From Pseudoroseicyclus tamaricis (GTDB taxonomy: Bacteria; Pseudomonadota; Alphaproteobacteria; Rhodobacterales; Rhodobacteraceae), in NCBI RefSeq assembly GCF_012070395.1, contig NZ_JAAFYS010000001.1, positions 970,001 to 1,034,000 of the forward strand: a DNA stretch of 64,000 nt, given 5' to 3'. The first letter of the stretch is position 1; each line of letters starts with the position of its first letter. Of this stretch, positions 1 through 64,000 are shown in pieces. The notes beneath the pieces are model-generated. The model saw nothing but the letters and a program-made list of their open reading frames with translations, did no database searches and was not told the origin of the DNA. The translations under genes were made by a program, and so were the position numbers.

Positions 1-94
1 TGACGTTGAGGCTGGCGGCGGCGGCGCGCATGGAGCCGAGGCGGGCCACGGCCTCGAAGGTGGCGAGCAGGCGGAGGGGGGGCAGACGGTCCAT
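1..94 (-). CDS. LysR-family transcriptional regulator, N-terminal fragment
   Basis: Only the first 31 codons lie in the window; the gene runs off the left edge. The reverse-strand ATG at 94-92 opens a protein beginning MDRLPPLRLLATFEAVARLG, followed by an alanine-rich helix and SLNV. This is the usual start of the LysR winged helix-turn-helix, closest in style to the GcvA subgroup. The gene is divergent from the dioxygenase at 212, so by the usual LysR arrangement it probably controls that gene and the aldolase after it. The effector domain is not visible, so the ligand cannot be guessed. Confidence 0.8.
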   Translation of the reverse strand, partial: MDRLPPLRLLATFEAVARLGSMRAAAASLNV

Positions 95-211
95 CGACTT
101 AACCCTGCGCTTAACTCGACTTCAGCGCAATCGGGCTGTTTCGGCGCCGAGCGAGGTGCGAGGTTGCGCGAAAGCCACCATCCGTGCCGCCTAACTTAAG
201 GAGCCAGCCGA
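95..211. promoter_or_regulatory. Divergent promoter region, LysR / dioxygenase
   Basis: These 117 bases separate two divergent starts and must hold both promoters. A good ribosome binding site, AAGGAG, lies at 198-203, eight bases before the ATG at 212. A near-repeat of CTTAAC occurs at about 98-103 and 111-116. I do not see a convincing T-N11-A dyad, so no LysR operator is assigned. Confidence 0.4.
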
Positions 212-1342
212 ATGAACGTCATGCAGGCCGAGGCGCCCGTCGCCGTCGGGGAGACCGGGCTGGAGATCGCCCTTCCCGCCGGGCGCAGCTACTTCAACCA
301 TTACTGGCTGCGGGACAATTGCCCGAGCTCCTTCGATCGCTCCACGCGGGAGCGGAGCTTCGACATCCTCCACCTCGCCGCCCCGCCGCGGCCGGAGACG
401 GCGGAGATCGAGGGCGAGGCGCTGGTGATCCGCTGGGCGGGGGAGGACCACACCTCCCGCTACCCGCTGGCGATGCTGGCGCAGTACGCCGCCCCCACCA
501 AGCGGTCTGACCCGGCGGACATGCCGCGCCGGGCCTGGTACGGCGACCATTACCCCGACATCCCCCGCTTCTCTCAGCCGGAGCTCAAGGCCGACAAGGC
601 GAAGGTGGCGGACTGGCTGGAGGCGCTGATCGTCGAGGGCCTCGCCATCGTCACCGACATGCCCGACAGCGATGCGGGGCTGACGGAGCTTGTCGAGCTG
701 ATGGGGCAGGTGCGGCCCACCTTCTTCGGCCTCTATTTCGACGTGAAGACGCATATCAACCCGACGAACACCGCGTACACAGCCGGTGCACTGGAGCTGC
801 ACACCGACACGCCGGCGGAGGAGACGGCGCCGGGGGTGCAGTTCCTCCACTGCCGCGCCAACACGGTGGAGGGCGGGATGAGCCTCTACGCCGACGGTGT
901 GGCGGTGGCGAACGACTTTCGCGCCCGCGATCCCGAGGGCTTCCGCCTGCTCTCCGAGACGGAAGTGCCGTTCTTCTGCGAGCATGACAGCTACGACATG
1001 CGCTCCCGCCAGACGATCATCGAGCTCGACGAGCATGGCGAGGTCTCGGGGCTCACGCTCAGCCAGCACATGCTCGACATCCTCGATCTGGATCAGCACC
1101 TGCTGGATGACTGGTACCCGGCCTTCTGCCGCTTCGGGAAGATGCTGCAGGAGGAGCGCTACCTGATGCGCTTCACCATGAAGGCCGGGGAGTGCATGGT
1201 GTTCGACAACCACCGGATCGTGCATGGCCGCGCCGCCTATTCCGCCACCTCGGGCGAGCGGTACCTGCGCGGCACCTATTCCGACCGGGCGGAGATGCGC
1301 TCCACCTACCGGGCGCTGGTCAGCGAAGGGCGGTTCAAGTGA
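212..1342 (+). CDS. Gamma-butyrobetaine hydroxylase-like Fe(II)/2-oxoglutarate dioxygenase
   Basis: This 376-residue protein has the BBOX/TMLH layout: an N-terminal GBBH-like domain containing YWLRDNCPSS (31-40), then a TauD-type double-stranded beta helix. The iron ligands are visible as LELHTD (H197, D199) and NHRIVHGR (H338), with R340 placed for 2-oxoglutarate. Family members hydroxylate gamma-butyrobetaine to L-carnitine, or trimethyllysine. The characterised BBOX N-terminal zinc site uses three cysteines after WLRDN plus a histidine; here only C37 and H80 remain, the other two being S and D. The stop overlaps the aldolase start. Because of the altered zinc site and the aldolase partner, the substrate may be another trimethylammonium compound. 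Confidence 0.85.
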   Translation: MNVMQAEAPVAVGETGLEIALPAGRSYFNHYWLRDNCPSSFDRSTRERSFDILHLAAPPRPETAEIEGEALVIRWAGEDHTSRYPLAMLAQYAAPTKRSDPADMPRRAWYGDHYPDIPRFSQPELKADKAKVADWLEALIVEGLAIVTDMPDSDAGLTELVELMGQVRPTFFGLYFDVKTHINPTNTAYTAGALELHTDTPAEETAPGVQFLHCRANTVEGGMSLYADGVAVANDFRARDPEGFRLLSETEVPFFCEHDSYDMRSRQTIIELDEHGEVSGLTLSQHMLDILDLDQHLLDDWYPAFCRFGKMLQEERYLMRFTMKAGECMVFDNHRIVHGRAAYSATSGERYLRGTYSDRAEMRSTYRALVSEGRFK

Positions 1343-2073
1343 AGGACGAGGCGATCAACGAGACGGCGCTGCGGCAGGATCTCGCCGCCGCCTTCCGGCT
1401 CTGCCACCGTTTCGGTTGGTCGGAATCGGTGGGCAACCACTTCTCCGCCGCCGTGAGCGCCGACGGGCGGCGCTTCCTGCTCAACCCGCGCTGGCAGCAC
1501 TTCGCCACCATCCGGGCCAGCGACCTGCTGCTCCTCGACACCGAGGACGAGAGCGTGATGGAGGGGCCGGAGGCGCCCGACCCCTCCGCATGGGCAATCC
1601 ATGGTACGATGCACCGCGAGCTGCCGGAGGCGCGGGTGATCCTGCATTGCCACTCGCCCTATGCGACGGCGCTGGCCTGCCTGAAGGACCCGAGGCTGCT
1701 GCCGCTCGACAACAACACCGCCCGCTTCTGGGGGCGGGTGGGCTATGACCTCGCCTTCGGCGGCATCTCCGACAGCGCCGACGAGGGCCGCCACCTCGCC
1801 GAGGCCATGCGCGGCAACAGCGCGCTGGTGATGGGCAACCACGGGGTGTCCGTGGCTGGGGCGAGCGTGGCCGAGGCGTTCGAGGACCTCTACTTCTTCG
1901 AGAAGGCGGCGCAGACGCAGATCCTCGCAATGTCCACCGGCCAGCCGCTGGCGGTGCTCTCGGACGAGGTGGCCGAGGCGACGGCGGCGGGCTGGGAGGC
2001 TTACCGCGGCATGGGTGCCCGGCACTTCGACTACTTGAAGGAGAGCCTGCCCGACGCATCCTGGCGAGCCTGA
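1339..2073 (+). CDS. Class II aldolase/adducin-family protein
   Basis: The GTG start at 1339 overlaps the dioxygenase stop (GTGA), so the two are translationally coupled; the protein is 244 residues. Class II aldolase features are visible: GNHFSA near the N-terminus, the metal-binding ILHCHSPYATA with its two histidines, the upstream Glu in MHRELPEA, and the later GNHGVSV histidine. Characterised relatives are Zn-dependent aldolases, decarboxylases or epimerases. The pairing suggests it cleaves or rearranges the hydroxylated product of the preceding gene, which is inference. The last 43 bases overlap the 3' end of the convergent EEP gene. Confidence 0.8.
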   Translation: MKDEAINETALRQDLAAAFRLCHRFGWSESVGNHFSAAVSADGRRFLLNPRWQHFATIRASDLLLLDTEDESVMEGPEAPDPSAWAIHGTMHRELPEARVILHCHSPYATALACLKDPRLLPLDNNTARFWGRVGYDLAFGGISDSADEGRHLAEAMRGNSALVMGNHGVSVAGASVAEAFEDLYFFEKAAQTQILAMSTGQPLAVLSDEVAEATAAGWEAYRGMGARHFDYLKESLPDASWRA

Positions 2074-2780
2074 CCGACCTCTCGGGCGAGCGACAGCTCC
2101 GCCGTCAGCGGCAGGTGGTCGGAGGCGAGGCGGCTCTCGGGCGTCGCCACGGCCTTCACCTCCCGGGTGCGGAACTGGCCCGTGTGGGCGATCCGGTCGA
2201 GGGAGAACATCGGCCGCCGCGAATGGTAGGTCGGCGCCTCGGCGAGGATGGTGAAGCGCTTCGCCAGCCGGCCGAGGCCGACGGAGGTGCTGCGCTCGTT
2301 GAAGTCGCCCATCACCAGCGTCGGCAGCTCCTCGGCGGAAGCGGCGAGAATGTCGCCCAGATGAGAGAGCTGCGCTCGCCGCACCACCCGCGCCAGCGCC
2401 AGATGGATGGCGAAGACGCGGAAGCGCCGCCCCTCCTTCGACAGCACCGCCTCGACCAGCCCGCGGGGCTCGAGGCTGCGCAGGTCGTGGTGGCCGCGCT
2501 CTTCCACCTCGATCTCGGGGCTGACCAGGAGAGCATTGCCATGCCAGCCGAGGCTCTCGCGGCCATGGCTGAACTCCACGGGCCGCAGCCCCGTCCGCTG
2601 GAGGATCTCCATCCGGTCGAGCGCCGGGCGGCGGGGGGGCAGGCGCAGGTCGGCCTCCTGCAGGGCGACGACCTCCGCCTTCAGTGCGTCGATGACGCGC
2701 AGGACGCGCCCCGGGTCGCGCCGCCGGTCGGTGCCGAGGGCCTTGCGGATGTTGTAGGTGGCGACGCGCAGCTCTGTCAC
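2031..2780 (-). CDS. Endonuclease/exonuclease/phosphatase (EEP) family protein
   Basis: A 249-residue EEP-fold hydrolase. The order of motifs fits: TYNIRKA (metal-binding Asn), LQEAD (catalytic Glu), a His-rich middle, GDFNE (Asp/Asn) and SDHLPL (Asp-His) near the end. The GTG at 2780 overlaps the stop of the cardiolipin-synthase gene (GTGA), which fixes the start and makes it the distal gene of that operon. No signal peptide is evident. In other bacteria small EEP proteins next to PLD-type cardiolipin synthases are often annotated as phosphodiesterase-like; the natural substrate is unknown. Confidence 0.85.
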   Translation of the reverse strand: MTELRVATYNIRKALGTDRRRDPGRVLRVIDALKAEVVALQEADLRLPPRRPALDRMEILQRTGLRPVEFSHGRESLGWHGNALLVSPEIEVEERGHHDLRSLEPRGLVEAVLSKEGRRFRVFAIHLALARVVRRAQLSHLGDILAASAEELPTLVMGDFNERSTSVGLGRLAKRFTILAEAPTYHSRRPMFSLDRIAHTGQFRTREVKAVATPESRLASDHLPLTAELSLAREVGQARQDASGRLSFK

Positions 2781-4129
2781 AGGAAGGGAGCCCCCAGGCG
2801 GAAGGTGTTCTCGAGCAGGCGGCGGGTCAGGTGCGGGCGGCTCACGCCCTCGCGCGCCTCCGCCATCCGCTCGCCGAACCACAATTCGAGCTCTGACACG
2901 GTCTCCTCGTCGTAGAGGAAGAGCGTTGTCTCGAAGTTGAGCAGCATGGAACGCACGTCGAAATTGGCGGAGCCGACCCAGCCGGCGCCGTCGATCAGGC
3001 CGGCCTTGGCGTGCAGCATCTCGGGGTGGCGCAGGATGCGGGCGCCGCGCCTGTCGAGGTCACGCAGGTAGGCGCCCCGGGCGAAATCGGTGACGCGCTT
3101 GTTGGAGTGCTGCGGCACCAAGAGGCGCACGTCGAGTCCGCGCCGCGCGGCGGTGACGAGCGCCAGCTCGAGGTGCTCGGTCGGCACGAAGTAGGGCGTG
3201 GCGATCCAGACGCGCCTCGTGGCGGCGTGGATGGCCTGCACCAACCCCTCGTGCAGCGCGTCGCCGGGATCATCCGGCCCCGTCGGCACCAGCTGCAGCA
3301 CCGCGTCGCCGGCGGGGGCGCGGCTGTCGGGCAGGTCGGTGGCGCGGGCGCCGCCGGTCACGTCCCAGTCGCTGTGGAAGACATCCCAGAGGTGCTGCAC
3401 GACCGGCCCCTCGAGCCGCATGCCGAGATCCGTCCAGCCGCCGGGGGAGAAGTAATCGTCCCCCACGTTGCGCCCGCCCGTCCAGGCGCGGCGGCCGTCG
3501 GCGATGGCGAGTTTGCGGTGGTTGCGCAGGTTCAGGTGCCCGTTGTCCGGCGGGTGCAGGAAGGGCGAGAACCAGCGCAGCTCACCGCCCGCCTCCCGGT
3601 AGGCCGCCAGCGCCTTGCGGGGCGGGAAGAGGGAGCCGAGCCGGTCGAGCACCAGCCGCACGTGCACCCCCTCGCGCGCCTTGTCCGCCAGGAGGTGCAG
3701 GAAGCGGCGGCCGCTGTCGTCGCGGTCGACGATGTAGAGACAGATGTCGAGGCTGTGGTGGGCGGAGGCGATGACCTCCTCCAGCGCCGCCTGCGCCTCC
3801 TGCGGGGTGGCGTTGAGCCGCACCACATTGCCGCGCACCGCCGGCGGCGCGCCGAGGCGGCGGAACGTCTCCGCCAGCGGCGGTGCATCCACCGCCATCT
3901 CCTCCTTCTGCGGCCCGGTGAAGGAGAGCGGCGGGAAGCGCGTGCCCTGCTTGCGCACGCCGAGCGCGAGGAAGACGGGCACGGCGAGGTAGGGCACCAG
4001 CATGATGAAGAAAATCCACGCCACCGCGGATTGCGGGGTGCGCCGCTGCTGCAGGATGAACACCACGCAGACCGCCGCCGCCACGATGCCGGCGACGACG
4101 AGGAAATGGTCATGGAGGAGGGTCAGCAC
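2777..4129 (-). CDS. Cardiolipin synthase-type phospholipase D protein
   Basis: With the GTG start at 4129 the protein has 450 residues. Two N-terminal membrane segments (about 8-26 and 35-57) precede two PLD half-domains. Both HKD motifs are intact: NHRKLAIADG (H204, K206, D211) and LHAKAGLID (H373, K375, D380). This is the layout of bacterial ClsA-type enzymes, which condense two phosphatidylglycerol molecules into cardiolipin at the inner membrane. The open frame extends upstream into the channel gene but without membrane-protein character, so the GTG is preferred; its ribosome site is weak. It is coupled to the EEP gene. Confidence 0.87.
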   Translation of the reverse strand: MLTLLHDHFLVVAGIVAAAVCVVFILQQRRTPQSAVAWIFFIMLVPYLAVPVFLALGVRKQGTRFPPLSFTGPQKEEMAVDAPPLAETFRRLGAPPAVRGNVVRLNATPQEAQAALEEVIASAHHSLDICLYIVDRDDSGRRFLHLLADKAREGVHVRLVLDRLGSLFPPRKALAAYREAGGELRWFSPFLHPPDNGHLNLRNHRKLAIADGRRAWTGGRNVGDDYFSPGGWTDLGMRLEGPVVQHLWDVFHSDWDVTGGARATDLPDSRAPAGDAVLQLVPTGPDDPGDALHEGLVQAIHAATRRVWIATPYFVPTEHLELALVTAARRGLDVRLLVPQHSNKRVTDFARGAYLRDLDRRGARILRHPEMLHAKAGLIDGAGWVGSANFDVRSMLLNFETTLFLYDEETVSELELWFGERMAEAREGVSRPHLTRRLLENTFRLGAPFL

Positions 4130-4235
4130 GCCCCGGCCACCGTCATCTGTCCTGTCCCTGTTCTGCCCGCGCGGCGGTTGTCTCGCCCAGGGGCTTTCTC
4201 CCAGAGGTGGAGCATATGCCCCGCCCGGCAACCCC

Positions 4236-5009
4236 TCACTGACGCTCCCCCAGCCGCGCCTCGATCGCCTCCAGCCGCGCGAGGACCTGGGTGCGGTAAT
4301 CGTCGGTCGCTGCCGTCGTCTCCTGCGTATGGGCATCCTGCATGGAGTTGACGATGAGGCCGACGACGAGGTTCATCACCGCGAAGGTGGTGACGAGGAT
4401 GAAGGGCACGAAGAAGAGCCACGCTTGCGGATGCACCTCCATCACCGGGCGGACGATGCCCATCGACCAGCTCTCCAGCGTCATGATCTGGAAGAGCGAG
4501 TAGGCCGAGGCACCGAGGGTGCCGAACCACTCGGGGAAGGTCGGCGCGAAGAGGCGCGTGGCCATGACCGAGGCGATGTAGAAGATCACCCCCATCAGCA
4601 GGAAGACAGAGCCCATGCCCGGCAGGGCGGAGAGGAAGCCCTCCACCACCCGGCGCAGCGTCGGCGCGACGGAGACGACGCGCAAGAGCCGCAGGATGCG
4701 CAGGGCCCGCAGGACGGCGAAGCCGTGGCTGGCGGGGACGAGCGACATGCCGACGATGACGAAGTCGAAGATGTTCCAGCCGCTGCGCCAGAAGCTCCGG
4801 CCCCGGGCGATGAGCTTGGCCGCCAGCTCGGCGACGAAGAAGGCGAGGCACATCCAGTCGAGCAGGATGATCAGCGGCCCGGCGACGGACATGACGCGCC
4901 CCGACGTCTCCAGCCCAAGTATCACGGCATTGAAGAGGATCACCGCCATGATCACCCGCCCCGTCGCGGGGTGGTCGAGAAGGCGGGCGAGGCGCTGGCG
5001 GATGGACAT
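4236..5009 (-). CDS. Bacterial voltage-gated sodium channel (BacNav/NaChBac family)
   Basis: A 257-residue single-repeat channel. Segment S4 carries arginines at every third position (R101, R104, R107, R110 in RALRILRLLR). The pore helix and filter read TLESWSMGIVRP (T167-E169-S170-W171), matching the sodium-selective filter of NavAb/NaChBac as I remember it. S6 (FVPFILVTTFAVMNLVVG) is followed by a short helix ending LARLEAIEARLGERQ, suitable for the tetrameric coiled coil. The ATG at 5009 has GGGAGC upstream. Family members are homotetrameric inner-membrane Na+ channels linked to motility and pH or osmotic responses. It lies 106 bp upstream of the cardiolipin synthase gene and probably shares its transcript. 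Confidence 0.92.
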   Translation of the reverse strand: MSIRQRLARLLDHPATGRVIMAVILFNAVILGLETSGRVMSVAGPLIILLDWMCLAFFVAELAAKLIARGRSFWRSGWNIFDFVIVGMSLVPASHGFAVLRALRILRLLRVVSVAPTLRRVVEGFLSALPGMGSVFLLMGVIFYIASVMATRLFAPTFPEWFGTLGASAYSLFQIMTLESWSMGIVRPVMEVHPQAWLFFVPFILVTTFAVMNLVVGLIVNSMQDAHTQETTAATDDYRTQVLARLEAIEARLGERQ

Positions 5010-5133
5010 GGGGGCTCCCGTTGCGGCGTGTCCCCCTGATGTGGGCAAGCGGACGGATTCGCCAAGGGGGGCGCTGCGGCAAAGGGGGGCGCGCGGCGGT
5101 CAGGAAGGGCGGAGGGGCGGCGCGGCCGGGCGC

Positions 5134-5177
5134 CGGAATTCGCGCGAATTCCGTGCACGAAAATCGCGCGATTTTCG
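5134..5177. repeat. Paired palindrome element, copy 1
   Basis: Two perfect palindromes sit side by side: CGGAATTCGCGCGAATTCCG (5134-5153) and CGAAAATCGCGCGATTTTCG (5158-5177). They share the self-complementary link GTGCAC (5153-5158). Both have a TCGCGCGA core and AT arms. The element follows the methyltransferase stop on the minus strand and could act as a transcript end or REP-like site. A second copy with different but still self-complementary arms is at 49368-49413. Confidence 0.85.
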
Positions 5178-5203
5178 TCTCCCCCGGTGGAGAGGGAGAG
5201 GGC

Positions 5204-5974
5204 CTAGCTCAGCCGGGCGCGGATATGCGTCGGGCGGTGCTCGCCGCTCTCCAGCACCGGCACCATCTTCTCCCAGATCTCGGCGTTCTTCGTCACGAAG
5301 TCTGGCCCCAGCCGGGCGGCGACCTCCTCGGCCCACGGCCCCCGGAAGCGCGCCAGCTCTTCGCGCGCGACGCCGAGGTACCACGGGTTGCGGTCACGCA
5401 CCTCCACGCCGGTGAATCCCGCCGCAGCGCAGGCGTCGCGGTAGCGGGCGGGGGAGGCCATGCCGAAGTCGAGGTCCTCGGCGGCCATGTAGTCCTTCAT
5501 CGCCGCCGAGGGTTCGTCGTCATGGCCGATCAGCCAGTCGGAGGCGAGGAAGCGGCCGCCGGGCTTCAGCACCCGCGCCACCTCCGCCATCAGCGCATGC
5601 TTGTCGGGGATGTGGACGATGGAATCCTTGGAGAAGACGACATCGAACGTCCCCGGAGGGAAGGGCAGGGGGCCGGGGGCGACCTTGATGAGGCCGATCC
5701 GGCTGTCCAGCCCCGCCTCCCCCACCAGCGCCCGGGCGCGGGAGAGGACGCCGTCCTCCACGTCGATCCCCGTCACGAAGCCGGCGCCGTGGTCCCGCAC
5801 CAGTGCCAGATCGATGCCGCCGGCGCCGCAGCCGATGTCGAGGACGGAGGCGCCGGCGATGCTCTCCCCCTCCAGCACACGCGCCACCTCCTCCGGCCCG
5901 CCGGGGGAGAGGAAGCCGGTGCCCCAGAGGCTCTCCAGCAGGTCGATGAGGGCGGCGTGGTAGAGGTCGTCCAT
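5204..5974 (-). CDS. SAM-dependent N-methyltransferase, PEAMT-like
   Basis: A 256-residue class I methyltransferase. Motif I is VLDIGCGAGG; the acidic end of strand 2 is TGIDVEDG; motif post-I gives DVVFSKDSIVHIPDK, which resembles the YSRDxIxHIxDK signature of phosphoethanolamine N-methyltransferases; then LKPGGRFLASDW. No membrane segment is seen. It is the last gene of the Rieske/Pot operon, 18 bases after the small protein gene, with GGAGAC before the ATG at 5974. A methylating enzyme ending an operon with predicted demethylases is notable; the acceptor is unknown, and arsenite- or glycine-type acceptors are not excluded. Confidence 0.75.
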   Translation of the reverse strand: MDDLYHAALIDLLESLWGTGFLSPGGPEEVARVLEGESIAGASVLDIGCGAGGIDLALVRDHGAGFVTGIDVEDGVLSRARALVGEAGLDSRIGLIKVAPGPLPFPPGTFDVVFSKDSIVHIPDKHALMAEVARVLKPGGRFLASDWLIGHDDEPSAAMKDYMAAEDLDFGMASPARYRDACAAAGFTGVEVRDRNPWYLGVAREELARFRGPWAEEVAARLGPDFVTKNAEIWEKMVPVLESGEHRPTHIRARLS

Positions 5975-5992
5975 GGGGGTCTCCTGTCTGGG

Positions 5993-6232
5993 TCAGGGGC
6001 CGGAAGCTGGCGCCGGGCGCGGCTCGGCGTCGAGGAGCTGGGCGGGGTCGTCGCCGTCTCGCGGGGAGAGGACGCGGTAGACCTCCAGCGCCCTGTGGCT
6101 GAGCTCGCCCCGCGCGTGAAACCACATCGCCGCCGCGTAGCGCTCGCGGCCGGAGCCCGGGCGGCCGAGTGGCAGGTGCAGGAGGCGGAGCATCTCCTCC
6201 CGCGAGGGCTCGGGCTGCGCGGCGACGCTCAC
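5993..6232 (-). CDS. Small conserved-looking protein of the Pot/Rieske operon
   Basis: A 79-residue protein of unknown function. The GTG at 6232 overlaps the PotC stop (GTGA), which supports it as a real, coupled gene. The middle part (SREEMLRLLHLPLGR, then YAAAMWFHARGELS and HRALEVYRVLSP) looks helical; the C-terminal 20 residues are proline-rich and low in complexity. There is no signal peptide or membrane helix. Its place between PotC and the methyltransferase suggests an accessory role in the operon, but I do not recognise the family. Confidence 0.6.
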   Translation of the reverse strand: MSVAAQPEPSREEMLRLLHLPLGRPGSGRERYAAAMWFHARGELSHRALEVYRVLSPRDGDDPAQLLDAEPRPAPASGP

Positions 6233-7068
6233 CGGTTCTCCTGGTAGGCCATGGCCTCGTCCTTCTGCCGCCGCTTCTCGGCGCGGTTGAGGAGCAGCCC
6301 GGCGACGACCACGCCGAGGCCGACGATGCACACGGTGATCGTCGCCAGCGCGTTGATGTCAGGCGTCACGCCCAGCTTGACCTTCGACCAGATGAGGATC
6401 GGCAGCGTCGTGTTGCCCGGCCCGGTGGTGAAGTTGGTGATCACCACGTCATCGAGAGAGATGGTGAAGGCCAGCAGCCACCCGGCGAGGATGGCGGGGG
6501 AGATGACGGGCAGCGTCACGTCCCACATCACCTGCCAGGGGCGGGAGCCGAGATCGACGGCGGCCTCCTCGATGTCGCGGTCCATCGACAGCAGCCGCGC
6601 CCGGATGATCGTGGCCACGAAGACGAGGGAGAAGGTGATGTGCGCGATGGTGATGGTGGAGAAGCCGCGCCGCTGCGGCCAGCCGATCCATTGCGCCATC
6701 AGGATGAAGAGCATCAGCGAGGCGATGCCGGTGATGACCTCCGGCATGACCAGCGGCGCCGTCACCAGCCCAGAGAAGAGCGTCCGCCCGCGGAAGCGCT
6801 TCACCCGCGCCAGCGCGAAGCCGGCCAGCGTGCCGAGGACGGTGGCGGCGGTGGCGGAGACGACGGCGATCTTCAGCGACAGGATGGCCGCCTCCAGCAC
6901 CTGCTCGTTCTGGAAGAGCTCCCCGTACCACTTGGTCGACCAGCCGCCCCAGACGGTGGCGAGCCGGCTGGCGTTGAAGGAATAGACGATCATCGATAGG
7001 ATCGGCACGTAGAAGAAGGCCAGCCCGAAGACGACCATCGTGTAGAGGAACCAGGGGCGGTGTTTCAT
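6229..7068 (-). CDS. potC: Polyamine-type ABC transporter permease (PotC-like)
   Basis: A 279-residue inner-membrane permease with about six helices, beginning MKHRPWFLYTMVVFGLAFFY. The cytoplasmic EAA-type loop reads EEAAVDLGSRPWQVMWDVTLP, the contact with the ATPase. Its length and N-terminus fit PotC. The ATG overlaps the PotB stop (ATGA), and its own stop overlaps the next gene. It forms the translocation pore with the PotB-like protein. The substrate is probably not a common polyamine, given the Rieske, GcvT and FAD genes in the same transcript. Confidence 0.88.
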   Translation of the reverse strand: MKHRPWFLYTMVVFGLAFFYVPILSMIVYSFNASRLATVWGGWSTKWYGELFQNEQVLEAAILSLKIAVVSATAATVLGTLAGFALARVKRFRGRTLFSGLVTAPLVMPEVITGIASLMLFILMAQWIGWPQRRGFSTITIAHITFSLVFVATIIRARLLSMDRDIEEAAVDLGSRPWQVMWDVTLPVISPAILAGWLLAFTISLDDVVITNFTTGPGNTTLPILIWSKVKLGVTPDINALATITVCIVGLGVVVAGLLLNRAEKRRQKDEAMAYQENR

Positions 7069-8036
7069 CCCTCCTGCTCCCTTGCGCGGGCCTTGTCCTC
7101 CGCCCGCTGCTCCGCCCAGGTGTAGACCATGAGGGGCACGACCAGCAGGAAGAGCAGCGCCACGGCGACGGTGGAGGCCATGGGCCAGTCGCGGGCATAG
7201 GCGAACTCGTCGTTGATCACCGCGCCGATCATGGGGCGCGAGGCGCTGCCCACGAGGTTGGGGATGATGAACTCCCCGCAGGCGGGGATGAAGACGAGCA
7301 TCCCGCCGGCGATGATGCCGGGCACCGACTGGGGCAGTGTGATGTCCCAGAAGACGCGCATGGGGCGGGAGCCGAGATCCATCGCCGCTTCGTCCAGCGT
7401 CAGGTCGAGCCTTTCGAGGTTCGCGTAGAGCGGCAGGATCATGAAGGGCAGGTAGGAGTAGATGGTGACGAGGATGACGGCGGCGTTGGTGTTCATGAGC
7501 GGCACGTAGGCCAGCTCCCACGCCTGCGGGACGAGGCCGTTCCAGACGGCGGTGAGCATCTCGTTGAACCACGAATTGGTGCCCATCAGCCCGATCCACG
7601 CGTAGACGCGCAGCAGGAACGACGTCCAGAACGGCAGGATCACCAGCATCAGCAGGATCGAGCGCCACGAGCGGGAGGCGCGGGCGATGCCGAGCGCGAT
7701 CGGGTAGCCGATGACGAGGCAGAGCGCCGTCGCCGCCACCGCGTTGACCAGCGAGGTCAGGTAGGCGCGGATGTAGAGGCTGTCGGTGAAGAGCCGCTCG
7801 TAATGCGACCAGTTGAGCAGGGGATTCTCGCCGCCGAAGCCGAAGGGCGGCGCCGTCGGCGTGCGGGTGGCGACGCTCATCGCGAAGATGATGAGGAAGG
7901 GCACGAGGAACCACGCGACGAGCCAGATGTAGGGGATGGCGATGATCCCCTGCATGTAGCCCTGCCGGTGGAACCAGCGGCCGAGACGGCGGCGGCGGCT
8001 CGCCTCGTCCTCCAGCGGGTCGGTGATCGCGGCCAT
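7065..8036 (-). CDS. potB: Polyamine-type ABC transporter permease (PotB-like)
   Basis: A 323-residue permease. After a basic cytoplasmic tail (RRRRLGRWFHRQ) come six predicted helices; the second PotB landmark WSHYERLFTDSLYIRAYLTS precedes the core BPD_transp domain. The EAA loop is DEAAMDLGSRPMRVFWDITLP. It lies three bases after the PotA-like ATPase gene and is coupled to PotC by an ATGA overlap. Partner of PotC in the inner membrane. Confidence 0.88.
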   Translation of the reverse strand: MAAITDPLEDEASRRRRLGRWFHRQGYMQGIIAIPYIWLVAWFLVPFLIIFAMSVATRTPTAPPFGFGGENPLLNWSHYERLFTDSLYIRAYLTSLVNAVAATALCLVIGYPIALGIARASRSWRSILLMLVILPFWTSFLLRVYAWIGLMGTNSWFNEMLTAVWNGLVPQAWELAYVPLMNTNAAVILVTIYSYLPFMILPLYANLERLDLTLDEAAMDLGSRPMRVFWDITLPQSVPGIIAGGMLVFIPACGEFIIPNLVGSASRPMIGAVINDEFAYARDWPMASTVAVALLFLLVVPLMVYTWAEQRAEDKARAREQEG

Positions 8037-8039
8037 CGG

Positions 8040-9179
8040 CTACTCCACCAGCAGGATGGCGGAGGAGGGGGCGAAGGAGAGCCAGACGTCGTCCTCCCAG
8101 TCCGCCACCCATTGCCCCTCGCCGCCGCGCCGCGCGTTGGGCGCGTTGGCGCTGACGACGCGGCCGGAGGCGAGGCGGATGCGGTAGAGCGAATCCTTGC
8201 CGAAATAGGCGAGGCTCTCCACCGTGCCGGCCACCCGGTTCTGCGCCTCCGGCTCCGTGCGGGAGAGGGAGAGCTTCTCGGGCCGCAGCGCCAGCGTCAC
8301 CGGCTGGCCGGCCGCCACCTCGCCCTCGGCGGTAACGGAGACCTGCCCCAGCTCCTCCACCTCCACCTGTGCCACGCCGCCCGAGACGGCGCGGACCTGC
8401 CCCTCGAATAGGTTGATGGAGCCGATGAAGTCCGCGACGAAGCGGTTCTGCGGATATTCGTAGATGTCGGTCGCGGTGCCGATCTGGCGGATGCGCCCCT
8501 TCTCCATCACCGCCATGCGGGAGGAGAGGGTCATCGCCTCTTCCTGATCGTGCGTCACCACGATGAAGGTCACGCCCGTCTGCTCCTGGATGGACATGAG
8601 CTCGAACTGCGTGTGCTCGCGCAGCTTCTTGTCGAGCGCCGCCAGCGGCTCGTCGAGGAGGAGGAGCTTCGGCGCCCGGGCGAGGGCGCGGGCGAGGGCG
8701 ACGCGCTGGCGCTGGCCGCCGGAAATCTGGTGAGGCTTGCGGCCGCCGTAATCCTGCAGCTGCACCAGCTCCAGCATCTCGGCGACGCGGTCCGCCCGCT
8801 CGCCGCGGCTGAGGGGCTCGTGCTTGAGGCCGTAGGCGATGTTCTTCTCCACGCTCATGTGCGGGAAGAGCGCGTAGCTCTGGAACATCATGTTCACGGG
8901 GCGCTCGTAGGGCGGCACGTCGGTGACGTCCCGCCCGTCGATATGGATGCGCCCCTTCGTCGGCTCCTCGAAGCCGGCGAGCATCCGCAGCAGGGTCGTC
9001 TTGCCGCAGCCCGAGCCGCCGAGGAGGGAGAAGATCTCCCCCCGCGCGATGTCGAAGGAGACGTCGTCGACGGCGAGGAAGGTGCCGAACTTCTTCGACA
9101 CCCCCTCGACGCGCACGAACGGGGCTCCGGCGGCGGCCTCGGCCACCGGAGCCTCCAGAGCCGCCGGGCCGTCCGCCAT
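8040..9179 (-). CDS. potA: Polyamine-type ABC transporter ATPase (PotA-like)
   Basis: A 379-residue ATPase. Walker A is GGSGCGKTT, the signature ISGGQRQRVALARAL, Walker B LLLLDEPLAALD, and the H-loop VVTHDQEEAM. A C-terminal TOBE domain (about 290-375) fits the PotA/UgpC class. The ATG at 9179 shares a base with the PotD stop (TGATG), which fixes the start against a longer open frame upstream. It powers the PotB-PotC pore. Confidence 0.9.
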   Translation of the reverse strand: MADGPAALEAPVAEAAAGAPFVRVEGVSKKFGTFLAVDDVSFDIARGEIFSLLGGSGCGKTTLLRMLAGFEEPTKGRIHIDGRDVTDVPPYERPVNMMFQSYALFPHMSVEKNIAYGLKHEPLSRGERADRVAEMLELVQLQDYGGRKPHQISGGQRQRVALARALARAPKLLLLDEPLAALDKKLREHTQFELMSIQEQTGVTFIVVTHDQEEAMTLSSRMAVMEKGRIRQIGTATDIYEYPQNRFVADFIGSINLFEGQVRAVSGGVAQVEVEELGQVSVTAEGEVAAGQPVTLALRPEKLSLSRTEPEAQNRVAGTVESLAYFGKDSLYRIRLASGRVVSANAPNARRGGEGQWVADWEDDVWLSFAPSSAILLVE

Positions 9180-10282
9180 CAGCCGCCCGCCTTGATGGCC
9201 TGCCAGGCCCGGTTGATCGCCCGGTCCTGCTCTTCGGTGAAGGGATCGGGCGCGTAGAGGCGCGCCGTGTTCTCCGCATCCGGGTAGACGGCCGGGTTGT
9301 TGAGGATCGACGGATCGACGAACTCGTCGGCCGCCGCGTTGGCGTTGGCATACCAAGTGTAGTTGGTGCAGGCGGCGATGACCTCGGGCCGCAGCATGTA
9401 GTTCATGAAGGTGTGCGCGTTCTCGACATTGGCGCTGTCGGACGTCAGCGCCATCACGTCGAACCATGCCGGCGCGCCGGTCTTCGGCACATAATAGGCG
9501 AGGTTCATCTCGATCCCCGCTTCCTCCGCCCGGCCCGCGGCGACGCCGTAGTCGCCCGACCAGTTGTTGATGACGCAGAGCTCGCCGTTGGGGATGGCGT
9601 TGAGGTAGTTGGTGTTGTCGAAGGTGCGGATGTACTCGCGCACCGGGCGGAACGCCTCCACCACCTTCTCGTAGTCGGCGACGTCCTTCGTGTTCCCGTC
9701 GATGCCGAGGTAGGGCAGCGTCATGAGCAGCACGTCGGTCGGGCTGTCGAGGATGGAGATGCCGCAATCGGCCAGCGCCGCGGCGTTCTCGGGGTCGAGG
9801 ATGATCGACATGTCGGCGAGGTCGGCATCGGGCAGGCGCTCGCGCACCATGTCGACGTTGAAGGTGATCCCGACGGAGCCCCACATGTAGGGCACGGTGT
9901 ATTCGTTGCCCGGGTCCCACCCGGCGAGGATGGCAAGGATCTCGGTGTCGAGGTTGCCCCAGTTGGTCAGCTTCGACTTGTCGAGCTTCTGGTAGATGCC
10001 TGCCTGGATCGAGCGGGGCATGTCCATGCCGGCGTGGAAGACAACGTCATAGCCCGTCATGCCGGCCAGCATCTTGGCCTGCATCTCCTCCGACGAGGAG
10101 TAGGTGTCGTAGACCGGCTCGATCCCGAACTCGTTCTCGAAATCCTCCAGCGTCGTCTCGCCGATGTAATCGGCCCAGTTGTAGATGTAGAGCGAGCCGC
10201 TCTGCGCGTAGGATGGCCGGACCCAGGGCATGGCGAGGCCGCCGCCCATGAGGCCGAGAGTCTTGCGTCGGTTCAGTCGCAT
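9179..10282 (-). CDS. potD: Extracellular polyamine-type binding protein (PotD-like)
   Basis: A 367-residue periplasmic binding protein. The N-terminus LNRRKTLGLMGGGLAMPW with a cut after PSYAQ looks like a Tat-type signal. The mature start LYIYNWADYIGE is the PotD/PotF landmark. The protein keeps the acidic and aromatic residues typical of binding cationic ligands (for example WDPGNEYTVPYMWG). GGAGAAGGGA precedes the ATG. Relatives bind putrescine or spermidine; since the neighbours are oxygenases of methylated amines, a quaternary or N-methylated cation is a fair alternative ligand. Confidence 0.88.
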   Translation of the reverse strand: MRLNRRKTLGLMGGGLAMPWVRPSYAQSGSLYIYNWADYIGETTLEDFENEFGIEPVYDTYSSSEEMQAKMLAGMTGYDVVFHAGMDMPRSIQAGIYQKLDKSKLTNWGNLDTEILAILAGWDPGNEYTVPYMWGSVGITFNVDMVRERLPDADLADMSIILDPENAAALADCGISILDSPTDVLLMTLPYLGIDGNTKDVADYEKVVEAFRPVREYIRTFDNTNYLNAIPNGELCVINNWSGDYGVAAGRAEEAGIEMNLAYYVPKTGAPAWFDVMALTSDSANVENAHTFMNYMLRPEVIAACTNYTWYANANAAADEFVDPSILNNPAVYPDAENTARLYAPDPFTEEQDRAINRAWQAIKAGG

Positions 10283-10307
10283 GATCGTTCCCTTCTCCTG
10301 TCAGAGA

Positions 10308-11522
10308 TTATCCCGCGCCTTGCAGGGCCAGAGCCAGTTCTTCGTTGGATTGCGCGAGCCTGTCCTCGGGCGGCGCCTCTGCCAGCCGCATGACCGGCAG
10401 GAGCTTGCGCAGCTCGTCGTGGTGGGTCTTGAGGCCGTATTCGAGGTCGGACAGGTGGAAATCCTCGAAGGCGGACGACTTCATGCTCTCGTTCGACCAG
10501 ATGGAGAGCTGCTGATCCTCCTCGCTGGTCTCGCGGTCGATGCGCTGGGCGAGGTAGCGGGCGATGCGCGCCTGCCGGTCCTCGCCGGGCATCCGGTAGG
10601 TGCGGCCCTTCAGCAGCGTCTCGCCGGCCGAGAGCGGGATGTCCTGGTAGTAGTTCGCGTGCTCGGGCGTGAAGGCGATGACCCCGGTGGGGAAGAGGCC
10701 GTAATACGTCCACGCCTTCTGCAGGTGCTCGGGCAGGTCCGGCCGCTCGGGGCTGGCCTTGACGTATTCCTTGACGGACCAGAGCCGCGCCGGCTTGTCG
10801 CCGAAATGGCCGTGGCTGTAGGAGACGCCGCCCGTGAACACCTCGTCGCGATAGGTGCGGCCGTAAAGATCCTGCAGGCCGGGGTGGGCGAGGGCGACGT
10901 GGTAGCCCTCGTTGTCGACATCGCGGATCGACTTCCAGTTGACCGGCAGCGTCGTCTCCCAGAGCACGTCGCCCTCGGGCAGCAGCTCAGCGGACTTGTA
11001 GGCGTCGAAATCCGCCTCGAAGGGGGCGAAGAGCGTGGCGACGCTGGGCTGGGGGCCGGGGAGGAAGCGCAGGAAGATGAAGCCCTTCCAGATCTCCATC
11101 TCCACCGGCTTCAGCCCGAACTCCGCCTTGTCGAGATCGTCGAAGGTCTCCGGCCGGGAGACACCGCGGAGGCTCCCGTCGGTGTTGTAGACCCAGCCGT
11201 GGAAGGGGCAGACGAGCGCGCCGCGGCAATGGCCGCTCTCGCCGTCCGCCACGCGGGCGCCGCGGTGCCGGCAGAGGTTGTGGAAGGCCCGCACCTCGCC
11301 ATCCTGCCCGCGCATGACGATGGCCCGCTCGCCCAGCATGTCGAAGGCGATCCAGTCGCCATCGTCAGGGATGTCGGAAACGTGCCCCGCGATCATCCAG
11401 TGCGTGCGGAAGACGTGGTCACGCTCCAGCTCGAACATCTTCTCGGAGTGGTAGGTCCAGCCGGGCAGGCCGCGGCGGTCCCACTCGTTTGGGATGGTGA
11501 TCTTGCGGGCATCGGCGTTCAT
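10308..11522 (-). CDS. Rieske non-heme iron oxygenase, alpha subunit (first)
   Basis: A 404-residue oxygenase component. The Rieske cluster ligands are in NLCRHRG (C84, H86) and VCPFHGW (C105, H108). The catalytic iron site is DNEGYHVALAHPG (H208, H213), with the Asp/Glu electron bridge just before. It belongs to the ring-hydroxylating/demethylating oxygenases that include stachydrine demethylase and carnitine oxygenase. Its ATG overlaps the stop of the second Rieske gene, and PotD follows 25 bases on. No reductase or ferredoxin gene accompanies it, so electrons must come from elsewhere. The exact substrate is unknown. Confidence 0.87.
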   Translation of the reverse strand: MNADARKITIPNEWDRRGLPGWTYHSEKMFELERDHVFRTHWMIAGHVSDIPDDGDWIAFDMLGERAIVMRGQDGEVRAFHNLCRHRGARVADGESGHCRGALVCPFHGWVYNTDGSLRGVSRPETFDDLDKAEFGLKPVEMEIWKGFIFLRFLPGPQPSVATLFAPFEADFDAYKSAELLPEGDVLWETTLPVNWKSIRDVDNEGYHVALAHPGLQDLYGRTYRDEVFTGGVSYSHGHFGDKPARLWSVKEYVKASPERPDLPEHLQKAWTYYGLFPTGVIAFTPEHANYYQDIPLSAGETLLKGRTYRMPGEDRQARIARYLAQRIDRETSEEDQQLSIWSNESMKSSAFEDFHLSDLEYGLKTHHDELRKLLPVMRLAEAPPEDRLAQSNEELALALQGAG

Positions 11523-12634
11523 CGGGTCACTCCTTCATCGGGCATCAGCCGGTCCAGAACCCATAGGTGGAAGGCGGCGATCTCGTATTCCTGAGGCATC
11601 AGCCGCCCGGCGGTGTAGGCGGGCGAGGCGAGGCCCCGCTGGTTCATCTCGCAGGCGGCGGCATCCTCGCTGAGCACCTGCGTCGCGAAGCGGGCGACGG
11701 CGGCGGCGTCGAAGCCGGGCTGGGAGAGCGTCTCTTCGGAGAAGAGCCAGTCGGCCGTCAGCCGCGTCTCGGTGGGCGAGACGGGGGTGAGCCGCACGAG
11801 GCGGACGTAATCGACATGGGCGACGACAAAGGCACTGGGCCAGATGGTCACGAAGCGGAAACCCTCGGCCTGCTCCGCCTCGCTTAAGTCCGGGAAGACG
11901 GGGCCGCAGGGCGCGCCCGTCTCCGTCCACGTCCGGGCGCCGTCCTTGAGCGCGGTGTGGGCCGCGCCGCCGTCGACGCGCTCGTTCTCGGCCATGACGC
12001 CGTGCTTGTAGACGGGCACCATGTCGATCAGCGTCGGGTGGATGCCCGGGCAGTGCAGGCATTCGTTGTAATTCTCCCAGAAGACCTTCCAGTTGCACTG
12101 GATGGTGGTCTCCAGCCGGTGCCCGAGGCGCAGCTCCTCCATCGGCCAGCTATCGAGCTTGTCGGCCCCGATATCGGTGACGAAGGGCGGAGCCTCCTCG
12201 GCGGCGGAGAGGAAGAGGATGCCGTTCCAGAGCTTGACGTGCAGCGGCAGGAGGCCATGGTCCCCGCGCTGGAAATCCTCACCCGGCGTCGCGAAGGCGG
12301 TGGAGATCAGCCGCCCGTCGGGCGCGTAGGCCCAGGCGTGGTAGGGGCAGGTGATCAGCTTGCCGAGCGGGCCATCGACGGCGCAGAGCTCGCTCCCCCG
12401 GTGGCGGCAGACGTTGTGGAAGGCCCGCGTCTCCTTGCCGTCGTTCACGACGATGACCTCGGCGCCCCCCACCTCGCGGCGGCGCACGCTGCGGGCGGGA
12501 AAGTCCTCCGCCCGGCCCATGGCGACCCACTCGGTGCGCCAGATGCCGGCCAGCTCACGCTCGTGCCACGCGGCGTCGCGGTAGGCGGCGGCCGGCAGCG
12601 TCGGCGGGCAGTGATCGAGGAGGGGAGAGGTCAT
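11519..12634 (-). CDS. Rieske non-heme iron oxygenase, choline/betaine monooxygenase-like (second)
   Basis: A 371-residue oxygenase. Rieske ligands lie in NVCRHRG (C76, H78) and TCPYHAW (C96, H99). The iron site ENYNECLHCPGIHP (H194, H199) closely resembles choline monooxygenase and glycine betaine oxygenase GbcA. The start at 12634 overlaps the GcvT-like stop (ATGA). GbcA removes one methyl of glycine betaine as formaldehyde, a reaction that would suit the GcvT-like neighbour. Glycine betaine is also the predicted end product of the carnitine cluster in this window. The GbcB-type reductase is missing nearby. Confidence 0.87.
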   Translation of the reverse strand: MTSPLLDHCPPTLPAAAYRDAAWHERELAGIWRTEWVAMGRAEDFPARSVRRREVGGAEVIVVNDGKETRAFHNVCRHRGSELCAVDGPLGKLITCPYHAWAYAPDGRLISTAFATPGEDFQRGDHGLLPLHVKLWNGILFLSAAEEAPPFVTDIGADKLDSWPMEELRLGHRLETTIQCNWKVFWENYNECLHCPGIHPTLIDMVPVYKHGVMAENERVDGGAAHTALKDGARTWTETGAPCGPVFPDLSEAEQAEGFRFVTIWPSAFVVAHVDYVRLVRLTPVSPTETRLTADWLFSEETLSQPGFDAAAVARFATQVLSEDAAACEMNQRGLASPAYTAGRLMPQEYEIAAFHLWVLDRLMPDEGVTR

Positions 12635-13818
12635 ACGGCCCCCGGCGGTGTCGCCCGGCGGCGGGCTGGGGAGAAGAAGGGGCGCGGGGCGGGGCGCGCC
12701 CGCTGCATCAGCTTGGCATAGCGCAGCTCGCGCATCGCGTAGATCTCCACCCAGAGGTCGGGGGAGGCGGCATGCTTCGCCTCCACCAGCGCCAGCGCGA
12801 GGCTCTGCTTGGTGGTGGGCGACCAGATGGCGGAGGTGACGGTGCCGACTTCGCGGCGCTTGCCGCGGTAGACGATGGCGCCCTCCGCGGCGACGTTGCC
12901 CTCCACCTCCAGCCCGACGAGCGCCCAGCGGGAGGTGTTGCCCTCCCGCTCGGCGGCGAGCGCCCGGCGGCCGGTGAAATGCCCCTTCTCCCAGTCGATC
13001 ATCCAGCCGAGGCCGAGTTCGAGCGGCGAGAGCACCCGGTCCTCCCGCAGCGCCTGCTCGGCGGGGATGAAATCCGTCCCGGCGACGATGAACCCCGCCT
13101 CGATCCGCGCGATATCCAGCGCGGTGGAGCCGACGGGGCGCAGGTGCCACGGCGCGCCGGCCTCCATCAGCCGGTCCCAGAGGGGCAGGGCGGCGTCGGC
13201 GCCCGTCCACAGCTCGTAGCCGAGATCGCCGGTGAAACCGGTGCGGGAGATGAGGATGCCGCCTTGGGTGTCGTGCTGGAAGGGCTTCAGCGCCTCGATG
13301 TCGAACCCTGCGGCGCGGAGGACCGAAGCCGAGCAGGGCCCTTGGAGGGAAAGCGCGGCGATCTCCTCCGTCACCTCCTCGACGGCCACGTCGAAGCCGA
13401 TGGCGCTGTCGAGCAGCCATGGCAGGTGCCGCTCCTGGCAGCAGAGGCGGAACTCCTCGGGGCCGAGGCGGAAGAGCGTGCCATCGTCGAGCAGCTTGCC
13501 GTCGTCGTCGCACCAGCCGGTGTACTGGACGCGGCCCGGCTTGAGCTTCGCGACGTTGCGGAGGGTCAGCCTGTCCAGCATCGCTTCCGCCCCGGGACCA
13601 GCCACCCGGTACTTCACCATCGGCGACAGGTCGTAGAGCGTCGCCGTGTTGCGGATGGCGCTGACCTCCATCTCGGTGTCGCCGTAGTCGAGCGCCGAGA
13701 GCCAGCCGGACCACGGCGCCCAGCTCGAATGCCGGTTCAGCGCCTCCATCCGCGGGTGGAAGGGGGAGCGCAGGAGCGGGCGCTCCCAGGGGCGGGCGGT
13801 GTCGTGAAGGTCCTTCAT
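12631..13818 (-). CDS. Aminomethyltransferase (GcvT)-family protein
   Basis: A 395-residue GcvT-fold protein. It shows the landmarks VSAIRNTATLYDLSPM, a QYTGWCDDDGKLLDDGT hairpin where GcvT has a similar YNxxCDExG loop, SRTGFTGDLGYELW and the C-terminal barrel ending VGTVTSAIWSPTTKQSLALA. Family members pass one-carbon units to tetrahydrofolate from glycine, dimethylglycine, DMSP or methoxyaromatics. Here it probably captures the methyl or formaldehyde released by the Rieske oxygenases. It is coupled to both neighbours by ATGA overlaps. The last 25 residues (PAPRPFFSPARRRATPPG) are disordered and lineage-specific. Confidence 0.82.
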   Translation of the reverse strand: MKDLHDTARPWERPLLRSPFHPRMEALNRHSSWAPWSGWLSALDYGDTEMEVSAIRNTATLYDLSPMVKYRVAGPGAEAMLDRLTLRNVAKLKPGRVQYTGWCDDDGKLLDDGTLFRLGPEEFRLCCQERHLPWLLDSAIGFDVAVEEVTEEIAALSLQGPCSASVLRAAGFDIEALKPFQHDTQGGILISRTGFTGDLGYELWTGADAALPLWDRLMEAGAPWHLRPVGSTALDIARIEAGFIVAGTDFIPAEQALREDRVLSPLELGLGWMIDWEKGHFTGRRALAAEREGNTSRWALVGLEVEGNVAAEGAIVYRGKRREVGTVTSAIWSPTTKQSLALALVEAKHAASPDLWVEIYAMRELRYAKLMQRARPAPRPFFSPARRRATPPGAV

Positions 13819-15302
13819 GCGGCCCTCAGCACTTGCTCGGCGGCGTTCCACCCGGCGGTGCCGGTGACGCCGCCGCCCGGGTGGGAGCCGGCGGAGGCGA
13901 GCCAGAGGCCGGGCAGGGGGGCGGCGTAGCCCGCCGCCTCCTCGAAGGGCCGCAGGAAGAGCATCCGCTCGACGGCGAAGTCGCCATGGTGCCACGAGCC
14001 GCCCTTGAGGCCGTAGCGGGCCTCGATGTCGGAGGGCATCAGCAGCTCCTCGTGAAGCGTCCGGCTGCGCAGGCCCGGCGCCGCGGCCTCGAGCACCCGC
14101 CAGACGGCCTCTTTGAAGGCGGAGGCCGCCGCGGCCGGGTCCTTCGGGGCATGGGGCGCGAACTGGGCGATGATGGAGAGGACGTGCCGGCCCTCGGGCG
14201 CCAGCGAGGGGTCATGCGCCGAGGGGCAGGTGATCTCCAGCACCGGCTCGGCCGGCACCTCGCCGTATTTCACCGGGTTGAAGGCCCGCTCGACGTGGTC
14301 GACCGACGGGGCGAGGACGATGCGGTGCGTCAGGTCGCCGAGGCCGGGGTCACCCTCGATGGCGAGGTGAATCTTGGCGGCGGCGCCGCGGAACGGCATG
14401 TTTCGCGCCCGGCGGACGATGCCGGTATCGAGCGCCGGCGCCCCGGCGAGCTGCAGGAGCGTCGCTTGCGGGCAGAGGGCGGAGACGATGGTGGCGGCGC
14501 GGACCTCCTCTCCGGAAGAGAGGAGTGCGCCGACGGCCCGGCCCTCCTCCACGATCAGCCGTTCGGCACGGGTGCCGGTGCGGATGGTCACGCCCGCTGC
14601 CTCGGTGGCGCGGGCCATCGCCGTGGCGAGGGCGCCCATGCCGCCGGCGGGCAGGCGCACGTCGCCCATCGCGAGGCGGTTGAGGTAGAGGAGCAGCGTG
14701 CCGGGGGAGCGCGGCCCCGCCCAGGCGCCGAGCGTGGCGTCGAAGGCGAGGAGGCCTTGCAGGCGGGGATCCGTCAGCTCGTCCTCCGCCACGTCGGCGA
14801 TATTGGTGAGGGCGAGGCGCATCAGGTCGCGCAGATCCTCCCGCCCCGCGCGGGAGAGGCCGAAGGCGGTGGGCGCGAGCTTGCGCCAGTCCTGCCGCCC
14901 CTTGAGCCGGGGCGGTCGCATGGTGCGGAACGGGGCGAGGCGCCCCGCATGGCGGGAGAGGCGGGCGTGGAGCGCGTCCCACGCGGCGCTGTCGGTGCCG
15001 GTGACCTCGCCTCGGGGGGAGACGGTGATGGGGGTGTCGCCCGGCAGCGTGGTGGAGAGGGGGGCGGAGGCGGTGAAGCCGTGGTCCTCCAGCCCCATCT
15101 CCTTCGCGGCCCGGGCATCGAGCCCATGGACGAGATGGGCGAGGCCGGAGGTGCGGAAGCCCGGAGCGAACTCCATCGTCCGCGCCCCGCCGCCGATCTC
15201 GTCGGCCGCCTCGATGAGCGTCACCCTGGCGCCGCCCTTGGCGAGCCGGAAGGCACAGGCGAGCCCGTTGGCCCCGCCGCCGATGACGAGCGCGCTACGC
15301 AT
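13815..15302 (-). CDS. FAD-dependent oxidoreductase, phytoene-desaturase/PYROXD2-like
   Basis: First gene of the ten-gene operon; 495 residues. The N-terminal dinucleotide site is ALVIGGGANGLACAFRLAKG followed by VTLIEAADEIGGGART, and the C-terminal FAD motif is LWLASAGSHPGGGVTGTAG. These place it with the phytoene-desaturase-like amine/carotenoid oxidoreductases, cytosolic and without a signal. Two ATGs are possible (15308, 15302); the GGAG at about 15312-15315 is well spaced only for 15302. It may oxidise an amine intermediate from the Rieske oxygenases. The paralogue at 15789 lies 486 bases upstream. Confidence 0.82.
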   Translation of the reverse strand: MRSALVIGGGANGLACAFRLAKGGARVTLIEAADEIGGGARTMEFAPGFRTSGLAHLVHGLDARAAKEMGLEDHGFTASAPLSTTLPGDTPITVSPRGEVTGTDSAAWDALHARLSRHAGRLAPFRTMRPPRLKGRQDWRKLAPTAFGLSRAGREDLRDLMRLALTNIADVAEDELTDPRLQGLLAFDATLGAWAGPRSPGTLLLYLNRLAMGDVRLPAGGMGALATAMARATEAAGVTIRTGTRAERLIVEEGRAVGALLSSGEEVRAATIVSALCPQATLLQLAGAPALDTGIVRRARNMPFRGAAAKIHLAIEGDPGLGDLTHRIVLAPSVDHVERAFNPVKYGEVPAEPVLEITCPSAHDPSLAPEGRHVLSIIAQFAPHAPKDPAAAASAFKEAVWRVLEAAAPGLRSRTLHEELLMPSDIEARYGLKGGSWHHGDFAVERMLFLRPFEEAAGYAAPLPGLWLASAGSHPGGGVTGTAGWNAAEQVLRAA

Positions 15303-15386
15303 GGGCATGGCTCCGGTGGGTGGTGGGGGAGGTGGGAAGGCGGGCGACTCCGCCTGAGCTGCTCCCCCGCCCGGTCCGCGCCAAAG

Positions 15387-15481
15387 GCGCAGGGCGAGCG
15401 CCCGCCCGTCCCGTCGGGCTGGCGCTCTGGCTGGGCTTGGTGCTCCGCTCAGGTCGGGCAGGGGTGTGGCGGGTATAGTGC
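15387..15481 (-). repeat. REP-like element, copy A
   Basis: About 95 bases that align over their whole length with copy B. The shared core reads GGGCTGGCGCTCTGG, then GGGCTTGGTG, GGCAGGGGTG and TGGCGGGTATA. On the minus strand the GC-rich part resembles the palindrome of copy C at 53552. Non-coding. Confidence 0.65.
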
Positions 15482-15611
15482 TCGGCGCGGCACGCAACTG
15501 GCGTCGCATGCGTCTGACGGCAGACGCCCTGATCGAAGCGACCCGCATCGGCGGATCCAGCAGCGCCAGTCCCCGACGCCCGAGCCTGTGCCCCGCCCGT
15601 AAGCGCGCCGC

Positions 15612-15707
15612 AGGCGCCGGGCGAGTGCCGGCCCGGCCCGCGGGCTGGCGCTCTGGTGGGGCTTGGTGTCTCGCCCACGCCGGGGAGGGGCTTGGCGGGC
15701 ATAAAGC
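15612..15707 (-). repeat. REP-like element, copy B
   Basis: Same orientation as copy A and about 225 bases away. It shares GGGCTGGCGCTCTGG and GGGGCTTGGTGTC, ending GGCTTGGCGGGCATAAAGC. Arm pairs GAGTGCC/GGCGCTC can form an imperfect hairpin. The differences from copy A are spread through the repeat, so this is an old duplication, not an assembly echo. Confidence 0.65.
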
Positions 15708-15788
15708 GCGCAGCGGTGACGTTGGAGCGCCCCCCCCCCGTGCCGGCGCTCGCCCGCCCCCTCCGCCACGCCGCGGCCCATAGCGCCC

Positions 15789-17432
15789 TCACAGCACATC
15801 ATAGGCCTCCCGCATGTCCTGCCGGCTCATCTTCGCGGATCGGAGAATCTCCGCCGCCGCGTTCCGGCCCGGGGCGCCCATGACGCCGCCGCCGGGGTGG
15901 GTGGAGGAGCCGCACATCCACAGGCCCTCAACCGGCGAGCGGTACTGCGCCCAGCCCGGCACCGGGCGGTTGAAGAGCATCTGGTCGAAGGTCAGCTCGC
16001 CCTGGAAGATGTTGCCCTCGGTCAGCCCCACCTCGGCCTCCAGCTCCCTCGGCGTGCGCACCTCGACATGGCGCACCCGGTCGCGGAAGCCCGGCGAGTA
16101 GCGGGCGATCTGGTCGATCACCGTCTCCCCGAAGGCGTCGCGGTCTGCGTCGCTCCACGCCTGCCCGCGGATCTTCGGCGGCGCGTATTGCACGAAGCAG
16201 GACATGAAATGCTTGCCCGGCGGCGCCAGCGTCGGGTCGATCATCGAGGGGATCATCGTGTCCTGGAACGGATCGGCGGAGAACGTCCCGTCCTTCCAGT
16301 CGTCGTAGGCGCGCTCCATCCGCTCGATGGAATCGGTGAAGTGCAGATCCCCCCGCAGCATCGGCGCGCCCTCGGGCAGGGCCGGGAAGTCCGGCGCCGC
16401 GTCCAGCGCGATGTTCAGCTTGCCCGAGGAGCCCCGCGTCTTGAACTTCCGGATGGCGGAGACGAACTCGCCCGGCAGGTCGCCCTCGTCCATCGTGCCG
16501 AGGAACGTCCGCTTGGCATCCATGCCGGAGATGACGCGGCTCGCCCGGATGACCTCCCCGTCCTCCAGCTCGACGCCCGTCGTCCGCCCGCCTTCGACGA
16601 GGATGCGGCGCACGCCCTTGCCGGTGCGCACCTCTCCGCCCGCCGCCTCGAAGCTGGCCTTCAGCGCCTGCGTGATCGCCCCCATGCCGCCGCGCGCGTA
16701 GCCCCAGGCGCCGACATTGCCGTCGACGTCGCCCATGTAGTGGTGGAGGAGCACGTAGGCCGAGCCCGGCGACATCGGCCCGAGCGCGGTGCCGATGATG
16801 GCGGAGACGGCGAGGTAGGCCTTGATCACCGGGTGCTCGAAATACTCGTCGAGGTAGTCGCTGATCGACATCGTCCAGAAGCGGATCATCTCGGAGATCT
16901 GCCGCTCGGAGAGTTCCATCACCTTGCGCCCCATCCATGCCAGCTCGCCGAGGTCGCGCGGGCGCAGGCTCACCGGGTCTGCCGGGGTGCGCATCAGCAT
17001 CGGGCGGATGAAGCGGCAGTGGCGCAGGATGTCGCGGGCGTAGCGGTCGTAGGCCTCGGCGTCGCGCCTGGAGTGCCGGGCGAACTCCCTACGCTGCACC
17101 TCGTGATCGCGGGACATGGCGAGGAAGCCGCCATCCTCCGTCAGCACCGCGCCGGCCTCGTAGGGGAGGATCTGCAGCCCGTGCTTCGGCAGCTCCAGAT
17201 CGCGCATGATCTCGGGCCGGAAGAGGGAGCAGACGTAGGAGCAGTTGGAATAGGTGACCTCGTCATCGAGCTGCCGGCTTACCGCAGCGCCGCCCACCCA
17301 GTCGTTCTTCTCCACCGCCACGACGCGCATCCCCGCCCGCGCCAGGTATGCCGCGGTGACCAGACCGTTATGGCCGGCGCCGACGATCAGCGCGTCATAG
17401 GGCGCGGCGGTGGGGAAGGCGGGGGCGTTCAT
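15789..17432 (-). CDS. FAD-dependent oxidoreductase, phytoene-desaturase/PYROXD2-like (second)
   Basis: A 547-residue protein starting MNAPAFPTAAPYDALIVGAG, with the dinucleotide site DALIVGAGHNGLVTAAYLAR and VVAVEKNDWVGGAAVS. The C-terminal FAD motif is LWMCGSSTHPGGGVMGAPG. It is a paralogue of the gene at 13815, and longer, as PYROXD2-type members usually are. It is transcribed toward the ten-gene operon but is separated from it by the repeat region. Its start faces the TetR gene, with a palindromic operator between them, so it probably belongs to that regulator's targets. Substrate unknown. Confidence 0.82.
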   Translation of the reverse strand: MNAPAFPTAAPYDALIVGAGHNGLVTAAYLARAGMRVVAVEKNDWVGGAAVSRQLDDEVTYSNCSYVCSLFRPEIMRDLELPKHGLQILPYEAGAVLTEDGGFLAMSRDHEVQRREFARHSRRDAEAYDRYARDILRHCRFIRPMLMRTPADPVSLRPRDLGELAWMGRKVMELSERQISEMIRFWTMSISDYLDEYFEHPVIKAYLAVSAIIGTALGPMSPGSAYVLLHHYMGDVDGNVGAWGYARGGMGAITQALKASFEAAGGEVRTGKGVRRILVEGGRTTGVELEDGEVIRASRVISGMDAKRTFLGTMDEGDLPGEFVSAIRKFKTRGSSGKLNIALDAAPDFPALPEGAPMLRGDLHFTDSIERMERAYDDWKDGTFSADPFQDTMIPSMIDPTLAPPGKHFMSCFVQYAPPKIRGQAWSDADRDAFGETVIDQIARYSPGFRDRVRHVEVRTPRELEAEVGLTEGNIFQGELTFDQMLFNRPVPGWAQYRSPVEGLWMCGSSTHPGGGVMGAPGRNAAAEILRSAKMSRQDMREAYDVL

Positions 17433-17543
17433 CTCGGCCGTCGGCTCCTCGCGCAGGGCCTCACGCCCGGCAGCGCCGGGGGAGGGGCGGACGCCGGCAT
17501 CGCCCGGCGGCCCTCGTGATCAGGATGTCCCTAGGCTGGCTCC

Positions 17544-17569
17544 ATTCTGACTGGATAGTCAATCAGAAT
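17544..17569. promoter_or_regulatory. Palindromic operator, probable TetR (BetI-like) site
   Basis: A 26-bp imperfect palindrome with arms ATTCTGACTG (17544-17553) and CAATCAGAAT (17560-17569); 10 of 13 base pairs match. It lies between the divergent FAD oxidoreductase (start 17432) and TetR gene (start 17674), 104 bases from the TetR start. Length and symmetry fit a TetR dimer site, most simply that of the adjacent regulator. Confidence 0.55.
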
Positions 17570-17673
17570 TTTGCAATGATCCCCGAGGGGGCTGGCAAAC
17601 GCCTTTCCAACGCCCTCCTCCGCCCGTAGGTCGGGCGGGGACAGCACGGGGCGGGAGCAGGGGAGGGCCGGCG

Positions 17674-18312
17674 ATGGACGGGGCGCGGGAGCAGAAGCGG
17701 CGGAAGCTGGCGCCCGAGGCGCGCCGCCAGCAGCTCATCGAGGCGACGATCGAGGTCATCGCCACGCAAGGGCTCGCCCGCACCACGCAGGCCGAGGTGG
17801 CGCGCACCGCCGGGCTCTCGCACGGGCTGGTGAACTTTCACTTCTCGTCGAAGGACAAGCTCCTCGGCGCCACGCTCAGCTACCTCGCCGAGGAATACCG
17901 CGCCAACTGGCAGCAGGCGCTGGTCGAAACGGGGGAGGATCCCGCCGCCCGCCTCAACGCCCTGATCCTCGCCGATTTCCGCCCTGACATCTGCGCCTCA
18001 CCGCGCCTGTCCGCCTGGTGCGCCTTCTGGGGCGAGGCGCAATCGCGCCCGATGTATCAGGACAATTGCGGAGACTTCGACGAAGAGTACATTGCCGTGC
18101 AGGAGGGCATCTGCCGCGACCTCATCGAGGCGGGCGGATACGATCTCGACCCGGTGCGCGCCGCCCGCGTCCTCAGGGTGACGACGGAGGGCACCTGGCT
18201 GGATCTGCTGACGATGCGCACTCCCTACGACCGCGACGAGGCCCTGCGCACGGTGATGACCTGCGCCGGCGTCTTCTTTCCCCGACATTTCAGCGAGAAG
18301 GGTCTGTCATGA
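17674..18312 (+). CDS. TetR-family regulator, BetI-like
   Basis: A 212-residue repressor. The HTH is at about 20-65 (LIEATIEVIATQGLARTT, VARTAGLSHGLVNFHFSSKD), where the LVNFHF recognition helix end is typical of BetI-type proteins. The C-terminal domain (AWCAFWGEAQSRP onward) also fits the BetI ligand-binding type. GGGGAGGG precedes the ATG. It is coupled to the aldehyde dehydrogenase by ATGA. BetI senses choline; by context the effector may be a carnitine- or betaine-related compound or aldehyde. Confidence 0.88.
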   Translation: MDGAREQKRRKLAPEARRQQLIEATIEVIATQGLARTTQAEVARTAGLSHGLVNFHFSSKDKLLGATLSYLAEEYRANWQQALVETGEDPAARLNALILADFRPDICASPRLSAWCAFWGEAQSRPMYQDNCGDFDEEYIAVQEGICRDLIEAGGYDLDPVRAARVLRVTTEGTWLDLLTMRTPYDRDEALRTVMTCAGVFFPRHFSEKGLS

Positions 18313-19739
18313 ACGACCATCTGGGCCAGTTCTACATCGACGGTGCATGGGTCCACCCCTCCACCGGCGCCGGGTCGATGGGCCTCATCGACCCCTCGAC
18401 GGGCGAAGAGGTCGCCGAGTTGGCCCTCGGCGCCGAGGCGGATGCCGAGGCCGCCATCCACGCCGCCCGCGCCGCCTTTCCCGGCTGGACGGCGACGCCG
18501 GTGGCCGAGCGCATCGCGGCCCTCAAGCGCCTGCGCGATCTCTACGAGGCGCGCTACGAGGACATGGCCCAGGCGATCAGCCTGGAGATGGGCGCCCCCA
18601 TCGCCTTCGCCCGCGACAGCCAGGCCGGCGCAGGCCTGATGCACCTCGATTCGACGCTGAAGGCCGCCGAGAGCTTCGAATGGGAGAGCTGGCGGGGCAC
18701 CACCCGCATCGTCCGCGAGGGGATCGGCGTCTGTGGCCTGATCACGCCGTGGAACTGGCCGATGAACCAGATCGTCTGCAAGGTTGCCCCGGCGCTGGTG
18801 GCCGGCTGCACCATGGTGCTCAAGCCCTCCGAGATCGCCCCGCTCTCCGGCCTGCTCTTCGCCGAGCTGGTGCATGAGGCGGAGCTGCCGGCCGGCGTCT
18901 TCAACCTCGTCAACGGCACGGGGCCCGACGTGGGCGCCGTCCTCTCCTCCCACCCGCAGGTCGACATGGTCTCCTTCACCGGCTCCACCCGGGCGGGGGT
19001 GGAGGTGGCCCGTGCAGCCGCGCCCACCGTCAAGCGGGTGGCGCAGGAGCTGGGCGGCAAATCGGCCAACATCATCCTCCCCGATGCCGATCTCGAGGCG
19101 GCCGTGGCCGAGGGCGCCGCCGGCGTCTTCGCCAATTCCGGCCAGTCCTGCGATGCGCCCACCCGCATGCTCGTGCCCCGCGCCGAGATGGACCGCGCCG
19201 CGCGCATTGCCGCCGGTGTCGCCGAGGCGCAGGCCGTGGGCGATCCGCGCGAAGAGAGCACAGAGATGGGCCCCGTCATCAGCCAGGTGCAATGGGACAA
19301 GATCCAGGGCCTCATCGAGGCCGGCATTGCCGAGGGCGCCACGCTCGCCGCCGGCGGCCCCGGCCTGCCGCAGGGCCTCAACCGCGGCTATTACGTGCGC
19401 CCGACAGTCTTTGCCGATGTCACCAACGGCATGCGCATCGCGCGCGAGGAAATCTTCGGGCCTGTGCTGTCGATCCTCGCCTATGACAGCACGGATGAGG
19501 CCATCGCCATCGCCAATGACACGCCCTACGGCCTGGCCGCCTATGTGCAGGGCACCAACATGGCGGAGGTCGAGCGCGTGGCCCGTCAGCTTCGGGCCGG
19601 GCAGATCCAGATCAACGGCCCCGATTGGGACACCTTCGCGCCCTTCGGCGGCTACAAGCAGTCCGGCAACGGCCGCGAATATGCCGATTGGGCGATCCAT
19701 GATTTCTGCGAGACGAAGGCGCTGATCGGGCTCGGCTAA
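18309..19739 (+). CDS. NAD(P)-dependent aldehyde dehydrogenase
   Basis: A 476-residue ALDH. Cofactor and catalytic residues are all visible: TPWNWP (N149), KPSE, TGST, ELGGKSANI (E247) and NSGQSCDAPTR (C281). It is cytosolic. It overlaps the TetR stop and so is probably self-regulated with it. Candidate substrates from context are 4-trimethylaminobutyraldehyde (giving gamma-butyrobetaine) or betaine aldehyde; the sequence alone does not decide. The downstream hairpin at 19773 may end the transcript. Confidence 0.85.
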   Translation: MNDHLGQFYIDGAWVHPSTGAGSMGLIDPSTGEEVAELALGAEADAEAAIHAARAAFPGWTATPVAERIAALKRLRDLYEARYEDMAQAISLEMGAPIAFARDSQAGAGLMHLDSTLKAAESFEWESWRGTTRIVREGIGVCGLITPWNWPMNQIVCKVAPALVAGCTMVLKPSEIAPLSGLLFAELVHEAELPAGVFNLVNGTGPDVGAVLSSHPQVDMVSFTGSTRAGVEVARAAAPTVKRVAQELGGKSANIILPDADLEAAVAEGAAGVFANSGQSCDAPTRMLVPRAEMDRAARIAAGVAEAQAVGDPREESTEMGPVISQVQWDKIQGLIEAGIAEGATLAAGGPGLPQGLNRGYYVRPTVFADVTNGMRIAREEIFGPVLSILAYDSTDEAIAIANDTPYGLAAYVQGTNMAEVERVARQLRAGQIQINGPDWDTFAPFGGYKQSGNGREYADWAIHDFCETKALIGLG

Positions 19740-19772
19740 AGAAGGAGCCTTCGGCTCGCCTGCGGCGCTTCT

Positions 19773-19791
19773 CGGGGGTGTGCCACCCCCG
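19773..19791 (+). terminator. GC-rich hairpin after the aldehyde dehydrogenase
   Basis: An eight-base-pair perfect stem CGGGGGTG / CACCCCCG with a TGC loop, 34 bases past the ALDH stop. No T-run follows, so it may be a pause or RNA-stabilising hairpin and not a classical terminator. Confidence 0.4.
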
Positions 19792-19864
19792 ACCCCCGCT
19801 TCGTCGCATCGCTTCAGCCCGCGCGCCCTTGATCTCAGCCAAGCGCGGCTGGCTTCCGCCCCCC

Positions 19865-19911
19865 ATTCATCTGGCCGAAAATACCGCGGGGGTCCGGGGG
19901 CTGTCCCCCGG
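19865..19911 (-). terminator. Terminator-like element of the GlxA-type gene (minus strand)
   Basis: On the minus strand a 7-bp stem, CCGGGGG / CCCCCGG with loop ACAG, is followed by ACCCCCGCGGTATTTT and then CGGCCAGATGAAT. The T-rich run after the hairpin fits an intrinsic terminator. The same layout and tail recur at 27394-27438 on the plus strand. Confidence 0.6.
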
Positions 19912-19921
19912 TCCCGCCCTC

Positions 19922-20857
19922 TCAGCCCACTCCGCCGGCGGCCTTCCGCACCCCCGTCGGCGTCTCGCCGAACTCCGCCCGAAACGCCCGCGCCATCGCC
20001 GAGGCATCGGCATAGCCCGCCCGCCCCGCGATTTCCGCCACAGACAGACGCGTCTGTTCCAAGAGCCGCCGCGCCACCCCCAGCCGCACCGCGCTGTAGA
20101 CAGACCGGGGCGCCCGCCCCAGCGCCGCCGCGAAATGCTGCTCCAGCGCCCGCTGCGAGCAGCCGAGGCGTCGGGCCACCTCCGCCACCGGCAGCGGCGC
20201 TTCGACATTGCGCCGCATCAGCGCCACCGCCGCCTGCACCATTCCCCTGGCCGGCACGCGGATCGCCGGGTCCAGCCGCGGCGCGCGCTCGCCGTGCATG
20301 AACAGCGCCGCCACATCCAGCGCCAGCATCCCCCCGTGGTCGCGCTCGATCAGCGCCAGCATCAGCTCCAGCGTCGTGGTCGTGCCCCCGCAGGACAGCC
20401 GGTCGCCGTCGATCACCACCCTGTCCTCGCGCGCCTGCACCTCGGGGAAGGTCTCGGCGAAGGCGTCGAACTCGTCCCAGTGGATCGTCGCCCGCCGCCC
20501 GGTCAGCAGCCCCGCCGCCGCCAGCAGCCAGCTGCCGGTATCCAGCCCCGCCAGTGTGCCGAACCGCCGGGAGGCCGCCCGTAGCGCCGCCAGAACCTCC
20601 GGCCCCAGCCAGTCGCGAAAGCCATAGGAGGGCATCACCAGCAGCCGGTCGCCGCCATGATCCGCCAGCTTTACCGGCTGCACCGGCAGCCCGGAGGAGC
20701 TGGCGAGCCCGGCGCCATCCACCGACAGGTAGCGCCAGCGGTAGAGCTCCCGGCGCGACAGCATGTTGGCGGCCCGCAAAGGCTCCACCGCATTGGCGAG
20801 GCAATGGTTGGAGAAGCGCGGGAACAGCAGCACCCCGATCTCTTTCGTATCCTGCAT
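19922..20857 (-). CDS. GlxA-family AraC regulator, CdhR-like
   Basis: A 311-residue regulator with an N-terminal DJ-1/GATase1-like domain (starting EIGVLLFPRFSN, later GLDTGSWLLAAAGLL) and a C-terminal double HTH (EVARRLGCSQRALEQHF and VAEIAGRAGYADASAMARAF). This is the architecture of P. aeruginosa CdhR, the activator of carnitine dehydrogenase genes, and of GbdR. It is divergent from the carnitine cluster, only 75 bases away, so it very likely controls it. The ATG at 20857 is preferred to a GTG at 20878, which would add a Trp-rich tail. Confidence 0.85.
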   Translation of the reverse strand: MQDTKEIGVLLFPRFSNHCLANAVEPLRAANMLSRRELYRWRYLSVDGAGLASSSGLPVQPVKLADHGGDRLLVMPSYGFRDWLGPEVLAALRAASRRFGTLAGLDTGSWLLAAAGLLTGRRATIHWDEFDAFAETFPEVQAREDRVVIDGDRLSCGGTTTTLELMLALIERDHGGMLALDVAALFMHGERAPRLDPAIRVPARGMVQAAVALMRRNVEAPLPVAEVARRLGCSQRALEQHFAAALGRAPRSVYSAVRLGVARRLLEQTRLSVAEIAGRAGYADASAMARAFRAEFGETPTGVRKAAGGVG

Positions 20858-20932
20858 GATCTGCCACCAGTTCTGCACAATGCCCCGCCCAGACCTATGT
20901 CACCTTCCGCCTCAGCAGCAAGGAGGCCCGCC

Positions 20933-22093
20933 ATGCATTTCGGCCTGACTGACGAGCAGGAGATGATCGTCTCCACCGTGCGCAGCTTCGTGGAGAAGGA
21001 GATCTATCCCCACGAGGCCGAGGTGGAGCGCACAGGCAAGGTCCCCCCCGAGGTGGCCGAGGCCATCAAGCAGAAAACCATCGAGCTTGGCTTCTACGCC
21101 TGCAACTTCCCTGAGGAGGTCGGCGGTGCGGGCCTTAGCCACCTCGATTTCGCGCTGGTCGAGCGCGAGCTCGGTCGCGGCTCCATGGCGCTGAACCACT
21201 TCTTCGGCCGCCCGCAGAACATCCTGATGGCCTGCGAGGGCGAGCAGAAGGAACGCTACCTCCTCCCCGCCGTGCGCGGCGAGAAGATGGACGCGCTGGC
21301 GATGACGGAACCCGATGCCGGCTCCGATGTGCGCGGCATGAAATGTGCGGCGGTGCGCAAGGGCGGTGACTGGGTCGTCAACGGCTCCAAGCACTTCATC
21401 TCCGGCGCCGAGCATGCCGATTTCTTCATCGTCTTCGTGGCCACCGGCGTCGATGACACGCCGCGGGGCCCCAAGAAGCGCATCACTTGTTTCCTCGTCG
21501 ATCGCGGCACGCCTGGCTTCGAGGTCCGCCCCGGCTACAATTCGGTCAGCCATAAGGGCTACCAGAACTGCATCCTCACTTTCGACGATTGCCGCCTCTC
21601 CGATGCGCAAGTCCTCGGCGAGGTCGATGGCGGCTTCGCGGTGATGAACGAATGGCTCTACGCCACCCGCATCACGGTGGCGACGATGAGCGTCGGCCGG
21701 GCGCGGCGCTGCTTCGACTACGCGGTGCAGTATGCGGCCGAGCGCGAGCAGTTCGGGCAGCCGATTGCCAAGTTCCAGGGCGTCAGCTTCCAGATCGCCG
21801 ACATGATCACCGAGATCGACGCCGCCGATCTGCTGACGCTCTCCTCCGCCTGGCGTCTCGATCAGGGCCTGCCAGCCAACCGCGAGATCGCCAGCGCCAA
21901 GCTCTACGCCAGCGAGATGCTGGCCCGCGTGACGGATGCCACCCTGCAGATCCACGGCGGCATGGGCCTGATGGACGATCTGCCCATCGAGCGCTTCTGG
22001 CGCGACGCCCGCGTCGAGCGCATCTGGGATGGCACGTCGGAGATCCAGCGCCACATCATCAGCCGGGAGCTCTTCCGGCCCCTCGGCGCCTGA
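20933..22093 (+). CDS. Acyl-CoA dehydrogenase, probable gamma-butyrobetainyl-CoA dehydrogenase
   Basis: A 386-residue flavoprotein preceded by a strong AAGGAGG (20920-20926). ACAD landmarks are AMTEPDAGSDVRGM, the FAD-binding FISGAEHADFF, YAAEREQFGQPIAKFQ and LQIHGGMGLMDDLPIERFWRD. In this cluster it should oxidise gamma-butyrobetainyl-CoA to crotonobetainyl-CoA. The usual catalytic Glu of the (Y/W)EGTSEIQ motif is Asp here (D366 in IWDGTSEIQ), a conservative but unusual change. It is coupled to the CoA ligase by TGATG. Confidence 0.87.
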   Translation: MHFGLTDEQEMIVSTVRSFVEKEIYPHEAEVERTGKVPPEVAEAIKQKTIELGFYACNFPEEVGGAGLSHLDFALVERELGRGSMALNHFFGRPQNILMACEGEQKERYLLPAVRGEKMDALAMTEPDAGSDVRGMKCAAVRKGGDWVVNGSKHFISGAEHADFFIVFVATGVDDTPRGPKKRITCFLVDRGTPGFEVRPGYNSVSHKGYQNCILTFDDCRLSDAQVLGEVDGGFAVMNEWLYATRITVATMSVGRARRCFDYAVQYAAEREQFGQPIAKFQGVSFQIADMITEIDAADLLTLSSAWRLDQGLPANREIASAKLYASEMLARVTDATLQIHGGMGLMDDLPIERFWRDARVERIWDGTSEIQRHIISRELFRPLGA

Positions 22094-24123
22094 TGAGCCT
22101 CGATCGTCTCCTCCGGCCCAGGTCCGTCGCCGTCATCGGCGGCGGCGTCTGGTGCGCCAGCGTAGTGCGCGAATGCCGCAAGATCGGCTTCGCCGGCGAG
22201 CTCTGGCCCGTTCATCCGAGCAAGGCGGAGATCTCCGGCGTCCCCGCCTATCCCTCTGTCGACGCTCTGCCCGACGCGCCCGACGCCGCCTTCATCGGCG
22301 TCAACCGCGAGGCCACCATTCCTGTCCTGCGAGCCCTTGCCACCCGCGGGGCAGGGGGCGCGGTCTGCTTCGCCTCCGGCTTCCAGGAGGCGGAGGCGGA
22401 GATCGCCGGCGGCGCCTCGCTGCAGGCCGAGCTGGTGCAGGCCGCCGGCGACATGGCGATCCTCGGCCCCAATTGCTACGGCTTTCTTAACGCGCTCGAC
22501 GGCGCCGCCCTCTGGCCCGACCAGCACGGGCTGGTGCGCACCGAGCGGGGCGTGGCGATCATCACGCAAAGCTCCAATATCGCCCTCAACATCACCATGC
22601 AGCGCCGCGGCCTGCCGCTGGCCTATGTCGTCACCGTCGGCAACCAGGCGAAGACGGATATGGCGGAGGTCGGCGCCGCCCTCCTGCAAGACCCGCGTGT
22701 CACAGCGCTCGGCCTGCATGTCGAAGGCTTCGGAGACCCGGCCCGGATGGAGGCGCTCGCCGCCACCGCGCGCCGCCTGAACAAGCCCATCGTCGCGCTG
22801 AAGGTCGGCGCCTCCGAGCAGGCGCGCACGGCGACCGTCTCTCACACCGCCTCTCTGGCGGGCTCCGACGCCGGCGCCCGCGCGCTGATGGCCCGCCTCG
22901 GCATCGGCCGCGCCAGCTCGCTGCCGGCGCTGCTGGAGACGCTGAAGCTCCTGCACGCCGCCGGCCCGCTGCCCCATACCGGCATCGCCTCGCTCTCCTG
23001 CTCCGGCGGCGAGGCGAGCCTCATGGCCGACAGCGCGCTCGGCACCGGCGTCACCTTCCCGCCCCTGACCGAGCTGCAGCGCACCGCCCTCCGGAGCGCC
23101 CTCGGCCCCAAGGTCGCCCTCGCCAACCCGCTGGATTACCACACCTATATCTGGGGCAACGCCGCCGCGATGGCGGGGACCTTCACCGCCATGATGACGC
23201 CCGATCTCGCGCTTGGTTGCGTCGTCCTCGATTTCCCCCGGCCTGATCGCTGCGGCCCGGCGCCCGACTGGCAGAGCGCCATCGACGGGGCAGAGGCGGC
23301 GGCGCGCGCGCATGGCGTCCCCATGGCCCTTATCGCTTCGCTGCCGGAGAACATGCCCGAAGAGATCGCCGACGATTGCATGGCCCGCGGTATCACCCCC
23401 TTCTTCGGCATCGCCGAGGCGCTGGAGTCCATCGCCCTCGCGGCCCGGCTCCACCCCGCGCCCGGCGCCCCGATCCTCGCCTCCGGCCCCCTCACCGGCG
23501 ACCCGGTCACTCTGCCGGAGGCCGAGGCCAAGGCGGCCCTCGCCGCCCATGGCCTCGCCGTCCCGCGCTCCGCCCGGGCCAGCAGCCCTGACGAGGCCGC
23601 CCGCAGGGCGGAAGAGTGGCCCGCCCCCCTCGTCCTCAAGGGCGAGGGCGCCGCCCACAAATCCGAGGCCGGCCTCGTGCGCCTGAACCTCGCCCCCGGC
23701 GAGATCCGCACCGCCGCCGAGGCCATGGCCGCCCCCGGTTACCTGATCGAAGAACAGATCACCGGCGCCGTTGCCGAGCTGCTTGTCGGCGTCACACGAG
23801 ACCCGGCGCACGGCTTCGTCCTCACCCTCGGCGCCGGTGGCACGCTCACCGAGCTGCTCTCCGACACCGCGTCGATCCTCGTCCCGGCCACCGAGGCCGA
23901 CATCTCCGCCGCGCTCGATACGCTCCGCATCGCCCCGCTCCTCTCCGGCTATCGTGGCGCCCCCGCCGCCGACCGCCCGGCGATGCTGCAGGCGATCCTG
24001 GCGATCCAGTCCTACGTGGTGGACAACGCCGCCACCCTCGCCGAGGTTGAGGTGAACCCCCTCATCTGCACGCCCACCCGCGCCGTCGCTGCCGACGCGC
24101 TGATCCGAAAGGTTGGCCCATGA
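22093..24123 (+). CDS. ADP-forming acyl-CoA synthetase (CoA ligase), fused alpha-beta
   Basis: A 676-residue fusion. The N-terminal CoA-binding Rossmann domain (SVAVIGGG, ILGPNCYGFLN) and succinyl-CoA-ligase-like domain contain the phosphorylated histidine motif SHTASLAGSD (H251). The C-terminal ATP-grasp part begins near 500 (PLVLKGEGAAHKSEAGLVRL) and ends EVEVNPLICTPTRAV. Such enzymes form acyl-CoA with ATP to ADP. By position it should activate gamma-butyrobetaine and/or carnitine, in place of the AMP-forming CaiC. Its stop overlaps caiD (ATGA). Confidence 0.87.
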   Translation: MSLDRLLRPRSVAVIGGGVWCASVVRECRKIGFAGELWPVHPSKAEISGVPAYPSVDALPDAPDAAFIGVNREATIPVLRALATRGAGGAVCFASGFQEAEAEIAGGASLQAELVQAAGDMAILGPNCYGFLNALDGAALWPDQHGLVRTERGVAIITQSSNIALNITMQRRGLPLAYVVTVGNQAKTDMAEVGAALLQDPRVTALGLHVEGFGDPARMEALAATARRLNKPIVALKVGASEQARTATVSHTASLAGSDAGARALMARLGIGRASSLPALLETLKLLHAAGPLPHTGIASLSCSGGEASLMADSALGTGVTFPPLTELQRTALRSALGPKVALANPLDYHTYIWGNAAAMAGTFTAMMTPDLALGCVVLDFPRPDRCGPAPDWQSAIDGAEAAARAHGVPMALIASLPENMPEEIADDCMARGITPFFGIAEALESIALAARLHPAPGAPILASGPLTGDPVTLPEAEAKAALAAHGLAVPRSARASSPDEAARRAEEWPAPLVLKGEGAAHKSEAGLVRLNLAPGEIRTAAEAMAAPGYLIEEQITGAVAELLVGVTRDPAHGFVLTLGAGGTLTELLSDTASILVPATEADISAALDTLRIAPLLSGYRGAPAADRPAMLQAILAIQSYVVDNAATLAEVEVNPLICTPTRAVAADALIRKVGP

Positions 24124-24899
24124 GCCCCATCCACACCGAGACCCGCGGCCATGTCCTCGAAGTCCGCCTCGACCGCCCGCCCGCCAATGCCATCGATCTC
24201 GCCACCTCGCGCCAGATGGGCGAGGTCTTCGCCGGCTTCCGCGATGACCCGAACCTCCGTGTCGCCCTCGTCACCGGCACCGGCGAGAAATTCTTCTGCC
24301 CCGGCTGGGACCTCAAGGCCGCCGCCGCCGGCGACGCGGTCGACGGCGATTACGGCGTCGGCGGCTTCGGTGGCCTGCAGGAGCTGCCCGGCCTCAACAA
24401 GCCCGTCATCGCCGCCATCAACGGCATCTGCTGCGGGGGCGGGCTGGAGCTCGCCCTCTCCGCCGACATCATCCTCGCCGCCGACCACGCCACCTTCGCC
24501 CTGCCGGAGATCCGCTCCGGCACCGTGGCCGATGCCGCCTCGATCAAGCTGCCCAAGCGTATCCCCTACCATGTCGCGATGGAGATGCTGCTGACCGGCC
24601 GCTGGTTCGATGCCGAGGAGGCGAAGCACTGGGGCCTCGTCAACCACATCCACCCCGCCGCGAGCCTCATGGACGAGGCCCGCAAGATGGCCGACCTCAT
24701 CGCCGCCGGCCCGCCGCTCGTCTACGCCGCACTGAAGGAGATCGTGCGCGAGGCGGAAGCTGAGCGCTTCCACGACATGCTGGCCCGCGTCACGAAAAGC
24801 CAATTGCCCACCGTCGCCACGCTCTATGCCTCGGAAGACCAGAAGGAGGGCGCCCGCGCCTTCGCCGAGAAGCGCGACCCGGTCTGGAAAGGAAAGTAG
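24120..24899 (+). CDS. caiD: Crotonobetainyl-CoA hydratase (CaiD-like)
   Basis: A 259-residue crotonase. It is strikingly CaiD-like: RPPANAIDLATS, GEKFFCPGWDLKAAAAGDA and the C-terminus AFAEKRDPVWKGK all match E. coli CaiD as remembered. The two active-site glutamates (GGGLE, E110; LPE, E130) are kept. It interconverts crotonobetainyl-CoA and L-carnitinyl-CoA. Cytosolic; third gene of the cluster. Confidence 0.9.
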   Translation: MSPIHTETRGHVLEVRLDRPPANAIDLATSRQMGEVFAGFRDDPNLRVALVTGTGEKFFCPGWDLKAAAAGDAVDGDYGVGGFGGLQELPGLNKPVIAAINGICCGGGLELALSADIILAADHATFALPEIRSGTVADAASIKLPKRIPYHVAMEMLLTGRWFDAEEAKHWGLVNHIHPAASLMDEARKMADLIAAGPPLVYAALKEIVREAEAERFHDMLARVTKSQLPTVATLYASEDQKEGARAFAEKRDPVWKGK

Positions 24900-24902
24900 C
24901 CC

Positions 24903-25811
24903 ATGCCCCTCACCATGAACCGCGAGGTCTTCATCACCTGCGCCGTCACCGGCTCCGGCGCCACGCAGGACCGCTCGCCGCACGTCCCCCGCTCGCCCGA
25001 GCAGATCGCTGCCTCCGCCATCGACGCGGCCAAGGCCGGCGCGGCAGTGGTGCATTGCCATGTGCGTGACCCCGAGACGGGCGCGCCCTCGCGCCGGGTC
25101 GATCTGTTCCGCGAGGTGACCGAGCGCATCCGCGACGCCGAGGTCGACGTCGTGCTCAACCTCACCGCCGGGATGGGCGGAGACATGGTCTTCGGGCCGA
25201 CCTCCTCGCCGCTACCGGTGCAGCAGGGCACCGACATGGCCTCCGCGGAGGAGCGCGTCGCCCATGTCGCCGAGTGCCTGCCGGAGATCTGCACGCTCGA
25301 CTGCGGCACGATGAACTTCGCCGAGGCCGACTACGTGATGACCAACACGCCCGGCATGCTCCGGGCCATGGGAGGCATGATGACCGAGCTCGGCGTGAAG
25401 CCGGAGATCGAGGCCTTCGACACCGGCCACCTCTGGTTCGCCAAGGAGCTGGTGAAGGAAGGCGTGCTCTCCTCCCCCGCGCTGGTGCAGCTCTGCATGG
25501 GCGTGCCCTGGGGCGCGCCGGATGACCTGAACACCTTCATGGCCATGGTGAACAATGTCCCCGAGGATTGGGCCTGGTCCGCCTTCTCCCTCGGCCGGAA
25601 CCAGATGCCCTATGTCGCCGCCGCCGTCCTCGCCGGTGGCAACGTGCGCGTCGGGCTGGAGGACAACCTGATGCTGGAGAAGGGCGTCCTCGCCACCAAC
25701 GCCCAGCTCGTCGAGAAGGCGGTCGGCATCGTGGAGACGATGGGCGCCAAGGTCATCGGCCCCGAGGAGGTCCGCAAGAAGCTCGGCCTCACCAAGAGGG
25801 CGCCGAGATGA
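24903..25811 (+). CDS. BKACE-family enzyme, probable 3-dehydrocarnitine cleavage enzyme
   Basis: A 302-residue beta-keto acid cleavage enzyme (formerly DUF849). The zinc ligands are VVHCHVRD (H51, H53) and VGLEDNL (E253); the TIM-barrel landmarks NLTAGMGGDM and DCGTMNF are present. In known carnitine pathways this family member condenses 3-dehydrocarnitine with acetyl-CoA, giving betainyl-CoA and acetoacetate. Its place directly before carnitine dehydrogenase supports that reaction. Three bases separate it from caiD, and it overlaps the zinc-finger gene (ATGA). Confidence 0.9.
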   Translation: MPLTMNREVFITCAVTGSGATQDRSPHVPRSPEQIAASAIDAAKAGAAVVHCHVRDPETGAPSRRVDLFREVTERIRDAEVDVVLNLTAGMGGDMVFGPTSSPLPVQQGTDMASAEERVAHVAECLPEICTLDCGTMNFAEADYVMTNTPGMLRAMGGMMTELGVKPEIEAFDTGHLWFAKELVKEGVLSSPALVQLCMGVPWGAPDDLNTFMAMVNNVPEDWAWSAFSLGRNQMPYVAAAVLAGGNVRVGLEDNLMLEKGVLATNAQLVEKAVGIVETMGAKVIGPEEVRKKLGLTKRAPR

Positions 25812-25969
25812 GTGAGGAAAAGAAAGTCTGCCCTGAATGCGGCCACGTCTTCAAAGGGAATGGCTGGGACGGCATCGACGCCCATTGGAAATCGAAGCAT
25901 GAGGACATCATGCCCTACGAAGACGCTTGGCCACTCTTAAAGTCTGGCCGCTATGGGAAAGTGACATGA
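25808..25969 (+). CDS. Small zinc-finger protein inside the carnitine operon
   Basis: A 53-residue protein, coupled on both sides by ATGA overlaps, so surely translated with the operon. It reads VCPECGHVFKGNGWDGI then DAHWKSKHE: C8 and C11, H26 and H31, a C2H2-like CxxC-x14-H-x4-H site. The tail MPYEDAWPLLKSGRYG has no known motif. It may bind zinc and act as an assembly factor, regulator or interaction partner for the BKACE (itself a zinc enzyme) or the dehydrogenase. I do not recognise a named family. Confidence 0.75.
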   Translation: MSEEKKVCPECGHVFKGNGWDGIDAHWKSKHEDIMPYEDAWPLLKSGRYGKVT

Positions 25970-27366
25970 AGGCAGCGATCATCGGCGGCGGCGTCATCGG
26001 CGGCGGCTGGGCGGCGCGCTTCCTGCTGAACGGCTGGGACGTCGCGGTGTTCGACCCCGACCCGGAGGCCGAGCGCAAGATCGGCGAGGTGCTCGCCAAC
26101 GCCCGCCACGCTCTGCCCGGCCTCTACGACCGCGCTCTGCCGGCGGAGGGGCGGCTGAGCTACCACGCGAGCCTCGCCGAGGCCGTCGCCGGCGCCGACT
26201 GGATACAGGAGAGCGTGCCCGAGCGGCTCGACCTCAAGCACAAGGTCTTCGCCCAGATCGCCGAGGCGGCGCCCGAGGGCGCGGTGCTCGGCTCCTCCAC
26301 CTCCGGCTTCAAGCCGTCGGAGCTGAACGCCGAGGGGGCACAGGCCATCGTCGCCCACCCGTTCAACCCGGTCTACCTGCTGCCGCTCATCGAGCTGGTC
26401 GGAGACGCGGGCGCCTGTGAGCGGGCGGCCGGCATCCTCAAGACCATCGGCATGTTCCCCCTGCATGTCCGCAAGGAGATCGACGCCCATATCGCCGACC
26501 GCTTCCTCGAGGCGGTCTGGCGGGAGGCGCTCTGGCTGGTGACGGACGGCATCGCCACGACGGAGGAGATCGACGAGGCCATCCGCATGGGCTTTGGCCT
26601 GCGCTGGGCGCAGATGGGCCTCTTCGAGACCTACCGCATCGCCGGGGGCGAGGCGGGGATGAAGTACTTCATGGAGCAGTTCGGCCCGGCGCTCAAATGG
26701 CCCTGGACCAAGCTGATGGATGTGCCGGAGTTCACGTCCGAGCTGGTGGACCTGATCGCCACCCAGTCCGACGCCCAGTCCGGCCACCGGACCATCCGTG
26801 AGCTGGAGCGGCTGCGCGACGACAACCTCGTCGGCATCATGCGGGCGCTGAAGAAGACGGGCAGCGGCGCCGGCGGCGTCGTCGCCGGCCACGAGGCGGC
26901 GCTGCCGCTGGCGGACGCGGCCGCCGAGCTGCCGGTGACGGCGGCGCAGCAGGTCCCCGCGACATGGGCTGATTACAACGGCCACATGAACGAGACGCAT
27001 TACCTCGAACTTGGCAGCCGCGCCTCCGACGCCTTCATGGCGCTGATCGGGGCCGACGCGGAGTATATCGCCGCCGGGCAGAGCTACTTCACCGTGGAGA
27101 ACGTGGTGAAATACCTCGCGGAGGTGCGCGTCGGCGAGCGGCTGGAGGTGACGACGCAGGTGCTGAAGGGGGAGGGCAAGAAGCTCCACCTCTTCCACCG
27201 GATCGCGCGGGGCGGCGAGCCCGTGGCGAGCGTGGAATCGCTGCTCCTCCACGTCGACCTTACCACCCGCCGCACCTGCGCGCCCCCGCCCGAGGTGGCG
27301 GAGCGGCTGTCGGAGATCGCGGCGCGGCATGGAGGCATGGCGCGGCCGGAGGGGGCGCGGCTCTAG
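25966..27366 (+). CDS. lcdH: L-carnitine dehydrogenase / betainyl-CoA thioesterase fusion
   Basis: A 466-residue bifunctional enzyme. Residues 1-315 form a 3-hydroxyacyl-CoA-dehydrogenase-type NAD domain (IGGGVIGGGWAARFL; QESVPERLDLK; AHPFNPVYLLPLIEL with H131). Residues about 325-466 are a hot-dog thioesterase (PATWADYNGHMNETHYLELG). The first half oxidises L-carnitine to 3-dehydrocarnitine; the second hydrolyses betainyl-CoA from the BKACE step to glycine betaine. Such fusions are known in rhizobia. It is the last gene of the operon, followed by a terminator-like hairpin. Confidence 0.93.
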   Translation: MKAAIIGGGVIGGGWAARFLLNGWDVAVFDPDPEAERKIGEVLANARHALPGLYDRALPAEGRLSYHASLAEAVAGADWIQESVPERLDLKHKVFAQIAEAAPEGAVLGSSTSGFKPSELNAEGAQAIVAHPFNPVYLLPLIELVGDAGACERAAGILKTIGMFPLHVRKEIDAHIADRFLEAVWREALWLVTDGIATTEEIDEAIRMGFGLRWAQMGLFETYRIAGGEAGMKYFMEQFGPALKWPWTKLMDVPEFTSELVDLIATQSDAQSGHRTIRELERLRDDNLVGIMRALKKTGSGAGGVVAGHEAALPLADAAAELPVTAAQQVPATWADYNGHMNETHYLELGSRASDAFMALIGADAEYIAAGQSYFTVENVVKYLAEVRVGERLEVTTQVLKGEGKKLHLFHRIARGGEPVASVESLLLHVDLTTRRTCAPPPEVAERLSEIAARHGGMARPEGARL

Positions 27367-27393
27367 GCGGGATCTCGGGGGCGGCAGGCGTGC

Positions 27394-27438
27394 GTGGGGC
27401 GCTGCCCCACACCCCGAGGTATTTTGGGCCAGATGAAT
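27394..27438 (+). terminator. Terminator-like element after the carnitine operon
   Basis: A perfect 7-bp stem GTGGGGC / GCCCCAC (loop GCT, 27394-27410), then ACCCCGAGGTATTTT and GGGCCAGATGAAT. The T-rich stretch after the stem fits an intrinsic terminator 28 bases past the stop. The tail matches the minus-strand element at 19865-19911 almost exactly. Confidence 0.65.
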
Positions 27439-27457
27439 AGGATCCCGGGAGGAGGGG

Positions 27458-29155
27458 TCAGGCGGGCTTGGTGCGCTTGTCCGGGTCGGGCCAGAATGTG
27501 ACGCCTGTCCGGGCCGGGCCGCCGCCGGAGCCCATGGGGACGCCGTCGGCGCGCCAGCAGGAGGCGCCGGTCATCGCGCCGTCCTGCCCGAAGGAGATGG
27601 CGCCCATGCAGCCGGCGATGGAATCCATCGGCTCGGCGGGGTGGCCCATCTGCCGCAGGGCGGGGATCAGGGCGGCGTCGAAGCCACGCTCCACCTCCAC
27701 CACCGGGCCCTTGGCGAAGAGGCGCGGCGCCTCGGCGGCCTCCTGCACGTCCATGCCGTGGTCGATGAGGTTGACCAGCGTCTGCGCGACGACGGAGGGG
27801 ATCTTGTAGCTGCCGGGCAGGCCGAGGGCGTAGATCGGGCGGTCCTCCTTCGTGACGATGGTGGCGCCGATATTGCCCGTCACCCGCTTGCCGGGCGCGA
27901 TGGAGGTGGCGAGGCCGGGCAGCGGGTTGAAGATGTACATGTAGTTGTTGAGCATCGCCCCGGTGCCGGGGACGACGACGCAGGCGCCGAAGGTGGAGTT
28001 GATCGTCTGCGTCGTGGTGATGATCGTCCCGTCCCCGTCCGCCGCCGTGACATGGGTGGTGTTCTTCGATTCCGTCGAGCCATGGGCGGCGGCGAGCGGC
28101 GTGGCGCGGGCGGGGTCGATCCCGGCGCGGCGCTCGGCGGCATAGGCCTTGGAGATGAGCCGCGCCACAGGCACCTCGTGAAAGGCCGGGTCGCCGACAT
28201 GGGCGTCGCGGTCGGCGGTGGCGATCTTCATCGCCTCGACGATCAGGTGGCTGGCCTCGGGCGAGCCGTAGCCGAGAGCGGCGAGGTCGTAGCCCTGCAG
28301 GATGTTCAGGATCTCCGCCACGCTCACGCCGCCGGAGCAGGGGGGCGCGACGCCGATGACCTCGTGGCCCCGGTAGCTGGTGCGCACGGGCGCCCGCTCG
28401 ATCACCTCGTAGGCGGTCAGGTCCTCCAGCGTCAGGAAACCCCCGGCCGCCACCATGTGATCGGCGATGGCCTGCCCGAAGGCGCCGCCGTGGAGGTAGC
28501 CGGCGCCCTCGCGGGCCACCACCTCCAGCGTCGCCGCGTAGTCCGCCTGCACCAACCGGTCGCCGACGCCCAGAGCCTCGCCGCCGGGGGCGAGGATCTC
28601 CCGCAGGCCAGGGTCGTTCAGCACATCGGGCAGCTTCTGGTCGATGTCGAAGGCGAGGTAGGGGGAGATGACGAAGCCCCGGCGGGCGCGGGAGATCGCC
28701 GGCTCCAGCACGTCGGCGAGGGAGAGCCGGCCGTAGCGCTCCACCGCGTGGACCCAGGCGGCGAGGTTGCCGGGCACGGCGACGGCCTGCGCGCCGATGC
28801 GGTTCTTGCGGCCCACCGTCTCCGCCGAGGCCGGCCAGCTCTGGCCAAGGGGGGTGAAGCTGTCCTCCCGCGCGGCCATGGGGGCGGCACACATGCCGTC
28901 GATCACCACCTCCTCGCCCTCGGCGGTGCGGATCAGCGCCGCGCCGCCGCCGACGATGCCGACCATGGCCGGCTCCACCACCGTCACCATGAAGAGCGCC
29001 GCCACCGCGGCATCCACCGCGTTGCCGCCGGCGGCGAGCATCTCCATCCCCGCGGCGGAGGCGAGGGGGTGGTTGGCGACGACCATGCCCTTGGCGGCCG
29101 TTACCGGCGTCTTCTCCGTCTCGAACGTCGTCGCCGCCTTGTCGCGCCAGCCCAT
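27458..29155 (-). CDS. Gamma-glutamyltransferase-family protein (Ntn hydrolase)
   Basis: A 565-residue GGT-like proenzyme. The predicted self-cleavage and nucleophile Thr lies in SKNTTHVTAADGDG, about two thirds along, followed by TTTQTINSTFGA. The substrate-binding region MLNNYMYIFNP and the GNIGATIVTKEDRP segment are present. No clear signal peptide follows the chosen ATG (29155, with GGGGAG upstream), so it may be cytosolic, unlike the periplasmic E. coli enzyme. Relatives hydrolyse gamma-glutamyl or cephalosporin-type amides. It is convergent with the carnitine operon and divergent from the CoA-transferase. Confidence 0.85.
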   Translation of the reverse strand: MGWRDKAATTFETEKTPVTAAKGMVVANHPLASAAGMEMLAAGGNAVDAAVAALFMVTVVEPAMVGIVGGGAALIRTAEGEEVVIDGMCAAPMAAREDSFTPLGQSWPASAETVGRKNRIGAQAVAVPGNLAAWVHAVERYGRLSLADVLEPAISRARRGFVISPYLAFDIDQKLPDVLNDPGLREILAPGGEALGVGDRLVQADYAATLEVVAREGAGYLHGGAFGQAIADHMVAAGGFLTLEDLTAYEVIERAPVRTSYRGHEVIGVAPPCSGGVSVAEILNILQGYDLAALGYGSPEASHLIVEAMKIATADRDAHVGDPAFHEVPVARLISKAYAAERRAGIDPARATPLAAAHGSTESKNTTHVTAADGDGTIITTTQTINSTFGACVVVPGTGAMLNNYMYIFNPLPGLATSIAPGKRVTGNIGATIVTKEDRPIYALGLPGSYKIPSVVAQTLVNLIDHGMDVQEAAEAPRLFAKGPVVEVERGFDAALIPALRQMGHPAEPMDSIAGCMGAISFGQDGAMTGASCWRADGVPMGSGGGPARTGVTFWPDPDKRTKPA

Positions 29156-29201
29156 GGCCCACTCCCCTGATCTTCGGGCGCGATCATGGCGCGCCCCGCG
29201 C

Positions 29202-29216
29202 GATAGGTCCAATAGG
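29202..29216 (-). promoter_or_regulatory. LysR-type half element before the gamma-glutamyltransferase
   Basis: On the minus strand this reads CCTATTGGACCTATC, matching 12 of 15 positions with the plus-strand GATATTGGACTTATC at 29292-29306. It lies 47 bases upstream of the GGT start, so it may bring that gene under the same regulator. Confidence 0.45.
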
Positions 29217-29258
29217 CGGCGGGCGGCTTGTCGATAGGTGCAACGACAGGTGCCGGTC

Positions 29259-29306
29259 GATACGTCGCAGCTATCAATTGCCGCTGTCCGGGATATTGGA
29301 CTTATC
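29259..29306 (+). promoter_or_regulatory. Two-part LysR-type binding region before the CoA-transferase
   Basis: Part one is the dyad GATA-N9-TATC (29259-29275), which contains the LysR consensus T-N11-A. Part two is GATATTGGACTTATC (29292-29306). Seventeen bases separate TATC from ATATTGGACT. The same two parts with the same 17-base spacing occur at 31621-31669 before the ABC operon. The TTGGAC within part two could also serve as the -35 box, as in many LysR-activated promoters. Confidence 0.6.
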
Positions 29307-29386
29307 CGTCACCCCTTTGCATGATCGGTGTGGCGCGGGCCCGGCACGGGGCCGGAGGCCGCTGCGCAGCAAGGAAAGACCGCCGC

Positions 29387-30604
29387 ATGGGGCCGCTCAG
29401 GGGCATCCGCATTCTCGACATGACCTCGGTGCTCATGGGCCCCTTCGCGACGACGATCCTCGGCGATCTCGGCGCCGACATCATCAAGCTCGAAAGCCTC
29501 TCCGGCGACACCATCCGCCAGATCGGCCCCTCCCGCTCAGGCGCCATGGGCGGGCTGTTCCTGCACGCCAACCGCTCCAAGCGCTCCATCTCCGTCGACC
29601 TCAAGCGCCCCGAGGGGCGGCAGGTGGCGCTGGACCTCGCGGCGGGGGTGGACGTGCTCTTCTACAACATCCGCCCCGCCTCGATGGAGCGTCTGGGCCT
29701 GTCCTACGAGGCGGTGCGCGAGAGGCGCCCCGACATCCTCTATGTCGGTGCCTTCGGCTACGGGCAGGGCGGCGCCTACGAGGCCGACCCGGCCTATGAC
29801 GACCTCGTGCAGGGGCTCGCCGCCGTCCCCTCGCTGATCGCCGAGGCCTCGGGCGGGGTGCCCCGCTACGTTCCGGTCAACATCGCCGACCGGATGGTGG
29901 GGCTCTATGCCGGCAATGCCATCCTCGCCGGCCTCCTGCACCGCGGGGCCACCGGCGAGGGGCAGCGCATCGACGTGCCGATGTTCGAGACGATGGCGAG
30001 CGTGGTGCTGGGCGACCACCTTGGCGGGCGCTCCTACGTGCCGCCGCTGGACAATGGCGGCTACGGGCGGCTCCTCTCCACCTCCCGCGCGCCCTTCGCG
30101 ACGTCGGACGGACATGTCTGTCTGCTGCTCTATACGGAGCGGAACCGGAGGGACTTTGCGGCCCTGCTCGACGGCATGGGCGGCGCGGAGATGGCGGAGG
30201 CGGCGGCGACGATCCGCTCCGCCAAGCCGGGGCAGGGGATCAACGCGGCCATCGCCGGGGTGATGCCGGCGCGGCCGACGGCGGAATGGCTGCGCCTGCT
30301 GGGCGAGACCGACATCCCGCACAAGCCGCTCCACACGATCGAGTCTCTGCTGGGCGACAGGCACCTCGCCGACGTCGGCTTCTTCTCGCGCGACACGCAT
30401 CCGAGCGAGGGCGAGGTGGTGACGATGAAGGTCCCCTCCGGCTGGAGCGCGACACCGCCCGAGCCCTCCCGCCCCGCGCCGCTCCTCGGTGAGCACTCCC
30501 GAGAGATACTGCGGGAGATCGCCATGGAGGAGGGGCAGATCGAGGCGCTGATCGCCGGCGGTGTCGTCGGCGAGCCGGCAGCCATGGAGAAGGCGGCGGA
30601 GTAG
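29387..30604 (+). CDS. Class III CoA-transferase (CaiB/BaiF family)
   Basis: A 405-residue protein starting MGPLRGIRILDMTSVLMGPF, with the family's DLGADIIKLES, VDLKRPEGR and the loop DPAYDDLVQGL holding the likely catalytic Asp. These enzymes move CoA between carboxylic acids through aspartyl-CoA intermediates. AAGGA lies at 29371-29375. It stands alone between two regulated promoters, but its LysR-type sites match those of the operon at 31825. I therefore link it with the MaoC and CitE-like genes there more than with the carnitine cluster, where a CaiB role is also possible. Confidence 0.85.
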   Translation: MGPLRGIRILDMTSVLMGPFATTILGDLGADIIKLESLSGDTIRQIGPSRSGAMGGLFLHANRSKRSISVDLKRPEGRQVALDLAAGVDVLFYNIRPASMERLGLSYEAVRERRPDILYVGAFGYGQGGAYEADPAYDDLVQGLAAVPSLIAEASGGVPRYVPVNIADRMVGLYAGNAILAGLLHRGATGEGQRIDVPMFETMASVVLGDHLGGRSYVPPLDNGGYGRLLSTSRAPFATSDGHVCLLLYTERNRRDFAALLDGMGGAEMAEAAATIRSAKPGQGINAAIAGVMPARPTAEWLRLLGETDIPHKPLHTIESLLGDRHLADVGFFSRDTHPSEGEVVTMKVPSGWSATPPEPSRPAPLLGEHSREILREIAMEEGQIEALIAGGVVGEPAAMEKAAE

Positions 30605-30656
30605 CAGGCTCCTTCCGATTGAGCGGGGTCCGGGCGACTGGCACCGGAGGCGCCGC

Positions 30657-31592
30657 TCACTCCTGCCGTTTCAGCGAGGCTCGGTACTGGGCGCCCTTCT
30701 GCAGGAAGGCCCGCACGATGGGCGAGGGCTCCGAGCGGCGGGAGGCGAGGGAGAGGTCGGCCTTCACCGAGACATCCTGCAGGCGCTTGTAGCGCACCCC
30801 CGGCAGGTGCAGCGCCTGGCAGCTCTGCGGCACCAGCGCCACGCCGAAGCCGATGGCCACCATGGAGATGATCGTTACGAAATCCGCCGCCTGCCGCCCG
30901 AGCTGCGGGGTGAAGCCCACCGCCTCGCAGGCCTGCGTGGTGTACTTGCGGAACGAGACGTTGGCGGCGTGGCGCGGGGTGAGGAAGGGCTCGTCCCGCA
31001 GGTCGGCCAGCGTCACGTCCGCCTCGGCCAGCGGGTGGCGGGCCGGCATGGCGAGGACGATATCCTCCTGCAGGATCAGCGAGGTGCCGATGCCGAGCGG
31101 CAGCTCCACCGGCGGGCGCACGAAGCCGATGTCGAGCGTGCCGGCGGCGATGCGGGCCAGCTGCTCCTGCATTTCCAGCTCGGCGAGGTCGATCTCCACC
31201 TGCGGGAACTCCTCGCGGAAGGCGGCCATGATGGTGATGAGCGCGCCGGTATAGGTCGCCGAGCCGACATAGCCGACAGCGATATGGCCGATCTCCCCCC
31301 GCCCGGCACGGCGGGCCTTGGCGAGGGCGGTGCCGGCATGGGCCATCGTCTGGCGCGCCTCCTCGCGGAAGAACTCCCCCGCTGCCGTCAGCTTCACCGA
31401 GCGCTGGGTGCGATCGAAGAGCGTCGCGCCCACGATCTCCTCCAGTGCCTTGATCTGCTGCGAGAGGTTGGGCTGCGCGATGCCCAGTTTTTCGGCAGCC
31501 TGTCCGAAGTTCAACTCTTCGGCCACCGCCAGAAAGTAGCGCATGTGCCGAAGCTCAAGGATGTGCCGCGAGGCCCTGCGCCCGCCCGCCAT
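30657..31592 (-). CDS. LysR-family transcriptional regulator
   Basis: A 311-residue LTTR. The N-terminal HTH (HMRYFLAVAEELNFGQAAEKLG, then AQPNLSQQIKALE) is of the CatR/BenM-like subtype, which often responds to carboxylic acids. The effector domain includes HIAVGYVGSATYTG and DIGFVRPPVELP. It is divergent from the ABC operon, whose upstream region carries a two-part LTTR site; a matching site lies before the CoA-transferase. It is probably an activator of both, with a pathway intermediate as coinducer. Confidence 0.9.
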   Translation of the reverse strand: MAGGRRASRHILELRHMRYFLAVAEELNFGQAAEKLGIAQPNLSQQIKALEEIVGATLFDRTQRSVKLTAAGEFFREEARQTMAHAGTALAKARRAGRGEIGHIAVGYVGSATYTGALITIMAAFREEFPQVEIDLAELEMQEQLARIAAGTLDIGFVRPPVELPLGIGTSLILQEDIVLAMPARHPLAEADVTLADLRDEPFLTPRHAANVSFRKYTTQACEAVGFTPQLGRQAADFVTIISMVAIGFGVALVPQSCQALHLPGVRYKRLQDVSVKADLSLASRRSEPSPIVRAFLQKGAQYRASLKRQE

Positions 31593-31620
31593 GATCTCCT
31601 CCCCGTTTTGCCCGGGTGGC

Positions 31621-31669
31621 GATAAGCGCCACCTATCAACAATGCTGCTGTTGTATATTGGACTAATAC
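31621..31669 (+). promoter_or_regulatory. Two-part LysR-type binding region before the ABC operon
   Basis: GATA-N9-TATC (31621-31637), then 17 bases, then ATATTGGACTAATAC (31655-31669; with the preceding GT it forms a GTAT/ATAC-ended dyad). Architecture and spacing equal those at 29259-29306. It lies between the divergent LysR gene (start 31592) and the binding-protein gene (start 31825). Confidence 0.62.
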
Positions 31670-31824
31670 TTGACCCCCTGACAGACTTTTTCTCAGATCG
31701 GGCGCGGGCCCGCTGCGGCCCGGCACGAGCGGATCGCCCGGTTGGCGCCCTGAGGCCGCCGGCGATGGTGCCGGGGCAGGGGCCCGGCCCGGTCATGGGA
31801 TGCAGCCAGTTGGGGAGCGACAAG

Positions 31825-33381
31825 ATGAAGACGTGGAACAAGGTGGCCTCGGCCGGAGCGGGCCTGCTCCTCGGCACGGCCCTCGCCGGGCCGGCCCTCG
31901 CGCAGACCGTGATCACCCTCGACACGCCGGAGGTGCCCGGCTCGCTCGACCCCTCCAAGATCTCCGATGCCGGGGACTACGCGCTGGCGGTCAACCTCTA
32001 CGACGCCCTGATGACGGTGCTGCCGGGCGGCGCCCTCGCCCCCGAGCTCGCCGAAAGCTGGGAGGTGAACGAGGACGCCACCGAGGCGACCTTCTTCATC
32101 CGCGAGGATGCCACCTTCACCGACGGCTCGCCCGTCGAGGCCAGCGACGTCGTCTATTCCTACGACCGGCTGATGCGCCTCAATCAGGGGCCGTCGAACC
32201 TCTTCGCCGGGGTGGTGGAGAGCGTCGAGGCGGTGGACGCCAAGACGGTGCGCTTCACCCTCTCCAAGACCTTTGCGCCCTTCCTCGCCACGGTGCCCTC
32301 CATCTTCATCATCAACGAGGAGGTGGCGACGGCCAACGACGCGGGCGATGACGCGCAGGAATGGCTGGCGACCAACCCCGCCGGCGCCGGGGCCTACCTG
32401 CTCAAGGACGGGCCGAGCGGCTCGGGCATCGTCATCGAGCGTGACGAGGATTACTACGGCGGCTGGAACGAGAGCCCCATCGACGAGGTCCGCTGGATCG
32501 TCGCGCCCGACGATTCCACCGTCCGCTCGCTGGCCGCCTCTGGCGAGCTGACCATGGTCAGCGCCTTCCGCGCGCCGGAAACCTACGACGCGCTGATGGA
32601 GATGGGCCGTTTCACGCAGGAGGATACCTCGACCGCCACGGCGTACCTGCTCAAGCTCAACACCCAGCTCGCCCCGACGGACGACGTGCACATCCGCCGC
32701 GCCATCGCCTACGCCACGGATTACGACACCATCCGCGAGGTGATCTATCCCGGCGAAGAGCTGACCGGCCCGCTGCCGCCCGCCTTCGCCGACTTCATCC
32801 CCGAGGGGCTGCCGGCACCCGAGTTCGACATGGAGAAGGCCGCGGAGGAGGTCGCCCAGTCCTCCTACGCCGGCGCGCCGATCCCGATCACGCTTGGCTA
32901 CGTCGCCGGCACCCAGTTCGAGGAGGAGATCAGCCTGCTGCTGCAATCCAATCTCGAGCAGCTCGGCTTCGAGGTGACGCAGCAGGCCGATCCCTGGGCC
33001 CGGGTGGTGGAGATCGCCGGCGCCGTGGAGACGACGCCCAACGTCAACCAGGTCTTCTTCGGGCCGACCTATCCCAGCCCGGACTCGATGTTCTTCAGCC
33101 AGTACCACTCCGACAGCGCCGGCAGCTGGACCTCGATGGAATGGCTGGAGGACCCGGAGATCGACGCCCTGATCGACGAGGCCCGCAGCAGCGGTGACCC
33201 GGAGGTTCAGGCCGCCGCCTACGGCGAGCTGCAGGAAAGAATCGTCGACATGCAGGCCGACGTCTTCCTGCTGACGCTGACCTTCCAGCTGGTGATGGAC
33301 GAGTGCCTGACGGGCTACGAGTTCGTGCCCATGCAGTCGGTGCCTAGCGACTTCACCCGCTACGAGTGGCTCTGCGACTGA
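31825..33381 (+). CDS. Peptide/nickel-type ABC transporter substrate-binding protein
   Basis: A 518-residue SBP_bac_5 protein. The signal peptide is MKTWNKVASAGAGLLLGTAL with cleavage after ALAGPALAQ. The mature chain shows TLDTPEVPGSLDPSK, LAPELAESWEVNED and FFIREDATFTDGSPVEASDV, all standard for the DppA/OppA class. GGGGAG is eight bases before the ATG. It opens a 17.5-kb operon. Ligands in this class range from peptides to opines and small zwitterions; the catabolic genes downstream argue against simple dipeptides. Confidence 0.9.
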   Translation: MKTWNKVASAGAGLLLGTALAGPALAQTVITLDTPEVPGSLDPSKISDAGDYALAVNLYDALMTVLPGGALAPELAESWEVNEDATEATFFIREDATFTDGSPVEASDVVYSYDRLMRLNQGPSNLFAGVVESVEAVDAKTVRFTLSKTFAPFLATVPSIFIINEEVATANDAGDDAQEWLATNPAGAGAYLLKDGPSGSGIVIERDEDYYGGWNESPIDEVRWIVAPDDSTVRSLAASGELTMVSAFRAPETYDALMEMGRFTQEDTSTATAYLLKLNTQLAPTDDVHIRRAIAYATDYDTIREVIYPGEELTGPLPPAFADFIPEGLPAPEFDMEKAAEEVAQSSYAGAPIPITLGYVAGTQFEEEISLLLQSNLEQLGFEVTQQADPWARVVEIAGAVETTPNVNQVFFGPTYPSPDSMFFSQYHSDSAGSWTSMEWLEDPEIDALIDEARSSGDPEVQAAAYGELQERIVDMQADVFLLTLTFQLVMDECLTGYEFVPMQSVPSDFTRYEWLCD

Positions 33382-33502
33382 ACACCGCCTCCGCCCCGGT
33401 GACGGCGCCTCGGCGCCTGCCCGGGCACCTCGTCACCGGCCGGCGCGGCGGGTTCTCCGCCGCGCCCCGCGCTCACGACCGACCCTTCCGGGGAGCCCCT
33501 GC

Positions 33503-34525
33503 TTGGAATACCTCGTCTTCCTCGTGCGACGCCTGCTCTGGTCGCTGCTCGTCCTCTTCGGCCTGTCCGTGGTGATCTTCGTGATCGCTCGCGGCATGCC
33601 GGGGGACCCGGCGCGCATGGCGCTCGGCCCGACGGCCAGCGCCGACCAGGTGGCGCAGCTGCGCGAGACGATGGGCCTCGATCTGCCGCTGGTGACGCAA
33701 TACGTCCGCTATCTCGGCGGGCTGGCGCAGGGTGACCTGGGGCGCTCCCTCCTGACCGGGCGCTCGGTGAGCGCCGACATCTCCGATACCTTCGCGGCCA
33801 CCTTCGAGCTGGTACTGGCGACCATCCTCATCGCCTTTGTCGTCGGCCTGCCGCTCGGCGTGATGGCGGCGCAGTGGAAGGACCGCTGGCCCGACAACTC
33901 CATCCGGCTCTTCGCGCTGCTCTCGGCCGTCACCCCCACATTCCTGCTGGCGCTGCTGCTGCAGATCCTCGCCGGCTACGTGCTGCACGTCCTGCCCACC
34001 ACCGGGCGGCTGCCCATCGGCGCCGGCTTCTCCGCCGACATCACCGGGCTGGTGACCGTCGATGCCCTCCTCAAGGGCAACTGGGCGATCCTCGGCGAGG
34101 GGCTGCGCCACCTCATCCTGCCCGCCTTCGCGCTCGCCGCCGCCTCCGTGGGGCAGGTGGCGCTGACGACGCGGGCCTCGATGATCGACGTCACGAGCCA
34201 GGATTACGTCGAGGCCGCCCGCGCCTTCGGCGTGCCGGAGCGGGTGCGGGTGCTGAAATACATGCTGCGCCCGGCGCTGGTGGCGCCGATGACGATCCTC
34301 GGCCTCTCCTTCGCCTCGCTGATCGGCAATGCCTTCGTGGTGGAGCTGATCTTCGCCTGGCCCGGCATGGCCAGCTACGGGGTGCGGACGATCCTGCAGA
34401 AGGACCTCAACGCCGTAATGGGCGTGGTCATGGTCTCCGGCGCCTTCTTCGTCATGGTCAACCTCGCCATCGACGTCGCCACCGGCCTCATCGACCCGCG
34501 GGTCCGCCTCGGGGGGCGCAGCTGA
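33503..34525 (+). CDS. Peptide-type ABC transporter permease (DppB-like)
   Basis: A 340-residue permease with a TTG start at 33503 supported by GGGGAG eight bases upstream. The N-terminus MEYLVFLVRRLLWSLLVLFG and ARGMPGDPARMALGP are DppB/OppB landmarks, and the EAA loop is YVEAARAFGVPERVRVLKYML. About six membrane helices. The 121 bases before it hold no gene. It overlaps the next permease by TGATG. Confidence 0.88.
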   Translation: MEYLVFLVRRLLWSLLVLFGLSVVIFVIARGMPGDPARMALGPTASADQVAQLRETMGLDLPLVTQYVRYLGGLAQGDLGRSLLTGRSVSADISDTFAATFELVLATILIAFVVGLPLGVMAAQWKDRWPDNSIRLFALLSAVTPTFLLALLLQILAGYVLHVLPTTGRLPIGAGFSADITGLVTVDALLKGNWAILGEGLRHLILPAFALAAASVGQVALTTRASMIDVTSQDYVEAARAFGVPERVRVLKYMLRPALVAPMTILGLSFASLIGNAFVVELIFAWPGMASYGVRTILQKDLNAVMGVVMVSGAFFVMVNLAIDVATGLIDPRVRLGGRS

Positions 34526-35469
34526 TGGCCACCCGCAGCCTGAGAGAAGAGCCCGCCGCCGGCGCCGCGCCCGATGCGGAGCCCCCCGTGACCACCCTGC
34601 CGGAGGCGGAGCCGGAGCGCCTCTCCGCCGCCTACCAGAGCTGGTACCGCTTCTCGCGCAACCCGACGGCGGTGATCGGCGCCGCGATCGTCGTCATCTG
34701 CATCCTCGCCGCGGTGCTGGCGCCGCTGATCACGCCCTATCCCTCCCATGTCGGCGCGGTCGTCGACTTCCGCGCCCGGCACCTGCCGCCGAGCTGGGAG
34801 CACTGGATGGGGACGGACAACGTCGGCCGCGACATCCTCACCCGCGTCGTCTACGGCATGCGCATCTCGCTGCTCCTCGCCTTCGTGGTGCTGGGCGTGG
34901 CGGTGCCGGTCGGCACGCTCCTCGGCCTCGCCGCCGGCTACTTCGGCGGCTGGGTGGAGGTGGTGATCATGCGCCTGACCGACATCGCGCTGGCGATCCC
35001 CGGGCTGGTGCTGCTGATGGCGGTGGCCACGGTCTTCTCGCCGAACCTCTTGACCACCATGCTCGCCCTCGCCGCGCTCTGGTGGACATGGCACGCGCGG
35101 CTGATCTACGCGATCACCCGCCAGCTGCGCAGCCAGGAGTTCGTCGAGGCGGCGGAGACGCTGGGCGCCTCGACCTTCCACATCCTCTTCCGCGAGATCC
35201 TGCCCAACTGCGTCTCGGCGCTGGCGGTGAAGACCTCGCTCGACTGCGGCTTCGTCATCCTCACCGGGGCCGCGCTCTCTTTCCTCGGCCTCGGCGCGCA
35301 GCCGCCGATGCCGGACCTCGGCACCATGGTCGCCGGCGGCACCAATTACCTGCCCGATTACTGGTGGGGCTCGGTCATGCCCGGCTGCGCCGTGCTCGTC
35401 ATCGCGCTGGGCTTCAACCTGCTCGGCGACGGCCTCCGCGATCTCTTCGACGTGCAGGAGATCCGATGA
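34525..35469 (+). CDS. Peptide-type ABC transporter permease (DppC-like)
   Basis: A 314-residue permease. A Pro/Glu-rich cytoplasmic tail (1-40) precedes the OppC_N-type helix and the landmark HWMGTDNVGRDILTRVVYG, typical of DppC. The EAA loop is EFVEAAETLGASTFHILFRE. It pairs with the DppB-like protein in the inner membrane. It is coupled to the first ATPase by ATGA. Confidence 0.88.
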   Translation: MATRSLREEPAAGAAPDAEPPVTTLPEAEPERLSAAYQSWYRFSRNPTAVIGAAIVVICILAAVLAPLITPYPSHVGAVVDFRARHLPPSWEHWMGTDNVGRDILTRVVYGMRISLLLAFVVLGVAVPVGTLLGLAAGYFGGWVEVVIMRLTDIALAIPGLVLLMAVATVFSPNLLTTMLALAALWWTWHARLIYAITRQLRSQEFVEAAETLGASTFHILFREILPNCVSALAVKTSLDCGFVILTGAALSFLGLGAQPPMPDLGTMVAGGTNYLPDYWWGSVMPGCAVLVIALGFNLLGDGLRDLFDVQEIR

Positions 35470-36326
35470 CCCTGCTCTCCGTGCGCGACCTCTCCGTCTC
35501 CTTCACCACCTACGGGCGCACCACGCAGGTGCTGCACGACGTCAGTCTCGACGTTCCCGCCTGCAGCCAGATCGCGCTGGTGGGGGAGAGCGGCTCGGGC
35601 AAGAGCGTGACGATGAAGGCCATCATGGGCCTGCTCTCGACGCCCCCCGCGCGCATCAATTCGGGGCAGATCTTCTACGACGGGGAGGACCTGCTCACCA
35701 TGCCGCCCGCCCGGCGGATGGCGCTGCGCGGCACGGCGATGTCGATGGTCTTCCAAGACCCGATGTCCTCGCTCAACCCGGTCTTCACCATCGGCGACCA
35801 GCTCGGCACGATCCTCAAATACGCCGACCGCCGCCTCGGCCGGCAGCGGGGCCGGGCGGGCCGGCGGGCGCGGGTGGCGGAGGTGCTGGCGCAGGTGCGC
35901 ATGCGCGAGCCGGAGCGGGTGGCGGGCAGCTACCCGATGCAGCTCTCGGGGGGCATGCGCCAGCGGGTGCTGATCGCCATGGCGCTCCTCTCCGAGCCGA
36001 CGCTGCTCATCGCCGACGAGCCCGGCACGGCGCTCGACGTCACCACGCAGGCGCAGATCCTCAAGCTGCTGAAGGATCTCGTCGAGGCGAAGGACCTCGC
36101 TCTCCTGATGATCACCCACAACCTAGGCGTGGTGCGGGAGACCTCCTCCTACGTCTACGTCATGCACAAGGGCCGCGTGGTGGAGGAAGCACCGACGGAG
36201 AGGCTCTTCGCCGCCCCGGCCGAGCAGTACACGCGCGACCTTATCGCCGCCGTCCCCCGCCTCACCGGCCCGGCGCTCACCGCCGCGACGGGCGAGGCCG
36301 CCCGGCAGGGCGGAGGAGCGCCATGA
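35466..36326 (+). CDS. Peptide-type ABC transporter ATPase (DppD-like)
   Basis: A 286-residue ATPase: Walker A GESGSGKSV, signature LSGGMRQRVLIAMAL, Walker B LLIADEPGTALD, H-loop MITHNLGVV. The C-terminal tail is short, ending near EQYTRDLIAAVPRL, and lacks the Cys-rich end seen in many DppD proteins. An Arg-rich insert (RRLGRQRGRAGRRARVAE) lies before the signature. It works with the next gene as a heterodimer. Confidence 0.88.
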   Translation: MTLLSVRDLSVSFTTYGRTTQVLHDVSLDVPACSQIALVGESGSGKSVTMKAIMGLLSTPPARINSGQIFYDGEDLLTMPPARRMALRGTAMSMVFQDPMSSLNPVFTIGDQLGTILKYADRRLGRQRGRAGRRARVAEVLAQVRMREPERVAGSYPMQLSGGMRQRVLIAMALLSEPTLLIADEPGTALDVTTQAQILKLLKDLVEAKDLALLMITHNLGVVRETSSYVYVMHKGRVVEEAPTERLFAAPAEQYTRDLIAAVPRLTGPALTAATGEAARQGGGAP

Positions 36327-37183
36327 CCCGTCCCCTCCTCGAAGCGGTGAACCTCGCCAAGCACTACCCGGTGAAAAGCCCGCTCGGCTTCAAGACCGGC
36401 GCCGTGCGCGCCGTCGACGGCGTCTCCTTCTCCATCCCCGAGGGCGGCATCTACGGGCTGGCGGGGGAGAGCGGCTCGGGCAAGTCCACCATCGCGCGGA
36501 TGATCATGGGGCTGACCACGCCCACCTCCGGCGCGCTCCTCCTCGGCGGGCGGGACATCGCGGGGCAGGCGGGTCGCCGTGCCTACCGCTCCAAGGTGCA
36601 GATGGTCTTCCAGAACCCCGGCTCCTCGCTCAACCCGCGCCGCTCCATCGGCCAGTCCATCGCCGTGCCGCTCAGCGGCCTCTCCCGCCGCGCCCGCGCC
36701 GCCCGCATCGACGAGCTCCTCGGCATGGTGCAGCTGCCCGCCTCCTACGCCCGCCGCTACCCGCACGAGCTCTCCGGCGGGCAGCGCCAGCGCGTCGCCA
36801 TCGCCCGGGCGCTGGCCTGCGCGCCCCGCCTCCTCGTCCTCGACGAGCCGACCTCGGCGCTCGACGTCTCCGTCCAGGCGAAGATCATCGACCTGCTGAC
36901 CGAGCTGGGGCGCGAGCTGAACCTGACCTTCCTCTTCATCTCCCACGATCTCAGCCTGATGCGCAATTTCGCCGAGGAGGTCGGTGTCCTCTACCTCGGC
37001 AAGCTGGTGGAGACCGGCCCGACCGCCGAGGTCTTCGCCCGGCCCAGACATGCCTACACGCGACTTCTACTTGCGTCGGTTCCGGTCATCTCCGACGAAG
37101 AGGCGGCCCTGCGCCCGCAGGTGCCGCTGATCGACGGCGAGATGCCGACGGCGGAACAACTCATTGCCATGGAGCAACGCTGA
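36323..37183 (+). CDS. Peptide-type ABC transporter ATPase (DppF-like)
   Basis: A 286-residue ATPase: Walker A GESGSGKST, Q-loop VFQNPGSSLNPRRSI, signature LSGGQRQRVAIARAL, Walker B LLVLDEPTSALD. The start MTRPLLEAVNLAKHYPVKSP is DppF-like. Second ATPase of the importer. It is coupled on both sides (ATGA, TGATG), so the importer and the enzymes after it are one transcript. Confidence 0.88.
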   Translation: MTRPLLEAVNLAKHYPVKSPLGFKTGAVRAVDGVSFSIPEGGIYGLAGESGSGKSTIARMIMGLTTPTSGALLLGGRDIAGQAGRRAYRSKVQMVFQNPGSSLNPRRSIGQSIAVPLSGLSRRARAARIDELLGMVQLPASYARRYPHELSGGQRQRVAIARALACAPRLLVLDEPTSALDVSVQAKIIDLLTELGRELNLTFLFISHDLSLMRNFAEEVGVLYLGKLVETGPTAEVFARPRHAYTRLLLASVPVISDEEAALRPQVPLIDGEMPTAEQLIAMEQR

Positions 37184-37797
37184 TGGAGTTCATCGAGTCC
37201 CGCGAGGCGCTGCGCGCCCATTACCGCCCCGTCCACGAGAACGCGGCCAAGAAGGTCCTGCCGAAGCTCGACCCTCATGCCCGCAACTTCCTCTCCCGCA
37301 GCCCCTTCCTGATGATGGGCACGCAGGATGCCGCCGGCCGCGCCGATGTCTCGCCGAAGGGCGACAAGCCCGGCTTCGTTGCGCCCCTCGACGACGTCAC
37401 GCTCGCCATCCCCGACCGGCCCGGCAACAACCGTCTGGATTCGTGGGAGAACCTCGTGGACAACCCGTCCATCGGCCTGATCTTCGTGATCCCCGGCATG
37501 GCGGAGACGCTGCGCATCAACGGCGAGGCGAAGCTGACGGTCGACGAGGAGCTCTGCGCCCGCCTCGGCGTCGACGGGCGGCCGGCGCAGGCGGTCTGCG
37601 TGGTGAAGATCCGCGAGCTCTACATGCATTGCGCCAAGGCCTTCATGCGCTCGGAGCTCTGGAAGCCCGAGACATGGCCCGACCGCAAGGAGCTGCCGAG
37701 CCTCGGCCAGATCATGCGCGACCAGCTCGCCCTCGCAGAGAGCTCCGACGAGATCGATGCGGGCCTCGCCGATTCCTATTCCAAGAGCATGTGGTGA
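37183..37797 (+). CDS. Pyridoxamine 5'-phosphate oxidase-like FMN protein (MSMEG_1061-type)
   Basis: A 204-residue split-barrel protein. Landmarks are HARNFLSRSPFLMMGTQDA, ADVSPKGDKPGFV, LDSWENLVDNPSIGLIFVIPG and RINGEAKL. These are the flavin-binding and dimer segments of the PPOX superfamily subgroup often annotated as FMN-binding, MSMEG_1061 family. Members use FMN or F420 for redox reactions. Here it is cytosolic and sits between an importer and a HyuA-like gene, so it may reduce the imported compound or an intermediate. Confidence 0.82.
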   Translation: MEFIESREALRAHYRPVHENAAKKVLPKLDPHARNFLSRSPFLMMGTQDAAGRADVSPKGDKPGFVAPLDDVTLAIPDRPGNNRLDSWENLVDNPSIGLIFVIPGMAETLRINGEAKLTVDEELCARLGVDGRPAQAVCVVKIRELYMHCAKAFMRSELWKPETWPDRKELPSLGQIMRDQLALAESSDEIDAGLADSYSKSMW

Positions 37798-37801
37798 CCG
37801 G

Positions 37802-39340
37802 ATGATCCGCGTTGGCATCGATGTGGGTGGCACGAATACCGATGCCGTGGTGGTGGACGGCTCCCGCGTCGTCGCGGGGGTCAAACGCCCGACGACGCAG
37901 GATGTCCTCTCCGGCGTCGTCGCCGCGCTCCGCGCGGTGCTGGAGGAGGCGGCGCTGTCCCCAGATGCCGTCGATGCCGTGATGATCGGCACCACCCATT
38001 TCACCAACGCGGTGATCGAGCGGCGCGGGCTGGCGAAGACCGGCGCCATCCGCCTCGCCCTGCCGGCCACCGCCTCGCTGCCACCAATGGTGGACTGGCC
38101 GGAGGACCTGCGCGACGTGATCGGCGGCCATGTCTGGCTCGCCCATGGGGGCAACGAGTTCGACGGTGGCGCCATCTCCGACCTCGACGAGGCGGAGCTG
38201 CGCGGCATCGCCGCCGAGGTCGCCGCCCTCGGCATCGATACGCTGGCGATCAGCGCCGTCTTCTCCCCCGTCAGCGACGGGATGGAGCGGCGGGCGGCGG
38301 AGATCCTCGCCGAGGCGCTGCCCGGCGTCACGCTCACCCTCTCCTGCGAGATCGGCCGCGTCGGCCTGCTGGAGCGGGAGAATGCCGCGATCATGAACGC
38401 CTGCCTGCGAGGGCTCTCCGCCCACGTGATCGACGCCTTCCGCCGCGCCATGGCCGAGGCGGGGGTGACGGGGCGGCTCTACCTCACTCAGAACGACGGC
38501 ACGCTGATGGATGCCGAGGTGGCGGAGCGCTTCCCGGTGCTCACCTTCGCCTCCGGCCCCACGAACTCCATGCGCGGCGCCGCCTTCCTCTCCGGCGTGA
38601 CGGACGCGATCGTGGTGGATATCGGCGGCACCACGGCGGATGTCGGCATGCTGCAGAAGGGCTTCCCGCGCCCCGCCTCGATGGCGGTGGAGGTGGGCGG
38701 CGTGCGCACGAACTTCCGCATGCCCGATGTCTTCTCCATCGGCCTCGGCGGCGGCAGCCTCGTGGCCGGGGAGGGGGGCGATATCGGCCCCCAGTCGGTC
38801 GGCTACCGGCTGACGGAGGAGGCGCGCGTCTTCGGCGGCGCCACCCTCACGACAACCGACATCGTGGTGGCCGCCGGCCGTGCCTCGCTCGGCGATCCGG
38901 CCGAGGTCGAGGGGCTGGAGCCGGAGCTCGTCTCCACGGCGCTCGCCCGCATCGACACGATGCTGGAGGAGGCGGTGGAGCGCTCGCGCATCTCCTCCGA
39001 GCCCTTGCCCGTTATCGTCGTCGGCGGCGGCTCGATCATCGCGCCCGGGCGGCTGGGGGAGCTGGAGGTCATCAAGCCCGGCCACTTCGCCGTCGCCAAT
39101 GCCGTCGGCGCCGCCATCGCGCAGGTCTCCGGCGAGATCGACAGCGTCTTCTCCCTCGCCGAGACGGGCCGCGAGGCGGCGCTGGCCGAGGCGAAGGCGC
39201 GGGCGGGCGAGGCGGCGGTGGCCGCGGGGGCGGACGCCGCTTCCATCGAGATCGTCGATATCGAGGACGTGCCGCTGAGCTACCTGCCCGGCAACGCCAC
39301 ACGCATCCGCGTCAAGGCGGTGGGAGAACTGAATGTCTGA
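37802..39340 (+). CDS. Hydantoinase/oxoprolinase family protein (HyuA-like)
   Basis: A 512-residue ASKHA-fold protein. Phosphate-binding motifs are RVGIDVGGTNTDAVVV and VDIGGTTADVGML; also IGTTHFTNAVIER, LTQNDGTLMD and SIGLGGGS. HyuA-type proteins are ATP-dependent ring-opening enzymes for hydantoins, 5-oxoproline or related lactams. The length is near 500, shorter than the usual 650-700 of classical HyuA, and no HyuB gene follows. It fits the short HyuA subgroup found with DUF917. It overlaps the next gene by eight bases. Confidence 0.85.
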   Translation: MIRVGIDVGGTNTDAVVVDGSRVVAGVKRPTTQDVLSGVVAALRAVLEEAALSPDAVDAVMIGTTHFTNAVIERRGLAKTGAIRLALPATASLPPMVDWPEDLRDVIGGHVWLAHGGNEFDGGAISDLDEAELRGIAAEVAALGIDTLAISAVFSPVSDGMERRAAEILAEALPGVTLTLSCEIGRVGLLERENAAIMNACLRGLSAHVIDAFRRAMAEAGVTGRLYLTQNDGTLMDAEVAERFPVLTFASGPTNSMRGAAFLSGVTDAIVVDIGGTTADVGMLQKGFPRPASMAVEVGGVRTNFRMPDVFSIGLGGGSLVAGEGGDIGPQSVGYRLTEEARVFGGATLTTTDIVVAAGRASLGDPAEVEGLEPELVSTALARIDTMLEEAVERSRISSEPLPVIVVGGGSIIAPGRLGELEVIKPGHFAVANAVGAAIAQVSGEIDSVFSLAETGREAALAEAKARAGEAAVAAGADAASIEIVDIEDVPLSYLPGNATRIRVKAVGELNV

Positions 39341-40412
39341 CGGGTTCCTGATCCGCGAGGGGGACCTCGCCGCCCTCTCGCTCGGCGCCGCGCTGCTCGG
39401 CACCGGCGGCGGCGGCAACCCCTACTTGGGGATGCTGCGCACCCGCGAGCTGCTGCGCAAGGGCGGCGAGATCCGCATCCTGCCGCTGGAGGCCTTGGCC
39501 GACGAGGCGCAGGTCTGCACCGTCGGCGGCATCGGCGCGCCGGTGATCGGCGTCGAGAAGCTCGCCGAAGGGGGGGAGACCTACCGCGCCCTGAAGGCGG
39601 TGGCCGACACGGCGGGGGTGGAGATTTCCGCCCTCATCGCCGCCGAGATCGGCGGCGCCAATGCCATGGCGCCGATGATCGTCGCCGCGCAGGCCGGCCT
39701 GCCGGTGATCGACGGCGACGGCATGGGCCGCGCCTTCCCCGAGGTGCAGATGTCCACCTTCGCCATCTACGGCGCCCGCTCCGACATGGCGGCGCTGGCC
39801 GATGACAAGGGCAATGTCGTCGTCGTGCGCCACGTCGCCAGCGCCAAGTGGATGGAGCGGTTCCTGCGCGCCACAGTGGTGGAGATGGGGGCGGGCGGCG
39901 GCGCGGCGGGGGCGCCCATGTCCATGGCCGAGGTGCGGCGCGCCGCCATCCCCGGCACCGTCAGCCAGGCGCTGGAGATCGGCGCCGCGCTGCTCGACGC
40001 GCGGAAGAAGCGCCATGACCCCGTCGCCCGCCTCGCCGAGGTGACCGGGGGCCGCGTCTGCTTCGCCGGCAAGATCACCGATGTGCGCCGCGAGCTGACG
40101 GGCGGCTTCGTACGCGGCCATGCCGAGTTGACGGGGGCGGAGGCGTGGCAGGGCTCCACCGCGCGCATCGCCATCCAGAACGAGAACCTCGTCCTCTGGG
40201 TGGATGGCGAGCCGCGCGTCTGCGTGCCCGATCTCATCATGAACGTCGATCTCGACACCGGCGAGCCGATCACCACCGAGATGCTGCGCTACGGCCAGCG
40301 TGTCGCCGTGCTCGGCATCCCGGCCCACCCTCTCCTGACCTCTCCCGAGGCGCTCGCGGTCGTTGGCCCCGAAGCCTTCGGCTACCCCGAGCTGACCTTC
40401 ACACCGCTATGA
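39333..40412 (+). CDS. DUF917-family protein (S-Me-THD family)
   Basis: A 359-residue protein with the family's N-terminal glycine-rich motif LGAALLGTGGGGNPYLG, AEIGGANAMAPM and VIDGDGMGRAFPEV. One characterised group of this family acts on S-methyl thiohydantoin, and DUF917 genes are commonly found next to short HyuA-like genes, as here. The pair probably acts on one substrate, perhaps a hydantoin- or lactam-like ring. It overlaps the ornithine-cyclodeaminase-like gene (ATGA). Confidence 0.83.
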   Translation: MSDGFLIREGDLAALSLGAALLGTGGGGNPYLGMLRTRELLRKGGEIRILPLEALADEAQVCTVGGIGAPVIGVEKLAEGGETYRALKAVADTAGVEISALIAAEIGGANAMAPMIVAAQAGLPVIDGDGMGRAFPEVQMSTFAIYGARSDMAALADDKGNVVVVRHVASAKWMERFLRATVVEMGAGGGAAGAPMSMAEVRRAAIPGTVSQALEIGAALLDARKKRHDPVARLAEVTGGRVCFAGKITDVRRELTGGFVRGHAELTGAEAWQGSTARIAIQNENLVLWVDGEPRVCVPDLIMNVDLDTGEPITTEMLRYGQRVAVLGIPAHPLLTSPEALAVVGPEAFGYPELTFTPL

Positions 40413-41461
40413 CCCACGGTCTCAACACCATCCGCTTCGTCTCCGTCGATGCCATGATGCGGCTCGTGCATCACGTCGGCGTCGAGTCCTTCCTCACCGG
40501 CCTCGCCGCCTATGTGGAGGCCGATTTCCGCCGCTGGGAGAGCTTCGACAAGAGCCCCCGCGTTGCCAGCCATTCCCCCGGCGGCGTCATCGAGTTGATG
40601 CCGACGAGCGACGGCGCGCTCTATGCGTTCAAGTACGTCAACGGCCACCCGCAGAACGGCCGCCTCGGGCGGCAGACCGTCACCGCCTTCGGCGTCCTGG
40701 CCGAGGTGGACACGGGGTATCCCACGCTCCTCTCCGAGATGACGCTGCTCACGGCGCTGCGCACCGCCGCCACCTCCGCCGTCGCCGCCCGCGCTCTGGC
40801 CCGGCCGGACAGCCGCACCATGGCGCTCATCGGCAACGGCGCCCAGTCGGAGTTCCAGGCGCTGGCCTTCCGCGCCCTCCTCGGCATCGAGACGCTGCGC
40901 CTCTACGATATCGACCCCGCCGCGACGGAGCGTTGCGCCGCCAATCTCGCCCCCCTCGGCTTCTCCATCACCCGCTGCACCAGCGCGGAGGAGGCGGTGC
41001 AGGGCGCGGATATCGTCACCACCGCGACGGCGGACAAGCGGCAGGCCACCATCCTGTCGGACAACATGGTCGGCGCCGGGCAGCACCTGAACGCCGTCGG
41101 CGGCGACTGCCCCGGCAAGACGGAGCTGGCGGAGGCGATCCTGCACCGAGCGTCGATCTTCGTCGAATACCCCGAGCAGACCCGCATCGAGGGGGAGATC
41201 CAGCAGCTCGCCCCCGATCACGCCGTGACGGAGCTCTGGCAGGTCCTCTCCGGCCTCGCGCCCGGGCGGACGGGGGCGGACCAGATCACGCTCTTCGACT
41301 CGGTGGGCTTCGCGACGGAGGATTTCTCCGCCCTGCGCTTCGTCGCCGACTGCATCGCCGGCACGGAGTATTTCGAGGAGCTCGATCTCCTCGCCGATCC
41401 CGACGAGCCGCGCGACCTCTTCGGGATGCTCATGCGCGCCCGCCCGGGCGAGGCGGCGTGA
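40409..41461 (+). CDS. Ornithine cyclodeaminase/mu-crystallin family protein
   Basis: A 350-residue NAD(P) enzyme. The Rossmann motif is MALIGNGAQSEFQALAF; the substrate side shows YAFKYVNGHPQN (Lys for the carboxylate) and VGGDCPGKTEL, where the catalytic Asp is expected. The family includes ornithine cyclodeaminase, ketimine reductases, and alanine or opine dehydrogenases. In this operon a cyclic imine, opine or amino acid step is plausible. GTGA coupling to the GMC gene. Confidence 0.87.
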   Translation: MTHGLNTIRFVSVDAMMRLVHHVGVESFLTGLAAYVEADFRRWESFDKSPRVASHSPGGVIELMPTSDGALYAFKYVNGHPQNGRLGRQTVTAFGVLAEVDTGYPTLLSEMTLLTALRTAATSAVAARALARPDSRTMALIGNGAQSEFQALAFRALLGIETLRLYDIDPAATERCAANLAPLGFSITRCTSAEEAVQGADIVTTATADKRQATILSDNMVGAGQHLNAVGGDCPGKTELAEAILHRASIFVEYPEQTRIEGEIQQLAPDHAVTELWQVLSGLAPGRTGADQITLFDSVGFATEDFSALRFVADCIAGTEYFEELDLLADPDEPRDLFGMLMRARPGEAA

Positions 41462-43056
41462 GCGAGAGCTTCGACTTCATCGTCGTCGGCTCCGGCTCCG
41501 GGGGCGCGGTGGTGGCGACGCGGCTGGTGGAAGCGGGGCACTCGGTGGCCCTCATGGAGGCCGGCCCCTCCGACCGCCATCTCTTCATCCAGGCCCCGGC
41601 GGGCAGCTTCATGCTCGCCAAGACCGGCCACTCCACCCCGCATGAGACGGTGCCGCAGGCCCACGCCCTCGGGCGCAGGATGTACATTCCGACGGGCCAT
41701 ACGCTCGGCGGCGGCTCCTCCGTCAACGGCATGGTCTACATGCGCGGCCAGCCGGAGGATTACGATCACTGGCGCGATCTCGGGAACCCCGGCTGGGGCT
41801 ATGACGACGTACTGCCCTGGTTCCGCCGGGCCGAGGACAACCAGCGCCTTGCCGGCCTCGCCCACGGGCAGGGTGGCCCGCTGACGGTGAGCGATCCCAC
41901 GCATCGCCACGCCCTTTCCCGTGCCTTCGTGCTGGCGGCGCAGCAGGCGGGGCATGCCTACAACGACGACTTCAACAAGGGCCGGGGGCAGGGCAACACC
42001 CACGGCCAGCAGGGCGTCGGCTTCTTCCAGACGACGACGAAGGCTGGCCGCCGCGCCTCCACCGCCGCCGCCTACCTCTCCCGCGTGCGGGGGAGCGAGC
42101 GGCTGGCGGTGAGATTGAACGCGCCGGTGACGGGGCTGGTGCTGGAGGGGCGGCGGGTGCGCGGCGTGCGCGTCGCCGGCAAGGGCGGCGGGAGCGAGGT
42201 GCTGGCCGCCCGCGCCGGCGTCGTCCTCTCCGCCGGCACCTTCGCGACGCCGAAGCTGCTCATGCTCTCCGGCATCGGGCCGGCGGAGCATCTGGCCGGG
42301 CACGGCATCCCGCTGGCGTGGGACATGCCGGCGGTGGGGCAGAACCTGCATGACCACCTCGAGGTGCAGCTGGAGGCGCGCCTGAAGGAGCCGATCAGCC
42401 TCTTCGGGCACGACAAGGGCTGGCGCCGCTATCGGCACGGGCTCGAATGGCTGCTCTTCCGCTCGGGCGTGCTGACCTCCACCATCGTGGAATCCGGCGG
42501 CTTCTTCGACCTCGATGGCGACGGCCGGCCGGACATGCAGATCCACGTCATCCCCGCCCTCTCCGGCGATGTCGACCGGGTGCCGGCGCGGGTGCACGGC
42601 ATCTCCATTGACCCCGGTTTCCTCAGGCCGAAGTCGCGCGGCGAGGTTCGCCTCGCCTCCGCCGACCCCTTCGCCCGCCCGGTGATCGACCCGCATTTCC
42701 TCGAAGCGCCGGAGGATATGGAGACGCTCCTCGCCGGCATCGCCTGCACGCGGCAGATCATGGCCCAGCCGGCGCTGGCCGATCTCATCGCCGAGGAGCT
42801 GTTGCCGGGCGCCGCCGTCACCTCCCGTGCCGATCTGGAGGCCTTCGTGCGCGGCTATGCCAAGACGGCCTACCACCCGGTCGGCACCTGCGCGATGGGC
42901 CAGGTGACGGACCACCGGCTGAAGGTGCGTGGGGCGGAGAACCTCTGGATCGCCGACGCCTCGGTCATGCCCCACATCGTCAGCGGCAACACCAACGCCC
43001 CCACGATCATGATCGGCGAGCGGGCGGCGGATTTCATCAAGGCGGACGTGGCCTGA
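41458..43056 (+). CDS. GMC-family FAD oxidoreductase (choline dehydrogenase-like)
   Basis: A 532-residue flavoprotein. FAD site FIVVGSGSGGAVVATRLVEA, signature GGSSVNGMVYMRGQ, second signature SAGTFATPKLLMLSGIGP, active-site His in TAYHPVGTCAMG and the C-terminal IVSGNTNAPTIMIGERAAD. It is BetA-like in length. Family members oxidise primary alcohols to aldehydes, with electrons to quinone or oxygen. Its alcohol substrate is unknown; choline is not favoured because no betaine aldehyde dehydrogenase is in the operon. The GTG start overlaps the previous stop. Confidence 0.88.
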   Translation: MSESFDFIVVGSGSGGAVVATRLVEAGHSVALMEAGPSDRHLFIQAPAGSFMLAKTGHSTPHETVPQAHALGRRMYIPTGHTLGGGSSVNGMVYMRGQPEDYDHWRDLGNPGWGYDDVLPWFRRAEDNQRLAGLAHGQGGPLTVSDPTHRHALSRAFVLAAQQAGHAYNDDFNKGRGQGNTHGQQGVGFFQTTTKAGRRASTAAAYLSRVRGSERLAVRLNAPVTGLVLEGRRVRGVRVAGKGGGSEVLAARAGVVLSAGTFATPKLLMLSGIGPAEHLAGHGIPLAWDMPAVGQNLHDHLEVQLEARLKEPISLFGHDKGWRRYRHGLEWLLFRSGVLTSTIVESGGFFDLDGDGRPDMQIHVIPALSGDVDRVPARVHGISIDPGFLRPKSRGEVRLASADPFARPVIDPHFLEAPEDMETLLAGIACTRQIMAQPALADLIAEELLPGAAVTSRADLEAFVRGYAKTAYHPVGTCAMGQVTDHRLKVRGAENLWIADASVMPHIVSGNTNAPTIMIGERAADFIKADVA

Positions 43057-43086
43057 GGGGCTGCGCCGCGAGACTGGGGGGACCGA

Positions 43087-43152
43087 ATGAGCCATCTTGA
43101 GAGCGTCGCCCGAGGCGCGGAGCCGCCCGTCATCGGCAGCGGCGCCACATGA
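43087..43152 (+). CDS. 21-codon upstream open frame coupled to the MaoC gene
   Basis: An ATG at 43087, preceded by GGGGGGA, opens a 21-residue peptide beginning [14 protein letters not shown]. Its TGA overlaps the MaoC ATG (ATGA), the same coupling used by the real genes around it. It fills most of the only 92-base gap in this part of the operon. It may be a leader peptide aiding MaoC translation or the eroded start of a lost gene. No homology is claimed. Confidence 0.35.
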
Positions 43153-43598
43153 GCGGGCGCCATTTCGAGGACTGGGCCATCGGCGAGACCATCGCCCATC
43201 CCGTCCACCGCACGGTGACGGAGACCGACAACCTCCTGCTGACGACACTCACCCTCAATCCGCAGCCGCTGCATCTTGATGCCGACTACGCGGCGGGCAC
43301 GGAGTTCGGGCAGATCGTGGTGAACGGGCTCTTCACCTTCTCGCTCATGATCGGCCTCTCGGTGGCGGAAACCACGCTCGGCACGCTCGTCGCCAACCTC
43401 GGCTACGACGCGGTGAAGATGCCGAAACCCGTCTTCATCGGTGACACCCTGCGGGCGGAGACGGAAGTCGCGGAGCTCCGGGACTCCCGGAGCCGCCCGA
43501 ATGCCGGCATCGTCACCTTCGCGCACCGGGCGCTCAATCAGCGGGGCGAGGTCGTCTGCACCTGCACCCGCACGGCGCTCGTGGCGCGGCGGGCATGA
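43149..43598 (+). CDS. MaoC-family hot-dog hydratase
   Basis: A 149-residue hot-dog protein. The catalytic segment reads [20 protein letters not shown], with H42; the Asp of classical (R)-hydratases (GDxNPxH) is Asn-type here (N37). I recall this L(T/N)xNxQPLH form from MaoC proteins found with CitE-like lyases, such as mesaconyl-CoA hydratases. It should add water to an enoyl-CoA to give the lyase substrate. It is coupled to the CitE-like gene (ATGA). Confidence 0.85.
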
Positions 43599-44425
43599 GG
43601 CTGCGCTCGCTCCTCTTCGTGCCGGGCGACCGGGCGGACCGCTTCGACAAGGCCGCCCGCTCCGGCGCCGACGCGCTGATCCTCGATCTGGAGGATTCCG
43701 TCTCCCCCGAGCGCAAGGCCGAGGCGCGCGGCGCCGTCGCCGCCTTCCTCTCCCGCCCGGGCCGGCCCCTGCCGCTCTTCGTGCGGGTCAATCCACTGGG
43801 AACGGAGGCGCTGGCGGAGGATCTCGCCATCGCCGCCGCCCGGCCCGACGGCCTCGTCCTGCCCAAGGCGGAGGGCGCGGCGGACGTGGCGGCGCTCGCG
43901 GAGCGGGCCGGGGGCCTGCCGATCCTGCCCATCGCGACGGAGACGCCCCGCGCCGTCTTCGCCCTCGGCTCCTACGCGGAGGCCGCGCCCCACCTCGCTG
44001 GCCTCACCTGGGGGGCGGAGGATCTGCCCGCCGCCATCGGCGCCACCGCCTCGCGGGACGAGGCCGGCTTTCTGCCGCCCTACCAGATGCTCCGCGCGCT
44101 GACGCTCTTCGCCGCCCACGCCGCCGGCGTGCCCGCCATCGAGACGGTGCACCCCGACATCGCCGATGAAGGCGGGCTGGCCCGCGTCGCCGCCGCCGCC
44201 CGCCGCGACGGCTTCACCGGGATGATGGCCATCCACCCCGCGCAGATCGCCGCCATCCACGCCGCCTTCACGCCGGGGGAGGCGGAGGTGGCAGCGGCGC
44301 GCGAGATCGTCGCCGCCTTCGCCGCGGCGCCGGGCGCCGGGGCGCTGCGGCTGGGCGGCAAGATGATCGACCGCCCGCACCTGACCGCCGCCCGGCGGCT
44401 GCTGGAGGCGGCGGAGAGCGGCTGA
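43595..44425 (+). CDS. CitE-like CoA lyase (HpcH/HpaI aldolase family)
   Basis: A 276-residue TIM-barrel lyase beginning [18 protein letters not shown], with the metal-site [35 protein letters not shown] and a C-terminal helical cap. CitE-like proteins cleave malyl-, beta-methylmalyl- or citramalyl-CoA to acetyl-CoA or propionyl-CoA plus glyoxylate or pyruvate. Directly after MaoC it forms a hydratase-lyase pair, and with the co-regulated CoA-transferase a complete activation-hydration-cleavage set. Confidence 0.87.
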
Positions 44426-44502
44426 AGGGGGCCGATAGCTCTGGCGCGCCGGTCGGAAGCAGTTATCATGAAACCATGTTCACTGCCCCCGAAAGGCCTG
44501 CC

Positions 44503-46014
44503 ATGCCCAAGCGCGTCCTCTTCGCCGGCCTCTTCCATGAGACCCACACCTTCCTCGCCCAGAAGAGCGACCTGTCGCTCTTCCGCCGCTCGCTCTTCCA
44601 CGAGGGCCACGAGATACTCGAGAAGACCCGCGGCAATGCCTCCCCGGCGGACGGCTTTCTCTCCGTCGCCGATGACCAGGGCTGGGAGGTCCTGCCCTCC
44701 ATCCAGATGGGCGCCGGCCCCGGCGGCATGGTGACGGAAGAGGTGATCGAGACCTTCGAGGCCCGCTTCTACGCCGATCTCGAACGGCTGGCGGGAGAGA
44801 TTGACGGCATCTTCCTCGTCCTCCACGGCGCGATGGTCAGCGAAGAGCGCGACGACGTCGAGGCGACGATCCTGCAGGGCGTGCAGGCGCGGCTGCGCGC
44901 TGCCGGCGTGGAGGTCCCTGTGGTCGGCGTGCTCGACCTGCACGGCAACATCTCCGACGCCTGCACCGAGAATTCCACGATGCTCGTCGCCTACCGTGAG
45001 AACCCGCACACGGATGCGCGGGCGACGGCGGTGCGGGCCGCCGGCTTCCTCGGGCAGCTGATGGATGGGCTCAAGGTCTCCCAGGTCAACCGGCAGACGC
45101 CCTACGTCCTGCCGCCCACCGGCGTCGGCACGGCGGCGGACCCGATGCGCGCCATGCTGGCGCGGGCGAGGGCCATCGAGGCGGAGGCGTCCGAGATCGT
45201 CAACATCAACGTCATGGCCGGTTATGCCTATGCCGACATCCCCATGGCCGGCGTCTCCTTCTCCGCCGCCACCACGGGCGATCCGGCCGCGGCCGAGGCC
45301 CGGCTGGCGGAGCTGGAGGAGGTGCTGACGGCCCATCTCTCCGAAGGCTACCCGGCGGAGGCGTCGCTGGCCGACGCGCTGGCCGAGGCCGATGCGCTAC
45401 CGCCCGGCGAGGGGCCGGTGCTCTTGATCGAGCCGGCGGACAATATCGGCGGCGGCACCCCCGGCGACGCGACCGGGGTGCTGGGCCCGCTGCTGGAGAC
45501 GGGCCGCACCGGCATCGTCGCCATGATCTGCGACCCCGAGAGCGTCGCCGCTTGCCGCGCCGCGGGCCTCGGCGCGGAGGTGGACCTGATGGTCGGCGGC
45601 AAGACGGACGATCAGCATGGGAGCCCGGTGCCCTTCGCCGGGCAGGTGCGGACCCTGACGGACGGCCGCTTCGAGCTGGAGAACAAGCAGAGCCACGCCG
45701 CCTCGATGGGCGGCGCGCTGATCGACATGGGGCCGAGCGCGGTGGTGGAGAACGGGCAGGCGGTGATCCTGCTGACCTCCATCAAGACCGCGCCGATGGA
45801 TCTCGGCCAGCTCCACAGCCAGGGCATCGCGCCGGAGGAGGCGGCGTATATCGTCATCAAGGCGGCCGTCTCCCACAAGGCCGCCTACGATGCCATTGCG
45901 CGGGCGCAGATCTACGTCGACAGCGTGGGCCTGTGCACGTCGAACCTCACGCGGCTCCCTTACCGCAAGCTGACCGGCAAGCGGATCTCGCTCACCGCCA
46001 CCGCCGGCGGCTGA
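44503..46014 (+). CDS. M81-family metallopeptidase (MlrC-like)
   Basis: A 503-residue protein. The metal site is in GLFHETHTF (H12, E13, H15) with VLDLHGNIS and the later ENPHTDARAT; the MlrC C-terminal domain begins near 310 (GPVLLIEPADNIGGGTPGD). MlrC of microcystin degradation is the named member; most relatives act on unknown amides. I use the ATG at 44503, which starts right at the conserved fold; 44476 would add nine residues. The 77 bases before it hold no clear promoter. Confidence 0.85.
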   Translation: MPKRVLFAGLFHETHTFLAQKSDLSLFRRSLFHEGHEILEKTRGNASPADGFLSVADDQGWEVLPSIQMGAGPGGMVTEEVIETFEARFYADLERLAGEIDGIFLVLHGAMVSEERDDVEATILQGVQARLRAAGVEVPVVGVLDLHGNISDACTENSTMLVAYRENPHTDARATAVRAAGFLGQLMDGLKVSQVNRQTPYVLPPTGVGTAADPMRAMLARARAIEAEASEIVNINVMAGYAYADIPMAGVSFSAATTGDPAAAEARLAELEEVLTAHLSEGYPAEASLADALAEADALPPGEGPVLLIEPADNIGGGTPGDATGVLGPLLETGRTGIVAMICDPESVAACRAAGLGAEVDLMVGGKTDDQHGSPVPFAGQVRTLTDGRFELENKQSHAASMGGALIDMGPSAVVENGQAVILLTSIKTAPMDLGQLHSQGIAPEEAAYIVIKAAVSHKAAYDAIARAQIYVDSVGLCTSNLTRLPYRKLTGKRISLTATAGG

Positions 46015-46015
46015 G

Positions 46016-47101
46016 ATGCGCCTCGGCGAGCCCTTCACTATCTATGCCAACCCGGCGCCGCTGCTCCTCTCCCGGCAGGCGGCCTTCCCGGGGCTGGTGA
46101 GCCTCGGCGGCGGCGAGCTCTTGGCGATGTTCTCCATCGGGCAGGCCTTCGACGCCGCCGACATGCGCAGCCACACCTGCCGCAGCCGCGATGGCGGGCG
46201 GACGTGGAGCGCGCCCGTGCCGATGCACGGCGGCACGGCGCTGGAATCGGAGAGCTTCAAGCCGGTGCGCCTGCCGGACGGGCGTCTCCTCGCCACCGGC
46301 TACGTCTTCGAGCGGCCCGACATGGTGACCCCCATCGTCGACCCGGCGACGCGCCGCATCCTGCCGCTGGTCACCAAGGCCGCGTGGTCCTCCGACGACG
46401 GCGCGACGTGGAGCGTGCCGCGCCCCTTCGATGCCGACGCGCCGCTGGAGCTCTCCGGCCCCGCCCTCGTCACCTCGGACGGCCGGCTCCTCGCCGCCGG
46501 GGCACCGTTCCACCTCGGCACCGAGGGCCACGAGGGCTGGCTGATCGAGAGCCGCGACGGCGGCGGGAGCTGGCAGAGGCTCTCCGTCTTCTACCGCTCA
46601 CCCGGCGGCAGGGTGGCGCCGTGGGAGTGCCGGCTGGCGGAGCTGGGGCCGGGGCGGATCGCGGTGCTCTTCTGGGCCTATGACACGGCCGCCGATCGCA
46701 ACCTCGACAATCACCTCGTCCTCTCCGAGGATGGGGGGCAGAGCTTCGGTCCCGCCCTCGCCACCGGCATCATGGGGCAGGCGTCGAACCTGATGCCCTT
46801 GAACCTCACGCCTCCGGGGGAGAGCGAGATCCTGACGATCCACTGCCACCGCGCGCCGCCCGTCAGCCTGACGCTCCGGCGCCTCGCCCTCACAGGCGAG
46901 GTGCGCGAAGAGGCCGACATCTTCACCGCCGAGGCGATGGGGGCGGCGACGGGCAACATCTCCGCCCAGTTCGGCTCGCTGAAGTTCGGCCAGCCCTCGC
47001 TCACGCGCCTGTCGCAGACGGAGGCGCTGGCAGCCTGGTGGCAGGTGGAAGATTGCCAGCACGTCATCAAGGGCGCCCGGATCGAGCTGGGGAGCGCCTG
47101 A
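46016..47101 (+). CDS. BNR/Asp-box repeat protein (sialidase-like fold)
   Basis: A 361-residue beta-propeller. Four Asp boxes are visible: SRDGGRTWS, SSDDGATWS, SRDGGGSWQ and SEDGGQSFG. No signal peptide is present, so it should stay in the cytoplasm, unlike secreted sialidases. The sialidase arginine triad and FRIP motif cannot be assigned with confidence; it may be a non-sialidase hydrolase or binding protein. It begins one base after the M81 gene and ends four bases before the MFS gene. Confidence 0.8.
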   Translation: MRLGEPFTIYANPAPLLLSRQAAFPGLVSLGGGELLAMFSIGQAFDAADMRSHTCRSRDGGRTWSAPVPMHGGTALESESFKPVRLPDGRLLATGYVFERPDMVTPIVDPATRRILPLVTKAAWSSDDGATWSVPRPFDADAPLELSGPALVTSDGRLLAAGAPFHLGTEGHEGWLIESRDGGGSWQRLSVFYRSPGGRVAPWECRLAELGPGRIAVLFWAYDTAADRNLDNHLVLSEDGGQSFGPALATGIMGQASNLMPLNLTPPGESEILTIHCHRAPPVSLTLRRLALTGEVREEADIFTAEAMGAATGNISAQFGSLKFGQPSLTRLSQTEALAAWWQVEDCQHVIKGARIELGSA

Positions 47102-47105
47102 CGCG

Positions 47106-49352
47106 ATGGACGGGGAGGAGCCACCGGCCGAACCGGCCGTCCAGAGCGATTTCGACAAGCTGCGGCGGATCCCGTGGTTCTACTCGCAGGTGGTGCTCAC
47201 CTCGACGGCGGTCCTGTGCACCGTCACCGCGCCGCTCACCCTCTTCGCCGCCGAGATGGGGCTGGGGGAGGGGCAGATCGGTGTCCTCGGCGGCATCATG
47301 CCCTTCCTTCAGGTCGCGGGCCTGCTGGCGCTGCCCGTCATCGGGCGCTTCGGCTCCCGCCGGGTGGCGGCCTCGGCGCTGACGGCGCGCTACGGCTTTC
47401 TCTGCCTGTTCTTCCTGACGCCCTTCTTCCTTGGCGACGTCGATGTCGTCTTCGCCATCCTCCTCGTCGCCATGACCGGCTTCGCGCTCTGCCGGGCGAC
47501 GGCGGAGGCGGCGCTGATCCCGTGGAGCCAGGAGTTCATCCCCCGCGCCATCCGGGGCCGGGTGGCGGGGCGCAACGCGCTGATCTACCTGCCGGTGGCG
47601 CTGGTGGTGAGCTGGCTCATCCGCTGGTGGCTGGACGGGCAGACGGGGCTCTGGCGCTTCTACCCCGTCTTCGCCGCCGGCATCCTCTGCGGCATCGCCG
47701 GCTCCCTCTCCCTCCTCGGGCTGCGCGGCGGCGCCCCCGCCGCCCGCGGGCGCCGGGCGGGGCCACGGCTGCGGGCGCTGGCGGAGCCCTTGGGGGACAG
47801 GAACTTCCTCGTCTTCCTCGCCGCCTCGGGGACGCAGTACCTGATCCTCGCGGCGCTCAACCTCTTCCTGCTGCTGTTCTTCCGTGACCTCGGCATGCGC
47901 TCGGGGGAGCTGGTCTTCCTCTCCGCCCTGACGCCCGTGGGCGCCGCGCTCGGCACGCTGGCGGCGGGCTGGCTGGTGGATCGCTACGGGACGCGGCCGG
48001 TGTTCCTCACCCTCATCGGCGGGCAGATCCTGCTCTTCCTCGCGCTGCCCTTCATGACGGCGGAGATGGGCGGGCTGGCGGTGCTGGTGGCGGTGGCCTT
48101 CTTCTTCTTCGGCCTCTTCGCGCAGACGGCGATGGCGATCGGCGGCGTCTACATGCTCAACGTCGTGCCGCCCGCCTCGAAGGAGGCGTTCACGACGCTG
48201 CATTACATCACCGTCGGCCTCGTCGGCGGGGCGGCGACCGTCTTCGCCGGGATGCTGCTGGCGCGGCTCTCGCTCGCGCCGCTGACGCTCTTCGGCCATG
48301 CCTTCGCGCCCTTCACGGTGCTCTTCGCGCTGGCGGCCATGCTCTCCCTCGTTGCCGCCGCCGCCTTCTATGCGCTGCGCGAGGAAGGCGGGCTATCGGT
48401 GCGCGACTTCTTCGCCAACTTCTCCACCGGCAGCCCGGTCCGCGCGCTCGTCGGCATCCAGCGCATCGCCGGCCCGACGTCGGAGGATCGGCGCCGTGAG
48501 CTGGCCTATGGCCTCGGCGCGCTGCGCAGCCCGCTGGCCAAGCGCGAGCTGATCGAGGCGCTGAGCGATCCCTCCTTCGATGTGCGCCACGAGGCGGTGC
48601 AATCGCTCGGCCACCTCGCCCCGCATGAGGATGTCGTGGCCGCCCTCAGCGAGGTGCTCGGCTACGACGGGCTGGTGGAGCTGCAATACGCGGCCATCGC
48701 CTCCCTCGGGCGGCTGAAGGCACGGGGTGCGGCGGCGCAGGTCGCGGCCTTCCTCGGCAGCGACAACCCGCTGCTGCGCGCCCGGGCTCTCCGCGCGCTG
48801 GGCGAGATGGGGGCGGTGGAGGCGCTCCCGGGCCTGCGCGCCGCGCTGGCGGAGGATCCGCATCTCGACTGCCGCCTCGCCGCCGTCTCCGCCCTCGGCA
48901 AACTGCGCGACGAGGAGAGCCTCGGCGGGCAGGTGGAGATCTACTGCGAGCAGGTGGCGGACGAGCACGCGATGGCCGAGCCGCGCTCGAAGGTGGTGCT
49001 GCTGGCGCTGGCCAAGATCATCGGGGTGGAGGAGAGCTTCGCCCGCGACTGGCTGAGCGAGCAGAAGGCGCCGGGGCAGGTGCCGCCCGACCTGATGCTG
49101 CGGCTGGCGCGGATGCTGCGCCGCCAGAACGAGGCGCAGCTGCTCAAGCGCGCCGCCGGCCGCTACCGCGCCGAGGCGCCGGGGGAGGCATGGATGGCGG
49201 CGCTGACGCTGCGCCCGCTGATCTCCGGCTCGGGCCACCCCGATGCCGGCAAGGTACGCGAGCTGATCGACGGGGTGGCGGGCATCAAGGCGCCGCACCC
49301 GGCGCTACTGATCCTCGTGCTGCTCGGCGCGCGGCGCGTCCTACGCAAGTAG
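47106..49352 (+). CDS. MFS transporter fused to C-terminal HEAT repeats
   Basis: A 748-residue fusion. Residues about 20-430 form a 12-helix MFS transporter, with the loop-2/3 region IGRFGSRRVAASALTARYG and a second-half counterpart AGWLVDRYGTRPVF. After the last helix (about 400-420) come HEAT-like repeats from 450 to about 650, for example SDPSFDVRHEAVQSLGHLAP, LVELQYAAIASLGRLKARG, NPLLRARALRALGEMGAVEA and DCRLAAVSALGKL. The repeats lie on the cytoplasmic side. Last gene of the operon; it may export a product or import a related substrate, with HEAT repeats as a docking surface. Confidence 0.85.
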   Translation: MDGEEPPAEPAVQSDFDKLRRIPWFYSQVVLTSTAVLCTVTAPLTLFAAEMGLGEGQIGVLGGIMPFLQVAGLLALPVIGRFGSRRVAASALTARYGFLCLFFLTPFFLGDVDVVFAILLVAMTGFALCRATAEAALIPWSQEFIPRAIRGRVAGRNALIYLPVALVVSWLIRWWLDGQTGLWRFYPVFAAGILCGIAGSLSLLGLRGGAPAARGRRAGPRLRALAEPLGDRNFLVFLAASGTQYLILAALNLFLLLFFRDLGMRSGELVFLSALTPVGAALGTLAAGWLVDRYGTRPVFLTLIGGQILLFLALPFMTAEMGGLAVLVAVAFFFFGLFAQTAMAIGGVYMLNVVPPASKEAFTTLHYITVGLVGGAATVFAGMLLARLSLAPLTLFGHAFAPFTVLFALAAMLSLVAAAAFYALREEGGLSVRDFFANFSTGSPVRALVGIQRIAGPTSEDRRRELAYGLGALRSPLAKRELIEALSDPSFDVRHEAVQSLGHLAPHEDVVAALSEVLGYDGLVELQYAAIASLGRLKARGAAAQVAAFLGSDNPLLRARALRALGEMGAVEALPGLRAALAEDPHLDCRLAAVSALGKLRDEESLGGQVEIYCEQVADEHAMAEPRSKVVLLALAKIIGVEESFARDWLSEQKAPGQVPPDLMLRLARMLRRQNEAQLLKRAAGRYRAEAPGEAWMAALTLRPLISGSGHPDAGKVRELIDGVAGIKAPHPALLILVLLGARRVLRK

Positions 49353-49367
49353 CGCGCCGCGGCGGGC

Positions 49368-49413
49368 CACGGAAATCGCGCGATTTCCGTGCACGAATTT
49401 CGCGCGAAATTCG
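49368..49413. repeat. Paired palindrome element, copy 2
   Basis: Between convergent genes. The first palindrome (49368-49391, 24 bp, core GGAAATCGCGCGATTTCC flanked by CAC and GTG) is followed through GTGCAC by CGAATTTCGCGCGAAATTCG (49394-49413). It has the same plan as 5134-5177 but different arms, each still self-complementary. Likely a bidirectional transcript end or REP-like site. Confidence 0.85.
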
Positions 49414-49432
49414 GGGCCTCCGGGGCCGGCGC

Positions 49433-50245
49433 TCAGGCCAGTGCGGTGCCGGCGAGCCCGGCCTCCACCGTCAGGACGGCATCGACCAGCGCCTTCGTCT
49501 CCGGCGCCTTGGGCATCCGGAAGAGATCCATCGGCGGGCCGGCCTCGACGATGCGCCCCGAGGCGATGACCGAGACGCGGGAGGTGGAGTAGGCGACGAC
49601 CGAGAGGTCATGGGCGATCAGCACCAGCGACAGGCCGAGGTCCCGTGTCAGGTCCTTCAACAGGTTCAGCACCTGCGCCTGGATCGAGACGTCGAGGGCC
49701 GAGACCGGCTCGTCGGCGATCAGCACCCGCGGCCCCGGCATCAGCGCCCGGGCGATGGCGATGCGCTGCAGCTGCCCGCCGGAGAACTCGTGGGGATAGC
49801 GCTCCAGCGCCGCCGGCGTCAGGCCCACCTGGCCGATCACCTCGTGCATCCGGGCGACGTGGTCGCCTTCCACTCTCAGGCTCCGCATCGGCTCCAGCAG
49901 CGCCGTGCCGACCTTCATGCGCGGGTCGAGGGAGGAGCGGGGGTTCTGCATCACCACCTGCACGCCGCGGCGGAAGGCGGCGCGGCGGGCAGGCGGCGCG
50001 GCCCAGACGCTCTGCTCTTCGAAGAGGACCTGCCCCTCCTGCGGTTGTTCCAGCCCGGTGAGGATGCGGGTGAGGGTCGTCTTGCCGGCCCCGGATTCGC
50101 CGACGAGGCCGACCGCCTCGCCCTGGCCCACGGCGAAATCCACCTTGTCGAGAACCGTCAGCCGGGGCTTGGGCGCGAAGAGGGTCTGCCGGGCCAGCGT
50201 GTAGATCTGGCTGACGCCGCGCATCTCCAGCAGCGGGGCGCTCAT
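49433..50245 (-). CDS. Orphan peptide-type ABC transporter ATPase (DppF-like)
   Basis: A 270-residue ATPase that looks intact: Walker A GESGAGKTT, signature FSGGQLQRIAIARAL, Walker B VLIADEPVSALD, H-loop LIAHDLSVV. The start MSAPLLEMRGVSQIYTLARQ is typical of DppF. Its ATG overlaps the stop of a truncated DppD remnant (ATGA), so it was the last gene of a peptide importer operon whose upstream genes are gone. Without permeases and promoter it is probably silent or shares partners encoded elsewhere. Confidence 0.85.
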   Translation of the reverse strand: MSAPLLEMRGVSQIYTLARQTLFAPKPRLTVLDKVDFAVGQGEAVGLVGESGAGKTTLTRILTGLEQPQEGQVLFEEQSVWAAPPARRAAFRRGVQVVMQNPRSSLDPRMKVGTALLEPMRSLRVEGDHVARMHEVIGQVGLTPAALERYPHEFSGGQLQRIAIARALMPGPRVLIADEPVSALDVSIQAQVLNLLKDLTRDLGLSLVLIAHDLSVVAYSTSRVSVIASGRIVEAGPPMDLFRMPKAPETKALVDAVLTVEAGLAGTALA

Positions 50246-50521
50246 GCCTCCGCCTCCCGAGGGGCCGGGGCTTCCTCCTCCACCGGGTGCCAGCAGGCGA
50301 CGCCGTCGGAGCGGCCGGTCAGCTCGGGCATCTCGCGCCGGCATTTCTCGCTCGCCGCCGGGCAGCGGGGTGGAAGGCGCAGCCGGAGGGCAGGGATTGA
50401 GGGGCGGGACCATGCCGGGGATTGAGGGCAGGCGGGTGGGGCCATCCTCGGTGATATTGTCCATCGTCGGCTGCGAGTAGCGCAGGCCGCGCGTGTAGTG
50501 GTGCCGGAAACTGGGTTCAGT
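50242..50521 (-). pseudogene. Truncated DppD-like ATPase, C-terminal remnant with frameshifts
   Basis: Only the C-terminal Cys-rich domain remains. It reads [11 protein letters not shown] and RLPSIPGMVPPL in one frame, LPSGCAFH in a second, and PRCPAASEKCRREMPEL followed by VACWHP in a third. Together these give the oligopeptide-transporter C-terminal motif. The two frame changes (near 50395 and 50369) both look like loss of one C from a C run, so sequencing error there is possible. The missing ATPase core and promoter are real: unrelated SDR sequence begins at about 50523. Confidence 0.75.
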
Positions 50522-50522
50522 C

Positions 50523-50669
50523 ATGAATAGCCGGATCGGCCAGCCGGCGGATATCGGCGGGGCGGCCGTCTTCCTCGCCGTTGACGAAGCCCGCTACATC
50601 ACCGGGCAGATGCTATATATAGACGGCGGCATCATCGCTAATCAGATATCTTGGGAAGACCTGTCGTGA
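50523..50669 (+). pseudogene. Truncated short-chain dehydrogenase, C-terminal remnant
   Basis: A 48-codon stretch reads [20 protein letters not shown] then [18 protein letters not shown], the normal last part of an SDR (RIGxPEDIAxAxxFLASDEAxYITGQxLxVDGG). The Rossmann core and YxxxK site are absent. The ATG at 50523 is probably fortuitous. The stop overlaps the GntR start (GTGA), showing that the SDR and GntR genes once formed an operon. Confidence 0.8.
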
Positions 50670-51661
50670 ACAAGGCGATCGCCCCCCGCCACCTGCAACT
50701 GCGCGAGATGCTGCTGCGCCGCTGGAAGGCCAATGGCCTGAAGGTGGGTGACCGGATCGAATCCCAGAACGAGATCATCAAGTTCTGCCAGTTCTCGCTC
50801 ATAACCGTGGTGAAGACGCTGAAGGACCTCGAGGCAGAGGGCGTCATCCGCCGGCAGGTCGGCAAGGGCTCCTTCCTCGTCCGCGCGCCGTGGGCGGAGG
50901 CCTTCTACCGCATCGGCTTCTTCTACAACCGCGACGTCGTGGGCGGCGGCATCTTCGACAACGTCTTCTACACGCGCATGGTCATGGCCTTCGAGAAGCA
51001 GGTGGTCAGCGACGGGCATGCCTTCATCATGGGCTCCTTCCGGCATGGCAACATGCCGGTGGAGGTGTTCGAGGCGCTGGATGTCGTCGTCCTCACCTCC
51101 GTCACCGACGAGACGGGGCTCGACGTGATCGACAGGGTGGCGAGCCAGGTCTGCCTGATCGACCACGTGGTCGATCACCCGCGCGTCCATTCCTACCGCA
51201 TCGACTTCGCCCCCGCCTTCCGCGCCATGGTGGCGCATCACGGGGGCCGGCCGGCGCGCTACCTCTACATCGACAGCGAGCTGCCGACGCAGGAACTGGC
51301 GGCGCGGCGGCGCTGGGCGGAAGACGCCGTGGCGGATGCGCCCGAGGGCAGCAGCCTGCGGATGCTGAAGATCGACCCCGAAAGCCGCAGCGCCGCCAAT
51401 GCCGAGGCCCTGCGCGCCGAGCTGGAGGCGCATCCGGCCGATGTCATCTTCGGCCACGCCAATGCCGAGTGGGAGCAGTCGCTGGAAGAGCTTGCCCCCG
51501 GCGCGGCGCTCTACCCGATGTCGCTCGATCCGGCGCAGCGGGGCTTCACCGTCGATGCCGCCGGCTGGATGGCCGACGTCCTGCCGCGCATCTACGCCAA
51601 TTTCGAGGACAGGCAGGCGGAGGGGCAGATCCACGCCCACACCGCGACCTTCCACCCCTGA
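50666..51661 (+). CDS. GntR-type regulator with periplasmic-binding-protein-like sensor domain
   Basis: A 331-residue regulator. The N-terminal winged helix ([41 protein letters not shown]) is GntR-like; from about 75 a LacI-type sensor fold follows ([39 protein letters not shown]). The GTG at 50666, with GGGAAG eight bases upstream, is preferred to a TTG at 50651. It overlaps the stop of the SDR remnant. The original target operon promoter was probably lost with the SDR 5' half. Confidence 0.82.
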
Positions 51662-51685
51662 AGACCCCGCGAAAGGACCTCCCCC

Positions 51686-52084
51686 ATGCTCAAGATCGTC
51701 GACAAGGGCGCCCGCTCCCACCTGCCGTTCTCCCCCGCCATCATCGCGGGGGACCTGATGTTCATCTCCGGCCAGGCCTCCGTCAGCCGCGAGGACGGGG
51801 CGATCATCGAGGATACCTTCGAGGGGGAGATGCGCCGCTCCATCGACAATCTGGAGGCGATCCTGAAGGAGGCGGGGGCGACGCTGGATCACGTCATCCA
51901 GGTGCGCAGCTACCTCGGTGCCGGCGACTGGGGAGCGGAGTACAACCGCATCTATGCCGAGTACTTCCCCGAGCCGCGCCCGGTGCGCACCACCATCTCC
52001 GACGTGCTGGGAACGCTCCTGAAGTTCGAGCTCGACGCCGTCGCCTACCTGCCCTCCACGCGGATGGAGGCGGAGCGCCTCTGA
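51686..52084 (+). CDS. RidA/YjgF-family protein
   Basis: A 132-residue trimeric Rid-fold protein. The conserved Arg is in PVRTTI (R101) and the conserved Glu in FELDAVAY (E115), the pair that binds and hydrolyses imines in active RidA proteins. It lies 24 bases after the GntR gene with AAAGGA upstream. It may deaminate an enamine/imine made by the lost dehydrogenase pathway; sequence alone does not show which Rid subgroup. Confidence 0.85.
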   Translation: MLKIVDKGARSHLPFSPAIIAGDLMFISGQASVSREDGAIIEDTFEGEMRRSIDNLEAILKEAGATLDHVIQVRSYLGAGDWGAEYNRIYAEYFPEPRPVRTTISDVLGTLLKFELDAVAYLPSTRMEAERL

Positions 52085-52561
52085 GCTCCGCGCCATCGGG
52101 GCGGGCCCCGATCCCTGCGATGGATGTCGTTGCCGCGCCTCTGGTCGGCTCCGTGGGCGGGCCGGGACTGACCCGGCCCTGGAGGGCGTCGGCCAGACCC
52201 TTCCCGGCCCGATCTCGTTAAAGGCGACGGCCGGGAACAGCTCCGAAAAGCCCGACGACCTTGACCCTGGCACCGGCCACACCGTCGCCCTGCCGAAGGG
52301 CCGCACGCCGGTCGTTCCCCGTTTCAAAGATTGACGTCACATCACCCTGACGAAAAGCGGCGCCGCCCGTCTTGGAAGGGCGCGCGCTCACCCTATGTCT
52401 GAAGGGTTCGAGGCAATTAGCCTGGTACACGAGTTCGTGTCTGAAATGTGATCATAAATCCCCCGAGGTAAAGGGAAATATTTGGCCACTTCGTCCGTTC
52501 GCGTGCAGGTGCGGGACAAACAACCGCTTCACTCGAGATCATGGAATAAGGGATACACCTC
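52085..52561. other. 477-bp intergenic region before the outer-membrane protein
   Basis: No gene seen. A 70-codon minus-strand frame (52218-52430) starts with GTG, has no ribosome site and no recognisable motif. GC content drops noticeably from about 52400 (for example TGATCATAAAT and AAATATTTGG), which is where the promoter of the barrel gene at 52562 should lie. I cannot place -35/-10 boxes reliably. Confidence 0.5.
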
Positions 52562-53398
52562 ATGAAAACTCAAGCCTTCATCGGGGCCGTCGTCGCCAGC
52601 TTCGTCGCCACCACCGCGTTCGCCCAGACGTCCGCCTTCGATCTTGAAGACGCCGCCGTGGACGAGGTCGAGGACCTGCAGGAAGACATCGCCGACGACG
52701 CCGAGCGCGACGTCTTCCTCGGCAACCGCGGCCGTGAGACCGGCACGTTCGGCTCCGTTGCCCTGCGCTACGTTGCCAACGACGATGCCAACGGCGATGA
52801 CACCGCCTCGCTCGGCCTCGGCCTGTCCTATGGCTACTACGACGGCCTCAACGGCTTCGACAGCACGCTGTCCTACTCCTACCAGGAGACCGATGGCGAC
52901 GCGGACACCGACCGGCTGACGGGTAGCCTCGGCTACACCCGCGACTTCGGCCCGCGCATCTTCGGCTTTGCCGACGCGACGGTGCGGATCGACCGCGAGA
53001 CCGATGAGCCGGACGACAACTTCCGCGACGCCTTCGTCGGCTTCGGTGCCGGCTACCGCGTGTTCGACACGGACACGATGCAGTGGACGGCCAAGGCCGG
53101 CCCGGGCTACCGCTACATCGAGAAGGCCTCCGGCGAGGAAGTCGACGAAGCCGCCTACGTGGTGGAATCCAACTACTACATGGAATTCCGCCCCGGTGTC
53201 GCGATCACCAACGACACCCAGCTGATCGGCTCTGACTTCGACACCACCGTGTCGAACGATCTCGCGCTCAGCGTGGCCCTGTCGAACGCCCTGTCGCTGC
53301 GCACGAGCTATGTCGTCGAATTCAGCGGCTCCGACTTCGATGATCTGGACCGCGATTCCAGCACCATCGGCGCCTCGGTGGTCTACAGCTTCAACTAA
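52562..53398 (+). CDS. Outer-membrane beta-barrel protein (DUF481-like)
   Basis: A 278-residue secreted protein. The signal peptide MKTQAFIGAVVASFVATTAF is cut after FAQ. A short acidic helix (DAAVDEVEDLQEDIADDAE) precedes a barrel with alternating strands such as LGLGLSYGYYDGL, GFGAGYRVFDTDTMQWTAKA and GASVVYSFN; the chain ends with Phe-Asn, near the usual aromatic end of barrels. It is very acidic, common in marine bacteria. It stands alone with its own AT-rich promoter region and a strong terminator. Function unknown; structural or pore role likely. Confidence 0.85.
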   Translation: MKTQAFIGAVVASFVATTAFAQTSAFDLEDAAVDEVEDLQEDIADDAERDVFLGNRGRETGTFGSVALRYVANDDANGDDTASLGLGLSYGYYDGLNGFDSTLSYSYQETDGDADTDRLTGSLGYTRDFGPRIFGFADATVRIDRETDEPDDNFRDAFVGFGAGYRVFDTDTMQWTAKAGPGYRYIEKASGEEVDEAAYVVESNYYMEFRPGVAITNDTQLIGSDFDTTVSNDLALSVALSNALSLRTSYVVEFSGSDFDDLDRDSSTIGASVVYSFN

Positions 53399-53460
53399 CG
53401 CTGGCCTTTGCATTCTCAGGCGGGCGTGCGTTCCCTCGCACGTCCGGTCAGCCAGGGCAG

Positions 53461-53492
53461 GGGGGACCTTCGGGTTCCCCCTCTTCTGTTTT
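53461..53492 (+). terminator. Strong intrinsic terminator after the barrel gene
   Basis: Stem GGGGGACC / GGTTCCCCC (one bulged base) closed by a TTCG tetraloop, followed by TCTTCTGTTTT. It lies 63 bases past the stop. This is the clearest rho-independent terminator in the window. Confidence 0.85.
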
Positions 53493-53551
53493 GGGGGAGG
53501 CGTTTCACCGACTGCAGCGCCTCCACCCGCGCCTTCGGACCGACATGAGCC

Positions 53552-53591
53552 GGGCGAGCGCCAGCCCGCCGGGACCGGCAGGCGCTCGCCC
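53552..53591. repeat. REP-like element, copy C
   Basis: A 40-bp inverted repeat with perfect 11-base arms GGGCGAGCGCC (53552-53562) and GGCGCTCGCCC (53581-53591), followed by GGCGCCTTCGG. In reverse orientation copies A and B at 15387 and 15612 carry the same arms and the same GGCGCCT(G)CGG flank with changes. Confidence 0.7.
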
Positions 53592-53677
53592 GGCGCCTTC
53601 GGCTTTATTCCGAGAGGGTTGGGCGCTGCTCGGGCGGGGGCTGAACCTATCGCCTCAGAGTAGGCGGAGACGCTCCC

Positions 53678-54955
53678 TCAGAAGAACGTCATCACCCCAT
53701 CCACCACGTCATAGCTGTCGCTGACGACGGGCAGGAACCGCCACTTGTCGAAGGCCGTGCAGGGGTGGGAGATGCCGCTGGCGACCATGTCGCCCACCTG
53801 CCATTCCGCGCCGTTCCCCAGCCGCACATAGGCGTGCTGGTCGTTGACCGCCGTCACTTCCGCCTCGCCCACGGGCAGGAACCCCTTGCCCGGGCGGTAG
53901 AGCTTCAGCGGCACCGGCAGGCCGGCGTCATAGGGCACGTCGCGCTTGCCCATGGTGAGGAAGGCGAGGCCCGGCTCCGGCATCGACTGCACGTAGGCCC
54001 AGGCCTCCAGCGCCGGATGCAGCTCGCTCTTCCAGCTGCGATGCGGGTCGGCGCGGCCGGCCTCCTGCATTGCCTTGTAGCCGCCGTTGTCCGTCGTGAC
54101 GTAGCAGCCCGAGCGCAGGAGGATGCGCACCGGGACCGGCAGCTCCAGCTCCCCGAACGCCTCCGCCATCAGGTCGAAGTGGCCGGAGCCGCCGCCGGTG
54201 AGGATGAACTCCTCGGCTCCCTCGTAGAGCGCCGGGGGCAGGGCGCGGGCGATCTCCACCACCTGGCGCGCATAGCCGCGCACCGGCTCCGGCCCCTCGG
54301 CGAGGCCGGGCACCACCCCCTCGAAGGAGGCAACGCCGGCGAAGCGGAAGAGCGCCGGGTCGGCGGCCAGCATCGCTTCGGCCAGGTCCGCCGCCTCCTC
54401 CTCCGTCCGCAGGCCCGTCCGCCCGCCGGCCACGCCGACCTCCAGCAGCAGGTGGAGGGGGCGGGGCAGGCCGAGGCCGGAGAGGTGGCGCGCCATGTTG
54501 TCCAGCTGGGCCGGCGAGTCGACGAAGACGTAGAACTCGAACGCCTCCCGCTCCGCCATCATCTGCGCCACCGAGGCGAGCGCCGCCCGCCCGAGGAGCT
54601 GGTTCCCCAGCACCACGCGGTCCACGCCGTAGCGGTGCATCACCTGCACCTGCGCCACGTTCGCCGCCGTGATCGCCCAGGAATAGCGCAGCTGCTCGGC
54701 GAAGAGCTGCGGCGCCATGGTCGTCTTGCCATGGGGCGCCAGCGACAACCCGTGGGCGGAGAGGTAGTCGCCGAAGACGCGGGCGTTGTGGTCCAGCGCG
54801 GCGCGCTTGAGCACCATGAGCGGCAGCGGCATGTCCTCGCGCAGCACGTTCCAGCCCTGCGCCGCGATGTGCTTCAGCGCGAAGGGGGCGGCGGTGCCGG
54901 GGAGGCCCTTGGTGCGGCCGTCGAGCACGGTCTCGTAGATCTCGGACAGGTCCAT
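53678..54955 (-). CDS. DSD1-family PLP-dependent enzyme (D-threonine aldolase/D-serine dehydratase-like)
   Basis: A 425-residue alanine-racemase-fold enzyme. The PLP Lys is in LAPHGKTTMAP (K77); the C-terminal metal motif SGISHPCTAFDKW supplies His and Cys for zinc or manganese. Family members act on D-threonine, D-3-hydroxyaspartate, D-serine or other D-amino acids. The ATG overlaps the stop of a truncated HpcH-type aldolase (TGATG), so it was a downstream operon gene and has lost its original promoter. Confidence 0.87.
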   Translation of the reverse strand: MDLSEIYETVLDGRTKGLPGTAAPFALKHIAAQGWNVLREDMPLPLMVLKRAALDHNARVFGDYLSAHGLSLAPHGKTTMAPQLFAEQLRYSWAITAANVAQVQVMHRYGVDRVVLGNQLLGRAALASVAQMMAEREAFEFYVFVDSPAQLDNMARHLSGLGLPRPLHLLLEVGVAGGRTGLRTEEEAADLAEAMLAADPALFRFAGVASFEGVVPGLAEGPEPVRGYARQVVEIARALPPALYEGAEEFILTGGGSGHFDLMAEAFGELELPVPVRILLRSGCYVTTDNGGYKAMQEAGRADPHRSWKSELHPALEAWAYVQSMPEPGLAFLTMGKRDVPYDAGLPVPLKLYRPGKGFLPVGEAEVTAVNDQHAYVRLGNGAEWQVGDMVASGISHPCTAFDKWRFLPVVSDSYDVVDGVMTFF

Positions 54956-55110
54956 CACAGGTCCCCGAAGGCGGCGACGGCGGCATCGGCATAGCTCGCC
55001 AGCGCCACCACGTCCGCCCCGACGGAGAGGAGGTTGTAGCCCATGTCGGCGAGGGAGGCGATCTGCGGCTGGCCGCAGACGGTGGCGGCGATCTTGCCGT
55101 GCCGGCGCGC
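54955..55110 (-). pseudogene. Truncated HpcH/HpaI-type aldolase, C-terminal remnant
   Basis: About 50 codons on the minus strand read RRHGKIAATVCGQPQIASLA then GYNLLSVGADVVALASYADA, ending AAFGDL. This matches the C-terminal end of HpcH/HpaI aldolases (the GKIxxxxCG strand and GxxxxxVGxD strand). The catalytic core and start are missing; homology stops at about 55108. It overlaps the DSD1 start. Confidence 0.7.
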
Positions 55111-55112
55111 CC

Positions 55113-55229
55113 CTGGCGGAGCTGCGCGCCCCGGCCCCCGGCCTCGTCATGTTCGCCCGCCGCAACCGCTGGGTGGAGGAGGGCGAGACCCTCATCGCCC
55201 TCGCCGAGGACGACCCGACGGAGGGCTGA
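55113..55229 (+). pseudogene. Truncated plus-strand gene end, possibly a deacylase C-terminus
   Basis: A 38-codon tail reads LAELRAPAPGLVMFARRNRW then VEEGETLIALAEDDPTEG before TGA. The pattern (RAPxxGLV...VxxGExLxxIA) resembles the C-terminal sandwich of AstE/M14-type deacylases; this match is weak. It has no start of its own and abuts the HpcH remnant within a few bases. Confidence 0.5.
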
Positions 55230-55400
55230 CCGCCTCTCGCCGTCTTGCAAATGGGGCGGGGGGAGCGGGGCAGCGCCCCATCCCCCCGTCGGCCGGCAAG
55301 GCCGGCCGGGCATCTCGAACGGCGGGCCGCACCTCATCGTCGAGGTGGCACCGCCCGGATCCCGGCAGGGGTCCGGGCAAGCGCGCCGGGCCCGTCCCTC

Positions 55401-56465
55401 TCAGAGGTCCGGCCCGATCCGCTCCCCCGTGGCGGCGTCGAAGAGGTGCAGGTGCGCGTGCTCGATGCCCAGCGTGATCGCGTCGCCCGGCCGCTGGGTC
55501 ACCCGCTCGCGGAAGGCGGCGGTCAGCACCTGGCCGGCGAGGCGCAGCATCACCTGCGTCTCCGATCCCGTCGGCTCCACCGTCACCACCTCGGCCGTCA
55601 GCCCCTCCATGGCCGGCAGGAAGCCCTCCGGCCGGATCCCCAGCACCACGTCGCGCCCCGAGACCCCGCTCACGTCCCCCGGCAGGGGGATGCACGTGCC
55701 GTCCTCGGCGACGAAGGTCCCGCCCTCCAGCCGCCCCGGCAGCTGGTTCATCGCCGGCGAGCCGATGAAGCCGGCGACGAAGAGGTTCGCCGGCCGGTCG
55801 TAGAGTTCCAGCGGCGTGCCGATCTGCTCGATCGTGCCGTCGCGCATGACGACGATGCGGTCGGCCATCGTCATCGCCTCGATCTGGTCGTGGGTGACGT
55901 AGACGGTCGTCGTCCGCAGGCGCTGGTGGTTGAGCTTGATCTCCGAGCGCATCTGCACGCGCAGCTTGGCGTCGAGGTTCGAGAGTGGCTCGTCGAAGAG
56001 ATAGACCTGCGGGTTGCGCACGATGGCCCGCCCCATCGCCACCCGCTGCCGCTGCCCGCCGGAGAGCTGGCGGGGATGGCGGCCGAGGTAGGGCTCCAGC
56101 CCCAGCATCTCGGCAGCGGCGGCGACCCGCTCCTTGCGCTCGGCCACCGGCACGCCGGCGAGCTTGAGCGAGAAGCCCATGTTCTCCTCCACCGTCATGT
56201 GCGGGTAGAGCGCGTAGTTCTGGAACACCATGGCGATGTCCCGATCCTTCGGGGCAAGGCCGTTGACCGTGCGCCCCGCGATGGTGATCTCGCCCGAGGC
56301 GATGCTCTCCAGCCCCGCGATCATGCGCAGCAGGGTGGATTTGCCGCAGCCCGACGGGCCGACGAGGATGACGAATTCGCCATCCTCGATATCCAGCGAG
56401 ACGCCGTGCAGCACCTCCACGGCGCCGTAGTTCTTGCGCGCCTCTCGTATGGTCATCGCACCCAT
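55401..56465 (-). CDS. ugpC: Sugar-type ABC transporter ATPase (UgpC/MalK-like)
   Basis: A 354-residue ATPase: Walker A GPSGCGKST, signature LSGGQRQRVAMGRAI, Walker B VYLFDEPLSNLD, H-loop YVTHDQIEAMTMADR, and a C-terminal TOBE/OB region (from about 235). The start MGAMTIREARKNYGAVEVLH follows GGGGAGGAA. It is the last gene of the minus-strand sugar operon, 13 bases after dld. It should power the two permeases at 60381 and 61202. Confidence 0.9.
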   Translation of the reverse strand: MGAMTIREARKNYGAVEVLHGVSLDIEDGEFVILVGPSGCGKSTLLRMIAGLESIASGEITIAGRTVNGLAPKDRDIAMVFQNYALYPHMTVEENMGFSLKLAGVPVAERKERVAAAAEMLGLEPYLGRHPRQLSGGQRQRVAMGRAIVRNPQVYLFDEPLSNLDAKLRVQMRSEIKLNHQRLRTTTVYVTHDQIEAMTMADRIVVMRDGTIEQIGTPLELYDRPANLFVAGFIGSPAMNQLPGRLEGGTFVAEDGTCIPLPGDVSGVSGRDVVLGIRPEGFLPAMEGLTAEVVTVEPTGSETQVMLRLAGQVLTAAFRERVTQRPGDAITLGIEHAHLHLFDAATGERIGPDL

Positions 56466-56478
56466 GTCGTTCCTCCCC

Positions 56479-58203
56479 TCATGGCTGTCTCTCCGGGGCC
56501 GGGGGCGTGCCCGCCCAACCCGCGCGCTTGCTGGCGCGGCCGATCCCGGGATTGAATGAATTGGTCGGGTCGAGCTGGCGGTAGAACGCCAGCTGCTCCT
56601 CCCCCGCGTCGTAGCTGTGGCCGACATTGTGCTCGGCCGGGTAGCGCGCGCCGCGTCTGTCGAGCTCGGCCAGCAGCCGCGCTTTCAGCGCCTCGGCATC
56701 CACGCCGCGCCGCACGAAATATTCCTGGTGGAAGACGTGGCAGAAGAAGTGGCCGCAATATTGCCTGGCCACGAGATCCGCCTCGATGTCGGGGGGCAGC
56801 GTCTCGAACCAGTCCTGCGCGTTGCGGGGCAGGGCGATGTCGAGCGCCACGATCTCCTCCACCTCGCGGGCATGGACGGCGCGGTAGCGCACCACCGCGC
56901 CGCCGACGGCGAAGCGATGGAGGAAGGCGTCCTCCGCCTCGCGCGGCGTGCACTCGAAGGCATCGCCGGTGGCGGAGGGGAAGCGCCGGGCCAGCGCCTC
57001 CCGCGCCTCCTCCACGCCCTTGGCGCCGACCTTGAGGATCAGGTGATGCTCGTAGCGCTGCCGCCACTCCGTCATCCGCGCCGGCAGGTGCGGGGGCATG
57101 GCGCGGCAGGCGGCATCCAGCAGCCGGTCGCTCACGTAGGGGCCGAGGCCCAGCCGCTCCGTCAGCCCGTCGACGCGGCTCTTGGCGGCGAAGGCGCGGG
57201 GAACGTTGCGGGTGCCGAAGAGGCGGATGAAGCGGAAGAGGTCGCGCCCGTAGCGGGCGCTCAGGTCATAGGCGGTGGCGTGCAGGTACTCGCCCGCGAT
57301 GGGCAGGTGCTCGAACCCTTGGAGGATATCGCGCCGCAGCCGCCCCAGCTCCTCCGTGTCGTTGGTGCCGATGTAGAAGGTCCGCGCCCCGTCATCGGCG
57401 GGGAAGGTATCGAGCCGCAGCGCGAAGACGGCGAGGTGCCCGGCCGAGCCCGACGCCTCGTGAAGCCGCCGCGGATCGGCGTTGTAACGGGCCGGGCTGG
57501 CGGCGGAGACATCGCGGACATGCGTTCCGTATTCCCGGTCGGAGGCGGCGCGGTTGGCGCCGTGGGTCAGATCGGCCTCGTCCCACTCGCCGCGGTCGAG
57601 CCGGCCCAGCATCTCCTCGGGGTCCTGCCCCAACTCCAGCCCCAGGTGATTGACGAGCCGCAGCACCCCGTCGGCGCCGATCTGCGCGAAGAGCGCCAGC
57701 TCCGTGTAGGCCGGCCCCCGCCGCACCAGCGCGCCGCCGGAATTGTTGCACACGCCCCCGGTGACGGAGGCGCCGATGCAGGAGGAGCCGATGACGGAAT
57801 GCGGCTCGCGCCCCAGCGGCGCCAGCCGCCGCTCCAGCTGCTCCAGCGTCGCGCCCGGCTGGCAGATGACCTGCGCGCCGCCGCGGACGAGATCGACCCG
57901 CGTCATGCGCAGGGTGCTGAGGATGACGACCGGCCGGTCGTAGCTGTCCCCGTCCGGGGTGGAGCCGCCGGTGAGCCCCGTGTTCGCCGCCTGGCAGATC
58001 ACGATGACCCCCGCCTCGGCGCAGAGCTTGAGGCACCGCCATTGCTCCACCAGCGAGCCGGGGCGCAGCACGGCGAGCACCGGCCCCTCGCCCTGCCGGT
58101 AGCCGCGCCGGTAGGGGCGCGTCCGGCGCGCCCCCGTCAGCACGTGGCGCGGGCCAAGCACCCTCCGGAAGGCGCCGAGCAGCGCCTCCGGGTCGGCGCT
58201 CAT
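56479..58203 (-). CDS. dld: Quinone-dependent D-lactate dehydrogenase (Dld-like)
   Basis: A 574-residue FAD enzyme, the same length as E. coli Dld (571). The VAO-type FAD domain shows CQAANTGLTGGSTPDGDSYD and SVIGSSCIGASVTGGVCNNS; the membrane-associated cap includes GYLHATAYDLSARYGRD-like residues and the C-terminus RYPAEHNVGHSYDAGEEQL. The enzyme oxidises D-lactate and passes electrons to quinones at the inner membrane. The ATG at 58203 fits the family start. Its presence in a sugar-uptake operon suggests a D-lactate-like product of the pathway. Confidence 0.9.
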   Translation of the reverse strand: MSADPEALLGAFRRVLGPRHVLTGARRTRPYRRGYRQGEGPVLAVLRPGSLVEQWRCLKLCAEAGVIVICQAANTGLTGGSTPDGDSYDRPVVILSTLRMTRVDLVRGGAQVICQPGATLEQLERRLAPLGREPHSVIGSSCIGASVTGGVCNNSGGALVRRGPAYTELALFAQIGADGVLRLVNHLGLELGQDPEEMLGRLDRGEWDEADLTHGANRAASDREYGTHVRDVSAASPARYNADPRRLHEASGSAGHLAVFALRLDTFPADDGARTFYIGTNDTEELGRLRRDILQGFEHLPIAGEYLHATAYDLSARYGRDLFRFIRLFGTRNVPRAFAAKSRVDGLTERLGLGPYVSDRLLDAACRAMPPHLPARMTEWRQRYEHHLILKVGAKGVEEAREALARRFPSATGDAFECTPREAEDAFLHRFAVGGAVVRYRAVHAREVEEIVALDIALPRNAQDWFETLPPDIEADLVARQYCGHFFCHVFHQEYFVRRGVDAEALKARLLAELDRRGARYPAEHNVGHSYDAGEEQLAFYRQLDPTNSFNPGIGRASKRAGWAGTPPAPERQP

Positions 58204-58217
58204 GGCCCGCGCGTGGT

Positions 58218-59276
58218 TCACTCGGCCGCCTCGCTGCGCAGCCGGGAGGGGGCGTAATCGTTGAACGCCTCGTGCCCCTCGCGAAGCTTGCCGTCGGCCT
58301 CGATGAAATGCAGGCACTCCGGCAGTCCCACGGGGCCGTATTCATCGCGGTGCAGGTCCGAGATCAGGCTGTGGTGCAGCGCGTGCACGGTGAAGCCGAC
58401 GCCCCGCTTGGAGAGCTCGTCCAGCGTGAAGCGCATCACCTCGACATGCTTGGCATCGTCGCGTGCGCCCCAGACCGTCTCGGAGGCGATCAGCCCCTTG
58501 CCGACGCTGTCGGCGAAGGCGACCGTGTCCTCGATGAGCTTGATGAAGCCCTCCTTCTTGGTCACCTGCATCTGCGCGGCCTTGCCGTTCCAGACGTAGT
58601 AGGGGTGGAAGGAGAGGATATCGACCCAGGGCTCGGAGGCCTTCACGGCGGAGAGGCCGGGGTAGTTGCCGATGGTGATCGGCTGGCTCGCGCCCAGCAT
58701 CCGCACCTTGTCCGCCAGCCACTTGAGCCACTTGAGCTCGGCGGCGCGCAGGGGGCTGCCCGGGTCGTCCACGTACTCGCCCATCAGGGGCTCGTTGCAC
58801 AGATCCCAGCAATAGATGCGGTCGTCGTCCTTGTGGGCGGTGATGACGGCGTCGAGGAAGGTGGCGTGCACCTCCTCCACGATGGTCAGCTCGCGCCCCG
58901 TCGGATCGGCGGAGGAGAAGAGATCGTCCGAGTGGTTCCACGCCGTTGCCCAGGGGATCAGATGCTCCAGCCCGACGCCGCCGAAATCGCAGACCGGGTC
59001 GCGCCAGCGGTTGAAGAGCACGGGCATGACCTTGATGCCGTGGCTGGCGAAGATGCCGAGGCCGGCGTCGAGGTTGGCCATGAAGCGCTCGGGGTTCCTC
59101 TGGTAGCTCTCGTTGGAGAGCCACCACCGGCCGACGTTCCACTCGGGGAAGTAGCGCTTGCCCCGCGCGATCTCCACGGCCATCAGCCCGTGGTCGTGGT
59201 GGTTCCACACCTCCAGCCCGCTGGATCCCCAGGACCCGTCGTAGTTGAAGCCGAAGACCTCACTGGTTTCCATCAT
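58218..59276 (-). CDS. GH5-like (cellulase-fold) glycoside hydrolase
   Basis: A 352-residue TIM barrel. The acid-base Glu is in CWDLCNEPLMG (E162) and the nucleophile in LIASETVWG (E266), the clan GH-A pattern; VGRWWLSNESYQRNPE and VDILSFHPYYVWNG support it. No signal peptide, so it acts in the cytoplasm on imported oligosaccharides or glycosides. The start overlaps the ADH stop (ATGATG, two possible ATGs). Substrate not predictable; small mannosides or glucosides are typical for such operons. Confidence 0.8.
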   Translation of the reverse strand: MMETSEVFGFNYDGSWGSSGLEVWNHHDHGLMAVEIARGKRYFPEWNVGRWWLSNESYQRNPERFMANLDAGLGIFASHGIKVMPVLFNRWRDPVCDFGGVGLEHLIPWATAWNHSDDLFSSADPTGRELTIVEEVHATFLDAVITAHKDDDRIYCWDLCNEPLMGEYVDDPGSPLRAAELKWLKWLADKVRMLGASQPITIGNYPGLSAVKASEPWVDILSFHPYYVWNGKAAQMQVTKKEGFIKLIEDTVAFADSVGKGLIASETVWGARDDAKHVEVMRFTLDELSKRGVGFTVHALHHSLISDLHRDEYGPVGLPECLHFIEADGKLREGHEAFNDYAPSRLRSEAAE

Positions 59277-60343
59277 CTCACTCCCTCTTCTTCCATGGCG
59301 GCGTCGGCGTGCGTCGCCGTCTCCCCGCGATCCTCATTCCGATCCTCGTCCCCAGGGACGATCACCAGCTTGCCCGTGCCCGGCGCATTGGCGAGCAGGG
59401 CCGCGTAGGCCTCCCGCGCCCCGGCGAGCGGGTAGCGCCCGGTGATCAGCGCGGCGGGCCTGACCCGCCCGCGCCCCAGAAGCTGCAACATCTGCGACCA
59501 GACACCGGGGCTGCCGAGCGAGCCGGTCAGCGACTGGTCGCTGACGACCATGCGGTCGACATCCACCGGGTGGCTGGAACAGCCCGTCAGGCTGACGGCC
59601 ACCAGCCGGCCGTTGCTGGCCAGCCGCCCGAGCGCGGCGCGCAGGCCGTTGGCATTGCCGCTGGCCTCGATCACCACGTCGAACTGCTCGGCCAGCTCCG
59701 CCGGCCGTGCGCCGATGCCGGCGGCGCGCGCCATGCGGGCCTCGTCCGGCTCCATCACCGCGACCTCGCAGGCGTAAAGATCCATGGCGATGGCGGCGGC
59801 GAGCCAGCCGATGGTGCCGGCGCCGACGACGAGCACCCGGTCGCCCTTGTTCCAGCCGGCACGCAGCACGGCGCGCAGGGCGACGGCGGCGGGCTCGGCG
59901 AAGACGGCGTCGTCATCGGCGATCTCCCCCGGCACCTTGTAGGCGCTGGTGGCGGGAAAGCGGACGAGGCCGGCCAGCGCGCCCTCCTGCTTCATGATGC
60001 CGGTCTCGGCGCGCGCATCGCACTGGTGGTAATCGCCCGCATCGCAGCGCAGGCAATGCCCGCAGCCGATGCTGCACTCCCCCACCACCCGGTCGCCGGG
60101 GGCGAAGCCGCGCGCCTCCTCCCCCACCGCGACGACGCGGGCGACCCATTCGTGGCCGGGCGTCATCGGCAGGCTGGCGCGGCCGTCGCGCAGGTAGATG
60201 TGGCTGCAATCGGCCAGCTCCGCATCGGTTCGGCAGAGGCCGATGGCCAGCGGGGCGAGCAGCAGGTCGCCCGGGCCGGGCAGGGGGGGCGGCGCCGGCA
60301 GGACATCGATCCGTCCGGGCGCCGAGATCACGACGTGTCTCAC
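59273..60343 (-). CDS. Zn-dependent alcohol dehydrogenase (MDR family)
   Basis: A 356-residue MDR enzyme. Catalytic zinc ligands are in GLCRTD (Cys) and GHEW (His, Glu); the structural zinc lobe is present as GECSIGCGHCLRC and YHQC. The NAD site is VLVVGAGTIGWLAAAIA. It resembles sorbitol/threonine dehydrogenases acting on polyols. The C-terminal 25 residues (GDEDRNEDRGETATHADAAM) are an acidic, lineage-specific tail. It probably oxidises an imported polyol or a hydrolysis product. Confidence 0.87.
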   Translation of the reverse strand: MRHVVISAPGRIDVLPAPPPLPGPGDLLLAPLAIGLCRTDAELADCSHIYLRDGRASLPMTPGHEWVARVVAVGEEARGFAPGDRVVGECSIGCGHCLRCDAGDYHQCDARAETGIMKQEGALAGLVRFPATSAYKVPGEIADDDAVFAEPAAVALRAVLRAGWNKGDRVLVVGAGTIGWLAAAIAMDLYACEVAVMEPDEARMARAAGIGARPAELAEQFDVVIEASGNANGLRAALGRLASNGRLVAVSLTGCSSHPVDVDRMVVSDQSLTGSLGSPGVWSQMLQLLGRGRVRPAALITGRYPLAGAREAYAALLANAPGTGKLVIVPGDEDRNEDRGETATHADAAMEEEGVR

Positions 60344-60355
60344 GTAAGTCTCTCC

Positions 60356-60391
60356 GTCACTGGCTCGGTCACTGGCCCGGTCACTGGCTCG
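60356..60391. repeat. Three-copy 12-bp tandem repeat
   Basis: GTCACTGGCTCG, GTCACTGGCCCG, GTCACTGGCTCG in direct tandem. On the minus strand the first repeat encodes the last residues and TGA of the permease (SSQ-stop), so the repeat runs from its stop codon into the 37-base gap before the ADH gene. Unit length keeps the frame, a slippage-prone site. Confidence 0.8.
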
Positions 60392-61205
60392 ACAGCGAGC
60401 CGCCGATGCCGCCCACGCTGAAGTATCGGTTGAGCAGGGCGAACAGGATGACCGGGGGCATCATGGTGATGACGGAGACCGCCATGACGGCGCCCCAGTC
60501 GGTGGATGTCTGCTGGAAGAAGGATTGCAGGCCGATGGGCAGCGTGAAGCTGTCGTCGGACTTCAGGAAGACGATGGCGACGAGGTAGTCGTTCCAGCTC
60601 AAGAGGAAGGTGAAGATCGCGGTGCTCAGCACCCCGGGCAGCGAGTTGCGCAGCACGATCCGCACGAAGCCGCCGAAGACGGAGCAGCCGTCGATCCACG
60701 CCGCCTCCTCCAGCGCCGCGGGGATGGAGTCGAAATAGGCCGCCATCATCCATGTCGCGACGGAGAGAGAGCCCGCCACGTAGATGATGACCAGCGCGCC
60801 GAGGTGGTCGGCCAGCCCCAGCCGCGCGAAGAGGATGAAGAGCGGGATGACCGCCGTGATGATCGGCAGCGACTGCACGATGAAGAGCAGCAGCGAGTAG
60901 CCCTCGATCACCTTGTGCCGCCCGCGGCTGATCACGTAGCCCGCCGGCGCCGAGACGATGATCGCCGCGACGACGGTGAAGAGCGACACCATGAGAGAGT
61001 TGCCCAGCCAGTCGAGCACCAGCGATGTCTCGAAGACATGCCTGAAGTTCTGCAAGCTGATCAGCGCCGGCTCCCCGCCCGGGCGCGGGCGCAGCGACAG
61101 CATGATGGTGGCGCCGATGGGCAGCAGCGCGATGGCCGTGAAGACGAAGACACCGGCGGTGCGCAGCGCGGTCGCGCGGTCGAAACTCGGTCCTGCGGCG
61201 GTCAT
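60381..61205 (-). CDS. Sugar-type ABC transporter permease (MalG/UgpE-like)
   Basis: A 274-residue permease with six helices; starts MTAAGPSFDRATALRTAGVF. The EAA loop reads ALEEAAWIDGCSVFGGFVRI, the carbohydrate (CUT1) type. It is coupled to the partner permease by ATGA. Its 3' end lies inside a tandem repeat, so the C-terminal residues may vary between strains. Confidence 0.88.
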   Translation of the reverse strand: MTAAGPSFDRATALRTAGVFVFTAIALLPIGATIMLSLRPRPGGEPALISLQNFRHVFETSLVLDWLGNSLMVSLFTVVAAIIVSAPAGYVISRGRHKVIEGYSLLLFIVQSLPIITAVIPLFILFARLGLADHLGALVIIYVAGSLSVATWMMAAYFDSIPAALEEAAWIDGCSVFGGFVRIVLRNSLPGVLSTAIFTFLLSWNDYLVAIVFLKSDDSFTLPIGLQSFFQQTSTDWGAVMAVSVITMMPPVILFALLNRYFSVGGIGGSLSSQ

Positions 61206-62152
61206 GCTGTCGCTCCCGATTTGCGGATCTGGCGGAAGAGCACCATCGACACGACGACCATCGCGGCCGTCATCATCAGCGCCACGGCGACGCCGGGGCC
61301 CGTCTGGAAGTTCTGGAACACCAGCCGGTAGGCCAGCACGATCAGCGAGGTCGTGGCGTCGATCGGGCCGCCGGCGGTGAGCAGGTAGATGGTGGGGAAG
61401 TCGTTGATGCAGAAGATCGTCATCAGGATCCAGCTGATGTAGGTCGTCCGCCGCGTCAGCGGCAGCGTGATGTAGAACAGCTGCTGGCGCGCGCTGGCCC
61501 CGTCGAGCGAGGAGGCCTCGTAGACGCTCCGGTCGATGGCCGAGAGCGCGGCGCTCATCATCAGCATCATGAAGGGAAAGCTGCACCAGATCTTGAAAAC
61601 GCAGACGGTCACCGCCGCCAGCACCGGATCGGCGAGGAAGAGCGGCGTGCCGAAGCCGAGAAAGCGCGCCAGCGCCGGCATCGGCGAGTCGGGCGTCGCC
61701 ACCAGCCAGTTCCACGCCATGGACGACACCACGATGGGCACCACCCACGGCAGCAGCAGCAGCACCTTGAAGACACCGCCGAAGTGGATGCGCGCCTGCA
61801 GCGCCAGCGCCAGCGCCATGCCGATCAGCCAGCTCCCCGCGACGCCGGAGATGGTGAAGATCGCGGTGAAGCGCACCGCGTGCCAGAAGTCGGGGCTCTG
61901 GAGGACCTTGGCGAAGTTCGCCAGCCCGACGAATTCCCCGGCGGTGATGAGGGTGCCGTTGCGCACCGATTGCAGCGCCGCGTAGGCGACGGGGTAGGCG
62001 TTCAGCAGCGCCAGGAGCAGCACCGACGGCGCGATGAGCACCAGGAACAGGCGCCCGCGGCTGGCACTCCAGTCGGTGCGGGGGCGGCTGGCGCCCCCGC
62101 TCCGGCCTTGTGCCGCGCGGACCACGTCAAGCGGGTCTGTGCGGTCCGACAT
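61202..62152 (-). CDS. Sugar-type ABC transporter permease (MalF/UgpA-like)
   Basis: A 316-residue permease. A polar N-terminal tail (1-33) precedes helix one (LFLVLIAPSVLLLALLNAYP); the EAA loop is VYEASSLDGASARQQLFYITL. This is the CUT1 UgpA/MalF-like half of the pore. It lies 19 bases after the binding-protein gene. Confidence 0.88.
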   Translation of the reverse strand: MSDRTDPLDVVRAAQGRSGGASRPRTDWSASRGRLFLVLIAPSVLLLALLNAYPVAYAALQSVRNGTLITAGEFVGLANFAKVLQSPDFWHAVRFTAIFTISGVAGSWLIGMALALALQARIHFGGVFKVLLLLPWVVPIVVSSMAWNWLVATPDSPMPALARFLGFGTPLFLADPVLAAVTVCVFKIWCSFPFMMLMMSAALSAIDRSVYEASSLDGASARQQLFYITLPLTRRTTYISWILMTIFCINDFPTIYLLTAGGPIDATTSLIVLAYRLVFQNFQTGPGVAVALMMTAAMVVVSMVLFRQIRKSGATA

Positions 62153-62171
62153 CGGCTCTGGCCCCTCTGGC

Positions 62172-63461
62172 TTACATCAGGTCTTCGAGGTCGGCCTGCA
62201 GGCGCTCCAGCGCCGCGCGGGCCTCGGTGCGGCCCTGCAGCATGGTCTGCGTGAAGCGCGTCACCGCCTGGCCGGCGTCGATGGAGGCCAGCGCCGGGAA
62301 GGAGGCCTGCGCCCGCGCCGCCATCGGCTTGCAGATGGGCTGCCACTCCTCGATGACCTTCACCGCCTGCGTCCGCGACTGGAAGACGTCGGTCTGCGCC
62401 ACCGAGCGCAGCGCCGGAAGCGTCGGCGCATTGCCCTCGACCCAGGCGTGCTCGAGGTTGTTGACGTACCAGAAGAGGAACTCCTCGGTCGCCTCGACGG
62501 AGGGGTTGTTGGCGTACATCATGATGTTGTTGACGTAATAGGCCGAGCCGTAATCGCCGTGCGGGCCGGCCGGCGGGCTCATCACCTGCAGGTCGCCGTC
62601 GGTCTCTCCCAGCACCTCGTCGAGCCCGGGCGTATGGTAGCCGAGCGCGCATTTTCCGGTGCGCCACATCTGGTCGAGGTTGTCGGTGGAGTAGCTGATC
62701 GAGGCGGGGTCGATCATCCCGTCCACCGCCATCTCGCGGACGAACTCCATCGCCTCGACGTTGCGCTCGAAGAGGGCGTCGGGCTCGGCGCTCTCGTTGA
62801 AGAGGCCGCCGCCGTTGTTGATCATCAGCGCCATCATCGAATGGTAGCCGAAGTTGTTGTTCGGCCCCGCGCCCGTGCCGAAGGCGTAGACGTCGATCTC
62901 CTTCAGCGCCCGGCCGACCTCCAGCCATTCGGCCCAGGTCGTCGGCGCCGCGACGCCGGCCTGGTCGAGCAGCGACTGGCGCACCCAGATGGGCCGCACG
63001 TCGAGGTTCCACGGGATGCCCACGATGCCCTCGGGCGTCGTCAGCGCCTCGACGGTGCCGGGCAGGAAGTCATCGATCTTGCCGCTCTCGCGCAGCATCT
63101 CGATGATCGCGTCGGCATAGAGGACCTGCCCCTGCTCGGCGAACTGGAAGGCCTGGAAGGCGCCGCCGGTGGAGGCGGCCGGGCCGGTGTTCGAGGCCAG
63201 CGCCGAGGCGAAGACCTGCTGGAAGTTGGCCCACTGGATCACCTGGTACTCGGCGCCCAGGCTGCCGGAATAGCCCTCGACGAGGCCCTTCATGGCGTTG
63301 TTGTAGGTCGTCCCGCCCCACGGCATGTCCCAGAACTTGATGGGCCCGTCCTGGGCGATGGCCGGCATCCCCAGAAGGCTGCCCGTGGCCGCGCCGGCGG
63401 CCGAGGCCCCGGCAAGTTTCATGAAGCCGCGACGCGACAAACCGGTTATGGTGTTAGACAT
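62172..63461 (-). CDS. Sugar-type ABC transporter substrate-binding protein, Tat-exported
   Basis: A 429-residue SBP_bac_1 protein. The signal LSRRGFMKLAGASAAGAATG has the twin-arginine SRRGFMK motif and is cut after PAIAQ. The mature chain includes IVGIPWNLDVRPIWVRQSLL and PTTWAEWLEVGRALKE, typical of CUT1 sugar receptors. GGAGACAGGAC precedes the ATG at 63461. First gene of the operon running to 55401. Confidence 0.9.
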   Translation of the reverse strand: MSNTITGLSRRGFMKLAGASAAGAATGSLLGMPAIAQDGPIKFWDMPWGGTTYNNAMKGLVEGYSGSLGAEYQVIQWANFQQVFASALASNTGPAASTGGAFQAFQFAEQGQVLYADAIIEMLRESGKIDDFLPGTVEALTTPEGIVGIPWNLDVRPIWVRQSLLDQAGVAAPTTWAEWLEVGRALKEIDVYAFGTGAGPNNNFGYHSMMALMINNGGGLFNESAEPDALFERNVEAMEFVREMAVDGMIDPASISYSTDNLDQMWRTGKCALGYHTPGLDEVLGETDGDLQVMSPPAGPHGDYGSAYYVNNIMMYANNPSVEATEEFLFWYVNNLEHAWVEGNAPTLPALRSVAQTDVFQSRTQAVKVIEEWQPICKPMAARAQASFPALASIDAGQAVTRFTQTMLQGRTEARAALERLQADLEDLM

Positions 63462-63652
63462 GTCCTGTCTCCTCTCCCTGCGTGGTCCCCTCGATCCTTC
63501 GGGCAAGGCGATACCGGTGGCCGCGGCGCATGTGCTGCCGGGCCTCCTCTCGCCGCCGTTTCGGTCGATCGGGATGTGCGCTCTGACAGTCGGCCGCCCC
63601 GGCCCCGCCTGACGTAAGGCGGGTAAAACCTCCCCGGGACGCTGACTGTCCC

Positions 63653-63676
63653 AAAAGTATATCGCGATTCACTTTT
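63653..63676. promoter_or_regulatory. Palindromic TetR-type operator
   Basis: Arms AAAAGT (63653-63658) and ACTTTT (63671-63676) around the self-complementary centre ATCGCGAT (63661-63668); 10 of 12 pairs match. It lies over the predicted promoter of the sugar operon and 104 bases before the TetR start, so the adjacent regulator is the likely ligand and a repressor. Confidence 0.6.
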
Positions 63677-63682
63677 CGTCAA
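63656..63682 (-). promoter_or_regulatory. Sigma-70-type promoter of the sugar ABC operon
   Basis: On the minus strand TTGACG (63682-63677) is followed after 15 bases by TATACT (63661-63656), or after 17 bases by TACTTT. The -10 box sits inside the palindrome, so repressor binding would block RNA polymerase. About 195 bases of leader precede the binding-protein ATG. Confidence 0.5.
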
Positions 63683-63779
63683 GCGCCGGATGTGCTCTTG
63701 TCGCCGCAGGGCGCCGGATGGCACATGGCCCTGCCCTCGGGGGCAGGCGCGGCGCGAAGAGGACAGACAGGACCGAGCA

Positions 63780-64000
63780 GTGGAAAAACGCACGAGGGGC
63801 CCCTACGAGGCGGGCCGCAAGCGCCGGGCGCGCATTCTGGAAGAGGCGGTCGAGGTCTTCGGCCGCAAGGGCTACAGCGCCGGGTCGCTGCAGGAGATCG
63901 CCCAGCGGGCCGGCATCACGACGGCCGGGATCATGCGGCACTTCGACAGCAAGGCCGAGCTGCTCGTCGAGGTGCTGCGCTACTGGGACGATGCCCAGAG
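63780..64000 (+). CDS. TetR-family transcriptional regulator, N-terminal fragment
   Basis: Only the first 73 codons are in the window. The GTG at 63780 opens RKRRARILEEAVEVFGRKGY, then LQEIAQRAGITTAGIMRHFD and SKAELLVEVL, a complete TetR HTH. The gene runs off the right edge, so the ligand domain is unseen. It is divergent from the sugar operon and probably represses it through the palindrome at 63653. Confidence 0.88.
   Translation, partial: MEKRTRGPYEAGRKRRARILEEAVEVFGRKGYSAGSLQEIAQRAGITTAGIMRHFDSKAELLVEVLRYWDDAQ

Follow-up and report, generated by a model that had tools for sequence, protein, structure and literature searches.

Truncated aldolase and SDR genes as the two edges of a retained GntR-RidA-DSD1 core in Pseudoroseicyclus tamaricis

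The closest counterpart of the locus considered here is an alphaproteobacterial catabolic gene cluster, and the abstracts examined contain no description of its SDR1-GntR-RidA/DSD1-HpcH arrangement. A search of genome contigs for DSD1 returned 12 loci, six of which (L034-L038, L043) carry an HpcH gene directly before DSD1. No HpcH match was seen in L039-L042 and L044, and in L033 DSD1 faces RidA and the place of HpcH is taken by a gene that its sequence marks as IclR-like. The GntR regulator gene occurs in three other genomes of a 394-genome sample of the family (G188, G389 and G332) and in two of a 361-genome sample of the order (G425 and G478); four of these five contain the cluster, and G332, which lacks it, has a partial GntR match. 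None of the relatives found belongs to the same genus. The common gene order starts with MlrC, a BNR protein and an MFS/HEAT protein on the plus strand, followed by a NagA-like amidohydrolase on the minus strand and by SDR1, GntR and RidA on the plus strand, and it ends with DSD1, HpcH, SDR2, Gfo1, SDR3 and Gfo2 on the minus strand; some relatives have a second BNR protein near NagA. HpcH stands fifth in a co-directional operon (Gfo/Idh-SDR-Gfo/Idh-SDR-HpcH-DSD1), where SDR2-Gfo1-SDR3-Gfo2 precede it on its own strand in all nine loci whose sequence reaches far enough (L034-L038, L043, L070, L093, L095). SDR1 is divergent from the NagA-like gene in nine of nine loci (L034-L038, L068, L070, L093, L095), and wherever both RidA and DSD1 are present (10/10) they are adjacent, end to end, and no other gene separates them. 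The MlrC, BNR and MFS/HEAT genes stand in the same order beside the cluster in all four family genomes that have it (L068, L070, L093, L095), and dpp transporter and SMP30/AstE genes lie further right in the three genomes with enough contig (G389, G478, G425).

The window, by which we mean the whole 64,000-nucleotide stretch analysed, corresponds to positions 970,001-1,034,000 of the 1.41-Mb contig C1 in a 3.85-Mb genome assembled as 4 contigs with 99.79% completeness. It shares with the alphaproteobacterial cluster (L034-L038, L070, L093, L095) the genes, order and orientation of SDR1'-GntR-RidA and DSD1-HpcH', where the prime marks a truncated gene. In contrast to that cluster, the window holds the core only, with both edge genes truncated and a DUF481 gene between RidA and DSD1. 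GntR, RidA and DSD1 are the only complete cluster genes, and they keep the order and orientation seen in relatives. The GntR-family regulator (50666-51661, plus strand) has a weak PF00392 helix-turn-helix match below the cut-off and 48-55% identity to its cluster relatives, and RidA (L-PSP family; 51686-52084, plus strand) matches PF01042 and is 61-72% identical to its own. The 425-residue DSD1 protein (53678-54955, minus strand) belongs to the D-serine dehydratase/D-threonine aldolase superfamily by PF14031 and a weak PF01168 match, and its nearest solved structure is 3gwq, a "D-serine deaminase" (E 7.6e-84). Full-length SDR1 and HpcH are absent, their last ~45 and 51 codons respectively remaining, and SDR2-Gfo1-SDR3-Gfo2 are missing from their place upstream of HpcH. 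What look like two scars in this region are the places where a single retained core, SDR1'-GntR-RidA-DSD1-HpcH', begins and ends.

At the right-hand end, an earlier note made from the sequence alone had described the C-terminal end of a minus-strand aldolase meeting a plus-strand gene end at about 55108-55112. This was confirmed by base-by-base comparison with eight HpcH relatives and with the genome's own AstE gene, which places the joint at 55,107-55,111. The HpcH/HpaI aldolase remnant (54955-55110, minus strand) consists of the last 51 codons, ARRHGKIAATVCGQPQIASLADMGYNLLSVGADVVALASYADAAVAAFGDL (54958-55110), and a stop at 54955-54957 that has one base in common with the DSD1 start ATG (54953-54955). 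Its tail is 77% identical to that of the intact HpcH of L035 (E 1e-20). DNA similarity to the aldolase relatives stops at 55111 in L035, L093 and L095, at 55110 in L068 and at 55098 in L034 and L070, so that four of the six relatives aligning there place the boundary at 55110-55111 and the other two at 55098. The plus-strand partner (55110-55229) is a 3' remnant of an AstE/aspartoacylase-family gene with 39 codons (PLAELRAP...DDPTEG, 55110-55226) and a stop at 55227-55229. It aligns to the very C-terminus of an intact AstE/AspA-family gene of the same genome, assigned to this family by PF24827 and located 10.4 kb away (C1:1035587-1036552), at 57% identity (E 1.8e-6). The AstE tails of G188 and G389 match it at 49% and 47%, and the other 391 of the 394 family genomes gave no match at E<=0.01. 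The identity of both tails rests on these homologues because Pfam recognises neither of them, a search with no power at this length; tblastn of both tails against plasmids, equally powerless for such short sequences, also found no match. The window plus 11 kb contains 17 intergenic gaps of at least 120 nt.

The left-hand joint has the same topology, as the earlier note had stated, with a minus-strand dppD tail ending at 50506 and a plus-strand SDR tail starting at 50530. The SDR1 remnant (50530-50669, ~45 codons) was recognised from a PF13561 tail match and from DNA homology that starts at 50530-50535 in six relatives. To its left, dppF and the dppD tail stand in place of NagA. The dppF gene, an intact ABC-transporter ATPase (49433-50245, minus strand; PF00005), and the dppD remnant (50242-50506, minus strand), which matches the DppD tail of L078 in a frame that shifts twice, are most like the dpp operon of G175 (DppF 70%). 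The two frameshifts are single-base changes close together and would represent decay or sequencing error; they suggest decay.

Illegitimate (non-homologous or microhomology) recombination leaves abrupt joints of this kind, and its known joints in bacterial genomic islands combine a clean fusion of two truncated genes with loss of several genes and an adjoining foreign cassette. Ancestry likewise changes abruptly at both ends of the retained core. At the right joint GCGC at 55107-55110 fits both parents, giving an overlap of 0-4 nt, and the left joint has 23 nt of filler (50507-50529) that fits neither, as read against relatives of only ~64-78% DNA identity. Unlike the known cases, the recombination type at these joints is one that we infer, as is the order of events, and neither a parental genome nor an intermediate one was found. 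Long repeats of high similarity, direct or inverted, do not flank the two joints, and base composition gave no clear separation of segments. The best inverted pair near both joints (50261-50298/55101-55138, 71%) was set aside as it looks like chance in GC-rich DNA.

We consider it probable that, in this mosaic catabolic island, illegitimate recombination removed or replaced several genes without touching the core, and that the right joint marks one end of that change. The ancestor would have carried MlrC-BNR-MFS/HEAT, a minus-strand NagA divergent from plus-strand SDR1-GntR-RidA, and DSD1-HpcH-SDR2-Gfo1-SDR3-Gfo2 on the minus strand, with dpp and SMP30/AstE genes to the right. On the right, loss would have taken the aldolase 5' part and the next four operon genes upstream, and the aldolase tail would have been fused to the AstE-like tail with an overlap of at most 4 nt and with a plasmid-related cassette next to it. 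On the left, loss of the 5' part of SDR1 would have brought its tail against the decayed dppD tail. Several genes would have been removed or replaced at each joint, and the core block would have stayed intact while DNA on either side was exchanged, so that two joints now frame one short block. Nothing in this is out of the ordinary: the catabolic island has been reshuffled, and remnants of genes lie where the retained core ends.

Several other explanations have to be weighed against this multi-gene exchange. In one of them, which follows the earlier note, a small deletion at each joint took only the 5' halves and the shared promoter of divergent neighbours, by a mechanism recurrent at divergent promoters. 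It is true that what remains at each joint is 3' ends only, on opposite strands. However, HpcH is internal to its operon in nine of nine loci and beside AstE in none of them, SDR1 has NagA as its partner in nine of nine and is never beside dppD (0/9), and the loss would also have to include four or more other operon genes. We therefore give very little credence to such deletions: the idea of a lost shared promoter is contradicted at the right joint, the divergent pair envisaged at 50.5 kb fares no better, and the comparison with relatives, examined for synteny, turned up no locus with an HpcH-AstE divergent pair (0/9). Nor does a repeated recombination mechanism have to be invoked, because the 3'/3' topology arises whenever opposite-strand segments meet. 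Streamlining is too strong a term as well, since the region has gained a foreign cassette and a DUF481 gene. It is also improbable, if less so than the promoter deletions, that a 4.6-kb piece from inside the cluster was captured in one step, for example via a transfer particle or plasmid, and inserted whole between dppD and AstE. The block does measure 4.6 kb and is cut within the gene at either end, and both joints would have been made at once, but the ancestral left neighbours MlrC, BNR-repeat protein and MFS/HEAT protein (44503-49352, plus strand; identified by Pfam and synteny) lie only 1.2 kb leftward in ancestral order and orientation, and SMP30/AstE genes lie rightward as in G389, G478 and G425. 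Insertion elsewhere would not give ancestral neighbours on both sides.

The missing gene parts bear on the two remaining explanations. More has been lost than the aldolase 5' end and a promoter: measured against L070, ~4.2 kb of operon is missing. A genome-wide search covered the aldolase, SDR1, SDR2, Gfo1 and dppD. The aldolase 5' part and Gfo1 had no match in the genome at E<=1e-5, and its only two other HpcH genes are both intact. The best match was 37% for SDR2 and 36% over the full length for SDR1, and none of 126 ATPase matches was a dppD 5' fragment, the best of them being 50% identical and running past the cut. This absence favours real loss and argues against both translocation and a chimeric join. 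If an inversion or translocation had broken the genes and carried their 5' halves to another place in the genome, this would explain why opposite-strand segments meet at both joints, but with those halves not found in the genome such an event has next to no likelihood. An assembly error, either an in silico join of unrelated segments or an omission of sequence, might be suspected because the region is GC-rich and the dppD tail has two single-base frameshifts, which could be sequencing errors. It is nevertheless very unlikely, since the halves that the aldolase, SDR1 and dppD lack occur nowhere else in the 4-contig, 99.79% complete assembly; both joints also lie inside the 1.4-Mb contig, and the flanks hold independently recognisable gene blocks. 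As edges of a retained core, the two scars do not point to a process that repeatedly deletes promoters, or to a systematic assembly fault.

To the right of the core, a plasmid-related sugar cassette adjoins the lost half of the conserved catabolic cluster. This sugar-transport/D-lactate-dehydrogenase cassette occupies 55401-64000 and extends beyond the end of the window, to 64415 (L073). It encodes, on the minus strand, a UgpC-type ATPase, Dld, a hypothetical protein, an ADH, two permeases and a binding protein, and on the plus strand a TetR regulator. Its counterpart on Martelella mediterranea plasmid pMM170 (NZ_CP020333.1) has the same gene order over ~8.6 kb, with 76-78% DNA identity across 55501-63464 and 63786-64394. 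The protein encoded at 58221-59276 is 88% identical to its pMM170 counterpart, and none of the other 382 genomes sampled in the family has this marker gene. From these sequence matches, horizontal acquisition of the cassette is likely. The two versions differ at the edge facing the core: ugpC is followed by a Gfo/Idh oxidoreductase on pMM170 and by the AstE remnant in the window. The cassette does not explain the AstE tail, because pMM170 has no AstE beside ugpC and the similarity ends at 55501; the tail may be a separate remnant.

Why the core stayed while its surroundings changed may be connected to its chemistry. RidA acts on the reactive enamines formed by PLP enzymes. A DSD1-type enzyme and RidA are a chemically sensible pair because PLP enzymes can give reactive enamines, a property stated in PMC9127364. 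The L033 locus retains the DSD1/RidA pair without HpcH. Selection on this pair could conceivably account for retention of the core. A further-reaching proposal is that GntR-RidA-DSD1 is a minimal D-amino-acid dehydratase and enamine-clearing module kept by selection while the rest of the pathway was swapped; the cut edges would then be footprints of exchange limited by the core, and the fusion would re-wire DSD1 so that a new operon on its own strand (55.4-63.4 kb) lies upstream of it. We regard this proposal as doubtful. In columns that are otherwise invariant, the window departs at 11/175 positions in DSD1, 5/59 in RidA and 17/119 in GntR, and most relatives have lower departure rates (0.6-4.1%, 0-10% and 0-8.1%, respectively), but the flanking MFS/HEAT control departs at 144/480 and the larger phylogenetic distance of the window confounds the column test. 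The GntR gene (50666-51661) exceeds every one of the nine relatives, 17/119 versus at most 8.1%, a comparison subject to the same confounding by distance; perhaps its divergence follows from the lost pathway. The DUF481 outer-membrane-type gene (52562-53398, plus strand; PF04338), which lies between RidA and DSD1 only here, has relatives at 40% identity on Roseivivax plasmids. A third gene tail at 52215-52331, HU-like by eye, found no support in searches and was dropped.

What the arrangement means for expression of DSD1 can be outlined from its surroundings. Another part of the earlier account, that the aldolase lacks its 5' part and that DSD1, which overlaps the remnant stop, has been left without its ancestral operon promoter, is borne out by the operon synteny; that promoter presumably lay above Gfo2. 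DSD1 is now 0.45 kb downstream of a co-oriented operon. A promoter and terminator scan around the right joint, which is powerless in this setting and where no site was expected, gave neither a sigma-70-like site nor a terminator. The GC-rich spacer at 55228-55403 (minus strand) folds strongly (z -3.15) and has no T-run, and its hairpins sit between the AstE remnant and the convergent UgpC-type gene. These hairpins could stop read-through from the new operon into DSD1, or could let it pass. Elsewhere in the window, paired palindromes of the type GGAAATCGCGCGATTTCC/GAATTTCGCGCGAAATTC follow gene ends at 49371-49410 and 5135-5176, with three matches in the window versus 0.03 expected, and they are perhaps terminators or a small repeated element.
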